NCBI GenBank assembly: GCA_905250025.1 | Contig: CAJNOJ010000147.1 | Coordinates: 1-64,000, forward strand | Source of the DNA: Adineta ricciae | Lineage: Eukaryota; Rotifera; Eurotatoria; Adinetida; Adinetidae | Direction of reading: 5' to 3' | DNA: 64,000 nt | In this document: positions 1-64,000 of the stretch, one piece after another | How the letters are laid out: every line of letters begins with the position of its first letter | How positions within the stretch are numbered: position 1 is the stretch's first letter | Made by a program: the position numbers and the translations under genes | Notes under the pieces: generated by a model | Seen by the model: the letters and a program-made list of their open reading frames with translations, nothing else | Database searches by the model: none | What the model was told of the DNA's origin: nothing

Positions 1-1611
1 CGAATTCTTGATTCAATATTTTCACAATGTTTACCAAAAGTACCACTAAGACATTGGCATAGATATCCACCATCCGATAATGAACGGCAAACGCCTTTAT
101 TGTAGCATGTAATGTTCGAACAAAAATTAGTTCTGCTTTCACATCGCATTCCTTCATAACCAAATGTGCATGTGCAATTGTAATTCAAATCTGATGTTAT
201 ACTACAATTACCTACATGTAGATTAAGAAAAATTTAATTAAATCGAAGCAAGGAAAAGTGCATTTACCGTTATTTAAACAAGTGGTTTCTTTACAAATCC
301 GCTGATCGGTTTCACAATGTTTTCCAGTAAAATTCGATGAGCATAAACAGTTATAATCTTGATTGTTGTTCAGATTAGTACAATTTCCATCATTTAAACA
401 TGGCTTTTGTATTTCACAAATGGTACCCGGTGTCATGCAATCTGGACCAATATTCGGGGAATCTTCACATAGACGTGCTACGAAAAATAATGATGGTGGA
501 GTGTCTAGTTAATGAAAGAGAAGAAAACGGATTTATAAAGCGTTCAAATTGCATACTGGAATGTGCAACTAAGTTGCCCGTTGTTAATGATTGGTTGAAG
601 ATTATTGTTGAGCCGCCGTGTTCGTTAGCAGATTGCGAAGTTTCAGGTAAATCTGTAGTTATTGTTGTTATATGTTCAGAAGTCACTGAAAATACTGTGA
701 AAAGAAGGGGAAATTATTTTATTCATGAACTTAATTGAATTATATCGTTAATAATGATTTTAGCAAAGCTTACCACATGAACTCGTGGAAATATTAAATT
801 TTTTAATACGATGATTATGCTCGTGAGCAACATATAAATTACCACTGCTATCAAAACGAAGTGAATATGGCTTTTCTAATACCGATATCGGCGCTCGTTG
901 GCAACCAATGATACACCGATAAGTATTATCGTTTCTAACTTGGATTATTCGATGATTGCATGTGTCTACAATGTATAGAAAATCGTCACCGTCAAGGATC
1001 ACATCTCTGGGATCATCTAAATTTAAACGACTTGGGATGTTTTTTCCAGCCACTGTCGTTAACTTTATCAGCCACATGTAAATTAAAATGAATATCAACA
1101 AATATTCCCCGGGGGTCACTCAACTGGTTTGATTGTGATCCTTTTGACTTATTTCCTGCAATTGTGATTACTGTGTGATTGTTCCCATCTAACGGTATCT
1201 CCACTACTCGATGTTCGCTTCCGAGGGAACAGTAAAGATGATTTCGAATATCGATAAAAAGACTAAAACAATTCCCTGAAAAGTTTGTTTTAGATAGGCT
1301 AATTGTTGAATTTGTTGTGATTTTCGCGATTTGATATGTTCTATCCTGTCTTTGAAAGTAAATCTCACCATTTAATGTTACAAATAAATTCGAGTACTGG
1401 AATAAACTAGTGTTTAGTTTCCGTTCTGGATTGCTATTATTTCCAGACCAGATCAGAATTTGATTATTAGAAGAATGAGATGCATAAATTGTATTATTTG
1501 AATCAATAAACAGTCCACGATGCATCTGGCCAACCATATTCGCATTAGCAAACACAATTCCATAATGACTCCATGTTACGTTTGCGCAAAGTGTTGGTTG
1601 ATTATATGAAA
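1..1611 (-). CDS. NHL propeller plus EGF-like repeats; partial and probably frameshifted
   Basis: The coding sequence starts after a TTTTCTTCAG acceptor at 1611, with the usual bdelloid propeller opening (NQPTLCANVTW), and continues in NHL blades to about 1058. There the frame changes inside one blade: 'LHVADKVND' is in one frame and 'TTVAGKNIPSR' in the next, with no GT-AG intron between, so roughly half a blade is missing. Downstream introns are 773-695 and 267-212 (56 bp). The 3' part encodes a Thr/Ser-rich linker and at least two EGF-like modules with six-Cys spacing (for example 'CLNDGNCTNLNNNQDYNCLC' and 'CQCLSGTFGKHCE'), running off the left edge. The junction near 450-477 needs a very short intron and is uncertain. 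No signal-peptide exon was found just upstream, so this may be the 3' half of the neighbouring NHL gene. Confidence 0.6.
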
Positions 1612-1810
1612 CTGAAGAAAAGAAGAACAAATGTCCGAATCACTCGAATTAATTACTACGAGTTATGTCGCCTATCTACGACATTGTGAGATCATCGTAA
1701 ACTGTCACACTACAAAAATGAAATCTTTTTATGAATGTATAGATTTCCAACTGTACTTTTTCCAGTACACAATTCCGTTTAGTAAGTATATGAGTGTGTT
1801 AAATAAAAAT

Positions 1811-3163
1811 CTAGAGGGTGAGAGTTGCCACAGGTTTATACTCGTCTGAATTCAAGATCGTTCAGTAGTACACTTAGAAATAAAGAGAACAGACATGCAT
1901 ATACTCACTAGGATAGTTTAGAAGTTCATATTTTTGTACTCGATGACTACCAAAATCGCCAACATAAAGCGAACCTTGACTATCGAACGCTAGCGAATGA
2001 GGAGAATATAATTGATTTGCCGTAATTCCAGCGCCACCAGTGCAGGCAGCAATACATATACCAACGTGCGACTCGGGAGCCCATCTTGTTATTCGAGAGT
2101 AACTACCTTCTTCCCTAATATACATATATCCATCTTTATCAACAATAATATTCGTTGGTGTATTAACGTGGGTTAATTCATTGCCAGTTGTTCCGTCACC
2201 AGCTACACGGATACCAGATGATGCTCCAAATGGCCATTTCATAATTCGGTGATTCAAACTGTCTGCAACGTATATGGTTCCAATCTCGTTCACAAAGATT
2301 CCGTACGGTTGATTTAGTTGTGTATCGGTGGATCCATCGGATCCATTACCAGCAACAACTAAACCACTTGTTGAATTTGTTCGAAAAAGTAACACCTTGT
2401 GAGCATCTCTATCGCTCACATATATATTTTCGTTGCCATTGATAAACAAACACAGTGGCCTACTTAAGTCTTTTACATTAAGTACTACAACTGGATTTGA
2501 ACCGTTAAGAGACATTTTTTGTATTCGTTTACCCAAATGTTCAAGAACATAGAGCGAAGTGTTAAATATGAAAATACTGTATGATTGATTGAATTCACCG
2601 GAACTATTTCCTTGCACAGAATCCATAAAATAATTGTTTGTGGTTGAGTTAAGATGAACAGCAACAATCCGATGGGTTCCAGCATTACTAATATAAAGAA
2701 CGTCGTTGTCTGTAACTGATATCTCAACGAGTTGGTGAAGTTTATCACGCGATGACCCTTGCAATTCACCGACATCACTAGCGACTGTCATACCATTTGG
2801 ATCCCAAGAAGAATAAGGTGATAGTTTTGTTAGCACTGAAAAATGCAAAACTATGCCATCATCATTTTCGACTCATAGAAAGCACTATTAGTAATATACT
2901 TTATGTTCATGTTTGTCATTCATTGAAAGCGGAAAATTAACTATTTTAACAGGAAAAAAAATCAAATTTCTATTTTAGATTATTTCTTTGATAAGAAAAA
3001 TAATTCTACATTTTTTTAAGATTCGTAAAAGAATACGATATTTATCGACCATGTTATCACTTAATCCTCTTAGAAAAGATCAAATTCGAGAATCCTTACT
3101 TGATATTTCATTGCTTAATATCATTAAAATTAGATGTATCAGCAGATAAACACTCATTCTCAT
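1811..3163 (-). CDS. Secreted six-bladed NHL-repeat propeller protein (3 exons)
   Basis: Exons read on the minus strand are 3163-3100, 2835-1909 and 1845-1811. The joins keep phase 1 both times and give a 341-residue product. Exon 1 encodes a signal peptide (MRMSVYLLIHLILMILS) ending at a GTAAGG donor; exon 2 starts after a TTTTCAG acceptor. The body is a series of NHL blades with the hallmark pattern 'GIFVNEIGTIYVADSLNHRI', about six in all, rich in N-glycosylation sequons. NHL propellers are protein- or ligand-binding folds; bdelloids encode many extracellular ones of unknown partner. The last 35-nt exon ends at TAG. An alternative is splicing of the 1908 donor to an acceptor at 1612, also in phase, which would fuse this gene to the NHL/EGF exons on its left. 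The family is clear; where the gene ends is not. Confidence 0.7.
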
Positions 3164-5633
3164 TCTATCGACTTTTTAAATGTTTTCTGATTAAAAACTG
3201 ATTGTTAAGAAAAAAGATGACATGATTTCAAAGGAAAACAACGTAGGTTGTGTCAACATATTGACATCAAACAGACAATTATTTGATATGCGAAGCTTGG
3301 AAAAACAGACTATATCAAAGTATGTTTAGTTGTTGGTGTTATTCAACGATTAAATTTTTATCTGAAGCACGAAATGAAAAACTGCAAGTGTTCGTAATAG
3401 TATTCTGATGAATTCATCGGTGTACTCACGATCATAATGTCTAATGTTGTACGAAACTCAATTTATTGTCACTGTGCGAATTTCATGAACACATACTGTC
3501 GAAATTCGCATTCAAATATTTGCCTTAAAAAGTGTCTGAATTTGCTATTTAGAATCTTATTGATATTTGTAACTTGATGTCATGTCTAGATGAAACTTTT
3601 TTGCGAAGTAAAAACACGTTCAATGGATTATGTGATGTCTGTAAATTCTATCTCTAAACTAATGTTCCTGGCTTTGACAAAACCAAACACAAATATTTAG
3701 ATGATTGCTTTTTATCTAATCAGTGCCGTTTGAACTGAAAAAACAACAAATGTATCTTTATTGTTTATCACTCTGAATATTAACTTCACAAAACTTGTCT
3801 TTAAGTATCTCACTCAACACGATAAATGTAAATGTCTTCCGGTTTCTATTTGTACTGAACATTCAAATCATGGCAAGTAAATACTTCTAAAAATCGTTCT
3901 TTCAAAGTAACATTTCCAACTAACCGTCTATCAAACATTGATGTAGCCGGCTAAATAGTGTACATGCATTGGTAGCAAGTTGTGTTGCTCATCTTTCTAA
4001 AACCGACGTTGTGTATTCATGCAGTATGAAAAATGACTTTGAATACCATTTTGTTTTTTTACTAGAATTCTCGAATCAGGTGTCCGTTAGAAATTTCGCG
4101 AAAGGATCGATAACCAAAAATTTATCACGAAGTTCGTAACTGACAAATAGGGTCATTGAGTGATGAAAATATGAATGCGTGTTTAGAGCAAATCACTTTC
4201 ACACCCTTCAATATGAAAGCAACAGATCTATGTGAGTTTTCTTGAATTTTGGCGTTTTTGCTTTTTAAGAAGATGCAAACAGCATGCAATGGATTTTCAA
4301 GAAGACGACAATATCTCAAACAAACACCAGAACATATTGTCAGGTGGCCAGAGTAGGTGGTGCAAAACTTAGTTTACTCACAATATGTGTGAATGTAAAG
4401 TATGTGCGTGGTGAGAATATATCATAATTAAGGTAATTGTAAAAAAATTCCACTGGAAAAAAGATATCTAATTAAATATCTTCGAATAGATGACGTTAAA
4501 TCCGACTGTGTACTGAGTATGTATTACAAAAAACGGCAGTGTACTGAAAGCAGTATAAATCATTTATATGTCGGAAAGATTTTATATGAAATTATTACAG
4601 CATTAAAATTGAGGATCTTTGAAAATATTTGAAACTGTCGGAAGACCTTTCCAACTCACAAGCAGACAAGGTAAACAAATCAGAAAAGAAAAATATACAC
4701 TATTGCAATACTCTATGAATAGCGCGGAGAAGCGCTGTCACTGTACTTCAGAATATGTTCAATTCACATGGGTGTGGGTGATGATGAATGCATAATCTGT
4801 TTATATAAGTTGATAATTGAATGGTAGTCAATGTTTGGATTAACGTAATCTGAAATTCGTTCGTAACTCAGCAAGAGAGATTATCAAATTTAATTTTTGA
4901 ATCAATATAAGTCAGACATCTGTCGTTTGCATTGATGATGATGTTAAAGAGTTATGTTTGAGGAAATTACGAGGACACCTAAAATTAAAACTATAACTCC
5001 AGGCAGCATTCCGACATATGGATTGAGTTTATCTCCTCCCCAAAACTTTCCTTCAAGGGGAAATTCTAGAAGAGAAAAGTCATTCATACCATGACTCGTT
5101 CAATACAAACTTTATAGAAAAATATATCGATAAATCAATCCAATGTCTTACACTTGTTTTTTTTTAATGGATTGCTCGATTAACACCATGCTTCTATACG
5201 GGAAATATTTTGAAGTTTTCGAAATCACATAATGGAACACACTCAGATACTTCATTTGTGGTCCTTGTTTCAGCTTTGAAGAAGGAAATTCTCCTATAAT
5301 TACTTTCGTGTCTATTTAAAAGACCAAAATGTTGCCTGATAAGATTCGAATTCAATCTGTGAAAGCAATCTATTTAACTCGATAAAACCTCATCGAAACT
5401 AACGAACTGTTGCCACTAGAATATACAAAATATATACTGACAATTGATTTGTATTCTCCTGATTCTTGGCTACTTTTTTTATATAGTCTTAACCACTTAT
5501 TAGGAAAAGAAACGCCTTTTCTCAATATTCTTTTTACTTGAAACATCCTTCAAATTTTTTTCAATTGTTCCTGTATGTCAATACTACCGTGTTACAGTCA
5601 ATAACCGCAATCAAAAATCTTTTTGTAGTGTAC
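3164..5633. other. Intergenic, no gene recognised
   Basis: About 2.5 kb of AT-rich sequence between the start of the NHL gene and the end of the ART-TPR gene. I see only short open frames without recognisable motifs, and no tRNA-like fold, tandem repeat or transposon terminus. It must hold the 5' region of the NHL gene and the 3' flank of the ART-TPR gene. Confidence 0.5.
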
Positions 5634-5667
5634 TCATGCCAGTTTTACTTTCACTTTTTTAAAATTT

Positions 5668-8214
5668 CTATTTAAGCAAATCAAGTACACCGAGAATATG
5701 CTGCATTTCTTCCGCGTTTCTCTTGTACAGTTGAAGATGAGAATGTGTTGATGGTAGTACTTGTTGACCAATTTCCAGAGCGTATTCGTAAAATAAGCAG
5801 GCATTCGGATAATCACCCATATACGAATACACATTACCGATGTTGTTGTAGGATTTCGCCACATCAGGATGATTGGATGGAAGTGATTGTTGTCTAATAC
5901 TGAGAGCTCGTTCATATGACGAAAGTGCTCTGGAATAATCACCCATGTTTGTATACACATTACCGATGTTGTTGTAGGATTTCGCCACATCAGGATGATT
6001 GGATGGAAGTGATTGTTGTCTAATACTGAGAGCTTGTTCAAATGACGAAAGTGCTCTGGAATAATCACCCATGTACGCATACACTGCACCGATGTTGTTG
6101 TAGGATTTCGCCACATCAGGATGATTGGATGGAAGTGATTGTTGTCTAATACTGAGAGCTCGTTCATATGACGAAAGTGCTCTGGAATAATCACCCATGT
6201 ACGCATACACATTACCGATGTTGTTGTAGGATGATGCCACATCAGGATGATTGGATGGAAGTGATTGTTGTTGAATTTTGAGAGCTTGTTCATATGACGA
6301 AAGTGCTCTGGAATAATCACCCATGTTTCTATACACTGCACCGATGTTGTTGTAGGATGCTGCAACATCAGGATGATTGGAGGGAAGTGATTGTTGTTGA
6401 ATTTCAAGAGCTTGTTCATATGACGAAAGTGCTCTGGAATAATCGCCCATGTTTCTATACATAATACCGATGTTGTTGTAGGATGATGCAACATCAGGAT
6501 GGTTGGAGGGAAGTGATTGTTGTCTAATATTGAGAGCTTGTTCAAATGACGAAAGCGCTGTTGAATAATCACCCATGTTCGAATACACATTACCGATGTT
6601 GCTGTAGGATGATGCAACATCAGGATGATTGGATGGAAGTGATTGTTGTTGAATTTCAAGAGCTTGTTCATATGACGAAAGTGCTCTGGAATAATCGCCC
6701 ATGTCCGAATACACATTACCGATGTTGTTGTAGGATTTGGCCACATCAGAATGATTGGAGGGAAGTGATTGTTGTTGAATTTCAAGAGATTTGTGATAAA
6801 GTATTATAGCCTCTTCATATTGTCCTTGCTGATGCTTAATTGTACCAAGTTGATTATAAGTATCCGCTTGAAGGCAGCCAGCAAATTTTTCATGTACTGT
6901 AACTCTATAGATTTGTTCAGCAATATCTAACTGTCCTATGTTACTGAACACCAGACCCAATCGTTTCCACCCTTCGCCATCCGGAAAACTCTCTTTTCGA
7001 ATTTGCTCAGTTAGCACACGCAACTTTTCATCATTGTCACTTGTCAGCGACAGCTTCACTTCATACACTTCCTCATTTCCTTGTATTGGTTTTACATCAT
7101 TGATGTGAAAGATGCTGTGCATCGAAAACAAAACTTCTTCCTCTTCTGCAGACTGACTGATACCACGAACGGAAGCTAACACTGTCGTTGATTGCTTCGG
7201 ATCAATTGTCATCACAAACAGAACGCTTACAACATCTCTGCTCTTTTCACTCCCTAGAGTGAAGATGAGAGAGACATTGCGATTTCTACTGGTTGACAGG
7301 AAGTTGTTGAATGACATCAATCCACCCTTCGATGCCACCAACTCATCAAAAGCTTTCTTTGACAAACCTTGACCACGATAAACTGTGAACGTTTCGACAC
7401 TGGCTTTGTCTTTGAACTGTTGTTTGTATAGTTCTTCGATGTGTCGATGGAGATCACTAATGAAAAAGCCCATCAAAGTCATCACCTTACCATCCATCAC
7501 TCGCAGTGCACGATTGAGCATACCATACAGAAATCTCTCTGTTGTGTACCACCAAATGGGTGTGCGCTTGTCATATTCATCTTCCAGTTGCTTCACTTTC
7601 TTTCGATCAACGTCATTGTCAACAAACTTGTCACAATAGAAATCCACATATTCTCTGATGTGTTTATGTTCGAATCTGATGGTCAACAATATTTCTTTGA
7701 TGATTTTAGTGTACATGAATGATGGATCAAGTTGATCTGGTCTTTTGCCAGATTGTACGAAACTCATGGGAATGTCATTGAGCTCATGTCGACGAATGAT
7801 TTGTTTCAGCTGCTCACAAATAGTCATAATATCTATAGAGACACACTTCACCTTTAACCATTTTTTTGTCAATTGTTCATGTCGATTTTGATTGTCACAG
7901 AAAATGAAGATGGAATCAATGTTTGGGATGTCGTGTATACATGGTAAGATAAGTTGTCCAATTGATCCTGACGTGATGAGACATACTTTTGAGTGGATGT
8001 TGTTGAGAATGAAATCGATGCATTGATCATTGTCAGTAAATATGGGAATATCAGTAACAATATGTTGAAGTTGTGTGATTGCATCCTGATAGTCTTGATT
8101 GCTGCTGTGAATGTAATAGTCGAGCCAGACTACAAGAAAGTCTTGCATTTCCTCAATGCTTAGAGGATCGTATTGACTTTGTTTTTCAGAGGTAAATGTT
8201 GCTTGGTCAAGCAT
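5668..8214 (-). CDS. ADP-ribosyltransferase with C-terminal kinesin-light-chain-like TPR array
   Basis: Single exon, 848 residues. Residues ~1-240 are an N-terminal domain seen in bdelloid ART proteins, with a Rossmann-like stretch (VCLITSGSIGQLILPCIHDI). Residues ~245-385 carry the R-S-E class mono-ADP-ribosyltransferase core: YRG with Arg near 278, FLSTS near 305, and the ExE-type 'EEEEVLF' near 358, so the NAD-binding and catalytic positions look intact. Residues ~425-815 are TPR units; eight are near-perfect 42-mers (consensus 'SYNNIGNVYRNMGDYSRALS'). The protein is probably cytosolic and uses the TPR array to choose partners; no target can be read from the sequence. The paralogous copy at 12997 starts 11 residues earlier; here that ATG is ACG, so the start is the internal Met at 8214. 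Confidence 0.85.
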   Translation of the reverse strand: MLDQATFTSEKQSQYDPLSIEEMQDFLVVWLDYYIHSSNQDYQDAITQLQHIVTDIPIFTDNDQCIDFILNNIHSKVCLITSGSIGQLILPCIHDIPNIDSIFIFCDNQNRHEQLTKKWLKVKCVSIDIMTICEQLKQIIRRHELNDIPMSFVQSGKRPDQLDPSFMYTKIIKEILLTIRFEHKHIREYVDFYCDKFVDNDVDRKKVKQLEDEYDKRTPIWWYTTERFLYGMLNRALRVMDGKVMTLMGFFISDLHRHIEELYKQQFKDKASVETFTVYRGQGLSKKAFDELVASKGGLMSFNNFLSTSRNRNVSLIFTLGSEKSRDVVSVLFVMTIDPKQSTTVLASVRGISQSAEEEEVLFSMHSIFHINDVKPIQGNEEVYEVKLSLTSDNDEKLRVLTEQIRKESFPDGEGWKRLGLVFSNIGQLDIAEQIYRVTVHEKFAGCLQADTYNQLGTIKHQQGQYEEAIILYHKSLEIQQQSLPSNHSDVAKSYNNIGNVYSDMGDYSRALSSYEQALEIQQQSLPSNHPDVASSYSNIGNVYSNMGDYSTALSSFEQALNIRQQSLPSNHPDVASSYNNIGIMYRNMGDYSRALSSYEQALEIQQQSLPSNHPDVAASYNNIGAVYRNMGDYSRALSSYEQALKIQQQSLPSNHPDVASSYNNIGNVYAYMGDYSRALSSYERALSIRQQSLPSNHPDVAKSYNNIGAVYAYMGDYSRALSSFEQALSIRQQSLPSNHPDVAKSYNNIGNVYTNMGDYSRALSSYERALSIRQQSLPSNHPDVAKSYNNIGNVYSYMGDYPNACLFYEYALEIGQQVLPSTHSHLQLYKRNAEEMQHILGVLDLLK
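5770..6790 (-). repeat. 126-bp tandem repeat coding for 42-residue TPR units
   Basis: Eight consecutive 126-bp units differ by only a few bases each. Variation clusters in three places: the codons before 'NMGDY', the QQQ/RQQ position, and the 'ASSY/AKSY' pair. The uniformity suggests recent unit turnover (unequal exchange or gene conversion). Because 126 is a multiple of 3, other frames on both strands also stay open; those long frames are shadows. Confidence 0.9.
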
Positions 8215-9787
8215 ATTTGTGTTGTTTTGGTTTTTATTCTCCGTCGAAGTGAAATTTGGTTGTTTCCAACATAGATATTAGACTATGTTGTAAAAGGTAT
8301 TTTGTCAGATAACGACCAAAATAGTTTATCTTTTCGAGTCTTTGACGGCAAAATACTTTTTTCTTCCTATGCAAACATTTTTATCATTAGAACATTCATA
8401 GCAAAACTGTGCCTCTCGAGCGATTCAACAAGTTTCAAAATGATTTGAATTAGTTCTGATATACGCACAACTTGAAGATGAACGCTCAAACAAAAAGAAT
8501 TAGTCGTTAGTGAATATTCATCGGATCAATTCTTGACTGCTTCTTAAAATTCCGTTTCAGTGGAAGAACTCACATTCGATATATGAGTTTCTTCGATCCT
8601 CATCGCGTAATAGTGAGATATTTCCATAGTGTCACTTGTTGCCAACGACGAAAGCCTTGTTGAAAATGTTCTTCTCGACAATAAAAGAGGAACGCACTTG
8701 CCTAGAAATGTCTGAAGTGGTAATCGTTTCAGAAGCATTTGTACGTATTCTGTAATTTACAAGGAAAGATTTAGTAAGCAGTTATTCTATACAATGAATC
8801 TAGCCTCAAATCTTTAATTGGAAGGATATGGATGTGAACAAAATATGCAACTACAGATTTCATTCTCACTCTTGTACGATACTTATTGGTAGTATTGAGT
8901 TTCTCTCTAAATTTGGTTAATGTGTTCTATTGAAAACTTTAAGTTTCATATCATTATTTTTATTTTTGAATAAAGATCGTCCGGTTGAGAAAACTACCAA
9001 TTTAAACAGCTGGAACATTGCCAATATTCGCAATTTGTTGGTTGAATCATGATCCTGTCTCGCTTATCATACAACAATTCACCGTTTTCCATCATTCTAT
9101 CGCATCTCGTTGTCTTTCATTTTTCATTCGGGGAAGGAAGTATATGGTACACTGTAATGTGAAAATATACCTTTGAGAATAAGATTCCACCAACAGTCTG
9201 TTGTTCGTAGAAAGAACGCGCTTGAGAGAATATGCACATCTAGTTGAAAATAATAACTAAACAATCGTGTTCTGTATCAATGGTTCATTCTGGTACCCTT
9301 GTGACATTTCATAATAATCAACCATGTTCTTGGTAACTGTGATAATTTTTTGCATTGTTGGTCGCCGATCGCCTTTCTCCATACCTTTATATCAACGCCC
9401 TCAATGCGATATGGACAAACCAGTAAAACTCAATCCACTGAATCTTGACTATTAGTAGAAACAAATATAGAAAAGGGATCTTTTGGTACATTCGTACATC
9501 TATAAGTCGCAAATATGTTCTGTTTAAAACTTATTCGAAAGCGAATCAAACTTGTCGGAAGATCACCGATAAATAGTCAGACTCACATAGAAATATAGAG
9601 TAAGGCCAGACCATAAAATTTGTACTAAGGTGAAGATAATCTGAGGATGGCGACATCTATAATTTTCTCATCGTTCTCTCAATGTTGACTTGCGCACGCA
9701 AAATTTCCATTATTTACCTAATCATTCTGTTTTCTCTAAACTTGTTAACGTATAACATTACAAGAGATTTATTCTAGTAAATGGAGT
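8215..9787. other. Divergent intergenic region between ART-TPR and helicase genes
   Basis: Separates two genes that diverge, so it should hold both promoters. It is collinear with 12998-14555 at well over 90% identity. The last ~150 bp before the helicase ATG are especially conserved between the two copies. No TATAAAAG box was seen near either start. A small minus-strand frame at 8544-8738 is listed separately. Confidence 0.6.
8544..8738 (-). CDS. Possible small ORF kept in both haplotypes
   Basis: A 64-residue frame beginning MLLKRLPLQTFLGK and ending SSSTETEF. The copy at 13297-13491 keeps the same start, stop and length despite several substitutions, most of them amino-acid changing. The first 35 residues are basic and hydrophobic with Arg/Ser/Leu, as in a mitochondrial presequence. 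A 'TTACAG' acceptor-like site lies just upstream, so it could be the last exon of a broken gene. No family recognised; it may be chance. Confidence 0.25.
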   Translation of the reverse strand: MLLKRLPLQTFLGKCVPLLLSRRTFSTRLSSLATSDTMEISHYYAMRIEETHISNVSSSTETEF

Positions 9788-11161
9788 ATGGCATCGCTCA
9801 GTTCAACCAATAGATGGAGTGTACGAATTTCTCCACTTCCTACATCTATAAACTACAGTACATTTGCCCGAGAACTTCGTCTACCAACGTCTCGTGTCTT
9901 TATTCCAAAATCTGTGAAGAATAATACATCATGCGCATGGATCAATGATTTCAATACTAAACAAGATGCAGATGAATTTGTCCGTCAATGGTCCGGAGCT
10001 ATAATTTTGGGACAACAAATCAGATGCGTTGCATTACCATCGAAACGGAACGATACCAATTCTTCATATACGCCTTCACAAACGCACGACTTGCATTCAT
10101 TAAGAAAGCCTAGGTTACGACAAGAAAAGTCTAGCGTACCATTACCGAAACCAAGTCGAACTGAATACTGCATTGGAGATAGATCATCAACAAGAAATTT
10201 GATAGAACAGTCAGACGTGCACATAGCAGACGAAGAAGACGACGATGTTTCATCGGATGACGCAAGTAGTTTAATCAGTGACTCATGTTCGTCAATAACT
10301 TCGGTGCACTCAACTCTGTCGACAAATATGAAATCGCAACGATGTCAGTATGGTGTGAAATGTTTTAACGTGGATTGTACTTATAATCATTCGGATGGTT
10401 GGAATCCTTGTATGGATGGAGAAAAATGTATCAATTCTGACTGCACAGCTACTCATCCCCCTCAACGAAGTGGGCAATGCTTCAGTGGCAGTCGTTGTCT
10501 GAGAAGAAATTGCAAGTATCTACATCCAAAAACACGTCCTGTGGAATGTCATTTGCGTACAAAATGTAACAAATGGGATTGCACAAAGTTACATCCATGC
10601 ACTCGAACTCGACCGTGCCCGAAGCAATCGAAATGTACTGACCTGTCTTGTTCATGTTTGCATCCACCAGAACGCAATGCAACACTTTGTATGCTCGGTG
10701 CTGATTGTCGAGATATTTCCTGTACACTAAACCATCCGTCGGAACGTCCAACACGATGCGATCAACCTGATACATGCTGCGATGTTAACTGTATTCGTCT
10801 GCATTATACGCAATGGGATTCAAATGAGATAGCCGAAAGTCAACAGATCATCAGGAAAAATCAATCAAAAAGTCTTGAACAGCGAATGAAAGAACGTTTA
10901 GTCGCTCATTTACCAATTCTTTCTGCTCGAGAAGAATTTTGTCGACGTCTTCAACACGAACGTATTTTGATTGTTACTGCTGAGACGGGCAGTGGAAAAA
11001 GTACGCAATTACCTCAATATGCAGTAGAATATTTCGGTTCACTCGTCGTCTGTACTCAACCCCGTGTTGTTGCTGCACTCTCACTGGCTCGTCGTGTTGC
11101 TGAAGAATACGATGGTAAGTCGGTCGGCGAATCCGTCGGACAGCAGGCTGGCCACGCCGGC
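9788..11161 (+). CDS. DEAH helicase-RBR-PARP-WWE gene, 5' fragment (haplotype piece 1)
   Basis: First ~458 codons of the same gene as at 14556. It has an N-terminal RRM-like domain (MASLSSTNRWSVRISPLP...), an acidic Ser-rich linker, seven Cys-x5-Cys-x4-Cys-x3-His zinc fingers (the Nab2/ZC3H14 spacing), then the helicase P-loop ETGSGKSTQLPQ and motif Ia TQPRVVAALSLARR. It is cut by the 100-n gap just after 'GESVGQQAG'. The last ~30 bases before the gap are GC-richer and more divergent from the second copy than the rest, which suggests poor consensus at a contig end. This is most likely an allele of the 14556 gene. Confidence 0.85.
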
Positions 11162-11261
11162 NNNNNNNNNNNNNNNNNNNNNNNNNNNNNNNNNNNNNNN
11201 NNNNNNNNNNNNNNNNNNNNNNNNNNNNNNNNNNNNNNNNNNNNNNNNNNNNNNNNNNNNN
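11162..11261. other. 100-n assembly gap joining two overlapping haplotype pieces
   Basis: Left of the gap the sequence ends inside the helicase gene (plus strand). Right of it the sequence restarts inside the TPR repeats of a second ART-TPR copy (minus strand), about 5 kb further back on the same map. The physical order across this gap is therefore not evidence of a true tandem array. Confidence 0.9.
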
Positions 11262-12997
11262 GGCAGGGATTGTTGTTGAACTTTGAGAGCTTGTTCATAT
11301 GACAAAAGTGCTCTGGAATAATCACCCATGTCCGAATACACATTACCGATGTTGTTGTAGGATTTGGCCACATCAGGATGATTGGATGGACGTGATTGTT
11401 GTCTAATACTGAGAGCTCGTTCATATGACGAAAGTGCTCTGGAATAATCACCCATGTTTCTATACACATTACCGATGTTGTTGTAGGATGATGCCACATC
11501 AGGATGATTGGATGGAAGTGATTGTTGTTGAATTTCAAGAGATTTGTGATAAAGTATTATAGCCTCTTCATGTTGTCCTTGCTTATATTTAATTGTACCA
11601 AGTTGATTGTAAGTATCTGCTTGAAGGCAGCCAGCAAATTTTTCATTTACTGTAACTCTATAGATTTGTTCAGCAATATCTAACTGTCCTATGTTACTGA
11701 ACACCAGACCCAATCGCTTCCATCCTTCGGCATCTGGAAAACTCTCTTTTCGAATTTGCTCAGTTAGCACACGCAACTCTTCATCATTGTCACTTGTCAG
11801 CAACAGCTCCACCTCATACACTTCCTCATTTTCTTGCATTGGCTTTACATCATTGATGCGAAAGATGCTGTGCATCGAAAACAAAACTTCTTCCTCTTGT
11901 TCAAACTGACTGATATCCCGAACGGAAGCTAACACTGTCGTTGATTCCTTTGGATTAATTGTCATGACAAACAGGACGCTTACAACATCTCCGCTCTTTT
12001 CACTCCCTAGAGTGAAGATGAGAGAGACGTCGCGATTTGTACTGGTTGACAGGAAGTTGTTGAATGACATCAATCCACCCTTCGATGCCACCAGCTCATC
12101 AAAAGCTTTCTTTGACAAACTTTGACCGCGATAAACTGTGAACGTTTCGACACTGGTTTTGCCTCTGAACTGTTGTTTGTGCAGTTGTTCGATTTGTCGA
12201 TGAAGATCACTAATGAAAAAGCCCATCAAAGTCATCACTTTACCATCCATCACTCGCAGTGCATGATTCAACATACCATACAGAAATCTCTCTGTTGTGT
12301 ACCACCAAATGGGTGTGTGCTTGTCATATTCATCTTCCAGTTGCCTCACTCTCTTTCGATCAACGTCATTGTCAACAAACTTGTCACAATAGAAATCCAC
12401 ATATTCTTTGATGTGTTTATGTTCGAATCTAATGGTCAACAATATTTCTTTGATGATTTGTGTGTACATGAATGATGGATCAAGTTGATCTGGTCTTTTG
12501 CCAGGTTGTACGAAACTCATGGGAATGTCATTGAGCTCATGCCGACGAATGATTTGTTTCAGCTGCTCACAAATAGTCATAATGTCTATGGAGACACATT
12601 TCACCTTTAACCATTTTTTTGCCAATTGTTCATGTCGATTTTGATTGTCACAGAAGATGAAGATGGAATCAATGTTTGGAATGTCATGTATACATGGTAA
12701 GATAAGTTGTCCAATTGATCCTGACGTGATGAGACACACTTTTGAGTGGATGTTGTTGAGAATAAAATCGATGCATTGATCATTGTCAGTAAATATGGGA
12801 ATATCAGTAACAATATGTTGAAGTTGTGTGATTGCATTCTGATAGTCTTGATTGCTGCTGTGAACGTAATAATCGAGCCAGACTACAAGAAAATCTTGCA
12901 TTTCCTCAATGCTTAGACGATCGTATTGACTTTGTTTTTCAGAGGGAACTTTTGTTTGGTCAAGCATATTTGTGTTGTTTTGGTTTTTATTCTCCAT
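11262..12997 (-). CDS. ADP-ribosyltransferase-TPR, second haplotype copy, C-terminus lost in gap
   Basis: Collinear with the 5668-8214 gene at more than 90% identity. It starts at MENKNQNNTNMLDQ and so keeps the upstream ATG that the other copy lost. The N-terminal domain and ART core (YRGQ, FLSTS, EEEVLF) are intact. Only about three TPR units remain before the sequence enters the n gap; the first bases after the gap (GGCAGGG...) depart from the repeat consensus, as expected of a ragged contig end. Most likely the allele of the first copy, though a true paralogue cannot be excluded from this window alone. Confidence 0.8.
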
Positions 12998-14555
12998 CGA
13001 AGTGAGATTTGGTTGTTTCCAACATAGATATCAGACTATGTTGTAAAAGGTATTTTGCCAGATAACGACCAAAATAGTTTATCTTTTCGAGTCTTTGACG
13101 CCAAAATACTTTTTTCTTTCTATGCAAACATTCTTATCATTAGAACATTTATAGCAAAAATGTGCCTCTCGAGAGATTCAACAAGTTTCAAAATGATTTG
13201 AAATAGTTTTGATATACGCACAACTTGAAGATGAACACTCAAACAAAAAGAATTAGTCGTTAGTGAATCTTCATCGGATCAATTCTTGACTGCTTCTTAA
13301 AATTCAGTTTCAGTGGAAGAACTCACATTCGATATATGAGTTTCTTCGATCCTCATCACGTAATACTGAGATATTTTCATAGTGTCACTTGTTGCCAACG
13401 ACGAAAGCTTTGCTGAAAATGCTCTTCTCGACAATAAAAATGGAACGGACTTGCCTAGAAATGTCTGAAGTGGTAATCGTTTCAGAAGCATTCGTACGTA
13501 TTCTGTAATTTACAAGGAAATATTTAGTAAGCAGTTCTTCTGTACCATGAATCTAGACTCAAAAAAATCTTCAATTGGAAGAATATGGATGTGAACAAAA
13601 TATCCAACCAGATTTCATTCTCATTCTTGTACGATACCTAGCGATAATAGTGTTATTGATAGTATTGAATTTCTCTCTAAATTTGGTTAATGTGTTCTAT
13701 TGAAAAGTTTAACTTTCATATCATTATTTTTATTATTGAATAAAGATCGTTCAGTTGAGAAAACTACCAATTCAAATAGCTAGAACATTGCCAATATCCG
13801 CCATTTGTTGGTTGAATCATGATCCTTTCTTGCTTACCATACAACAATGCACCGTTTTCCATCATTCTATCCCATCTCGTTCTCTTTCATTTTTCATTCG
13901 GGGAAGGGAGTATATGGTACAATGTAATGTGAAAATATACCTTTGAGAATAAGATTCTACCAACGGTCTGTTGTTCGTAGAAAGAACGCGCTTGAGAGAA
14001 TATGCACATCTAGTTGAAAATAATAACTAAACAATCGTGTTCTGTATCAATAGTTCATTCTGGTACCTTTGAGACATTTCATAATAATCAACCGCATTCT
14101 TGGTAACTGTGATCATTTCTTGCATTGCTGGTCGCCGATCGTCTTTCTCCGTACCTTCACATCAACGCCCTCAATACGATGTGGACAATCCAGTAAAACT
14201 CACCCTCACTGAATCTTGACCATCAGTAGAAACAAATATAGAAAAGGGATCCCTCGGTACATTCGTACATCTATAAGTCGCAAAGCTGTTCTGTTTAAAA
14301 CTTATTCGAAAGCGATTCAAACTTGTCGGAAGATCACCGATAAATAGTCAGACTCACATAGAAATAGAGAGTAAGAGCAAAGCATAAAATTTGTACTACG
14401 ATGGAGATAATCTGATGATGGCGACATCTACAATTTTTTCATTCTCTCAATGTTTACTTGCGCACGAACAATTTCCATTATTTACCAAATCATTCTGTTT
14501 TCTCTGAAAGTGTTAACGTATAACATTACAAGAGATTTATTCTAGTAAATGGAGT
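12998..14555. other. Divergent intergenic region, second haplotype copy
   Basis: Collinear copy of 8215-9787, with scattered substitutions and small indels (for example extra bases near 13560 and 13640). Holds the second copy of the small frame at 13297-13491. Nothing else recognised. Confidence 0.6.
13297..13491 (-). CDS. Possible small ORF, second copy
   Basis: Same 64-residue frame as at 8544-8738, with about eight amino-acid differences and no indel or stop. See that entry for the reasons to doubt or accept it. Confidence 0.25.
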   Translation of the reverse strand: MLLKRLPLQTFLGKSVPFLLSRRAFSAKLSSLATSDTMKISQYYVMRIEETHISNVSSSTETEF

Positions 14556-17500
14556 ATGGCATCGACTAATTCAATCAATAGATGGAGTGTACGAATTTCT
14601 CCGCTTCCTACATCTATAAACTACAGTAAATTAGCCCGAGAACTTCGTCTACCAACGTCTCGTGTTTTTATTCCAAAACCTGTGAAGAATAATACATCAT
14701 GCGCATGGATCAATGATTTCAATACTGAACAAGATGCAGATGAATTCGTCCGTCAATGGTCCGGAGCTATAATTTTGGGACAACAAATCAGATGCGTTGC
14801 ATTACCATCGAAACGGAACGATACCAATTCTTCATATACGCCTGCACAAACGCACGATTTACATTCATTGAGAAAGCCTAGGTTACGGCAAGAGAAGTCT
14901 AGCGTACCATTACCGAAATCAAGTCAAACTGAATACTGCATTGGAGATAGATCAACAACAAGAAATTTGATAGAACAGTCAGACGTGCACATAGCAGACG
15001 AAGAAGACGACGATCTTTCATCGGGTGATGCAAGTAGTTTAATCAGTGATTCATGTTCATCAATAACTTCTGTGCACTCAACTCTATCGACAAATATGAA
15101 ATCGCAACTATGCCAGTATGGTGTGAAATGTTTTAACGTGGATTGTACTTATAATCATCCGGATGGTTGGAATCCTTGTATGGATGGAGAAAAATGTAAC
15201 AATTATGACTGCACAGCTACTCATCCCCCTCAACGAAGTGGGCAATGCTTCAGTGGTAGTCGTTGTCTGAGAAGAAATTGCAAATATCTACATCCAAAAA
15301 CACGTCCTGTGGAATGTCATTTGCGTACAAAATGTAACAAATGGGATTGCACAAAGTTACATCCATGTACTCGAACTCGATTGTGTCCGAAGCAATCGAA
15401 ATGTACTGACCTGTCTTGTTCATGTTTGCATCCACCAGAACGCAATGCAGCACTTTGTGTGCTCGGTGCTGATTGTCGAGATATATCCTGTACACTAAAC
15501 CATCCATCGGAACGTCCAACACGATGCGATCAACCTGATACATGCTGCGATGTTAACTGTATTCGTCTGCATTATTCGCAATGGGATCCAAATGAGATAG
15601 CCGAAAGTCAACAGATCAGGAAAAATCAATCAAAAAATCTTGAACAGCGAATCAAAGAACGTTTAGTAGCTCATTTACCAATTCTTTCTGCTCGAGAAGA
15701 ATTTTGTCGACGTCTTCAACACGAACGTATTTTGATCGTTACTGCTGAGACGGGCAGTGGAAAAAGTACGCAACTACCTCAATATGCAGCAGAATATTTC
15801 GGTTCACTTGTCGTCTGTACTCAACCTCGTGTTGTTGCTGCACTCTCACTGGCTCGTCGTGTTGCTGAAGAATACGATGGTAAATCGGTCGGTGAATCCG
15901 TCGGATATCAAGCGGGTAATGCCGGTCGAGTGCAAGGCAAGGATATTATGTACATGACTGATGCTGCACTTATTCGAGAAAGTCAACATGACCCACGTTT
16001 GCAACATGTTCGCGTACTGATTATCGATGAAGCTCATACTCGATCATTAAATACTGATATCGTCCTTGGCCTTGCGAAAAGTTTGTTGGTACAACGTCCT
16101 GATGATTTCTATGTCGTTATTGCTTCGGCGACCATTGATCCAGCCCGTTTTCTCGAATTTTTCGAATGTTCGACAAGTCAACCTCTCGAAGTAAGTGGCC
16201 GAGTTTATCCTGTAACGAAAATTGAGAAACCAGCACCACCGAAATACGTCGATCAAAATTTCATTTCGTCACATGTTATTCCGTCAGTTATTGAACTCTA
16301 TCCGCATCATCAAGGACATACACTCGTCTTTCTTCCTGGTCAAGGTGAAATTGAACTTGCGTTAAAATTATTCAAATCGGATTTACCCAACGACTGTGTG
16401 GCACTTCCACTGTACGGTTCACAATCACCCGAAGATCAAGATAAGGTTATAAAATTCAATGAACAAGACAAACGTATGGTTGTTTTCTGTACGAATGTTG
16501 CAGAAACATCACTAACCATTCCAAACGTTCGATTAGTTATCGATTCTGGTTTAGCGAAAGAAGCTCGTTATGATGTCAAGCGTCGTCTAACTGTTCTCGA
16601 AACCGTCCGTATTTCGCGTTCATCTGCTGATCAACGTCAAGGTCGTGCTGGTCGAACGGCACCTGGTCACTGTGTTCGTTTGTATGAGGATAAAGAATTG
16701 ATACGGCCACATATTGAACCGGAAATTCTCCGGTCATCGCTCGATCTTGTCTTGTTACAGCTCATTCGACTGAATTTCGATCCAAGAACGTTCTCATTCA
16801 TGGATCAACCCCAGAATGAAATGATTAATTATTCGCTTGATCTTTTAACTAGACTTAATTGCATAGAAGAACAAAGAATTACTAAACGAGGCGAGTTGTT
16901 CACCGAACTGGCACTTGACCCACGCTTCGGTGCATTTATCGTAGATATCTATAGTGAGTACAAAAATCTATTGGACCAAGCGGCTGCTACTGTAGCCATT
17001 CTTTCGGCACCTGGAGCCATTTTTTTCATGGGCGGTAGTACACAGGAGGCGAAACAAGAAGCAAAAGAACGTGTTGCTCTCGAAGCACGTCATTATAAAA
17101 GTGACCTTTTACATTTATATTCTGTCTACGACCGATGGAAAAATGCTGCTGGACAAAACATACAAGGCAGATGTTCGAACTGCAATAAATTCATTAAATA
17201 TTGTACATGTCGAGTGAGACACAGCAATGAAAATAGTTTAAATAATAAAATTCTTCAACATGTTGATGGCGCATGTATGGCCATAATTCAACAAATAAAA
17301 AATACTCGTTGGCTTCAACCCGGTGTAAAACTTTCCGATGATCCTATTCGAATCATTGGATATCATCTTGCAAACCTCTTTCCCGAACAATGCGGATATC
17401 TACTTGTTCCGAAATTACCCATCGAAGGCGTTCGTCTCGTATCAACTGATATTCGAGCAACCATCAGTAACACTAGTGTCTTCATGCAAAAACTACAGAA

Positions 17501-20272
17501 AGATTCCGACCGTGAACTTTATCAACATTTTATTGCGATGAACATAACACAGTTACCATCGGGAAGATATATCATCGAAAGACTACATCCGATCTTGAAG
17601 TCTGATGTCCCAGTACAATCATCGATAGAAAATTTAGTAACATTAGAAAATGTTGGATCGGAACTGGCGAAACAATTACGCTTCAAATTGACCGCATTTA
17701 AGTTTGAACCTTGGGCGAAGTGGCTTGTTTACCATTACGATCGAACTCAGTTTCGTTTTCTTATTTGGGGCTTAGAAGCAGATAAATCAACAATCGTATC
17801 TATGGTTCAACGTTCCTATGATGAAGCTTTGAAAAAACTTTATGATGCGTATGAACTCTTAGATTGTGGCCCAATTAAAGCAAATTTTCAGAGCGGTTTG
17901 GTATGTACGCATATTAATCGCATGCCGGATGCTTTGAAACTTCATTTGCAAAATGTTCCTGTTCAGCAAGTAGGCTCTTTGAAAGATTGGATTAAAAAAA
18001 TGACTGATATCGAATGGGATGAAATAAAAGCACATGGTTTTTACACTTCAAAAGTCGATCCAGAGAAGAAAAATGTTTTTCTTGTCTTCAAAAATGAAAA
18101 TGCATTTCAACGAGCATCGATCAAAATTCCAGTACAGTACATGATTACTCAGATAAATGGTGTCGAACGAAATCGCAATGGGGAAAAGGAAACCTGGGCT
18201 CGAGAATTGGTAGTTCAAACTCCGACGAATATTACCGTTGACGACATTATCGAAGTATACGGCAAAGGTAATATCATGGCGTGCATTCAAGAAAATAAAG
18301 AGTCACACGCTGAATCGTATATCAAATTGGATACTTTGCCGCCTAATATTAATGAAGAATTACTTCGTAACTGTCTTCATGAATGTGGTGGACCTGTTCC
18401 CAAATCTGTGTATGTTGGACGGACAAAAAATAACGCCAGTGGATGGGCCAAAGTAATATTTCGGAATGACCAAGAACGTAATGAAGCAGCAAACATTTAT
18501 AACGCACAGTTATGTCGCGATATATTTCTAATAAGTTTTATCGGCAAGAATGGTCTGATGAAACAAAAATCTGTTCGAACGACCGTGACGAAAAATGATG
18601 ATCCTTTTGCAAGGCATAACCGGATGTGTATCGCTCCTACAAACGTTTTTCGTCTTACGACGGTGAATCGTGAAGCTGCTCGCTCAATATATTCTTCCCA
18701 TTTGCATTCATTCTATTGGAAGATGGATAGTTCAGCAACAGTAACTGTCCTTCGAACGGATTTATATCGAAATTTTGATAACACAATAGACAACATCTGC
18801 AAGAAATTTTGCGTCCAAGTAAAACGTAAGAATATTGCAAATTTTGGTCAACGATGCACATTCAACAATGGTGATCCGCAGAAAACCAGCTTAGCTGCAT
18901 CCACGCTTGCGCAAACGTTCGCACCGATCAATATCAAATTGAATACTGAACGACAGAAACAATTATTCCATGAATTGGAAGATATTGGCGAAATACAAAA
19001 ATGGGCGCTAGAATTATGTTTATGTATTAATCCGAATAGATATTTTACAAATATTGAAATTCATGGCACACAAACTGCTCAAGGCAAATTAATGCGTCGC
19101 ATTGCCGATTATTCTGAAAGCTTCGATAAACGTTTTCGTGAACTGGAATTAAGTGCAAGTGTAGCAACATTCTTTGGGCCGCAGAAATCTGCATCAACTC
19201 GATTACAACAGATTGCATCTGAATGGTTGTCGAAGTCTTGTTTAATTTCATTTAATTCGAAATCAGCAACAATTACAATCATCGGCAAACCAAACATAAC
19301 ACCGATAGAGATGAAAGCTTGCGAAGATGAAGTACTTCAACTTCTGAACGAAATTACTGCCACGACGGATAGTACAGAAAGTGATGACGACGAAGATGAA
19401 GACGACGACAATGATGTGATACGTTTCGAGATAGGAAGACAAGAACGTCGATGTGTTTTCTGCCAACAGAAATCATCAATTTCCACGGATGTTTTTCGAA
19501 TATGTGGGCATACATTTTGTCGTTGCACAGCTCGAGCGCTCGCTACATCTTGTGCATTTCCACTTCAATGTAAAGCTTGCCAGTCCAACATTCATATTCG
19601 CGATATCCAAACTATCTTTAGTAACAATGAAAAATTATTCATGACTTTACTTAAAAATTCCATTCAGTTTTATTTAACAATGAATACTCAAAATGATAAT
19701 CGCGTCTTTTGTCCGAATAGTGACTGCGATGGATTGATAAAACTTGATAATGGCTATCACATGTGTTTAACTTGTGGTCAAAATGTTTGTCCTCGCTGTC
19801 AAGTTATTGATGACGAATTGCACATTGATCGAACATGTGACCAAGTCGTCGAGGAAAAGAAGCATCATCCATTCCTATCGGAATTATTTTCCGCTGCGAG
19901 AAAATTTGTTAAAAACAATTGGCCATTCGACTCAATTGTACAACCGATGGGCACTGTATTCGAAAATCCTTATTTAAGAAAAGAATATCAATCATTAATA
20001 CGTTTCTACAAAGCTAATCAAGTATTAGGTCATTCAGTTCGACCAGATATGGCCAAAGGATTCTTCGCGTATCATGGTTCGACGACTGAAGCTATTGTTC
20101 CTATATGTCAGAATGGTTTCGATCCAAACCGGCGCATAAATCAAGTTCATGGACCAGGTGAATATTTTGGTGTATCTGCACTTATTTCCGATGCATATAC
20201 TAAGAAGGGAATTAATTACAATGGATATAGTCAAATGATCATTGCCTTTATTCTTCGATGCACTCAGGTTAC
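14556..20272 (+). CDS. RRM / 7x Nab2-type ZnF / DEAH helicase / RING-IBR / PARP-like giant protein (5' ~90%)
   Basis: Single exon of 1,905 codons to the n at 20273; joined to the tail seen at 23980-24628 the protein would be about 2,120 residues. In order: RRM-like (8-85); seven C-x5-C-x4-C-x3-H fingers (~188-350); DEAH/RHA helicase with P-loop ETGSGKS (~398), DEAH (~490), SAT (~522), QGRAGRTAPG (~692); HA2/OB-type region; a second RRM-like stretch (~1255-1310); an acidic Asp run; RING (CVFC...CGHTFCRC...CKAC, ~1630) and IBR (FCPNSDC...CLTCGQNVCPRC), without a clear RING2; then a PARP-type fold (FAYHGSTTEAI, GPGEYFGVSA). Helicase+RBR fusions are known as plant DEAH11/12; PARP+WWE with CCCH fingers recalls ZAP/PARP13. 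Expected role: RNA binding or unwinding coupled to ubiquitin and ADP-ribose signalling. Whether the PARP site is active is unclear. Confidence 0.85.
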
Positions 20273-20273
20273 N
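20273..20273. other. Single-n join between haplotype pieces
   Basis: Left side ends in the PARP region. The right side restarts at a point equal to 16564, so 3.7 kb of the same gene is shown twice at a few percent divergence. Confidence 0.9.
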
Positions 20274-23200
20274 CTCGTTATGATGTCAAGCGTCGTCTAA
20301 CTGTTCTCGAAACCGTCCGTATTTCGCGTTCATCTGCTGATCAACGTCAAGGTCGTGCTGGTCGAACGGCACCTGGTCACTGTGTTCGTTTGTACGAGGA
20401 TAAAGAATTAATACGACCACATATTGAACCGGAAATTCTCCGATCATCGCTCGATCTTGTCTTGTTACAGCTCATTCGACTGAATTTCAATCCAAGAACT
20501 TTCTCATTCATGGATCAACCCCAGGATGAAATGATTAATTATTCGCTTGATCTTCTAACTAGACTCAATTGTATCGAAGAACAAAGAATTACTAAACGAG
20601 GCGAGTTGTTCACCGAACTGGCACTTGACCCACGTTTCAGTGCATTTATCGTAGATATCTACAGTGAGTACAAAAATCTATTGAACCAAGCGGCTGCTAC
20701 TATAGCCATTCTTTCGGCACCTGGAGCCATTTTTTTCATGGGTGGTAGTACACAGGAGGCGAAACAAGAAGCAAAAGAACGTGTTGCTCTCGAAGCACGT
20801 AATTATAAAAGTGACCTTTTACATTTATATTCTGTTTACGATCGATGGAAAAACGCTGCTGGACAAAACATACAGGGCAGATGTTCGAACTGCAATAAAT
20901 TCATTAAATATTGTACATGTCGAGTGAGGCACAGCAATGAAAATAGTTTAAATAATAAAATTCTTCAACATGTTGATGGCGCTTGTATGGCCATAATTCA
21001 ACAAATAAAAGATACTCGTTGGCTTCAACCCGGTGTAAAACTTTCCGATGATCCCATTCGAATTATTGGATATCATCTTGCAAGCCTCTTTCCCGAACAA
21101 TGCGGTTATCTACTTGTTCCGAAATTACCCATCGAAGGCGTTCGTCTCCTATCAACTGATATTCGAGCAACCATCAGTAACACTAGTGTCTTCATGCAAA
21201 AACTACAGAAAGATTCCGACCGTGAACTGTATCAACATTTTATTGCGATGAACATAACACAGTTACCATCGGGAAGGTATATCATCGAAAGGCTACATCC
21301 GATCTTGAAGTCTGATGTCCCAGTACAATCATCGATAGAAAATTTGGTAACATTGGAAAATGTTGGATCGGAACTAGCGAAACAATTACGCTTCAAATTG
21401 ACCGCATTTAAGTTTGAACCTTGGGCGAAGTGGCTTGTTTACCATTACAATCAAACTCACTTTCGTTTTCTTATTTGGGGCTTAGAAGCAGATAAATCGA
21501 CAATCGTATCTATGGTTCAACGTTCCTATGATGAAGCTTTGAAAAAACTTTATGATGCGTATGAACTCTTAGATTGTGGCCCGATTAAAGCAAATTTTCA
21601 GAGCGGTTTGGTATGTACGCATATTAATCACATGCCGGATGCTTTGAAACTTCATTTGCAAAATGTTCCTGTTCAGCAAGTAGGCTCTTTGAAAGATTGG
21701 ATTAAGAAAATGACTGACATCGAATGGGATGAAATAAAAGCACATGGTTTTTACACTTCAAAAGTCGATCCAGAGAAGAAAAATGTCTTTCTTGTCTTCA
21801 AAAATGAAAACACATTTCAACGAGCATCGATCAAAATTCCAGTACAGTACATGATTACTCAGAGAAATGGTGTCGAACGAAATCGCAATGGGGAAAAGGA
21901 AACCTGGGCTCGAGAATTGGTAGTTCAAACTCCGACGAATATTACCGTTAACGACATTATCGAAGTATACGGTGAAGGTAATATCATGGCGTGCATTCAA
22001 GAAAATAAAGAATCACACGCTGAATCGTATGTCAAATTGGATACTTTGCCGCCTAATATTAATGAAGAATTACTTCGTAACTGTCTTCATAAATGTGGTG
22101 GACCTATTCCCAAATCTGTGTATGTTGGACGGACAAAAAATAACGCCAGTGGATGGGCGAAAGTAATATTTCGGAATGATCAGGAACGTAATGAAGCAGC
22201 AAACATTTATAACGTACAGTTATGTCGCGATATATTTCTAATAAGTTTTATCGGCAAAAATGGTCTGATGAAACAAAAATCTGTTCGAACGACCGTGACG
22301 AAAAACGATGATCCTTTTGCAAGGCATAACCGGATGTGTACCGCTCCTACAAACGTTTTTCGTATTACGACGGTGAATCGTGAAGCTGCTCGCTCAATAT
22401 ATTCTTCCTATTCGCATACATTCTGTTGGAAGATGGATAGTTCAGCAACAGTAACTATTCTTCGAACGGATTTATATCCAAATTTTGATAACACAATAGA
22501 CAACATCTGCAAGAAATTTTGCGTCCAAGTAAAACGTAAGAATATTGCAAATTTTGGTCAACGATGCACATTTAACAATGGTGATCCGCAGAAAACCAGC
22601 TTAGCTGCATCCATGCTTGCGCAAACGTTCACACCGATCAATATCAAATTGAATACTGAACGACAGAAACAATTATTCCATGAATTGGAAGATATTGGTG
22701 AAATACAAAAATGGGCGCTGGAATTATGTTTATGTATTAATCCGAATAGATATTTTACAAATATTGAAATTCATGGCACACAAACTGCTCAAGGCAAATT
22801 AATGCGTCGCATTGCCGATTATTCTGAAAGCTTCGATAAACGTTTTCGTGAACTGGAATTAAGTGCAAGTGTAGCAACATTCTTTGGGCCGCAGAAATCT
22901 GCATCAACTCGATTACAACAGATTGCATCTGAATGGTTGTCGAAGTCTTGTTTAATTTCATTTAATTCGAAATCAGCAACGATTACAATCATCGGCAAAC
23001 CAAACATAACACCGATGGAGATGAAAGCCTGCGAAGATGAAGTACTTCAATTTCTGAACGAAATTACTGCCACGACGGATAGTACAGAAAGTGATGACGA
23101 CGACGACGACGACGACAATGATGTGACACGTTTCGAGACAAGAAGACAAGAACGTCGGTGTGTTTTCTGCCAACAGAAATCATCAATTTCCACGGATGTT

Positions 23201-24628
23201 TTTCGAATATGTGGACATACATTTTGTCGTTGCACAGCTCGAGCGCTCGCTACATCTTGTGCATTTCCACTCCAATGTAAAGCTTGTCAGTCCAACATTC
23301 ATATTCGCGATATTCAAACTATCTTTAGTAACAATGAAAAATTAATCATGACTTTACTTAAAAATTCCATTCAGTCTTATTTAACAATGGATACTCAGAA
23401 TGATAATCGCGTCTTTTGTCCGAATAGTGACTGCGATGGATTGATAAAACTTGATAATGGCTATCACATGTGTTTAACTTGTGGTCAAAATGTTTGTCCT
23501 CGCTGTCAAGTCATTGATGACGAATTGCACATTGATCGAACATGTGACGAAGTCGTCGAGGAAAAGAAACATCATCCATTCCTATCGGAATTATTCTCTG
23601 CGGCGAGAAAATTTGTTAAAAACAACTGGCCATTCGACTCCATTGTACAACCAATGGGCACTGTATTTGAAAATCCTTATTTAAGAAAAGAATATCAATC
23701 ATTAATACGTTTCTACAAAGCTAATCAAGTATTAGGCTATTCAGTTCGACCAGATTTAGCCAAAGGATTCTTCGCGTATCATGGTTCGACGACTGAAGCT
23801 ATTGTTCCTATATGTCAGAATGGTTTCGATCCAAACCGGCGCATAAATCAAGTTCATGGACCAGGTGAATATTTTGGTGTATCTGCACTTATTTCCGATG
23901 CATATACTAAGAAGGGCATTGATTATAATGGATATAGTCAAATGATCATTGCTTTTATTCTTCGATGCACTCAGGTTACAAAAATCGAAAATTTCTGCTA
24001 TGTTGTCAATAATCCGAAGGATTGGACATACGCATTTAATTTACCTGTGCTTATCGTCACCTATGGAAGAAATCTTTATGGTCAGATATCTCCTTTTCCT
24101 AGTGAAATACCGTACTATTCCGAGATAGAATCGCTTTGGATCGCACCTTTTCAATGGTACTGGCAAAAAAGTAATGGGGAGTTTCATCTGTATAATGATA
24201 TGATGAATGAAATATTCGAAAAGCTTTACGTACACTGGAAGTTGTACGATGAACCTTCCGAATTTGAAACTCCACTGTTAAGTTCGCTCATAGAAGATCT
24301 CTCTGCGACTTATAAAATCGATTTGGCAAATAATCGACAGACGAATACAAGAACGTCACATTCACGACTGATTGTACGGCGATTGACACATACATCATCA
24401 GATAATCGACATTGGTTCTATTTCGATGATAATACTGGTTGGATATGCTACGAGCAACAAGCAGAAAATCAAATTGAGCAAGCATTTCAATGTTATCGTT
24501 CTGGTCAAGGATCCTTCACTGTAGATATTCGCCTTTCTGGTCGATCCGATACACACCAATTTAATTTCTTAAAAGGCCAACAACGAATCAAATCTACTAC
24601 CATGACAGCGAATATCAAACGTGAATGA
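20274..24628 (+). CDS. Same helicase-RBR-PARP-WWE gene, 3' two-thirds with true C-terminus
   Basis: Begins mid-helicase (RYDVKRRLTVLET) and runs to the TGA at 24628. Overlaps the previous copy up to 'ILRCTQV', then supplies the missing C-terminus: the end of the PARP-like domain (NLPVLIVTYGR) and two WWE modules. WWE 1 runs from about FQWYWQKSNGEFHLY to SRLIVRR; WWE 2 is HWFYFDDNTGWICYEQQAEN to the end. WWE domains bind iso-ADP-ribose or poly-ADP-ribose in PARPs and Deltex-type ligases, which fits the upstream PARP fold. The acidic run is one residue shorter than in the other copy, an in-frame allelic difference. The poly(A) signal lies about 120 bp after the stop. Confidence 0.85.
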
Positions 24629-24748
24629 AAACTATTTTATTCTACACATAACCTTTTTCTGTAATGAATAACACTAGTCAAAATAATTTAAAAAAAAAAC
24701 AAAGTAACAGGAAGAACAGCATATGAACGTACTGTTTTTTGTATGTTA

Positions 24749-24754
24749 AATAAA
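24749..24754 (+). terminator. Poly(A) signal AATAAA of the helicase-PARP gene
   Basis: AATAAA about 120 bp after the stop, conserved in the other haplotype piece at 26718-26723. Confidence 0.55.
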
Positions 24755-25180
24755 ACTACACATTGCATTGGCTAAAACATCTCAGGTAAATATTAGTCTT
24801 CAATCGATAGTAACGGATGCACAGAACATTTTCTTTCCTTCCATGCTACTGGCATTTTATATTCCTTAGTCGTTCTGATTTTTTTCCAAGCTATTATTAC
24901 ATATAGACAGTATAGCATAAAAGTAATAGTGTTCATTTTACTCCATTGACAGCTCTGGCATAGACGTTTCTGTCACTCAATCAGGTAAAACGTTTCTTCA
25001 CAGGTTATTTCTGAACGCACTTTTCCAAATTACAGCTTTGTAACTACTATGAATAGAACAGAGCTTTGAATCCACAATAAAATCAAAGATTTATTTTTGA
25101 AATCGAAAACGTATTTAGAAAAGTTTTCTTGAATAGTACAAAGACTAGAACGATGAAGTTTGACGCTTTCAATTGCAACA

Positions 25181-25404
25181 GAGAATACATCCTATTCCGC
25201 AATGTTGCACATTTTGGAATCAGTTCCGCACACGGAATCACTTCCTACGATTCCGGAATTAACTCGAAGCAATTCCGGAATCGATACACGGCGATGATAG
25301 CCAGTCGCACTTAAGCAAGCATGCAATTCCGGAATCGTAGGAATCGATTCCGTGTGCGGAACTGATCCCCAAATGTTCAAGATTGCGGAATAGGATGACT
25401 GCTC
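25181..25404. mobile_element. Foldback MITE-like insertion, 224 bp, with 8-bp target duplication
   Basis: The two ends are inverted repeats (both contain CATCCTATTCCGCAAT when read inward), and the match continues inward through AGTTCCGCACACGGAATC, so most of the element can fold on itself. It is flanked by TTGCAACA at 25173-25180 and 25405-25412. The other haplotype (around 27115) has a single CAATTGCAACA and no insert, which is an empty site. An 8-bp duplication is typical of hAT-type transposition, but the terminal bases do not identify a family. It codes for nothing and must have been moved in trans. Confidence 0.8.
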
Positions 25405-25490
25405 TTGCAACAATGTCTGCCTCTTTGTAAACAATCACGAAGTCTTGTTAACAAAGAGAGCTTATCTTTATTATAGAACAGAGAAACGCA

Positions 25491-26221
25491 ATGGAAAATA
25501 TTATCAAGATGTTCGTCAGTGGCAGTTCAGCTGAAGGACAATCATATGCCAATCATTTTCGTCACGATAACCAGCTTCAAGATTTTGACTTCATGCTAGA
25601 AGTATGTGCCTTAAACTCCAATGATCAGTTAGTTCTAATTAACAATGCCCCGGGTTTCGTGTTGGTGAAGTGGTCGTCTGAAAATGTGACCAAAGATTTG
25701 CCGCATAACAGTCAATTCGTTGATGGTTTTCGCATGAAACAACAATTTGCCGATCACTACATATCCTCTGTAAATGCAAGCCCTCTCCTCGCAAGCCAGT
25801 TTAACACAACGACAGGCACAGCCAGTATAGAAGCAACTATTCAAAGTGATCTGATACACCAAGCTACAAAATTTCATAATGCTCTTAAATATGTCGAAAC
25901 ACTTCAATCCGATGAGAACAAGAAGAAAAAATTTATTGAATATCACGAATGGTGCGAAGATAATATCTCAAATATTTTCGATAAATGTTTACCAGAATTA
26001 CCTATGTACGATTATTTTGGTAAAAATTACGTCTCAGACTGTTTCTGTATGGTGAGCCCAGCTTTTGGATTTCAATTATCAGCTGAGCATCGTAAACGCG
26101 CAGAATCGGTGTTAAATTTTTATCTTAAATACCGACATTCCTATTGCATATCGCAGCAGATTTACAAATATCTTCAAAAATCTAGTTGCTTAGACACGCG
26201 ACCTGTCGATGCGGACCTGGT
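25491..26221 (+). CDS. cGLR-WW-HECT gene, 5' fragment (haplotype with MITE upstream)
   Basis: First 243 codons of the gene described at 27200, from MENIIKMFVSGSSAEG to 'RPVDADLV', ending at the n at 26222. It differs from the 27200 copy by scattered substitutions (for example VTKDLPHNS against ATEKLPHNG). The GSSAEG and DFDFM catalytic motifs are intact. It stops at exactly the base where the other haplotype piece also stops, as expected of two arms of one assembly bubble. Confidence 0.85.
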
Positions 26222-26222
26222 N

Positions 26223-26597
26223 CCTTCCGAATTTGAAACTCCACTGTTAAGTTCGCTCATAGAAGATCTCTCTGCGACTTATAAAATCGATTTGGCAAAT
26301 AATCGACAGACGAATACAAGAACGTCACATTCACGACTGATTGCACGACGATTGACACATACATCATCAGATAATCGACATTGGTTCTATTTCGACAACG
26401 ATATTGGTTGGATACGGTACGAGCAACAAGCAGAAAATCAAATTGAGCAAGCATTTCAATGTTATCGTTCTGGTCAAGGATCCTTTACTGTAGATATTCG
26501 CCTTCCTGGTCGATCCGATACACACCAATTTAATTTCTTAAAAGGCCAACAACGAATCAAATCTACCACCATGACAGCGAATATCAAACGTGAATGA
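26223..26597 (+). CDS. Helicase-PARP-WWE gene, C-terminal fragment (other haplotype arm)
   Basis: Starts in frame at PSEFETPLLSSL and gives the end of WWE 1 plus all of WWE 2 to the TGA, nearly identical to 24254-24628. It is the allele of that tail, not a separate gene. Its downstream sequence is the MITE-free version of the spacer. Confidence 0.85.
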   Translation, partial: PSEFETPLLSSLIEDLSATYKIDLANNRQTNTRTSHSRLIARRLTHTSSDNRHWFYFDNDIGWIRYEQQAENQIEQAFQCYRSGQGSFTVDIRLPGRSDTHQFNFLKGQQRIKSTTMTANIKRE

Positions 26598-27199
26598 AAA
26601 CTAGTTTATTCTACACATAACCTTTTTCTGTAATGAATAACACTAGTCAAAATAATTTTAAAAAAAAACAAAGTAAAAGGAAGAACAGCATATGAACGTA
26701 CTGTTTTTTGTATGTTAAATAAAACTACACATTGCATTGGCTAAAACATCTCAAGTAAATATTAGTCTTCAATCAATAGTAACGGATGCACAGAACATTT
26801 TCTTTCCTTTCATGCTACTGGCATTTATATTCCTTAGTCGTTCTGTTTTTTTCCAAGCTATTATTACATATAAACAGTATAGCATAAAAGTAATAGTGTT
26901 CATTTTACTCCATTGACAGCTCTGGCATAGACTTTTCTTCACAGGTTATTTCTGAACGCACTTTTCCAAATTACAGCTTTGTAACTACTATGAATAGAAC
27001 AAAGCTTTGAATCCACGATAAAATCAAAGATTTATTTTCGAAATCGAAAACGTATTTAGAAAAGTTTTCTTGAATAGTACAAAGACTAGAACGATGAAGT
27101 TTCACGCTTTCAATTGCAACAATTTCTGCCTCCTTGTAAACAATCACGAAGTCTTGTTAATAAAGAGAGTTTATCTTTATTATAGAACAGACAAACGCA
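26598..27199. other. Spacer before cGLR gene, MITE-free allele
   Basis: Collinear with 24629-25490 but without the 224-bp element and with a short deletion near 26935. Contains AATAAA at 26718-26723. No other gene seen. Confidence 0.7.
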
Positions 27200-30100
27200 A
27201 TGGAAAATATTATCAAGATGTTCGTCAGTGGCAGTTCAGCTGAAGGACAATCATATGCCAATCATTTTCGTCACGATAACCAGTTTCAAGATTTTGACTT
27301 CATGCTAGAAGTCTGTGCCTTAAACTCCAATGATCAGTTAGTTCTAATTAACAATGCCCCGGGTTTCGTGTTAGTGAAGTGGTCGTCTGAAAATGCGACC
27401 GAAAAGTTGCCGCATAACGGTCAATTCGTTGATGGTTTTCGCATGAAACAACTATTTGCCGATCGCTACATATCCTCTGTAAATGCAAGTCCTCTCCTCG
27501 CAAGTCAGTTGAACACAACGACAGACACAGCCAGTATAGAAGCAACTATTCAAAGTGATCTGATACACCAAGCTACAAAATTTCATAATGCTCTCAAGTA
27601 TGTCGAAACACTTCAATCCGATGAGAACAAGATGAAAAAATTTATTGAATATCACGAATGGTGCGAAGATAATATCTCAAATATTTTCGGTAAATGTTTA
27701 CCAGAATTTCCTATGTACGATTATTTTGGTAAAAATTACGTCTCAGACTGTTTCTGTATGGTGAGCCCAGCTTTTGGATTTCAATTATCAGCTGAGCATC
27801 GTAAACGCGCAGAATCGGTGTTAAATTTTTACCTTAAATATCGGCATTCCTATTGCATATCGCAGCAGATTTACAAATATCTTCAAAAATCTAGTTGCTT
27901 AGACACGCGACCTGTCGATGCGGACCTGGTNCCTATGTACGATTATTTTGGTAAAAATTACGTCTCAGACTGTTTCTGTATGGTGAGCCCAGCTTTTGGA
28001 TTTCAATTATCAGCTGAGCATCGTAAACGCGCAGAATCGGTGTTAAATTTTTACCTTAAATATCGGCATTCCTATTGCATATCGCAGCAGATTTACAAAT
28101 ATCTTCAAAAATCTAGTTGCTTAGACACGCGACCTGTCGATGCGGACCTGGTTCCGGCGATAAGACTTGATTTCTGGCCTTCTAACATGAATTGGTTTCT
28201 CAATCGACTGAAAACAAATCGGCCGCTACTTTTCGAAAAAATCGAGCCACTTCATATGCACATTATTCCAAAATGGTCTGGTAGAACAGAAAAGTCGAAT
28301 GAGAATATTGAATTTCGTTATTCATTCTCCGCCATTGAAAAAGAACTAGCCGACCAGCGATCACCTATCGAGCAAGTTTTAAATCGAGTAGCACGCGGTA
28401 TCTTTTATAAATATCTACATAAAAGTGTATTGAAGCCGCCATGTTCTAACAAAAAGTACTTGACATCCTATTTAGTTAAAACAACAATATTATGGATGTG
28501 TGAAACAAAGGATTTTGACAATATTTATGCTATAACCAATAGTTGTACTCCTCGAGTAGAAAAAATGTTGGCTCATCGACTAGCAAATCAATGGATAGAA
28601 TATGTTTGTTCAGTTTTAAAGTCTCGAATTTGTCCACATTATTTTATTGAGAATTTAAATTTATTGGAAGAATATACCGACGAATATCTGGATAACGCAT
28701 GTTATGTCCTGCAGAATAATGTGAACTTACGTGATGATCATCTAACTCAAATTTTTCAGACGCCGCCGAAAAATGAAGAATCGAATAAAGAAACCAGTGA
28801 TTATATGGAACATTTTTTCGCAAACATAGACGCATCTGAATTTTTTTCTGATAGCACAGACCTGTGCAATCAATTTATGCATGGTTTCAAAATGGATTTC
28901 AGTATATACGGCGGTGATGGTGACGGCGACGATGATGCTTTAGCTACTATATTTATATCGAGTTACTTGTTATTAAACATGATGGCGATATTCGACAATG
29001 TTGAATTAAATAACTGGCAATTATGGAAAGATTTGTTCATCAGCAATCCGTCAGAGCAGTCGCCAATCATATCTCAAAAAATGACAACAAGAAAGAACAC
29101 ACCAGTTTATACTTTAATGAACATGATTTTAGTCTTTAGCTTAGAAGAAGTAGATAAGTATGTTTCAGATGAAAATTTGAGCACTAAACTTAAAAATCTG
29201 GCCTCATGCCCAATTTTTCAAACTGGCGATATGATATCAATGAGTTTAACAAGAATGTTGCCTTTAATTTTACAGCAACCGGGAGTTCTTCTTTCTCACA
29301 GACGAACTGTTTTGGAAAATCCAACGAATATGGTACCGACGCTTGCCGAACACGTTAAAAAACAAACACCGGCTCATNAGTATGTTTCAGATGAAAATTT
29401 GAGCACTAAACTTAAAAATCTGGCCTCATGCCCAATTTTTCAAACTGGCGATATGATATCAATGAGTTTAACAAGAATGTTGCCTTTAATTTTACAGCAA
29501 CCGGGAGTTCTTCTTTCTCACAGACGAACTGTTTTGGAAAATCCAACGAATATGGTACCGACGCTTGCCGAACACGTTAAAAAACAAACACCGGCTCATT
29601 TTCGGAATATCCTCTACTCCGATTGTATACAACCAACGATTCCATCTACAACGGTGCCAGCGACGTTACATTCGAACGAAACGGTTGATGAAAATGTGAC
29701 TACACAGATGATAGAAGGATTCGTACTAGATGGCGAAGAGTTTAATACATTAATTAATGAGACGATTTCGTTTAATCAAACTCCATATTCATACTTACAG
29801 ACTCAGCAATATCTATCTAAGATAGATACCTCTCAAGTAAGGACTAACTTTTGCCTATATATCTATATTCTCCGTTTACACGCATCTGAAGTATTCGACT
29901 CGGACGACGAATAAGAACATATCCGGATGGGAAAGTCGATTCGATCAAACTTACAAGAGAATATTCTACGTCGATCATCACACTTTAGTCGTCACATGGA
30001 TTGCACCAACAGTCTACCATCTAGGTGAACGAATTCAGTGGTATGTTCAAACAGCAGTAGAGCATCGTGTTTCATCGCCCAGCAAATATAGAACAAACTT

Positions 30101-31324
30101 GCCGACTATAATTGATTTGGAATCGAATACTCCCAGTGCAGACGCTCTATTTAAATATGATACTACAGAATGGGAAGGTTTGCATCAGATGCAAGCGCTA
30201 GATAATTCCATGGACAGTCTAACGCTGAATGATGCTTGGTATATGTGTTCCGACCAACAAAATCGAACATACTTTATCAATTCAGAAAGCAAGATTCTAC
30301 AGTTGAATAGTCAGTTGGTGAAGGTAGAATAGACCAAAAATTCATGTCCATTCTGTCTTTTGTTGTTGTTGTTATAGGATGTTCAATCGTTGAGAATCTT
30401 GCTAGCAGTTAATACAACTACAGGACAATTGAACCTTGAAATTCAATCTAATAATTTCTTTCAAAGTTCTTACGATCTAATAATGAAGATGGAACCCTTT
30501 GAACTACGCAGAAAAATGTTTACAGTGATCTTATCAACTAACAGTATCTCGCTATACTTCAAAACATGTCGAATGAATGTACCTGTATTTCTCTTCGTAG
30601 AGGAAATGAGTCAAAAGGAGAAGAATGACTTTTGGTTTGTTCAACTTCATGAAAAAATGCTTGAAATGAAATTACTAGCAAAGCAGGACGCATATTACGA
30701 TCTCATCGACTCAGAAGTTCCAGATGTTTACTTTCGGCAAGTCATTGAACTAATGAAAACAAAACTGAGCATAATGGGGAATATTTATTAAAGATTTCTC
30801 GGGCGTCTTATGGCAATGTCAATCTACTACAGCGTGAGATTTCCGTTAAAGTTTCCGATATTCTACTACAGAATACTATTCAACAAAGAGTTGACATTGA
30901 ATCTGTTAGAACTGAAATATTTCGATCTTGACAATTTCAACAAAGCAAAACAAAAGACTGATAAACCAGTTGCAGAAATTCTACAAAGATATTTCGCAAA
31001 ACCAATCAAGCTCCAAATGATGCAAATACGACAAGGACTTAACGAGGTAAGACTGCCTTATGATCGACTTTTGTTACTCTATACTCATAGGTGATACCAA
31101 TTGAATGGATGGAACATCTGAACACTGAAGATATTGAAAAAATGATTAGTGGTTTCTGTACCGTACATGAAATGGAAAGAGCTCGTCAACAAGAAGAAAC
31201 TTCATTAGTGCATATGGCCACTGTTGATACTAAATCCGTCGATACAAATATTCCAACCAACGAAGATAATAAGTCTTCAACAGCTGACGTAGTAGTGAAA
31301 ACCAGATGTTGCACAATTCTATAA
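27200..31324 (+). CDS. cGAS-like receptor (Mab-21 NTase) fused to WW modules, HECT N-lobe and CaaX box
   Basis: Exon 1 starts at 27200 and ends at 29836; two 221-bp stretches are shown twice around the n at 27931 and 29378. Later exons are 29892-30323, 30378-30736, 30794-31046 and 31091-31324. All joins keep phase (introns 55, 54, 57 and 44 bp); collapsed length is 1,156 residues. The N-terminus has NTase motifs GSSAEG (11-16) and DFDFM (31-35), the third acidic site in 'VDADLVPAIRLDFWPS', and the Mab-21 helices 'EFRYSFSAIEKELADQ' and 'SYLVKTTILWMCE'. After a ~300-residue helical region comes a WW domain (GWESRFDQTYKRIFYVDHHT...W), a second WW-like motif, and a HECT N-lobe (SSYDLIMKMEPFELRRKMF, YFRFLGRLMAMSIYY, QIRQGLNEVIPIEW). 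The HECT C-lobe with the catalytic Cys is absent; the protein ends KTRCCTIL, a geranylgeranyl-type CaaX. cGLRs make cyclic dinucleotides on sensing nucleic acid; the fusion is my splice inference. Confidence 0.8.
27931..28152. repeat. n plus exact 221-bp repeat of 27710-27930 (assembly overlap)
   Basis: The 221 bases after the n match the 221 before it exactly by eye. With the n this adds 222 bases, a multiple of 3, so the reading frame survives and the duplication is easily mistaken for a protein repeat. Confidence 0.9.
29378..29599. repeat. n plus exact 221-bp repeat of 29157-29377 (assembly overlap)
   Basis: Same arrangement and same overlap length as at 27931. Equal exact overlaps at two joins are the signature of graph-assembly unitigs laid end to end without trimming. 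Confidence 0.9.
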
Positions 31325-32161
31325 CTATAGCATTCGAAATATCCATAGATTCAAGCACTTCGTCAAATTATGACGAGTAAATCATATAACGAAAGAGTTT
31401 CTCCGTAGACACAACTATTGAGCTGTCTGCGGTATAAAAACTAAAGATCTTATCGAATTGACCATGCTTATTTATAATCTGAGTATTCAAAATTCGTAAT
31501 CAGCACACCCACTAGGGAAAGGGGAGTGCTTAAATTCCTTTGTTCTTTAATTATTATGCACTTCAGAAGTATAAGTAGATCTTAATTATAATTTTGATAG
31601 ATGTCTGAAGTGCATTTTTGGTTTATCTGCGCTCAAGATACACGTCACAACTGACGTAACGAAGAAATAAATATATGAGAAAGTTGTGAGGCCTATCTGT
31701 AGGCTTTGTCAAAGAAAATAATAAATATCAAATTCTCTCAATGCTCAGACGTGCATTCTCTAATCTCATCCTTTCCTAGATAAGACTTCGGGATTCATCG
31801 AAATCTGCATGATCGATTGATACTATGAAAATGATGATAATGGATGTTAAAGATGACGTGTTCTTCAATTTCCAGTTACTTTCTTGCAAAATGCAATAAA
31901 GAATTTTCTAGTGGCAATATTATTTGTTCAAAATGGATCACACTTTCATTAAATAAATTTTTAATTTGATGTTATCATTTATACACATGTAATCCTTTAA
32001 GAAACGCTATGACGCAAATCATGAAAAAAAAATTGCCTAGTTTAACCTGCAAGACAATTAGATTTATTACCTATTTTTATTCTGCTTTTACACAACGATA
32101 TCAAACTTACAGATATACAAGACAAATTTTGAATTAAAAATCTTTCATCAACTACAAGACG
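31325..32161. other. Intergenic between cGLR gene and 7TM receptor
   Basis: AT-rich and collinear with 35986-36836. Holds a conserved inverted repeat (31557-31614). No gene recognised; it should contain the cGLR 3' UTR and the receptor promoter. Confidence 0.55.
31557..31614. repeat. Conserved 11-bp inverted repeat (hairpin)
   Basis: TGCACTTCAGA and TCTGAAGTGCA are separated by 36 bases. The other haplotype (about 36213-36272) keeps both arms with one changed base at the outer end. It could be a terminator-like hairpin, a very small MITE or a protein site; function unknown. Confidence 0.5.
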
Positions 32162-33220
32162 ATGGCTTTACTTACAACACTCATCAACATCTACTACAAT
32201 ATCGTTCGTTATTTCATGTCGTTAATCTTCTTTTTTGGAATTACCGGTTCATTATTGAACATTATCTTGTTTTCTCGCCAAAAACTAAGACAAACATCAT
32301 GCTGTATTTGTATGTATCGATATTCAGATTCGATTTCATCTCTATCCACTTTATTTTCAGTAGATTTTCTTGCAGCATCATTCAGTAGCCTTCTGTCGTT
32401 ACTTTTTGGTTTAATTCCGACGTTTTATCTACTCAATAACGTCTATCCTGGTAACTATTCCGTTGTGTTCTGTAAAATGCAAGGATACATCACTCATACA
32501 AGCCTTCAAATGACACGAGTGCTTCTCGTTCTGGCTTGTTTCGATCGTTACGCTCTTAGTTCATCCAGTAGTTATTTGAGAAAGTTTGCAACTGTCTCCA
32601 TTGCACGTCGATGCGTTCCTGTCGTAATGTTATCATGTTATTTAATCGCAATTCATTTAATTATTTATCTTGATGTTGTCAATAGTTCTTGTGGTATTTA
32701 TCAATTATCAGTATTAATCTATAATAGTGTTTATTCGATAGCAACAATATCGATTACAATGCCTTTGCTCATGTTCATTTTTTCGTTCTTAACGTTTGTG
32801 AATTTAAAACAGCGTCAAAAGAAACGACAGCAAATGAATTCAGCAGCGATTCATCGAGATATCATTCGCGATAAGAAGGTGTTTTTTACGTTATTAGTGC
32901 AATTATTGTTGTATTTCATATCAACAGGATTGTATGCACCGAATATCATTTATACAACAATTACGCAAAATATGCCGAAATCATCGGATCAACAAGTGAT
33001 TGGACTCTTTATTAACGCATTTGCGCTGCTTCTTATCTATATCTATCCTGGCTTCTCATTTTTGGCTTTTACAGTTTCATCGAAAACATTCCGAAGAGAA
33101 TTATTCAATTTAAGGAAACTATTTCCATTTTACTGCGTACGACGCACAGCAGTGTTACCTTACACGACTACGAATCGAAGGATGAACACAAACGACGCAA
33201 CCAATAATCAAACATTTTGA
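32162..33220 (+). CDS. Seven-transmembrane receptor, rhodopsin-like, bdelloid type
   Basis: Open over 352 codons, but bases 32310-32363 are very probably a 54-bp intron (GTATGT...GTAG). Its length is a multiple of 3 and it has no in-frame stop. Splicing turns an unlikely polar stretch into 'CCIYFLAASFSSLLSLLFGL', the normal TM2 of this family, giving 334 residues. TM1 is GITGSLLNIILF; the TM3 end has DRY in 'LACFDRYALSS'; Cys residues before TM3 and in ECL2 (SSCGIYQ) can pair; TM7 is YPGFSFLAFTVSS, lacking NPxxY. The tail is basic and short. Bdelloids carry many such orphan receptors, likely for peptides or environmental cues; the ligand is unknown. The allele is at 36837. Confidence 0.8.
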   Translation: MALLTTLINIYYNIVRYFMSLIFFFGITGSLLNIILFSRQKLRQTSCCICMYRYSDSISSLSTLFSVDFLAASFSSLLSLLFGLIPTFYLLNNVYPGNYSVVFCKMQGYITHTSLQMTRVLLVLACFDRYALSSSSSYLRKFATVSIARRCVPVVMLSCYLIAIHLIIYLDVVNSSCGIYQLSVLIYNSVYSIATISITMPLLMFIFSFLTFVNLKQRQKKRQQMNSAAIHRDIIRDKKVFFTLLVQLLLYFISTGLYAPNIIYTTITQNMPKSSDQQVIGLFINAFALLLIYIYPGFSFLAFTVSSKTFRRELFNLRKLFPFYCVRRTAVLPYTTTNRRMNTNDATNNQTF

Positions 33221-33804
33221 ATCTAATGTGTTGTGTTCTCTTGTAAATGTTTGAAAATAAATCTACATAAGTGTGGTATTGTATGTTCACTGTATACGAA
33301 AGGAATATATTAATGCAATTAGTATTTCACTCATTCCTGTCGCATATCATTACTCGGCATAATCGTACCTTACGAGTTTCACATAGTATGCAGAGTGTGA
33401 AACAGCCTATTCACTTTTGTAAAAATCTAAACGTAAATAATCTTCAACGAATGACGAATTGCATGCTTATGAACTATGATTTAATTAGGTTAGATAGAGT
33501 ATGTCAAAGAAATATCCATATGATTCCTACAGTAATAATTATTAATCGCTTTGCATTTACATTAGTTTCTGATATGTAGAAGATTATATACAGCGAGGTT
33601 TTGTTGAACAGAAAATTGTGCGTATACATCAAGTTTTGCCATTACTAAAACGAAATCCGTTCTCTTTCGTATTCATACATCATAAACAGATGTGCATATT
33701 CTCTCAAACGCCTTCTTTCCGAGAATGATGGAAGTTGATTCAGGAATCTGTCGTGAATAAGCATGTCTTTCTCTCGCACCACCTGCTTCTTTCGCTGAAT
33801 GGAG
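33221..33804. other. Intergenic between 7TM receptor and BRICHOS-like gene
   Basis: Contains AATAAA-type sequence shortly after the receptor stop (around 33255). An apparent plus-strand frame at 33271-33579 is broken by small indels in the other haplotype and is not accepted as a gene. Confidence 0.55.
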
Positions 33805-33812
33805 TATAAAAG
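33805..33812 (+). promoter_or_regulatory. TATA box of BRICHOS-like gene (first copy)
   Basis: TATAAAAG lies only 9 bp before the first in-frame ATG (33821). Transcription normally starts about 25-32 bp after a TATA box, so that ATG would be upstream of the mRNA; the ATG at 33848 is the likely start. Confidence 0.7.
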
Positions 33813-33847
33813 ATAACGCAATGATTTCGATCTATAATCAATTGAAA

Positions 33848-34041
33848 ATGTTGAAAACTTTTGCTCTCCTTCTGATAACTTGTGCTGCGTTTGCTACAGC
33901 ATTAAAACAACATCGTACTGTTGGCATTATTGAAAATGGAATGTTCATCGAACAGACTGTTACTCATTATGACGATCTCCACGTCATCGAAGTACCTCAA
34001 CATGGTGATCGTGCTCACATCATGGCTTATCTGGATTTTCG
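33848..34041 (+). CDS. Secreted BRICHOS-like protein, 5' fragment
   Basis: Encodes the signal peptide MLKTFALLLITCAAFATA and the following ~45 residues up to 'IMAYLDFR', then hits the single n at 34042. After the n the sequence jumps back into the cGLR gene. It is the allele of the complete gene at 38521. Confidence 0.8.
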
Positions 34042-34042
34042 N
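34042..34042. other. Single-n join, second bubble arm begins
   Basis: The sequence after the n starts AGTATGTTTCAGATG, the same point at which the previous arm began (29379). The 29379-34041 and 34043-38713 stretches are therefore alternative versions of one region. Confidence 0.9.
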
Positions 34043-35985
34043 AGTATGTTTCAGATGAAAATTTGAGCACTAAACTTAAAAATCTGGCCTCATGCCCAAT
34101 TTTTCAAACTGGCGATATGATATCAATGAGTTTAACAAGAATGTTGCCTTTAATTTTACAGCAGCCGGGAATTCTTCTTTCTCACAGACGAACTGTTTTG
34201 GAAAATCCAACGAATATTGTACCGGTGCTTGCCGAATGTGTTAAAAAACAAGCACCGGCTCATTTTCGGAATATTCTCTACTCCGATTGTATACAACCAA
34301 CGATTCCATCTACAACGGTGCCAACGACGTTACATTCGAACGAAACAGTTGATGAAAATGTGACTACACAAATGATAGAAGGATTCGTACTAGATGGCGA
34401 AGAGTTTAATACATTAATTAATGAGACGATTTCGTTTAATCAAACCCCTTATTCATATTTACAGGCTCAGCAATATCTATCTAAGATAAACACCTCTCAA
34501 GTAAGGACTAACTTTTGCCTATATATCTGTATTCTCCGTTTACACGCATTTGAAGTATTCGGCTCGGATGACGAATACGAACATATTCGGATGGGAAACT
34601 CGATTCGATCAAACTTACAAGAGAATATTCTACGTCGATCATCACACTTTACTCGTCACATGGATTTCACCGACAGCCTACCATCTAGGTGAACGAATTC
34701 AGTGGTATGTTCAAACAACAGTAGAGCATCGTGTTTCATCGCCCAGCAAATATAGAACAAACTTGCCGACTATGATTGATTTGGAATCGGATACTCCGAG
34801 TGCAGAAGCTCTATTTAAATATGATATTACAGAATGGGAAGGTTTGCATCAGATGCAAGCGCTAGATAATTCCATGGATAGTCTTACGCTGAATGGTGCA
34901 TGGTATATGTGTTCCGACCAACAAAATCGAGCATACTTTATCAATTCAGAAAGCAAGATCCTACAGTTGAATAGTCAGTTGGTGAAGGTAGAATAGACCA
35001 AAAATTCATGTCCATTCTGTCTTTTGTTGTTGTTATAGGACGTTCAATCGTTGAGAATCTTGCTAGCAGTTAATACAACTACAGGACAATTGAACCTTGA
35101 AATTCAATCTGACCATTTCTTTCAAAGTTCTTACGATCTAATAATGAAGATGGAACCCTTTGAACTACGCAGAAAAATGTTTACAGTAATCTTACCAACT
35201 AACGGTATCTCGCTACACTTCAAAACATGTCGAATGAATGTACCTGTATTTCTCTTCGTAGAGGAAATGACTCAAAAGGAGAAGAATGACTTTTGGTTTG
35301 TTCAACTTCATGAAAAAATGCTCGAAATGAAATTACTATCAAAGCACGAAGCATATTACGATCTCATCGGCTCAGAAGTTCCAGATGTTTACTTTCGGTA
35401 AGTCATTGAACTAATGAAAACAAAACTGAGCATAATGGTGAATATTTATCAAAGATTTCTCGGCCGTCTTATGGCAATGTCAATCTACTACAGCGTAAGA
35501 TTTCCGTTAAAGTTTCCGATATTCTACTACAGAATACTATTCAACAAAGAGTTGACATTGAATCTGTTAGAACTGAAATATTTCGATATTGACAATTTCA
35601 ACAAAGCAAAACAGAAGACTGATAAACCAGTTGCAGAAATTCTACAAAGATATTTTGCAAAACCAATCAAGCTCCAAATGATGCAAATACGACAAGGACT
35701 CAACGAGGTAAGACTACCTTATAATCAACTTTTGTTACTCTATACTCACAGGTGATACCAATTGAATGGATGGAACATCTGAACACTGAAGATATTGAAA
35801 AAATGATTAGTGGTTTCTGTACCGTACATGAAATGGAAAGAGCTCGTCAACAGGAAGAAACTTCATTAGTGCAGATGGCCACTGTTGATACTAAATCCAT
35901 CGATACAAATATTCAATCCAACGAAGATAATAAGTCTTCAACGGTTGACGTAGTAGTGAAAACCAGATGTTGTACAATTCTATAA
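34043..35985 (+). CDS. cGLR-WW-HECT gene, 3' part, second haplotype
   Basis: Exons are 34043-34500, 34556-34987, 35039-35397, 35455-35707 and 35752-35985, with every phase as in the first haplotype. It ends with the same KTRCCTIL. Here the third intron begins GTAAGT (canonical); in the other haplotype the same site reads GCAAGT. The apparent in-frame stop at 35399 is thus intronic. Both haplotypes keep the WW signature residues and the HECT N-lobe core, which supports the fusion as a real, selected product. Confidence 0.8.
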
Positions 35986-36836
35986 CTAGCATTCGAAATA
36001 TCCATAGATTCAAGCACTTCGTCAAATTATGACGAGCAAATCATATAACGAAAGAATTTCTTCGTAGACACAACTATTGAGCTGTCTACGGTATAAAAAC
36101 TAAAGATCTTATTGAATTGACCATGCTTATTTATAATCAGAGTATTCAAAATTCGTAACCAGCACACCTACTAGGGAGGGAGAGAGCTTAAACACCTTTG
36201 TTCTTTAATGATTATTCACTTCAGAAGTATGAGCAGATCTTAATTATAATTTTGATAGATGTCTGAAGTGCATCTTTGGCTTATCTGCGCTCAAAAGGCG
36301 CACGTCACAACTAGCGTAACGAAGGAATGAATATATGAGAAAATTGTGAGGCCTATCTGTAGGCTTTGCCAAAGAAAATAATAAATATCAGGTTCTCTCA
36401 ATGCTCAGACACGCCTTCTCTGATGTCATCCTTTCTTAGATAAAACTTCGGGATTCATTGAAATCTGCATGATCGATTCATACTATGAAAATGATGATAA
36501 TGGATGTTAAAGAAGACGTGTTCTTCAATTCCCGGTTGCTTTCTTACAAAATGCGATAAAGAACTTTCTAGAATACAATTTGCCAGTGACAATATTATTT
36601 TTTTCAAAATGAATCATACTTTCATTAAATAAATTTTTAATTTGACGTTATCATTTATACACATTTAATCCTTTAAGAAGCGCTATGACGCAAATCATGA
36701 AAACAAAATGTCTAGTTTAACCTGAAGGAAAATTAAATTTATTAACTATTTTTATTCTGCTGTTACACAACGACATCAAACTTGCAGGAATATAAGACAA
36801 ATTTTGAATTAAAAATCTTTCAATAACTACAAGACC
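35986..36836. other. Intergenic, second haplotype copy of 31325-32161
   Basis: Collinear with small indels, including an extra ~14 bases near 36570. Keeps the hairpin at about 36213-36272. Nothing else recognised. Confidence 0.55.
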
Positions 36837-37895
36837 ATGCCTCTACTTACAACACTCATCAACATCTACTACAATATCGTTCGTTACTTCATGTCGTTAA
36901 TCTTCTTTTTTGGAATTACCGGTTCATTATTGAACATTATCCTGTTTTCTCGCCAAAAACTAAGACAAACATCATGCTGTATCTGTATGTACCGATATTT
37001 AGATTCGATTTCATCTCTATCTACTTTATTTCCAATAGATTTTCTTGCAGCATCATTCAGTAGCCTTCTGTCGTTACTTTTCGGTTTAATTCCGACGTTT
37101 TATCTACTCAATAACGTCTATCCTGGTAACTATTCCGTTGTGTTCTGTAAAATGCAAGGATACATCACTCATACAAGTCTTCAGATGACACGAATGTTTC
37201 TCGTTCTGGCTTGTTTCGATCGTTACGCTCTTAGTTCATCCAGTAGTTATTTGAGAAAGTTTGCAACCGTTTCCGTTGCACGTCGATGCGTTCCTATCGT
37301 GATGTTATCATGCTATTTAATCGCAATTCATTTAATTATTTATCTTGATATTGTCAATAGTTCTTGTGGCATTTACCAATTATCAGTATTAATCTATAAT
37401 AGTGTTTATTCGATAGCAACAATATCGATTACAATGCCTTTGCTCATGTTCATTTTTTCGTTCTTAACGTTTGTCAATTTAAAACAGCGTCAAAAGAAAC
37501 GACAGCAAATGAATTCAGCAGTGATTCCTCGTGATATCATCCACGATAAGAAGGTGTTTTTTACGTTATTAGTGCAATTATTGTTGTATTTCATATCAAC
37601 AGGATTGTATGCACCGAATATCATTTATACAACAATTACGCAAAATATGCCGAAATCGTCGGATCAACAGGCGATTGGACTTTTTATTAACGCATTTGCG
37701 CTGCTTCTTATCTATATCTATCCTGGCTTCTCGTTTTTGGCTTTTACAGTTTCATCGAAAACATTCCGAAGAGAATTATTCAGTTTAAGGAAACTATTTC
37801 CATCTTACTGTGTACGACGTACAGCAGTATTACCTTACAGGACTACGAATCGGAGGATGAACACAAACGACGCAGTCAATAATAAAACATTTTGA
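36837..37895 (+). CDS. Seven-transmembrane receptor, second haplotype
   Basis: Allele of 32162-33220 with about a dozen amino-acid changes. The 54-bp intron is 36985-37038; its acceptor region reads CCAATAG where the other allele has TTTTCAGTAG, so the shared TAG is the acceptor used in both. DRY and the TM7 sequence are unchanged. The exon sequence is better conserved than the flanks, so the gene appears to be under constraint. Confidence 0.8.
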   Translation: MPLLTTLINIYYNIVRYFMSLIFFFGITGSLLNIILFSRQKLRQTSCCICMYRYLDSISSLSTLFPIDFLAASFSSLLSLLFGLIPTFYLLNNVYPGNYSVVFCKMQGYITHTSLQMTRMFLVLACFDRYALSSSSSYLRKFATVSVARRCVPIVMLSCYLIAIHLIIYLDIVNSSCGIYQLSVLIYNSVYSIATISITMPLLMFIFSFLTFVNLKQRQKKRQQMNSAVIPRDIIHDKKVFFTLLVQLLLYFISTGLYAPNIIYTTITQNMPKSSDQQAIGLFINAFALLLIYIYPGFSFLAFTVSSKTFRRELFSLRKLFPSYCVRRTAVLPYRTTNRRMNTNDAVNNKTF

Positions 37896-38477
37896 ATCTG
37901 ATGTGCTGTGTTCTCTTGTGAATGTTTGAAAATAAATCTACATAAGTGTGATATTGTATGTTCACCATATACGGAAGGAATACATTAATGCAATTAGTAT
38001 GTCACTCATTCCTGTCGCATATCATTATTCAGTATAATCGTACCTTACGAGTTTCACATAGTATGCAGAGTATGAAACAGCCAATACACTTTTGTAAAAA
38101 TTTAAACGTAAATAATCTTCAATGAATGATGAATCTCATGCTTGAACTATGATTTAATTAAGTCAGATAGGCTATGTCAAAGAAATATCCATATGATTAC
38201 TACAGTACTAATAACTACTCGCTTTGCATTTACATTAGTTTCTGATATGTAGAAGATTATACACAGCGAGGTTTTGTTGAACAGAAAATTGTTCTTATAC
38301 ATCAATTTTTGCCATTACTAAAACGAAATCCGTTCTCTTTCGTATTCATACATCATAAACAGATGTGCATATTCTCTCAAGCACTTTCTTTCCGAGAATG
38401 ATGATAGTTGATTCAGAAATCTGTCGTGAATAAGCATGTCTTTCTCTCGCACCACCTGCTTCTTTTGCTGAATGGAG
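37896..38477. other. Intergenic, second haplotype copy of 33221-33804
   Basis: Collinear with the first copy but with several indels. No gene recognised. AATAAA follows the receptor stop at about 37932. Confidence 0.5.
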
Positions 38478-38485
38478 TATAAAAG
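38478..38485 (+). promoter_or_regulatory. TATA box of BRICHOS-like gene (complete copy)
   Basis: TATAAAAG in the context GGAGTATAAAAGACAAC, conserved in both haplotypes. Its distance to the two candidate ATGs (9 and 36 bp) favours the second. Confidence 0.75.
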
Positions 38486-38520
38486 ACAACGCGATGATTT
38501 CGATCTATAATCAATTGAAA

Positions 38521-39363
38521 ATGTTGAAAACTTTTGCTCTCCTTCTGATAACTTGTGCTGCGTTTGCTACAGCATTAAAACAACATCGTACTGTTGGCAT
38601 TATTGAAAATGGAATGTTCATCGAACAGACTGTTACTCATTATGACGATCTCCACGTCATTGAAGTACCTCAACATGGTGATCGTGCTCAAATCATGGCT
38701 TATCTGGATTTTCGTTCGGGTCTTCAGCTGATCAAAGATGTGAGAAGTCAAAGATGTCAGCTGTCCAACATGGAAGCAGCAACACGAATTGCTCATTCGA
38801 AGATGGTTTCCATGAAATCAGCCGACAATGGCCTTTCGATGCCCGATCTTCCAGTCGATGCGAGTGGTGTGGAAGAAATTCGTGTTTTCAAACTCGAACG
38901 ACAAGATGTGATTCAAAATATATCACATCTTCGCTTGGAATTTCAACAAGCATGTGCTGGCTTAGCAATTCATTGGGCTGATTCGGTGAATGAGAATGAT
39001 GTCGATGGAATGGTACGAAATGGTGAATTAATGTATGATAAACAAGAAAAGATCATGATTCAACCAACAAATCCAGATAGTCGACTCAATCAACGAAATT
39101 CTTGTAATCCGAATCCTCAATTAATGCCTCCGACCCAGTTTACTTGTCACGGCAACTGTGTGAATCAAAAATGCATAGCAATGTCAAATTCAGGTTATTA
39201 CTTTATTCTTTGCCCATTGAATGGAAGTATCGGACAAAGTTGCGCGACGCATGTTGCTCATACAAACGGTAAGTGTAAGTTATGCTGCAACGATCCAAAG
39301 TCATCTTGTTTACCACCCTCGAACAGTGGTTTTTGGCAACGTTGTGATTGTGTAGTAATATAG
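38521..39363 (+). CDS. Secreted BRICHOS-like protein with Cys-rich C-terminus
   Basis: Single exon, 280 residues from the preferred Met (289 if the upstream ATG at 38494 were used). Signal peptide MLKTFALLLITCAAFATA. Residues ~25-150 resemble a BRICHOS pro-domain: a beta-rich start, then 'IMAYLDFRSGLQLIKDVRSQ' and a Cys shortly after (RCQLSNM), much like the 'D(F/Y)..G..AY.....CYLM' core of that family. The last ~80 residues hold 13 cysteines (CNPNP...CHGNCVNQKC...CKLCC...CDC), likely a disulfide-bonded secreted module. BRICHOS domains act as intramolecular chaperones for aggregation-prone secreted peptides; that assignment is tentative. AATAAA follows at about 39426. Confidence 0.65.
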   Translation: MLKTFALLLITCAAFATALKQHRTVGIIENGMFIEQTVTHYDDLHVIEVPQHGDRAQIMAYLDFRSGLQLIKDVRSQRCQLSNMEAATRIAHSKMVSMKSADNGLSMPDLPVDASGVEEIRVFKLERQDVIQNISHLRLEFQQACAGLAIHWADSVNENDVDGMVRNGELMYDKQEKIMIQPTNPDSRLNQRNSCNPNPQLMPPTQFTCHGNCVNQKCIAMSNSGYYFILCPLNGSIGQSCATHVAHTNGKCKLCCNDPKSSCLPPSNSGFWQRCDCVVI

Positions 39364-39996
39364 TTCTGTTGAATGACCTACTTTTTTCTCGTACTTGTAC
39401 AGAGTAAAAATTCTTTATTGAAGAATAAAATCAATTATTCATTTTTTTTTCGTAATGAACGAATATATCCAAAGAAGACACTTAATGGTGTCGATTTTTA
39501 CTTTCTTGTCCTCGACATCCTCTTCTTCCCATCATCTGTTGGAGCGATGAAATATCACATTCGATTCCTTGATGTTGATGAACATCAGAGAATCAAGTTC
39601 ATTTCAACATGACAATCTCGATTGAAGTCACTAGGTGAAATTGAAACAGTTTATGTACAAATGGACAATCCATGTTTTAGTATTGACTCTCTTTCGATGA
39701 ATCATTGATGAAAATATGTTCGTTTTAGTTTTCTTTTCGTTTGATCTTAGTAGATTAGCAATAATTACTAAGATTAATCGCCTTTTAATCGTTAATGTAG
39801 TTATGTGAAGTACATAAAATATTTATGCGATGCAGTTATTATTTATTATAATAAATTCGTTCACACTTACACCGATAAAAAATAAAACTGATGAACATTT
39901 CCTGTTTCGCACTTTCTATAGACTAGTTCAGTTGCATTTATGTTTGCCTTCAAGTGCTTGTTGAAGCTAGTGAAAAATAATCATTATCTGTAAGTA
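39364..39996. other. Intergenic, convergent genes
   Basis: Lies between the ends of the BRICHOS-like gene (plus) and the mucin-like gene (minus). Contains AATAAA on plus at about 39426 and TTTATT at 39842-39847, a minus-strand AATAAA about 150 bp beyond the mucin-like stop. Short open frames here have no family features. Confidence 0.6.
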
Positions 39997-42900
39997 CTAA
40001 TAGAAAAAGGAACTTACTTCATCAGATACAAGAGCACGGCGTATAGCAATGTTTATTGCACGATTATGTTGAGGACTGACTGTGCAAACGAATTCAACAA
40101 CCAAACTGTCACGGTTCTGCGTGCTTAAACTTGTCACTTGAATTGATTCCAAGCCTTTACCATGATGTTTACGGACCTCTTTCATCAAAGCTTGTTTGAA
40201 ATTTTGAACAAACTCTCCTTTCAAGTCGTGAGAGACTTTTTCAAGTGTCACACCATGAAGAACAAACGAAGAAAATATCTCTCGTAACGCACATTGAGAA
40301 CATTCAGCATCCAAACGGCCGCCTTTACCAAACGCACCGCCCGATGAGCTTGTAATAATCTAGATAAAGCAAAATAAAATCATTATCGTATTATAAAATA
40401 CCACCACTTATCATAACAATAACTCTTTTCCAAAGCAAAACGAATAACATGTTTCATACTTACTCGACCAATATGATTACCAGAGTGATCTGGTTTCCCT
40501 TGAGGATGATGAGGTGATGGAGAGCGACGCGAACCAGGGGCTTTACCATCCTTTGAACTATGTGGTTTGTGTACTGTATCATCATCGTCACTGGATTCCG
40601 ATGAAGATGATTCTTCAATACATTGCTTGTGTGGGCCTACAAAAGAATGACTCTCGTGAAATTCTGCCGATACTTTTCCGGAAGAGCATTAACCACAATT
40701 TTCAAAACAACTTGGAAACAAAACAAAAAATAATTCGCATTTCCCTAACAAACTCATACACTTATACCGGCTACGTCACCTCCCCGCCTCTCTAAACGCA
40801 CTGCCCGCGATTTCCTTCCCAATCACCATCTTCCCCATATTCCCACCATCTCAGTTCATATTACCTGAAGCATGGCTTGCCGGCTTGTGGGTAGTAGCCT
40901 TTTCGGGTTTGCCTGATACAGCGTGTTCAGGTTTACCAGCACCAGTATGTTCTGGTTTACCAGTCGATTCCTGCTTAGGTTTGCCAGTGGCACCATGTTC
41001 AGCCTTGCGAGTAGACTTGTGCTCCGATTTACCTGTAACACCATGTTCTGGTTTAGCAGTGGATTCGTGTTTAGGTTTCCCAGTTGCACCATGCTCAGCC
41101 TTGTGAGTGGGTTCGTGTTTAGGTTTGCCAGTGGCACCATGCTCAGCCTTGTGAGTGGGTTCGTGTTTAGGTTTGCCAGTGGCACCATGTTCGGCTTTGT
41201 GAGTGGGTTCGTGTTCTGGTTTACCTGTGGCACCATGCTCAGCCTTGTGAGTGGGTTCGTGTTTAGGTTTGCCAGTTGCACCATGTTCAGCTTTGTGAGT
41301 GGATTCGTGTTCCGGTTTACCCGTGGCACCATGTTCAGCCTTGTGAGTGGGTTCGTGTTTAGGTTTGCCAGTGGCACCATGTTCGGCTTTGTGAGTGGAT
41401 TCGTGTTCTGGTTTACCCGTGGCACCATGCTCAGCCTTGTGAGTGGGTTCGTGTTCTGGTTTGCCAGTGGCACCATGCTCAGCCTTGTGAGTGGGCTCGT
41501 GTTCTGGTTTACCAGTGGCACCATGTTCTGGTTTGCCAGTGGCACCATGCTCAGCCTTGTGAGTGGATTCGTGTTCTGGTTTGCCAGTGGCACCATGCTC
41601 AGCCTTGTGAGTGGGCTCGTGTTCTGGTTTACCAGTGGCACCATGCTCAGCCTTGTGAGTCGATTCGTGTTCTGGTTTGCCAGTGGCACCATGTTCGGCT
41701 TTCTGAGTGGACTCGTGTTCTGGCTTACCAGTGACACCATGCTCAGTCTTGTGAGTGGATTCGGGTTCAGGCTTACCAGTGACACCATGCTCAGTCTTGT
41801 GAGTGGATTCGGGTTCAGGCTTACCAGTGGCACCATGTTCAGCCTTGTGAGTCGATTCATGTTCTGGTTCACCAGTGACACCCTGCTCAGTTTTGCGAGT
41901 AGATTCATGTTCAGGTCGGGCGGTGGCAGCGTGCTGTGATTTGCCAGTTGAATGTGATTGTGTCTGACGTGTGATATCTTGTGATGGTTTGTTGGTCACA
42001 GCCGGTTCCGGTTGGAACGTGTTCAAATATTAGGTGATGGGGCATATTGAGTCGCTAACTCGTTCGATTGGCGATGTTGATCACATGTTGCAAGATGTAC
42101 TAGGGAGATTCGCGTGTTGTGGCGGAAATTGTTATGGTTTGTGGGATGTGAATGTTGTAAAATAGTTTCATGGTGCTGTTGATTCGTTCCAGCGGCAGTG
42201 TAGTAGAATCAAGTAGGAGGGTGATTGAATGGGAAAAGTAAAAACAATCGCTGGATGGAATGCAGGTATTAATGGTCACAACATTTTCGGTCTGTGAGTT
42301 TTGTGCGTGCTGCTGCTTGGCGAGAGCATATTTTTGCTGATAGCACAGGTGATGCGGAGTATTGTTAAGTGTTAACATGTGTGTGCATTCTAGGCGTAAG
42401 TTATTATTTGTATATTTATATAGGGTTGTGCTGTTTGGACGCAAGTTTCAGCAAAGTTTTTCTTATACGTTTTGATAAATTTGATCGATGGAACGTAGGT
42501 AGAAAGTTTTTTTTGCGCAAGGACACGTTTTTTTTCTCATTCTACCTGAATGTACAAATAAATGTCGTTTCAAAGACGAGCTGATGTGGAAACTCATCAT
42601 TGAAAACTTCCAACATAAATCTTAGATTTAAATCGTCGCAAGAAGTGAGCACAGAACGTAAAATAAAATTATTATGTTTCTCTATTAAAACCCGAATACA
42701 CGACAGAATTGAATTGAATTAATTCCCTTTTGAGTGAACACTTGTCCACGCAAAGCCACGAGTGGCGCATGGCGATAAAGAAATACCGCTTTAACGTAGT
42801 GAAATGAATAATTAGATATATTATATCAACAAGGGATGGCAGTGACGCACATTGAGGAAAGTATTGTGGGCACACTTGTGCAATTTGAAATAGGAATATG

Positions 42901-45900
42901 TTTTGTTAGTTTCCACAGCTAGTCCATACGATATTTTTGCAGTAATCAAAAGGTACCACCATAAGTATTAGCTATACGTAATTGTGCTAAATCTACTCAT
43001 ACGAAAATAATAGTTCCCAAAACGAGTATTCATACTTTATATATTCCAACTAAGACATGAACCGTGTGAGTAGTCTAAAGGATTCTGCAATTGTTTTCTG
43101 CTAACGCTTGTCAAGTGGTTGTAGAATGTATTGCTGTTGTATTAGATGAGCACCACCAATCCTTTCTCTATCTGTATAGAGACATCTGTTATGATTGGTG
43201 CGTTACTCCAGATCATGTGAAAAAGTTCATTTAACTCTGTATCAATTTTTCAGCTCTTTGATTGGTTTCTTCGCTTTTATTTTCTCTCATTTATTTCGCA
43301 TTATGATCTTTGGGCACTAATCAAGTGCAAGACACCATCATTTAGTCACTAACGAACGAAAGACGCGTGTCCGTAATATCATTCATTTATTAAATAAAGT
43401 TCTGTAAAATACATTTTTCTTACATATCATGATTTTTCAGTATTACTCTTCGTCGTTTCACTGACAAACAGAGATGATTGGTAGAACATAATTATCTACG
43501 TGTTACATCAATGATCTACTATACCTACGCGATGAATATCTTTGCATTAAGATGTTGTATCTTTTTTGTTATTAGCAAAAAACAGCAGATTTCTTTTATT
43601 GTTTCTCCCGAACTTATATAGGGATTTTTGTTAGACTTAATTTTCTTTCGACTATCTGTCCAAGCAGGATGCTTAATTAAGTTTTAACTTTCATCGTTTG
43701 ATTGTCCCTAAAGAATTTTGATTCACCATCTAGCTCGTCAATCAAATTAGTCCAATCAGTCATCAACCTTAATATACATTAACTGTTTCTTTTGAAACGA
43801 ACATAATAGACGAGAATCTGCGTATCGACACTTTTTCTCCATTTTGATCAATCGAATTAGGTCGCCATGTCACAGTTTGCCTTTCAATCAAGATATGCAT
43901 TTTTTTCGGGTGCGGTACAATCTAACCGATTCGGATAATCATTATTAATGAACCTCATTTACAGCTTTTTCAAGCTTTTCTTCAAAAGTAGAAATATCAA
44001 GTTTATGAAAACAAATTTGAAAGTTACAATAAATACCACTGAAAAATATCATAATCATCATAGTGTCACATAACGTAAAATAATTCACTTCCCACTCCTT
44101 CAAAACAATTCCAACTTATCATCCTTCCTCACAACACGCGTGGAACAACATTATGCTATTCTATGTAACTCTGGAAACGTAATATTTGAAAACTACTATT
44201 CTCATTGTTGCCAACCTCACCTGCGTGGGTCGTACCGTGCTCTGTTTCAGTTGTTCTGTGAGCTTTCTCCGTGGCATGCGCATCTGTTTTTCCTGCCTTT
44301 TCAGTTACATGAGCTGCACCAGTTGTATGAGCGGCTTCTGTAGCATGTGCCTTTTCAGTTGCTGGAGCCTTTTCGGTTACATGTGCCGCACCAGTTGTAT
44401 GAGCGGCTTCTGTAGCATGTGCCTTTTCAGTTGCTGGAGCCTTTTCGGTTACATGAGCTGCACCAGTTGTATGAGCGGCTTCTGTAGCATGTGCCTTTTC
44501 AGTTGCTGGAGCCTTTTCGGTTGCATGTGCCTTTTCAGTTGCTGGAGCCTTTTCGGTTGCATGTGCCTTTTCAGTTGCTGGAGCCTTTTCGGTTGCATGT
44601 GCCTTTTCAGTTGCTGGAGCCTTTTCGGTTACATGAGCTGCACCAGTTGTATGAACAGCTTCTGTAGCATGTGCCTTTTCGGTTGCTGGAGCCTTTTCGG
44701 TTACATGAGCGGCACCAGTTGTATGAGCGGGTTCAGATTTGGTAGTTGTATCTTCGACGCTTTCACTGCTTGCACTGTCTTCATCTCCGGGTTTCAACAA
44801 AGAGCATTGTCCAATTTTGTCTCTGATCTGAAAAGAGATGGAAAGGTTAGTTTAAATTTGACAAGTGCTATGAGGGCCGGAGAAAGTCCGATCGGGGTGT
44901 GGGTGAGGGTGGGTGTTTCATCTGGATTTAGGAAAGACAATGAAAATTCTGACATTTTGAATAGGCCGTGAGCAAACCGAGAAGTCAGAGATTCGCAACA
45001 TTTGAACTATTCAGGTATTTCAGTGTTTACCGTCACAGTGGAGACTTGCATATTCGAAAAGTTCGACCATCTCTTTTGAAGGGAGATATACATCAAAATC
45101 TACCGTTAACTTTTTTTAAATATCTGTCATGCTCCACCTTATTAAATTCCTCTTTCTCAGAAGTTAGACTTAAACAAAGAGTTTGTACCTAATATGAACT
45201 TCAAAGTGAAAATTGAAGTGATTTTGAGAAGACGCAAAAAAATATTTTTAAAAGCATCATAAAATTACCTTATCGTTTGTACAGCAATGTTTCATACCAA
45301 GCTTCGCCATGTCATGAGCAGCTTTCGGCACTGAACATGTGTAGTGGAACACAGTGTTCGTGGCGTTTCCACCAACTGTTTGCACTTTGCATTGATAGTT
45401 CACTTTGTTGCCGTGAGTCTGATCCATGTATAGATTCAATTGTGTTGTCACCTCTTCGCTCACTGCGGCTAAACGACTTGCGTTGTTTGCATAGCGGGCT
45501 TCGCATGGACAATCTTGAACAACTATGGTGCCTTGCAAAGTCTGATCATCGACTTCTTTGATTGAAGAGTCATCACACTGTTTCATTTGAACATTGCGTG
45601 ACGTAGCTGGTGATTTCTTCGTGACACGTTGTACTGGTCTCTCTGAAAGTAGACAAAAGTGACGAGGAGATCTGACATTCACATAGACATCTACTTGAAG
45701 GTGCCGCGTTGGTCGAACGCTTGGCTGTTTCATGTACAACAGGTTTGTTTGTTGCATGTTCTTCGGCTTTGGATGTGCTAGCATGTTGTGTACCTGCGAG
45801 AACAAACGAAAAAGTTGAGAAAGTGTCACCGATGCACAGGTGCATGTTTTCGTAGAATTTCATACAAATGGTTTTATTATATTGTGAATGTATGTATGAA

Positions 45901-46913
45901 TGGTGAGCGATGACAGTGATCATTCAGATAATCCATAAAAGAACACCGGTAAAAAAATAGACAACTAGTTATCACGATAGTTTTGCTTGTTGGTTTCAAG
46001 AGAATTTATTTGCCTAAGCTATCTCAATTGAAGGAATCGAGTTCGATAATCAATGGATTATCTCTTCTCGCTATCGTATTGTTCAGTATGAAACCTATGT
46101 ACTAGTAAAAACTGAAGAGAATGCTTGCATTCTGAATTCCTTTTACGTACCATTCTCAGTTCCTTACAAAACTTCCACGACACGATAAGGCATTTCCGCA
46201 CTGATACGATTCTCAACAATCTCCTATTTCTAACTGCTTTTCTGTACGCGGAATTTGGCTTTCCACGAGCAAACACGAAACATACACTACACTTTCCATC
46301 ACGTACACCTCTTTGAAACTCAACACATACAACTGTTTTTCACGACACATACCGAACTTAAAGGTAAGTAAATCAATCCTTGATGTCAATCGCCAATTTC
46401 TCATATTGCTACTGACCAGTTCATCTGCTACAACTCATCAATCTCTGAGTCTTATACAGCATTGTTCAATACCAACGTATTTCATTCAGAGTGACTTTAC
46501 CTGTTTCAATTTTTGATCCATGTGTAGTCGAACCAGACGATGTTGCCGGCGCACTTTCCGATTTCACAGCAGGCTTTCCCGTAACATCCTTAGAGTGTGA
46601 ACATTTACCGACTGTTGCCTTGATTTCGTCGCATTGAGCTGCTTTGTGTAATGAATCTTGACAAGATGCGTGATCTTCGACGCCTGAGCATGTGTATCCA
46701 ACATGAATGGCACCACTTGCGAGTTCAGTGAAACCATCAACAACAACTTGGGCAATTGACTTGGATGAACAAGATGACTGACATTGGGATGTGAGTGTCT
46801 TGGAGATGGCGTCCTTTTGTGAGGCTAGTGATGTCTTGTCGACATTCTGAAGAACGATTGTGCCCTTGATTGTCTTGGAAGCGACTGGTGAACATGAATG
46901 GGAAGGGAGAGCG
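39997..46913 (-). CDS. Mucin-like secreted repeat protein, 3' part (haplotype piece ending at gap)
   Basis: Minus-strand exons: gap-46501 (end of the third ~95-residue domain), 45793-45695, 45642-45269, 44827-44221 (ATEKAH-type repeats), about 42000-40865 (EHGATGKPEHESTHKA repeats), 40636-40464 and 40359-39997 (stop). Internal joins keep phase except the 5' edge of the 16-mer exon, which I could not place with certainty. The repeated domain pattern is 'GTIVVQ(N/D)...' followed ~55 residues later by 'YTCSGVEDH' and a C-terminal 'KCS'; the last exon has a diverged version (SQCALREIFSSFVLHG). Repeat blocks are Thr/Pro/His/Lys/Glu-rich and probably extended and O-glycosylated. The linker exon is acidic then His/Pro-rich (SSSSESSDDDD). 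Likely extracellular matrix, mucus or adhesive material. Confidence 0.7.
40930..41930 (-). repeat. 48-bp tandem repeat coding EHGATGKPEHESTHKA units
   Basis: About 18 units of 16 residues, varying at a few positions (E/K before H, S/P before T). One half-unit (EHGATGKP) is inserted near 41520. Units at both edges are degenerate. The opposite strand also stays open but codes for implausible Phe/Ser/Gly-rich repeats. Confidence 0.9.
42027..44220 (-). other. Long intron or spacer within the mucin-like gene
   Basis: About 2.2 kb, collinear with 47640-50140 of the other haplotype but with many indels; no open frame is kept between the two. It follows a GCAG|GTGAGG donor. If that donor is not used, reading through gives a short conserved tail (ENSSFQILRFQSYIE) and stop at 44156, so a two-gene model is possible. 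Nothing else recognised. Confidence 0.5.
44240..44740 (-). repeat. Short-period Ala/Thr/Glu/Lys/His repeat block (6-residue unit)
   Basis: Units of the type ATEKAH / ATEKAP / ATEAAH with inserted HTTGAAHVTEKAP segments, arranged in higher-order blocks of ~96 bp near 44320-44520. The matching block in the other haplotype is 327 nt longer across the exon. Confidence 0.85.
45794..46500 (-). other. 707-bp intron of the mucin-like gene
   Basis: Donor ACAG|GTAAAG and acceptor CTCGCAG|GTACA, same length as 52226-52932 in the other haplotype. Contains only short open frames not conserved between the copies. Confidence 0.7.
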
Positions 46914-47013
46914 NNNNNNNNNNNNNNNNNNNNNNNNNNNNNNNNNNNNNNNNNNNNNNNNNNNNNNNNNNNNNNNNNNNNNNNNNNNNNNNNNNNNNNN
47001 NNNNNNNNNNNNN
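46914..47013. other. 100-n assembly gap joining two overlapping haplotype pieces
   Basis: Left of the gap is the start of the third Cys-domain. Right of the gap the sequence restarts inside the 16-residue repeat block, about 6 kb earlier on the map. The ~25 bases on either side deviate from the repeat or domain consensus toward higher GC, as at the 11162 gap. Confidence 0.9.
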
Positions 47014-47560
47014 TGTGAGCGGCCTCGTGCTCGGCTTTCCTTGTGGCGCCATGCTCAGCCTTGCCAGTGGCACCATGCTCAGCTTTGTGAGTAGATTCGT
47101 GCTCAGGTTTGCTAGTGGCACCATGTTCAGCCTTGTGAGTGGATTCGTGCTCAGGTTTACCTGTGGCGCCATGCTCAGCCTTGTGAGTGGATTCGTGCTC
47201 GGGTTTACCTGTGGCGCCATGCTCAGCCTTGCCTGTGGCACCATGCTCAGCTTTGTGAGTAGATTCGTGCTCGGGTTTGCCAGTGGCACCATGTTCAGCC
47301 TTGTTGGTGGGTTCGTGTTTAGGTTTGCCAGTGGCACCATGCTCAGCTTTGTGAGTAGATTCGTGCTCAGGTTTGCTAGTGGCACCATGTTCAGCCTTGT
47401 GAGTGGATTCGTGCTCAGGTTTACCTGTGGCAGCGTGCTCAGCCTTGTGAGTGGATTCGTGCTCGGGTTTACCTGTGGCGCCATGCTCAGCCTTGAGGGT
47501 GGATTCGTGCTCAGGTTTACCTGTGTCAGCGTGCGCAGCCTTATGAGTAGATTCGTGCTC
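47014..47560 (-). repeat. 48-bp EHGATGKPEHESTHKA repeat block, second haplotype
   Basis: Same 16-residue unit as 40930-41930, truncated by the gap. Two units are shortened to EHGATGKA, giving local half-unit steps. Confidence 0.85.
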
Positions 47561-50500
47561 AAGTTGGGTAGTGACAGCGTGTTGTGGTTTCTCAGTTGAA
47601 TGTGATTGTGGCTGATCTGTGATATCGTGTGATGGTTTGGTGGTCAGAGCCGGTTCGGGTTGGGACGTGTTCAAATATCAGGTGATGGGGCAGATGGATT
47701 TGCTGAATTGTTCAAGTATCGATGTCGATCACATGTTGTAAGCTGTACTAGGTAGGTTCACATGATGTCGCGGTAATGGTTACGGGTTTGTGGGTGTAAG
47801 AGTTGTAAAATAGCTTTATGGTATGGTGGTTCGTTCTAGCGGCTGCGTAATGGAATCGGGTAAGAGTGTGATGGAATGGGAAGGTAGAGACAATCGTTCG
47901 ATGGAATGCAGGTATTAATGGTGGTAACATTTGTGGTCAGTGGATTTTACCGATGGCGCTGCGGTGCGGGAACATATGTTTGTTGGAAGTAGAGGTGATG
48001 CGTAGTATTGTTAGGTAGTAACATGTGTGCCCATTGTACGCGTTAGTTATGATATGTATATTGATACGGGGTTGTGCTGTTTGTATGCTAGATTTTGTAG
48101 TGTTTCTTATATGTTTTGATAAAACTAGTCGATGGAATTTGGTTGGGAAGTGTTTTATGTGCAAGGGGGAGAATTGTTTCATTCTGCCTGAATGTACAGA
48201 TAAATGTTGTTTCGAAGACCAGCTGAGGTAGAAAACTGATCATTAAAAAACTACAGCACAAATCTTAGATTTGAACCATCGCTGATGCTAAGAGATTCAT
48301 TATTAAACGTTAAATAAAGTCTTCTTTTGGTATATTAGATGCTTGTAGAAAAAACAATATTTGGTGGATTTTATGCAAGATCCGAAATGTAAGGTGAGAG
48401 GTGATTTTATGTATATTTCACACGTGTATAAGAATATACCACAAACTCACTCGGAATAAAGGGAAAACCTAATTGGGATACCGTAGAAGTAAGCCGCTAA
48501 GTGAGCGTATTAACGTTATACCCATTCTTAAATCATCAAGAGCTGAACACAGAACGTAAAATTAAAATTATTATGTTTCTCTATTAAAACCCGAATACAC
48601 GATAGAATTGAATCCAATTAATTCACTTTTAAGTGAGCACTTGTGCACACAAAGCCATTGAGCCGCCCATGATGATAAAGAAATACCGCTTTAACGTCCT
48701 GAAATGAATAATCAGATATATTATATCAACAAGGGATGTCAGTAACGCACATTGAGGAAAGTATCATGGGGCACATGTATACAATTTGAAATAGGAATCT
48801 GTTTGGTTATTTTCCACAGCTAGTTCATGCGATTTTTTTCAGTAATCAAAAGGCATTATCATAAGTACTAGCTGTAATTAATTGTAATAAACATGTATTC
48901 ATATACGAAAATAATAGTTCCCAAAACGGATATTCATACTTGTTTATTCCAGCTAACACACGAACCTTGTGATTAGTCTAAAGGATTCTGCAAATATTTT
49001 GTGTTGACGCTTCTCAAATGTTTGTAGAATTCATTGCTGTTGTATTAGATGAGCGCCACCAAGCCTTTCTCTTTCCGTACAGAAGCACCTGTGATGATTA
49101 GTGCATTAGTTCCGATCACATCAAAAAGTTCATTTAATTCTGTTTCAATTTTTCAGCTTATTTTTTTGGTTTATTCAGTTTTATTTTCTCTCATTTATTG
49201 CGCATCCTCATTCGACGACAGTTCACACTATGACCTTCGGTCGCTAATCAAGCGCAAGACACTGTCATATAGTCAACAACGAACGAAAGACGCGTGTCTG
49301 TAATATGCATTCATTCATTAGATAAAGTTCTATAAGATACATTTCTCTTACGTATCATCATTTTTCAGTACTACTCTTCGTCGTTTCACTGACAAACAAA
49401 AATGATTTGTAGAACAAATCTACGTGTTACATCAATGATCTACTATAATTACACGATGAATATCTTTGCACTAAGAAGTTGCATCTTTTTTGTTATTAGC
49501 AAAAACAATAGATTTCTTTTATTGCTTTTCCCGAACCTTATATAGGGATTTTTATTAGACTTAATTTTCTTTCAACTGTCTGTCCATTCAGGATGCTTAA
49601 TTAAGTTTTCATTTTCATCGTCTGACTGTCCCTGAAGAATGTTGATTTATCATCTTGCGCGTCAATCAAATTAGTCGAATCCGTTATCAACCTTAATTTA
49701 TATTTCTTGTTTATTTTGAAACGACCATAGCAAACGAGAATCCGCATATCCACACTGTTTCTCTATTTTGATCAATCAAATTAGGTAGCCATGTTATAGT
49801 TTGCCTTCCGATCAAGATATGCATTTATTTCGGGTGCTTTACAATCCAACCGACTAGGATAATCATTATTAATGAACCTCATTTACAGCTTTTTCAAGCT
49901 TTTGTTCAAAAGGATAAACAAACTCATAAAAAAAATTTAAAGTTCCACTAAAAACCACTCGAAAAATATCATAATCATCATAGTATCACATACCCTGAAA
50001 TAATTCACTACCCATTCCTTCAAAAGAATTTCAACTTATGATCCTCTTTCACAACGCGTGTGGAACAACATCATGCTATTCAATGTAGCTCTGGAAACGT
50101 AATATTTGGAAACTACTATTCTCATTCTTGCCAAGCTCACCTGCGTGGGTCGTGCCGTGCTCTGCTTTAGTTGTTCTGCGAGCTTTCTCCGTGGCATGAG
50201 CGGCTTCTGTTGCATGTGCTTTTTCAGTTGCTGGAACCTTTTCTGTTGCATGAGCTTTTTCTGTAGCATGAGCTTTTTCTGTAGCATGAGCGGCTTCTGT
50301 TGGACGTGCCTTTTCAGTTGCTGGAGCCTTTTCTGTGGCATGAGCTTTTTCTGTAGCATGAGCAGCTTCTGTTGCATGTGCGGCTTCTGTTGCATGAGCA
50401 GCTTCTGTTGCATGTGCTTTTTCTGTGGCAGGAGCAGCTTCTGTTGGACGTGCCTTTTCAGTTGCTGGAGCCTTTTCTGTGGCATGAGCGGCTTCTGTTG

Positions 50501-53500
50501 CATGTGCTTTTTCTGTAGCATGAGCGGCTTCTGTTGCATGTGCTTTTTCAGTTGCATGAGCAGCTTCTGTTGCATGTGCAGCTTCTGTTGGACGTGCCTT
50601 TTCAGTTGCTGGAGCCTTTTCTGTGGCATGGACTGCGCCATTGGTGTGAGCGGCTTCTGTTGCATGTGCTTTTTCTGTAGCATGAGCAGCTTCTGTTGCA
50701 TGTGCTTTTTCTGTAGCATGAGCAGCTTCTGTTGCGTGTGCCTTTTCTGTAGCATGAGCGGCTTCTGTTGCATGAGCCTTTTCTGTTGCATGTGCTTTTT
50801 CTGTAGCATGAGCGGCTTCTGTTGCATGTGCCTTTTCTGTTGCATGAGCGGCTTCTGTTGCATGAGCCTTTTCTGTTGCATGTGCCTTTTCTGTAGCATG
50901 AGCGGCTTCTGTTGCATGAGCCTTTTCTGTTGCATGTGCTTTTTCTGTAGCATGTGCTGCACCAGTTGTATGAGCGAGTTCAGATTTGGTAGTTGTATCT
51001 TCGACGCTTTCACTGCTTGCACTGTCTTGATCTCCGGGTTTCAACAAAGAGCATTGCCCAATTTTGTCTCTGATCTGAAAAGAGATGGAAAGGTTAGTTT
51101 AAATTTGACGAGTGCTAGGAGGGCCGGAGAAAGCTCGATAACTCACATGAGTAGCTGATAGTGGTGATTACTCTGTGTTCGGTTTATACGGGCATTATGT
51201 CCTGCCGAAAATTGCAGGAGGTTTGTTGAAGAACTATCAGTGGTATTGCATTTGTCTGATACGGAAGAAATGAAGGAAGGGGATTGTTGATAAGGAGAGG
51301 ACGGGGAAAGGATGCGAACGGGTAACTGTTGTGTCTGCTCTGAGTGAGTGTTTCATCTGGATTTAGGAAAGACAATGAAATTTCTGACATTTTGAATAGG
51401 TCGTGAGCAAACCGAGAAGTCAGAGATTCGCATCATTTGAACTGTTCAGATATTTCAGTGTTTACCGTCACAGTAGAGACTTGCATATTCGAAAAGTTCG
51501 ACCATCTCTTTGGAATGGAGATATACATCAAAATCGACTGTTAACTTCTTTATATCGGTCATGTTCCACCTTATTAAATTCCTTTTTCTCAGAGATTAGA
51601 CTTAAACAAGGAGTTTGTACCTAACATGAACTTCAAAGTGAAAATTGAAGTGATTTTGAGAAGACACAAAAAGATATTTTTAAAGGCATCGTAAAATTAC
51701 CTTATCGTTTGTACAGCATTGTTTCATACCAAGTTTTACCATGTTATGGGCAGCTTTCGGCACTGAACATGTGTAGTGGAACACCGTGTTCGTGGCGTTT
51801 CCACCAACCGTTTGCACTTTACATTGATAGTTCACTTTGTTGCCGTGAGTCTGATCCATATATAGATTCAGTTGTGTTGTCACTTCTTCGCTCACTGCGG
51901 CTAAACGACTTGCGTTGTTTGCATAGCGGGCTTCGCATGGACAATCTTGAACAACTATGGTGCCTTGTAAAGTCTGATCATCGATTTCTTTGATTGAAGA
52001 GTCATCACACTGTTTCATTTGAACATTGCGTGACGTAGCTGGTGACTTCTTCGTGACACGTTGCACTGGTTTCTCTGAAAGCAGACAAAAGTGACGAGGA
52101 GATCTGACATTCACATAGACATCTACTTGACAGTGCCGCGTTGGTCGAGCGCTTGGCTGTTTCATGTACAACAGGTTTGCTTGCTGTATGTTCTTCGGCC
52201 TTCGATGTGCTAGCATGTTGTGTACCTGCGAGAACAAACGTAAAAGTTGAGAAAGTGTCGCCGATGCACAGGTGCATGTTTTCGTCGAATTTCATACAAA
52301 TGGTTTTATTATATTGTGAATGTATGTATGAATCGTGAGCGACGAAAGTGATCGCTCAGATAATCCATAAAAGAAGATCGGTAAAAAAATAGACAACTAA
52401 TTATTACTATAGTCTTGCCTGTTGATTTCAAGAGAATTTATTCGACTACGCTACGTGAATTGAAGGAATCCAGTTCGACAGTTCATCGATTATCTCGTCT
52501 CGCTATCTTCTTGTTCACTATAAAATAAATGTGTCATAATAAACTGAAGAAAATACTTGTATTCTGAATCCCTTTTACTTACGCTTCTCAGTTCCTCACA
52601 AAAAGTGCCATGACACGAAAACACATTACAGTACTGATACGATTCTCAAGAATATCCTATCACTAACTGCTTTACTGTACGCGGAATTTGCCTTTCCACG
52701 AGAAAACACCAAACATACAAAAGCCATCGCCTCACGTACAACTTCTTAAAACTCAACACAAAAACTATTTTAAACGAAACATACCAAACGAAAACGTAAG
52801 TAAATCTACCCACTATCCCAAACACACATATCTCATATTGCTCCTGACGAATTCATCTGCTACAACTCATCATTCTCTAAGTCCTCTAAAGCATTCTTCA
52901 ACTCCCACTTATCTAATTCAAATTGACTTTACCTGTTTCAACTATCGATCCGTGTGTAGTCGAAGCCGACAATGTTGCTGACACACTTTCCGATTTCACA
53001 GCAGGCTTTCCCGTAACATCCTTCGAGTGCGAACATTTACCGACTGTTGTCTTGATATCATCGCATTGTGCCGCTTTGTGTAATGAATCCTGACATGATG
53101 TGTGATCTTCTACACCTGAGCATGTGTATCCAACATGAATGGCACCACCTTCGACTTCAGTGAAACCATCAACAACAACCTTGGCAATTGACTTGGATGA
53201 ACAAGATGATTGGCATTGAGATGTGAGTGTCTTGGAAATGGCGTCCTTTTGTGAGGCTAGTGATGTCTTGTCGACATTCTGAACAACGATGGTGCCCTTG
53301 ATTGTCTTGGAGTCTGTCGATGAACATGAATGTGAAGCAACAGCTGGACCGGTGACCTTGGCTGCAGTGATGGCAACGGCTTTCGGAGCCGCAGTGGTGG
53401 CAGCGGCTTTTGCAGATGTTTTGGCATCGTTGCTGTTCGAATGTGAACATTTACCGACTGTTGTCTTGATGTCGTCGCATTGTGCCGCTTTGTGTAATGA

Positions 53501-54379
53501 ATCTTGACAAGATGTGTGATCTTCTACGCCAGAGCACGTGTATGCGACATGAAGAGTACCGTCATCGGCTTCAGTGACACCATCAACAGCTACTTGAGCA
53601 GTTGATTTGGATGAACAAGATGATTGGCATTGAGATGTGAGTGTCTTGGAAATGGCGTCCTTTTGTGAAGTGAGCGATGTCTTGTCGACATTCTGAACAA
53701 CGATTGTACCCTTGATTGTCTTGGAGTCTGTCGATGAACATGAATGTGAAGCAACAGCGGGACCGGTCGTCTTTGCTCCTGATGTAAGGATGGCTTTTTG
53801 AGTTGCTTTTGGAGCTGCTGTAGTGGCTTGAGATTTAGCGGCCTGTGTCGTTTGTGCCAAGTTGGTTGCAGTGTTACCTGTTTTGGAACATTTGGAAACT
53901 GTTTGCTTGACATCGTCACAGGTTGAAGCTTTGTGTAGTGCTGTTTGGCATGCTGTGTGATCGCTGACACCTGTACAAGTGTATGTCATGGTGAGATTGC
54001 CGTTTCCTAGATCCGTGACTGTGTCAACAGTTACTTGACATTTCGTATTAGATGCGGCAGATGATTGAACTTGAGTTGCGAGAGATTTAGCGATAGTGTC
54101 TTTTTGGGATGTGAGCGCGGTATGATCGCAGTTGTTGACAGTGATTGTACCTTTCACCGTTTTGGAATCAGTGGATGAGCATGAATGTGATGCTACTGTT
54201 CCTTGGGAAGCTAAATGGAAGTTAAAGATAGAGAAAGTATGGCTATGACTTTTAAATTAGATCAAAACTTTCGTGTCAGTGGAGGAAAGGAAAGTAATCT
54301 TACCTGTGAGGGTAGCGCGAACAACTAGTGAACTGCTAATAACGAGAATGGCGATGAACACAGAGTGATGTCGCATCAT
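47014..54379 (-). CDS. Mucin-like secreted repeat protein, 5' part with signal peptide
   Basis: Exons: 54379-54304 (MMRHHSVFIAILVISSSLVVRA, signal peptide), 54210-52933 (three tandem ~95-residue domains joined by Ala/Thr/Lys linkers), 52225-52127, 52074-51701 (a fourth, diverged domain, CPCEARYANNASRL), 51074-50141 (ATEKAH repeats) and the 16-mer repeats from about 47620 down to the gap. Phases agree throughout except the 5' edge of the last exon. Each main domain has a fixed Cys pattern: one Cys after SHS, a pair around 'SQCQSSCSS', then YTC, SCQ/ACQ, QC/TC and a final KCS, so disulfides are likely. The alpha/beta pattern resembles a SEA-like fold but I do not recognise the family. Together with the 39997-46913 piece it describes one gene of roughly 1,300 residues or more. 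Confidence 0.7.
47640..50140 (-). other. Long intron or spacer, second haplotype
   Basis: Collinear with 42027-44220 but about 300 bp longer, mainly from an extra ~260 bp at about 48275-48535. That extra stretch has no visible terminal repeats or target duplication. No coding sequence recognised. Confidence 0.5.
50180..50970 (-). repeat. 18-bp-period repeat coding ATEKAH/ATEAAH units
   Basis: About 45 six-residue units, with occasional ATEKAP, RPTEAA and a single HTNGAVH variant. The exon is 934 nt against 607 nt in the other haplotype, both ending in the same phase, so the block changes length in frame. Confidence 0.9.
52226..52932 (-). other. 707-bp intron of the mucin-like gene, second haplotype
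   Basis: Same donor and acceptor and the same length as 45794-46500. No conserved open frame. Confidence 0.7.
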
Positions 54380-54443
54380 AGTGTGTTGGAGAAAAGTCCG
54401 TTTGAATAAAGAAATCTATGTGTATTAAGTTTGTTCTATTCAC

Positions 54444-54451
54444 CTTTTATA
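54444..54451 (-). promoter_or_regulatory. TATA box of the mucin-like gene
   Basis: TATAAAAG on the minus strand, 65 bp before the ATG at 54379, giving a 5' UTR of about 35 nt. The same box is at 61070-61077 in the other copy. Confidence 0.75.
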
Positions 54452-55855
54452 GTTCGATCGTTATAGGAAATACGTCATCGATATTTTTAATGTTATCATA
54501 ATAATATTTTTTCGAAGAACGGCAGATGTTTCTATCACCACATATTTTTTGTCACAGTTACAATAAGTTAATAGCGAATGCACTTTATTCGATGAAGTGC
54601 ATAAATAACAAAAGAAAAGGATAAACGATTTTTCGCATTTGCAATCGAGAGAAAGTGCTTTGTGATATCTCTTCGTATTACAGAAAAGATCATTTGAACA
54701 ATCCTTTTCGGTCAATCCTCTCGCATTGTTGTTAGTAGAAATTTTTTATATGTACAATTTTTTATCATTGAGATTCAATGAAATTTGTACGACTTCAACA
54801 TCCTTTCGTGTTCTAAATCTATTGGCATGGCTTTGAATTGACCTATTCGATTAATGATCATGAAAAAGTGCATTGAGAGCATCTTGTTTGTCATCAACAT
54901 GTTATGAAGTAGTTAGATAAATAAATGCCAACTGTTGCCGTCTTTTGTGTTTGAATAAAACGTACTATGTACTATTAAGAAAGACAAGCTAATATCAAAC
55001 GCACTTTTACTAATAGAGGGCATTGTAGGCCGATAAAAAGTTGAATGAAATACTCTTTTGTGTTCTAATGTAGATCGTTTTATGAATAGATGCATCTGTC
55101 GTTCTATCCAATGCACTATTTCGTAAAAAAAGGGTTAATGAGAGCAATAACGATGCACTTTTTTTTGGCAACTTCTATATCTGTTTAAAAACAACAATAA
55201 TAGATTGACTAAGAGAAAACTTCTTCGTTTCCCGTTCTCTACATAAACGCAAGTGATTTGATGAATTAGTGACATTCTGGAGAAACCAGCAGTCAATTAA
55301 CATCCAATACCGAAGGTGCCGGTAAGACTGCTACTCCAGTTTGTCACTATCATGTAGCTTTGGGAGTAAGTTGTGTGTGAAATCAATCTTCGTCAGATAT
55401 GGTGCTTCGAGTCAAAATTACAAATCAAATTATTTCACGTATACCACAGCAAACAGTTAGGAATGTTGATCGATATGATAAACGACGCGGAGCGGTGTAA
55501 GTGGATGAACATGGCATTGTCATACAAGAATGGCAGTGTTACAGAACATCGGTAGGCGTGCGAAAAGGGACGGTTATGTGTGGACCGACAGTGCGAATTG
55601 TTCTGCGCACTTTCCTTTGTAACATCTGCACGTCTCATGTTACTCCTTCTGCAACCATTCCATCATTCATTATTTCAATCGCATTCTTTTCGGTTTATGT
55701 CACAAGCAAGCGGGTGATCACGTCTTGACGATAAACAACGACCGAACGAGAAAAAAAACGTCGTTTCTTTTGTAATTTTATGACAACGAAAATTTTTGTT
55801 TGTTCGTTGATACGAAATTTAAAAAAAAAGAGAATATTATTCCTTTCTTTATTAC
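54452..55855. other. Intergenic between mucin-like and Ntn-hydrolase genes
   Basis: About 1.4 kb, collinear with 61078-62481 at roughly 95% identity. Short plus-strand frames around 55373-55728 shift between the copies and are not accepted. The TTTATT at 55848-55853 is a minus-strand AATAAA just 3 bp beyond the hydrolase stop. Confidence 0.6.
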
Positions 55856-57320
55856 TCAATGAAAATTTTCAATCTCATTGATGGATGGTTGTGAACGAGC
55901 GTATTCGATTTTGAGATCCAATTTATTAAATTGTCGTTGATAAGCTGGCTTAGGTCCTTGCTTGTTAGGACTTCCACCATTTGCCAAATATAAGATATTA
56001 TCCGTTAGATCATAAATAGCTACGTGAACATCGCCGGTTTTAACGATGGCAGAAATGTTTTCAATCGTTGATTCTGCTGTTATTTTACCATATTCGCTCA
56101 TCAGTTGTTCGTAGAGTTTATATTGATATGATGGGCATAACCAATCCATGCCGTTGTAAACAATATTTGGTATGGTTGGATGCCATTCCGCTGCTGGTTG
56201 CAAATTGACGTCATCAAAAAAACTGACTTTGGAATGTGAATATTGTATCATACGAGCAGTATTTAGTTTTCCATCGGCAATACCAACAATTAAACGACAT
56301 GTTCGACGAACATTACTAATGTATGAAAGTGCATCGTCAACAGTTTCAGAAAATTGTAGGATATAACGCGAAACAAAGATAAAAGGTTGACCCGACATGC
56401 TTTCATCACCGAATGTATCATCGGGAAGTTCAACACCAATCGATGTCATGCCCAATAATGATGAAGACATACCACTCAGTACACCAATATAACCTAAGAC
56501 GATAAAAATTCATATTTCGAATCGATTAATCATGCAATTACCTGCCCATGCAATGTTAGTAAATGTGTGGCCTAATTTCGATGAAAGAGGATGATACACC
56601 GTGATGACTGGATAATCTTGGAGACCAGCATGCATATCCCAATCGAATGCACGTAATTGAAGTGTCTTACCGCCCAATGTTGCTTTACCCCAAGCACCAT
56701 AATATGAACAGTGAGCTAAATAAAGTCTCGTTCAAACAAATATAATTATAAAAATTTGATTATTTTCTTTTACCTCGTGTTAGCTCTCCAAACATATGAA
56801 TATGTACTAAAAGTTTATAATCAATATTTGCTGCGTCCGATATACCACGGATCTCATTGTAGATCTCTTCATCCATATAAGGTTTAACAAAGGAATTCTG
56901 AACATCTAAAGCGAAAGCTAAACCTTTCTTTGCGATCAGTTCTTTCAACGATTCAGGTATTGGTAAATGTTCAAGTTTTTCAGTCACTTCTTTTTCAAAA
57001 TATGCATAGACCTTTGGCATGAATTGTGTAATTTGTTCTCCTAACAGCGTTCCATAAGCAAATCCATAATCATATCCATTCTTGCCCCATAGATGGACAA
57101 GCCATGTTTGATCATCACCAACACCAATCTGGTAGAGTGAACCATTTTCCACATTACGAATCAATCGAGGAGCACCTGTTTCAATGGGAAGAAGATTCGG
57201 AGTACCGTGTGGTGTATCATTTTTACAAAAGCTACCAAGATTTTCAAAAGAAAATCCTCGAGCAGCAAAACTCGTTTTAACATTTGATAAAACGAGAAAA
57301 GTAAACCAGTACAGATTCAT
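55856..57320 (-). CDS. Secreted Ntn-hydrolase, acid ceramidase / C45 acyltransferase-like
   Basis: Exons 57320-56774, 56715-56542 and 56493-55856 (introns 58 and 48 bp, both phase 1) give 452 residues. The signal peptide is MNLYWFTFLVLSNVKTSFAA. Exon 1 is the pro-segment (YDYGFAYGTLLGEQ, DAANIDYKLLVHIHMFGELTRG). The predicted autocatalytic nucleophile is the Cys in 'AHCSYYGAWGKATLGGKTLQ', coded across and just after intron 1, followed by the family's Arg-Asp pair (LRAFDWD). The larger subunit continues through 'GMTSIGVELPDDTFGD' to the end. Relatives are Dictyostelium dcd1-type acid-ceramidase-like proteins and C45 acyltransferases; probable substrates are N-acyl lipids or amides in lysosomes or outside the cell, not determinable here. 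The poly(A) signal nearly abuts the stop. Confidence 0.75.
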
Positions 57321-57518
57321 ACTATTTTTTTTCTCTTTTCGTTATATGAAAACGAAGCACACGGAAAATCTTTCGTTTTATCTTGTATTTACGTGTGAAA
57401 GTGAACAGAGAACATATTTTATCGTTCTCATAACGTGCATTGTAGTCTTTTTTTATGCTATGACCAGTAAAAAAACCTTTCGTTCGCTTTCTACCTTTAC
57501 TATACTGTTAATCGTTAA

Positions 57519-58484
57519 TTAATCTCCTCCACAACCTCCGCAATCACCGCCAGAACTATCACTACTATCGTCGGAGCTCGAGACACTGTCGCAGATATCA
57601 CGCCACACATCTCTGAATGAATACGAAATGGTCCCACAGGCACTACCGCAACTACTATTTGTTGTTGATTTAAAATGGTTTTGTTCGTAATTAGTCTGAT
57701 AGGTATTCTTCCAACGTTGAGCTGTGTTCTTATAGCCCTCTCTGAGAACAGGTTTTTCGATAGAATCATCGTGATCTAAAATAAAGCCACATAAGTTCAA
57801 TGACGTTTGTCGATAATGTGTTGGATTTCTCAAATGTGTATGCCATATGAGATCGATGTCAAAGGTCGGAACGAGAAGTTGATTTCGTTCGCTCAATCGA
57901 AGAAATGATAAATAGTCATCTACCAGAAGTGGAAAGAGCGAGCGATCGATATGCCGCAAATCATTCGAATACAGAAAATGTTTCTGAAATTTTTTAAGAA
58001 AGTCTCTTTGACGAACAGCAGCTTTGGCTAAGTCAACAGACGGGAAAAATGGCATATAGCGACGACGTCCTGAAGCATACGATGGAAAATGCTGAATATT
58101 TGGATCAACTAGTTGGCCATCTGGAAGTTGAGAAACACAATCTTTGTAATATGCCAATGGATGCAACAAATGTAGATGCCAAATCCACAGAATTGACCAC
58201 GAAAGTCGCGACTGTCGATAATCTTCAAGAATTTCTTCTCGGCTCATTTTTTGACAATATTCTTTAACATAACGATTTAACAATTTTTCATCTTGTGTCA
58301 TTTCTAATTGATCGACTGCTTGACGAAGTAGTTGAATATGATCGACTAAATTATCAAACGAGATTGGTGATGTTTCGTCATGCTTAAAATTCCCAGATGC
58401 AGTGGACGACTGGTTTCTTATAATAATAGTATACCGAACAATCCGGGGAAGTAAATGTCTGGTTTGACTGTGGTAATTCCCCAT
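57519..58484 (-). CDS. Glycine-rich-domain (GRDP/DUF1399) protein
   Basis: Single exon, 321 residues. It holds the two characteristic DUF1399 motifs: 'WSILWIWHLHLLHPLAYYKD' (~105-125) and 'VPTFDIDLIWHTHLRNPTHY' (~208-228), each with the W-H-x-H core, spaced as in GRDP proteins. The C-terminus is low-complexity and ends in Ser/Asp/Cys/Gly (SSDDSSDSSGGDCGGCGGD). The N-terminal ~40 residues are basic and unlike the family. GRDPs are known in plants (stress, RNA-linked roles) and occur in fungi and bdelloids; the metazoan function is unknown. No intron seen. The start at 58484 is the first Met of the frame. Confidence 0.75.
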   Translation of the reverse strand: MGNYHSQTRHLLPRIVRYTIIIRNQSSTASGNFKHDETSPISFDNLVDHIQLLRQAVDQLEMTQDEKLLNRYVKEYCQKMSREEILEDYRQSRLSWSILWIWHLHLLHPLAYYKDCVSQLPDGQLVDPNIQHFPSYASGRRRYMPFFPSVDLAKAAVRQRDFLKKFQKHFLYSNDLRHIDRSLFPLLVDDYLSFLRLSERNQLLVPTFDIDLIWHTHLRNPTHYRQTSLNLCGFILDHDDSIEKPVLREGYKNTAQRWKNTYQTNYEQNHFKSTTNSSCGSACGTISYSFRDVWRDICDSVSSSDDSSDSSGGDCGGCGGD

Positions 58485-58781
58485 TGTTTGTGATTACTGA
58501 ACGTTTTTTTTTCTTCGTGCTTAGAATGTTTCACCCTCGTTGCTTATAACATCACATCTGTGCCGCTACGTAGAAAAATTGCATCAGAATGTGAAGCAAA
58601 AAGAAGAAAATCTCATGAATTTATTGACGGCAATGCCATTTTGAAAATGAATCACGTTGTTTTGAATACTTTTTTCTTCCTTTGATGGAAGGAATAAAAG
58701 GAGTCGTAATGGTTCCACATTGTTAGTGTTTCTATAACCACTCATAGGCCGGGTTTAATTAATACATTTGGCTCGATTCGA

Positions 58782-59583
58782 TGTTATTTGTTTCGGAATA
58801 AGAACATTCGCTTGAATTTTTCGCGCAGTTTTGATAACGAGAGACAACAGACAATTAGAAATGAAAGTAACACACAATAGTGGAGGAACTTTGAGTAAAT
58901 TAATATTGACCAAGCAATCTTCATTGGTAAGCCGCATGTTGCAGCAATCCATAGAGTATTGAATACCAGATAGATTGTTGAAATCGATCTACGTACATAT
59001 GTTTTTTTTGTAATAATACTCTCAAAAGAAAGTTTACGCTGGAACAGATCATATCGTGTACAATAATGGCAGCGATCGGAGTATAATGAAAGATAAGAAT
59101 ATGTCGTTCGGGCGAGTGCCAAGCAATAAAGAGATTTGCAATGGATAAAATGCATAATCCAAAAAAAAAACATCCAACATTGATGAAATGTTCTGGGCAT
59201 CGACCAAGGTATATCGAAATGATCACTGCGGAGACGCCATTATATATGGATCGATTCATAGGGAAGAACCAGAATTAGAAGGACAGTAATAACGTGATCG
59301 TTAAGAGAACACCGAAGAGTAGTATACTGTGTAGGATGAAACAGAGAGTCAAGAGAGTAAAAATGAGCGACAATATGTCAAAGGTGAGAAAACACCATAA
59401 TCGAATAAAATTCGATATATGGAATAATAAAAACGCTATTGAATCATTGGATAAAAGTGTGCTGTTTAAATTCGACATTCTTGAGAACGAGCGAAGTTTC
59501 TCGATTGTTTTTTCCTTCCAATGGTGTGGAAGTGATAATGTTTGATTAAAATGATTCATAAACATCCCTTTTCGTGCAAACAT
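58782..59583 (-). pseudogene. Decayed 7TM receptor gene
   Basis: Pieces of a bdelloid-type receptor appear in order but in three frames. The N-terminus with TM1 is 'SNDSIAFLLFHISNFIRLWC' and the following hydrophobic stretch (59583-59275). TM3 with an ERH motif in place of DRY is 'NLFIAWHSPERHILIFHY' (59259-~59080). The TM7 and tail are 'YSKFLHYCVLLSFLIVCCLS' then LSKLREKFKRM (to 58784). The first frame ends LLLSF-stop. TM2, TM4 and most of TM5-TM6 are missing or scrambled, and no GT-AG introns repair it. The ~800 bp total is also too short for the usual ~330 residues. Most likely a pseudogene. Confidence 0.6.
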
Positions 59584-59743
59584 TGAAAAATCATTCGGTT
59601 ATCACGAGTCAATAATTTGAAAATTTCAGGGTAATTCAAATGAAACCTAGAAACTTCACCATTTAGTATAGGATGTGATAGTATTTATTTCAAATCAAAA
59701 AGATTTTAGAAGAAGAAGAAAAGAAAAGTCCAATTTGTCACGC

Positions 59744-60259
59744 TTAATGGACGTAGCATCCAGCACTATTGACTGCATACGATGTTAGAAGAAATGGACG
59801 AAGAGCATCAGCGATTAATTCATGTACACGGCTGGTGAAGTGTATGGTATCGACGAAAACGTATCTATCAGGATTATCACAAAGCTTCACAATTGTGGTT
59901 GCATTGACTGCATTCCAACAATTAGCTGTTGTGTTGACAAAGTATTCCGATTTGCTAGTGACAACTTTAGTGATCAGTGAATGAATATCAAACAGATTCA
60001 ATACTGCCTGTGTGTTGTTTTGTTGAATTGTGGTCAAACCGGTTGTTAATGCATTATTGAACAATGCTGTAAGATAATTTAAAACAGATGGTGGCGCCAT
60101 TGTTAAACTGAGTGGAATGTATTCAGCTGGAATTTGATTGACGACAAGAATGTGTTTAGCACCATGAGTGAGTAAATCTTGAACACCATTTAGCAGACTG
60201 GCTGCAATGGCTGGTGGTGTTAAAGATGAATTGAAAATAAAATCATTACCACCACCCCN
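59744..60259 (-). CDS. SGNH/GDSL esterase, C-terminal part
   Basis: Starts at the join (n at 60260) with 'GGGNDF', the GGND block III of SGNH hydrolases, and ends with 'DRYVFVDTIHFTSRVHELIA', the block V D-x-x-H catalytic pair. Between them are 'GAKHILVVNQIPAEYIPLSL' and a Cys pair (NCWNA...KLCDN). The N-terminal Ser block (GDS) lies beyond the join and is not in the window. Probably a secreted or lysosomal lipase or esterase. The frame that continues across the n into the mucin-like gene is an artefact. Confidence 0.75.
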   Translation of the reverse strand, partial: XGGGNDFIFNSSLTPPAIAASLLNGVQDLLTHGAKHILVVNQIPAEYIPLSLTMAPPSVLNYLTALFNNALTTGLTTIQQNNTQAVLNLFDIHSLITKVVTSKSEYFVNTTANCWNAVNATTIVKLCDNPDRYVFVDTIHFTSRVHELIADALRPFLLTSYAVNSAGCYVH

Positions 60260-60287
60260 GATGTCCCTACACTGCGCTCGTCCGACC
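60260..60287. other. Join with adapter-like residue
   Basis: Directly after the n comes GATGTCCCTACACTGCGCTC, then GTCCGACC, before genuine mucin-like gene sequence starts (TTTGCGAGGCTAG). It matches the end of the common Illumina adapter (TCCCTACACGACGCTCTTCC) apart from a few mismatches or indels. Confidence 0.6.
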
Positions 60288-61005
60288 TTTGCGAGGCTAG
60301 TGATGTCTTGTCGACATTCTGAAGAACGATTGTGCCCTTGATTGTCTTGGAATCGACTGATGAACATGAATGTGAAGCAACAGCTGGACCGGTCGTCTTG
60401 ACTCCTGATGTAACAACATCGTTTTGAGTTGCTTTTGGAGCTGCTGCCGTGGCTTGAGGTTTAGCCGCCTGTGTCATTTGTGCTAAGTTGGTTGCAGTGT
60501 TCCCAGTTTTGGAACATTTGGCAACAGTTTGCTTGACATCGTCACAGGCTGAAGCTTTGTGTAGTGCAGTTTGGCATGCTGTGTGATCGCTCACACCTGT
60601 ACAAGTGTATGTCATGGTGAGATTGCCGTTACCTAGGTCTGTGACTGCGTCAACAGTTACTTGACATTTCGTATTAGATACGGCAGATGATTGAACTTGA
60701 GTTGCGAGGGATTTGGCAATAGTATCTTTTTGAGATGTGAGTGCTGTATGATCGCAGTTGCTGACAGTGATTGTGCCTTTCACCGTCTTCGAATCAGTAG
60801 ATGAGCATGAATGTGTTGCTACTGTTCCTTGGAAAGCTAAATGAAAGTTAAAGATAGAGAAAGTATGGGTATGGCTTTTAAATTAGATCAGAACTGTCAT
60901 CTCAGTGGAAGAAAGGAAAGTAACCTTACCTGTGGAGGCAGCGGGAATAACTAGTGAACTGCTAATGACGAGAATGGCGATGAACACAGAGTGATGGCGC
61001 ATCAT
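60288..61005 (-). CDS. Mucin-like secreted repeat protein, 5' fragment (next haplotype piece)
   Basis: Exon 1 is 61005-60930 (signal peptide, ATGATGCGC start) and exon 2 starts at 60836, with a 93-bp intron identical in length to 54211-54303. It covers the first ~95-residue domain and the beginning of the second (SKTIKGTIVLQNVDKTSLAS), then breaks at the adapter-like sequence. Allele of 54379-53700. Its flank continues into the second hydrolase copy. Confidence 0.8.
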
Positions 61006-61069
61006 TGTGTGTTGGAGAAAAGTCCGGTAGAATAAAGAAATCTATGTGTATTCAGTTTGTTCTATTCAC

Positions 61070-61077
61070 CTTTTATA
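61070..61077 (-). promoter_or_regulatory. TATA box of the mucin-like gene, second copy
   Basis: TATAAAAG on the minus strand at the same distance from the ATG as in the first copy. Confidence 0.75.
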
Positions 61078-62481
61078 GTTCGATCGTTATGGAGAAATAC
61101 GTCATCGAAATTTTCAATGTTATCATAATAATAATACTTTTCAGAGAACGGCAGATGTTTCTGTGACCACATATTTTTTTGTCACAGTCACAATGCGTTA
61201 ATAGCGAATGCACTTTACTGGATGAAGGGCGTAAATAACAAAAGAAAAGAATAAACGATTTGTCGCCTCTGCAATCGACAAAAAGTGTTTTGAGATATCT
61301 TCGTATTACAGAAAAGGTCATTTGAGCAATCCTTTTATGTCAATCCTCTCGCATTGTTGTTAGTAGAAATTGTTTATATGTACCAGTTTTTGCTATTGAG
61401 ATTCAATGAAACTTGCACGATTTCAACATCCTTTCATCTTCTAAATCTATTTGAATCGCTTTGAGTTGACCTGTTCGATTTATGTTCATGAAAAAGTACA
61501 TCGAGAGCATCTTGTTTGTGATCAACATGTTATGAAGTAGTTAGATAAATAAATGCCAACTGTTGCCGTCTTTTGTGTTTGAATAAAACGTACTATGTAC
61601 TATTAAGAAAGACAAGCTAATATTAAACGCACTTTTACTAATAGAGGGCATTGTAGGCAGATAAAAAGTTGAATGAAATACTCTTTTGTGTTTTAATGTA
61701 GATCGTTTTATGAATAGATGCATCTGTCGTTCTATCCAATGCACTATTTCGTAAAAGAGGGTTAATGCGAGCAATAACGATGCACTTTTTTTTAACAATT
61801 TCTATATCTGTTTAAAAACAACAACAGTAGAGTGACTAACAGAAAAGTTGTTCGTTTCCCGTTCTCTACATAAACCCGAGTGATTATGTGAATTTGTGAC
61901 ATTCTGGAGAAATCAGTAGTCAATTAACATCCAATACCGAAGGTGCCGGTAAGACTGCTACTCCAGTTTGTCACGATCTTGTAGCTTTGGGAGCAAGTTG
62001 TGTGTGAAATCAATCATCGTCAGATATGGTGCTTCGAGTCAAAATTACAAATCAAATTATTTCACGTGTATAACAGCAAACAGTTAAGAATGTTGATCGA
62101 TATGATAAACGACGCGGAGCGGTGTAAGTGGACGAACATGGCATTGTCATACAAGAATGGCAGTGTTACAGAACATCGGTGGGCGTGCGAAAAGGGACGG
62201 TTATGTGTGGACCGACGGTGCGAATTGTTCTGCGCACTTTCCTTTGTAAGATCTGCACGTCTCATGTTTCTTCTTCTGCAGCCATTCCATCATTCATTAT
62301 CTCAATCACATTCTTTTCGGTTAGTGTCACAAGCAAGCGGGTGATCGCGTCTTGACCATAAACAACGACTGAATGGGGAAAAAACATGGTTTCTTTTGTA
62401 ATTTTATGACAATGAAAAAGTTTTGTTTGTTCGTTGATACAACATTTTAAAAAAAGAGAATATTATTTCTTTCTTTATTAC
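61078..62481. other. Intergenic, second haplotype copy of 54452-55855
   Basis: Near-identical with scattered substitutions and small indels. TTTATT at 62474-62479 is the minus-strand poly(A) signal of the hydrolase. Nothing else recognised. Confidence 0.6.
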
Positions 62482-63942
62482 TCAATGAAAATTTTCAATC
62501 TCATTGATGGATGGTTGTGAACGAGCGTATTCGATTTTGAGATCCAGTTTATTAAATTGTCGTTGATAAGCTGGCTTAGGTCCTTGCTTGTTAGGACTTC
62601 CGCCATTTGCCAAATATAAGATATTATCCGTTAGATCATAAATAGCTACATGAACGTCGCCGGTTTTAACGATGGCAGAAATGTTTTCAATCGTTGATTC
62701 TGCTGTTATTTTACCATATTCGCTCATAAGTTGTTCGTAGAGTTTATACTGATATGATGGACATAACCAATCCATGCCGTTGTAAACAATATTTGGTATG
62801 GTTGGATGCCATTCCGCTGCTGGTTGCAAATTGACGTCATCAAAGAAACTGACTTTGGAATGTGAATATTGTATCATACGAGCAGTATTTAGTTTTCCAT
62901 CGGCAATACCAACAATTAAACGGCACGTTCGACGAACATTACTAATGTATGAAAGTGCATCGTCAACAGTTTCAGAAAATTGTAGAATATAACGCGAAAC
63001 AAAGATAAAAGGTTGACCAGACATGCTTTCATCACCGAATGTATCATCGGGAAGTTCAACGCCAATCGATGTCATGCCCAATAATGATGAAGACATACCA
63101 CTCAGTACACCAATATAACCTAAGACGATAAAAATTCATATTTCAAATCGATTAATCATGCAATTACCTGCCCATGCAATATTAGTAAATGCGTGGCCTA
63201 ATTTCGATGAAAGAGGATGATACACTGTGATGACTGGATAATCTTGGAGACCAGCATGCATATCCCAATCGAATGCACGTAATTGAAGTGTCTTACCACC
63301 CAACGTTGCTTTGCCCCAAGCACCATAATATGAACAGTGAGCTGAATAAAATCCCATTCAAATAAACATATAAAAATTTGATTATTTTCTTTTACCTCGT
63401 GTCAGCTCTCCAAACATATGAATACGTACTAAAAGTTTATAATCAATATTTGCTGCGTCCGATATACCACGGATTTCATTGTAGATCTCTTCATCCATGT
63501 AAGGTTCAACAAAGGAATTCTGGACATCTAAAGCGAAAGCTAAACCTTTCTTCGCGATCAGCTCTTTCAACGATTCAGGTATTGGTAAATGTTCAAGTTT
63601 TTCAGTCACTTCTTTTTCAAAATATGCATAGACTTTGGGCATGAATTGTGCAATTTGTTCTCCTAACAGCGTTCCATAAGCAAATCCATAATCATATCCA
63701 TTCTTGCCCCATAGATGGACAAGCCATGTTTGATCATCTCCGACACCAATCTGGTAGAGTGAACCGTTTTCCACATTACGAATCAATCGAGGAGCGCCTG
63801 TTTCAATGGGAAGAAGATTCGGAGTGCCTTGTGGTGTATCATTTTTACAAAAGCTACCAAGATTTTCAAAAGAAAATCCTCGAGCAGCAGAACTCGTTTT
63901 AACAATCGATAAAACGAGAAAAGTAAACCAGTACAGCTTCAT
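62482..63942 (-). CDS. Secreted Ntn-hydrolase, second haplotype copy
   Basis: Exons 63942-63396, 63341-63168 and 63119-62482 have exactly the same exon lengths (547, 174, 638 nt) as the first copy, with introns of 54 and 48 bp. The third exon encodes an identical 204-residue stretch despite silent changes; the first differs at a handful of residues. The nucleophile region HCSYYGAWGKATLGG is unchanged. The ratio of silent to amino-acid changes points to purifying selection. The flank ends at the window edge. Confidence 0.75.
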
Positions 63943-64000
63943 TCTATTTTTTCTCTCTTTTCGTTATATGAAAACGAAATATACGAAAAAAACCTTTCGT

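Follow-up and report, generated by a model that had tools for sequence, protein, structure and literature searches.

A gene model joining a cGAS-like nucleotidyltransferase to a WW-HECT remnant and a CaaX end in the rotifer Adineta ricciae

Layout of the locus and its contig joins

We analysed a 64,000-nucleotide stretch of Adineta ricciae contig C147, called the window below. A gene model of five exons on its forward strand (27200-31324) forms one reading frame after splicing and encodes, in this order, a Mab-21/cGAS-like nucleotidyltransferase (NTase), a C-terminal extension, a WW domain, a degenerate WW, a remnant of a HECT N-lobe and a CaaX box. The spliced protein has 1156 residues when both contig overlaps described below are collapsed, and 731 of them come from exon 1 (27200-29836), an open frame holding the NTase, Mab-21_C and the C-terminal extension. 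Mab-21, Mab-21_C, WW and HECT all score above their Pfam cut-offs in this spliced and collapsed protein. The range 27200-35985 given in the initial annotation is not a single gene. The model stops at 31324, and beyond it lie a separate gene at 31.3-34.0 kb, where another open frame (32147-33220) has a weak 7tm_1 match, and, at 34043-35985, a further copy that comprises just the 3' half.

The four introns of the window gene occupy 29837-29891 (55 nt), 30324-30377 (54 nt), 30737-30793 (57 nt) and 31047-31090 (44 nt), all on the forward strand, and the frame is kept across all of them. Intron 1, between the NTase and WW exons, is in phase 0 (CAA/GTAAGG...CTGAAG/TAT), intron 3 is of the GC-AG type, and intron 4 is again in phase 0 (NE/VIP). 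Taking the window gene as copy B, the 3'-half copy (copy C, forward strand) has exons at 34043-34500, 34556-34987, 35039-35397, 35455-35707 and 35752-35985. Its introns of 55, 51, 57 and 44 nt lie at copy B's places, the counterpart of intron 1 being 34501-34555 and that of intron 3, here GT-AG, 35398-35454; the frame and the CTIL end are alike, with stop codons at 31322-31324 in copy B and 35983-35985 in copy C. Without splicing, the frame meets a stop within intron 3, differently placed in each copy, and the identical splice restores both. The earlier statement that four introns are in frame in both haplotypes is true of the 3' half. For the N-terminal half of the NTase there is a separate pair, 27200-27931 and copy A (25491-26221, forward strand), which is 97.1% identical, differs at 12 of 243 residues and gives a dN/dS of 0.34.

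Single Ns at 26222, 27931, 29378 and 34042 join contigs in a layout of overlapping allele ends, and the 222-base repeats at single Ns are overlapping contig ends. The two duplicated stretches of 74 residues in exon 1 are therefore assembly artefacts. The first overlap (27710-28153; 27710-27933 against 27932-28155 in self-BLAST) has one mismatch in 224, at the N, and the second (29157-29599; 29154-29377 against 29376-29599) also has one mismatch in 224, the N itself. The contig of copy C begins at the same point as the overlap at 29378, with 95.9% identity over 221 bases. The sequence between 29379 and the stop codon is free of Ns, and its contig begins with residues 580-653. None of 500 shuffles equalled the match of these residues to the paralogue C423, and residues 586-635 form part of the collinear alignment with C423 described below. 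cGLR (cGAS-like receptor) sequence and the WW-HECT exons therefore lie on one contig.

The nucleotidyltransferase exon and its relatives

Exon 1 matches Mab-21 (PF03281; 38.1 bits against a cut-off of 24.1, E 2.2e-9, residues 237-309) and Mab-21_C (PF20266; 33.9 bits, cut-off 24.1, E 3.5e-8, residues 342-428). The best PDB match for a profile of four family members was cGAS-like receptor 1 (8gjy, E 3.3e-13), which we take to be S. pistillata cGLR1, followed in rank by MB21D2 and mab-21-like 1. The NTase motifs named in the initial annotation are all present in the open exon, on the forward strand: the G-S motif GSSAEG (27230-27247), the D-x-D metal-binding pair DFDFM (27290-27304) and the third catalytic Asp in DLVPAIR (28145-28147), which lies inside the Mab-21 match and is repeated, through the contig overlap, at 27923-27925. 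The first two were assigned by pattern and by a collinear alignment with the paralogue C423 (residues 2-635 of the window protein, 41.8%, E 1.1e-165). Both lie upstream of what the Pfam and PDB profiles match; in Pfam, the supported part of the NTase is residues 237-428. When the family was compared with other Mab-21-like genes by hhalign, the local run covered residues 190-439 and gave no support for the GS and DxD assignment. A non-collinear register of C423 for the stretch after the N (blastp E 0.017) was rejected, as the whole-exon comparison is collinear.

The model begins at MENIIKMFVSGSS, 10 residues before the GS motif, with an acceptor-like TTTATTATAG just upstream. In cGAS structures an N-terminal bridging helix precedes the GS motif; the model contains no helix before GS, and no conserved upstream coding exon was seen by eye in either of the two copies. 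An AlphaFold2 model of 27932-29374 alone reached a mean pLDDT of only 33.9 and was discarded.

GS-x-x-EG is kept in the paralogues C423, C331 (locus L020) and C579, which have DFDYM, DLDMM and DLDFM, respectively, as counterparts of the DxD pair. With the window gene, GS and DxD are kept at four of the five family loci covering this region. The third Asp is found in C423 (IDLVP) and in both C331 copies (ADFVP), and C39 has lost all three motifs. C423, an apparently stand-alone protein of 730 residues, is 41% identical to the window protein, and C331 is 28% identical to it. The latter belongs to the same cGLR subfamily and also continues through an apparent phase-0 intron into a 3' module that includes a degenerate enzyme domain, but its module is ADP-ribosyltransferase-like, without the STS and E-E-E residues, plus TPR, whereas that of the window gene is WW-HECT. 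Homology between the C331 junction and window intron 1, both after Ser-Gln in phase 0, was considered and dropped, as similarity gave it no support.

These comparisons support the assignment of exon 1 as a cGLR-type NTase. Like animal cGLRs such as S. pistillata cGLR1, it combines a Mab-21 NTase with Mab-21_C and has the GS, DxD and third Asp; unlike them, the window model lacks the N-terminal helix and carries a long extension after Mab-21_C. In the available portion of a preprint (Li et al. 2023, PMC9980059), 87% of cGLRs have no appended domains, the fusions named are TPR, ankyrin, death-domain and multi-cGLR, and neither WW nor HECT is mentioned among them. An exon-by-exon search of the genome for STING_LBD (PF15009) returned no match, and the controls were likewise silent. 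The first 418 residues had no tblastn match in a phage collection, and viral contigs scanned with the family alignment yielded 103 pattern-matching stretches, none of which was confirmed.

The WW-HECT half and the CaaX end

Exon 2 (29892-30323, Pfam WW 1e-11) encodes the WW domain GWESRFDQ..FYVDHHTLVVTWIAP (29922-30008; residues 11-39 of the tail in the Pfam WW match), which aligns with WW2 of the genome's WWP genes C52 and C81 plus the residues that follow. It is succeeded by a WW-like motif without the second Trp, AWYMCSDQQNRTYFINSESKILQL (30225-30305), which corresponds to WW4 in the alignment with these genes and is weakly matched (a second WW stretch at E<=1; tblastn E 2.2 for 30225-30281). 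The HECT N-lobe starts in exon 3 (30378-30736; Pfam HECT and alignment with WWP1/WWP2), continues in exon 4 (30794-31046, FLGRLMAMSIYY...GLNE), which in the alignment with C52 and C81 lacks the putative E2-binding segment, and ends in exon 5 (31091-31324), where a new tail follows; all these features are on the forward strand. Exon 5 by itself has a weak HECT likeness (tblastn E 1.3 here and 0.11 in copy C). Pfam WW scored 45.1 and 36.9 bits in the two copies (cut-off 26.9) and Pfam HECT 47.3 and 46.6 bits (cut-off 23.9). The HECT domain of the window gene is detectable only in the spliced protein, and none of the 81 matches listed by an exon-by-exon HECT search of the genome falls on contig C147.

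The solved sequences closest to the tail are WWP1 and WWP2 (WWP1 E 1.3e-17 by PDB sequence match). Intron 3 agrees in position and phase with an intron of the WWP-type gene C81, at the same column in C52, and intron 4 has the position of that in C52 (NE/VVP). Pfam supports the proposed WW domain, and Pfam, the PDB match and these common intron positions all speak for the HECT identity of the 3' exons, against the possibility, raised at the outset, that they are not HECT-like. With two introns placed as in the WWP-type genes of this genome, an E3 gene of that type is the probable source of the 3' half. Its WW and HECT N-lobe follow each other collinearly as in the NEDD4-family HECT E3s WWP1, WWP2 and Itch, but only the window gene has an NTase in front and a CaaX box behind.

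Compared with C52 and C81, the 3' half has lost C2, WW1, most of WW3, the C-lobe and the putative E2-binding segment, and its WW4 is degenerate. The absence of the C-lobe had been noted before, and our search agrees: the best tblastn match at 27000-39500 had E 2.6 and lay on the opposite strand, and no further downstream exon with the C-lobe and its catalytic Cys was found in this interval. The suggestion of possible E2 binding is not supported. Relative to the genome's WWP proteins, exon 4 has lost 41 residues in gaps of 24, 8 and 9, including FYKSLLWIRDNNLDNNDNLE, which is presumably the E2-contacting segment, and tblastn for that segment at 27000-39500 gave no match better than E 5.6. With the E2-binding segment, the C-lobe and other WWP parts lost, the C-terminal half should not transfer ubiquitin.

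The reported KTRCCTIL end is present in both copies. The CaaX box CTIL (KTRC-CTIL, 31310-31321, forward strand) is identical in copy C, its conservation being observed only between these two close copies, B and C. Among 1505 distinct, mostly non-coding ORF ends drawn from 22 loci and the window without 25001-38000, one fits the strict pattern C-[VILTASFM]-[VIL]-L and 22 fit the loose pattern C-x-[VILMAFT]-x. CTIL is a proven geranylgeranylation signal, which human GGTase-I modified completely in a yeast assay. Human OAS1 p46, a member of the OAS branch without WW or HECT, resembles the window gene as an NTase immune sensor with an identical CTIL end. In a study of OAS1 (PMC8357416), geranylgeranylation was seen for p46 and for p42 given CTIL, but for neither p42 nor p46 with ATIL. 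Placing CTIL on the common OAS1 body left antiviral activity no higher and gave less Golgi co-localization than p46; by itself, CTIL on this body did not suffice for Golgi targeting or for antiviral activity.

The proposed single polypeptide and its alternatives

The best explanation, to which we give an even chance, is that a single gene specifies a cGLR that is anchored in the membrane and carries an adaptor derived from a dead E3. The NTase, with its three catalytic carboxylates kept, would sense a ligand, probably nucleic acid, and would produce a nucleotide signal. Judging from homology and intron positions, the source of the C-terminal half is a WWP/NEDD4-family E3 gene. The time and route of the joining we infer: the 3' part of such a gene, introns included, would have been placed behind a stand-alone cGLR like C423. 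The C-terminal half could act as a PPxY-binding scaffold adaptor, and the CTIL end would be geranylgeranylated, tethering the sensor to endomembranes by analogy with the identical motif of OAS1 p46.

Two neighbouring transcripts would account for the same locus if a stand-alone cGLR were read through intron 1 to 29914 beside a separate WW-HECT remnant gene, whose mRNA might arise, for example, from trans-splicing at the 29891 acceptor; rotifers trans-splice. Exon 1 of copy B is indeed open through intron 1 to 29914, the paralogue C423 is apparently stand-alone, and copy C has an in-frame ATG directly before the WW domain (YSARMTN). Exon 1 ends in 78 residues (654-731), adjoining the WW exon, that have no clear similarity to the compared paralogues (39 of 500 shuffles were equally good against C423 and 152 of 500 against C331). 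Copy B, however, has no in-frame ATG ahead of the WW domain in exon 2, the phase-0 junction is in frame in both copies, and the read-through is unequal, reaching a stop at 29914 in B and at 34692 in C. We regard two transcripts as unlikely.

A catalytically dead Mab-21-type scaffold, which would make the whole protein an adaptor, is compatible with one polypeptide. MB21D2 and mab-21-like 1 as the next PDB matches after cGLR1, the missing N-terminal helix and the relative C39 without the motifs all fit it. It is nevertheless a minor possibility in our estimate, as the GS, DxD and third Asp are kept in the window gene, C423 and C331 despite 41% and 28% identity.

The fusion might also be a formerly functional gene that is now an open-looking pseudogene, as the loss of WW3, the E2-binding segment and the C-lobe, a dN/dS of 0.65 in exon 2 and the GC-AG intron in one copy would allow. 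Introns 1-4 are 90.9-96.4% and exons 95.1-97.6% identical between copies B and C; with copies so close and introns hardly less alike than exons, identity alone cannot show constraint. Against decay, splicing leaves no frame break in any of copy B's five exons or in those exons that copy C has, the 3' flank is 88.2% alike, and dN/dS is 0.39 overall (1500 nt of the 3' part), 0.29 in exons 3+4, 0.42 in exon 5 and 0.34 in the N-terminal half of the NTase. We consider this account distinctly improbable. Finally, an assembly chimera, in which the cGLR and the WW-HECT gene in truth lie apart, is suggested by the single Ns joining overlapping allele ends and is very improbable, as the overlap at 29378 is identical save the N, the copy C contig starts at the same point, and no N interrupts either contig on the way from cGLR-like residues via WW to the end of HECT.

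A broader and more speculative idea, in which we place little confidence, is that this cGLR subfamily captures broken host protein-modifying enzymes as baits for pathogen factors, as an animal counterpart of the integrated decoys of plants. The baits would be the WWP-type ligase remnant in the window gene and the ADP-ribosyltransferase-like and TPR module in C331, the NTase would serve as the alarm, and the CTIL anchor would place the window protein at membranes as in OAS1 p46.

Antiviral sensing in this group of animals is little known. If expressed as one protein, the window gene would yield a cGLR whose enzyme has its own built-in adaptor and membrane anchor, and a second CTIL-prenyl-anchored sensor of the cGAS/OAS type, in another branch. 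It would also allow the idea of a sensor bearing an inactivated host enzyme to be put to the test.

Assembly layout and the five-exon gene model

The genome searched comprises 130 Mb in 1033 contigs, of which C147 carries the window. Single Ns are located at 20273, 26222, 27931, 29378, 34042 and 60259; there are also two 100-N gaps, at 11162 and 46914. Self-BLAST revealed that ~221 bases flank the Ns at 27931 and 29378 on both sides, identical except for the N, and that 29379-34041 and 34043-38714 are 94.4% alike with a common start point. The most plausible account of this layout is that contig ends overlap and that allele branches were strung together one after the other. The 74-residue repeats of exon 1 are therefore artefacts of the overlaps at 27931 and 29378. 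The collapsed exon 1 has 731 residues, nearly equal to the 730-residue open frame of the cGAS-like receptor (cGLR) paralogue on contig C423. A chimeric open frame at 25452-26597 (+) arises at the N at 26222, where the N-terminal half of the nucleotidyltransferase (NTase) in copy A (25491-26221) is continued by the WWE end belonging to the second copy of the upstream gene; automatic annotation would turn this frame into a false gene. Between copies B and C, the open frame 32147-33220 has a weak 7tm_1 match (22.2 bits against the Pfam cut-off of 30.5).

The gene model (copy B) consists of exons 27200-29836, 29892-30323, 30378-30736, 30794-31046 and 31091-31324 (+), separated by introns of 55, 54, 57 and 44 nt. 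The initial annotation had described four small introns joining the exons in frame, and we found them at matching places in copies B and C, those of copy C (34043-35985) being 55, 51, 57 and 44 nt long. Intron 3 is GC-AG in copy B and GT-AG in copy C. Without splicing, the frame hits a stop inside this intron, ending at 30791 in copy B and 35401 in copy C; the stops differ in place, and one identical splice reopens the frame in both copies. The introns (90.9-96.4% identical between B and C) are thus barely less alike than the exons (95.1-97.6%); the 3' flank is 88.2% identical. Over 1500 nt from the exon 1 tail to exon 4, dN was 0.031 and dS 0.080, with dN/dS of 0.31 for the exon 1 tail, 0.65 for exon 2 and 0.29 for exons 3 and 4 together. 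For exon 5 dN/dS was 0.028/0.065, and for the NTase N-half, compared between copies A and B, 0.0225/0.0656. These ratios suggest constraint, least in exon 2.

Is the NTase joined to the WW and HECT domains in one polypeptide? The sequence from 29379 to the stop is free of Ns, and the contig starting there first encodes residues 580-653 (numbering after collapse of the overlaps), for which 0 of 500 shuffles matched C423 as well. Residues 586-635 fall within the collinear C423 match, and cGLR sequence, WW and HECT exons therefore lie on one contig. Residues 654-731 do not clearly resemble C423, which 39 of 500 shuffles matched equally well, or the paralogue on C331, for which 152 of 500 did; within the model, support is weakest for these final 78 residues of exon 1. 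An ATG precedes the WW domain in exon 2 of copy C, and none does in copy B. We consider a single polypeptide from the NTase through WW-HECT likely.

The cGAS-like half and its paralogues

Pfam matched Mab-21 at residues 237-309 (2.2e-9) and Mab-21_C at residues 342-428 (3.5e-8). A four-member family profile searched against the PDB retrieved cGAS-like receptor 1 (3.3e-13), MB21D2 (3.1e-6) and mab-21-like 1 (1.1e-4), with cGAS at 0.036 or worse. As for the complete set of NTase motifs claimed initially, GSSAEG, DFDFM and the third Asp are all present, the first two being assigned by pattern, upstream of the Pfam and PDB-profile matches. The window protein matches C423 collinearly over residues 2-635 (41.8%, E 1.1e-165) and C331 over residues 6-540 (31.0%, E 4e-67); the GS and D-x-D motifs are therefore alignable within the family. 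Both occur in four of the five loci showing the region (the window, C423, the L020 copy on C331, and C579) and are lost in C39, as is the third Asp, which is present in the window, C423 and both C331 copies. The gene model starts 10 residues ahead of GSSAEG. Since the bases directly 5' of its ATG, TTTATTATAG, are acceptor-like and no upstream coding exon conserved between the two copies was seen by eye, a trans-spliced leader is possible; trans-splicing occurs in rotifers.

In C423, no WW or HECT match was found, and no following exon was seen by eye ahead of a run of Ns. At L020 on C331 (positions 1394-5402 of that locus), an apparent phase-0 intron (TCACAG/GTATAT...TTTTAG/TCTGTA) leads from the cGLR exon into an open frame with TPR repeats (TPR_12, 3.5e-33, Pfam), a degenerate module that, like the window's TPR protein, we presume from motifs to be ADP-ribosyltransferase-like. 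The two resemble each other (E 5.2e-10, 23%); the C331 region has no counterpart of FLSTS or of the E-rich stretch preceding VLF, and YRGQ is replaced by HRTV. Pfam gave no ADP-ribosyltransferase among the matches listed at E<=1 for the C331 frame, or, for the window's TPR protein, among the best 25 of 34 families. The latter occurs twice, at 5674-8277 (-) and 11262-13030 (-), the second copy shortened by the 100-N gap 11162-11261 that separates them. L021, the second copy on C331, shares the L020 junction; because its 3' frame ends early, at 4383, it may be broken or misassembled. On contig C185, a single 718-residue open frame (L045, 1156-3309) encodes a cGLR-like NTase (GSFYEN, DEFDLM, DVVPC) behind ankyrin repeats, an instance of the known ankyrin-cGLR architecture (PMC9980059).

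Upstream of copy B on the same strand, giant open frames at 14517-24628 (+) end ~600 bases away, and their last piece is repeated at 26223-26597. They contain DEAD/Helicase_C, IBR and WWE domains (Pfam) and, by eye, CCCH-like and PARP-like stretches, in two 96.9% identical copies flanking the N at 20273. Because an RNA-helicase/E3/WWE protein adjoins the cGLR gene, an immune-gene neighbourhood is suggested. Long low-complexity frames at 40851-42029, 44156-44851, 46466-47677 and 50076-51098 (all -) comprise several diverged copies with GATGKPEHESTHKAEH and ATEKAHATEA units.

The WW-HECT half and its probable source

The spliced tails matched WW and HECT in Pfam at 1e-11 and 3e-12 (copy B) and 3.7e-9 and 4.6e-12 (copy C). 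The best 10 of 58 PDB sequences were WWP1, WWP2 or Itchy, one WWP1 entry being named WW domain-containing protein 1. Among the own-genome matches listed, those outside the window (three of nine rows) lie in WWP-type E3 genes on C52 (two stretches) and C81 (one). By alignment, the first WW corresponds to WW2 of these genes plus the residues after it, WW3 is reduced to the end-piece TTEWEGLHQMQ..LDNS, and the WW-like motif aligns with WW4, followed by the HECT N-lobe. Exon 5 departs from the WWP family after ~30 residues; alone, it gave weak tblastn matches (E 1.3 for copy B, 0.11 for copy C). A C2 domain was not found, and tblastn of the C-lobe against 27000-39500 gave a best E of 2.6, which bears out the absence of the catalytic lobe noted in the initial annotation. 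The possible E2 binding proposed there should be dropped, as 41 residues are missing after the HECT N-lobe start relative to C52 and C81 (gaps of 24, 8 and 9), and tblastn of the presumed E2-binding region reached only E 5.6 against 27000-39500. Reviews locate the E2 site on the HECT N-lobe.

The introns at YFR/FLGRL and NE/VIP occupy alignment columns 328 and 454, as in C52 and C81, where the DNA reads TTTCG/GTAAAA...TTTTAG/ATTTATCGG (C81) and GAA/GTACTA...TTTAG/GTTGTTCCA (C52); E3 exon ends were placed by eye, and the pre-HECT boundary (columns 200 and 199) is approximate. Because this intron pattern is shared with them, the 3' half probably came from a WWP-type gene via an intron-keeping duplication. 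A bacterial-type DNA methylase family, which together with a chromodomain is a bdelloid rotifer hallmark, has two matches in the genome, on contigs C2 (L049) and C5 (L050); the C2 copy, where the fusion was looked at, is joined to a chromodomain, and C2 additionally carries a strong HECT match. On these grounds the source animal is presumably a bdelloid.

The CTIL end and the combined architecture

The predicted CaaX ending KTRCCTIL is present in both copies B and C. Of 1505 distinct ORF ends (ORFs of at least 40 residues, the gene's own region excluded), one was a strict C-a-a-L. The CaaX of human OAS1 p46 is also CTIL; p46 and p42 given CTIL were reported to be geranylgeranylated, and p42 and p46 with ATIL not to be (PMC8357416). 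CTIL was among the few sequences modified completely by human GGTase-I in yeast (PMC11152559). In the experiments described for OAS1, CTIL alone conferred neither Golgi targeting nor antiviral activity on the common body (PMC8357416), and context therefore matters.

The sequence shows the domains, the splice structure of the model and the losses of the window gene, and the probable source of its 3' half. In the open-licence PubMed Central literature, we found no fusion of cGLR or Mab-21 to WW-HECT, by title and abstract start, and nothing combining an integrated decoy with cGAS, and none of the papers listed for STING and cyclic dinucleotides dealt with bdelloids; the cGLR-WW-HECT order could be among the 'Other' architectures in Table S2 of Li et al. 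(PMC9980059). The NTase would synthesise a nucleotide, the WW domain may bind PPxY partners, and the CTIL end would be prenylated, which would place the protein at membranes. The boldest reading, an integrated-decoy sensor, is improbable at present. The building blocks are known; their combination, with the dead E3 and CaaX ending, looks new.
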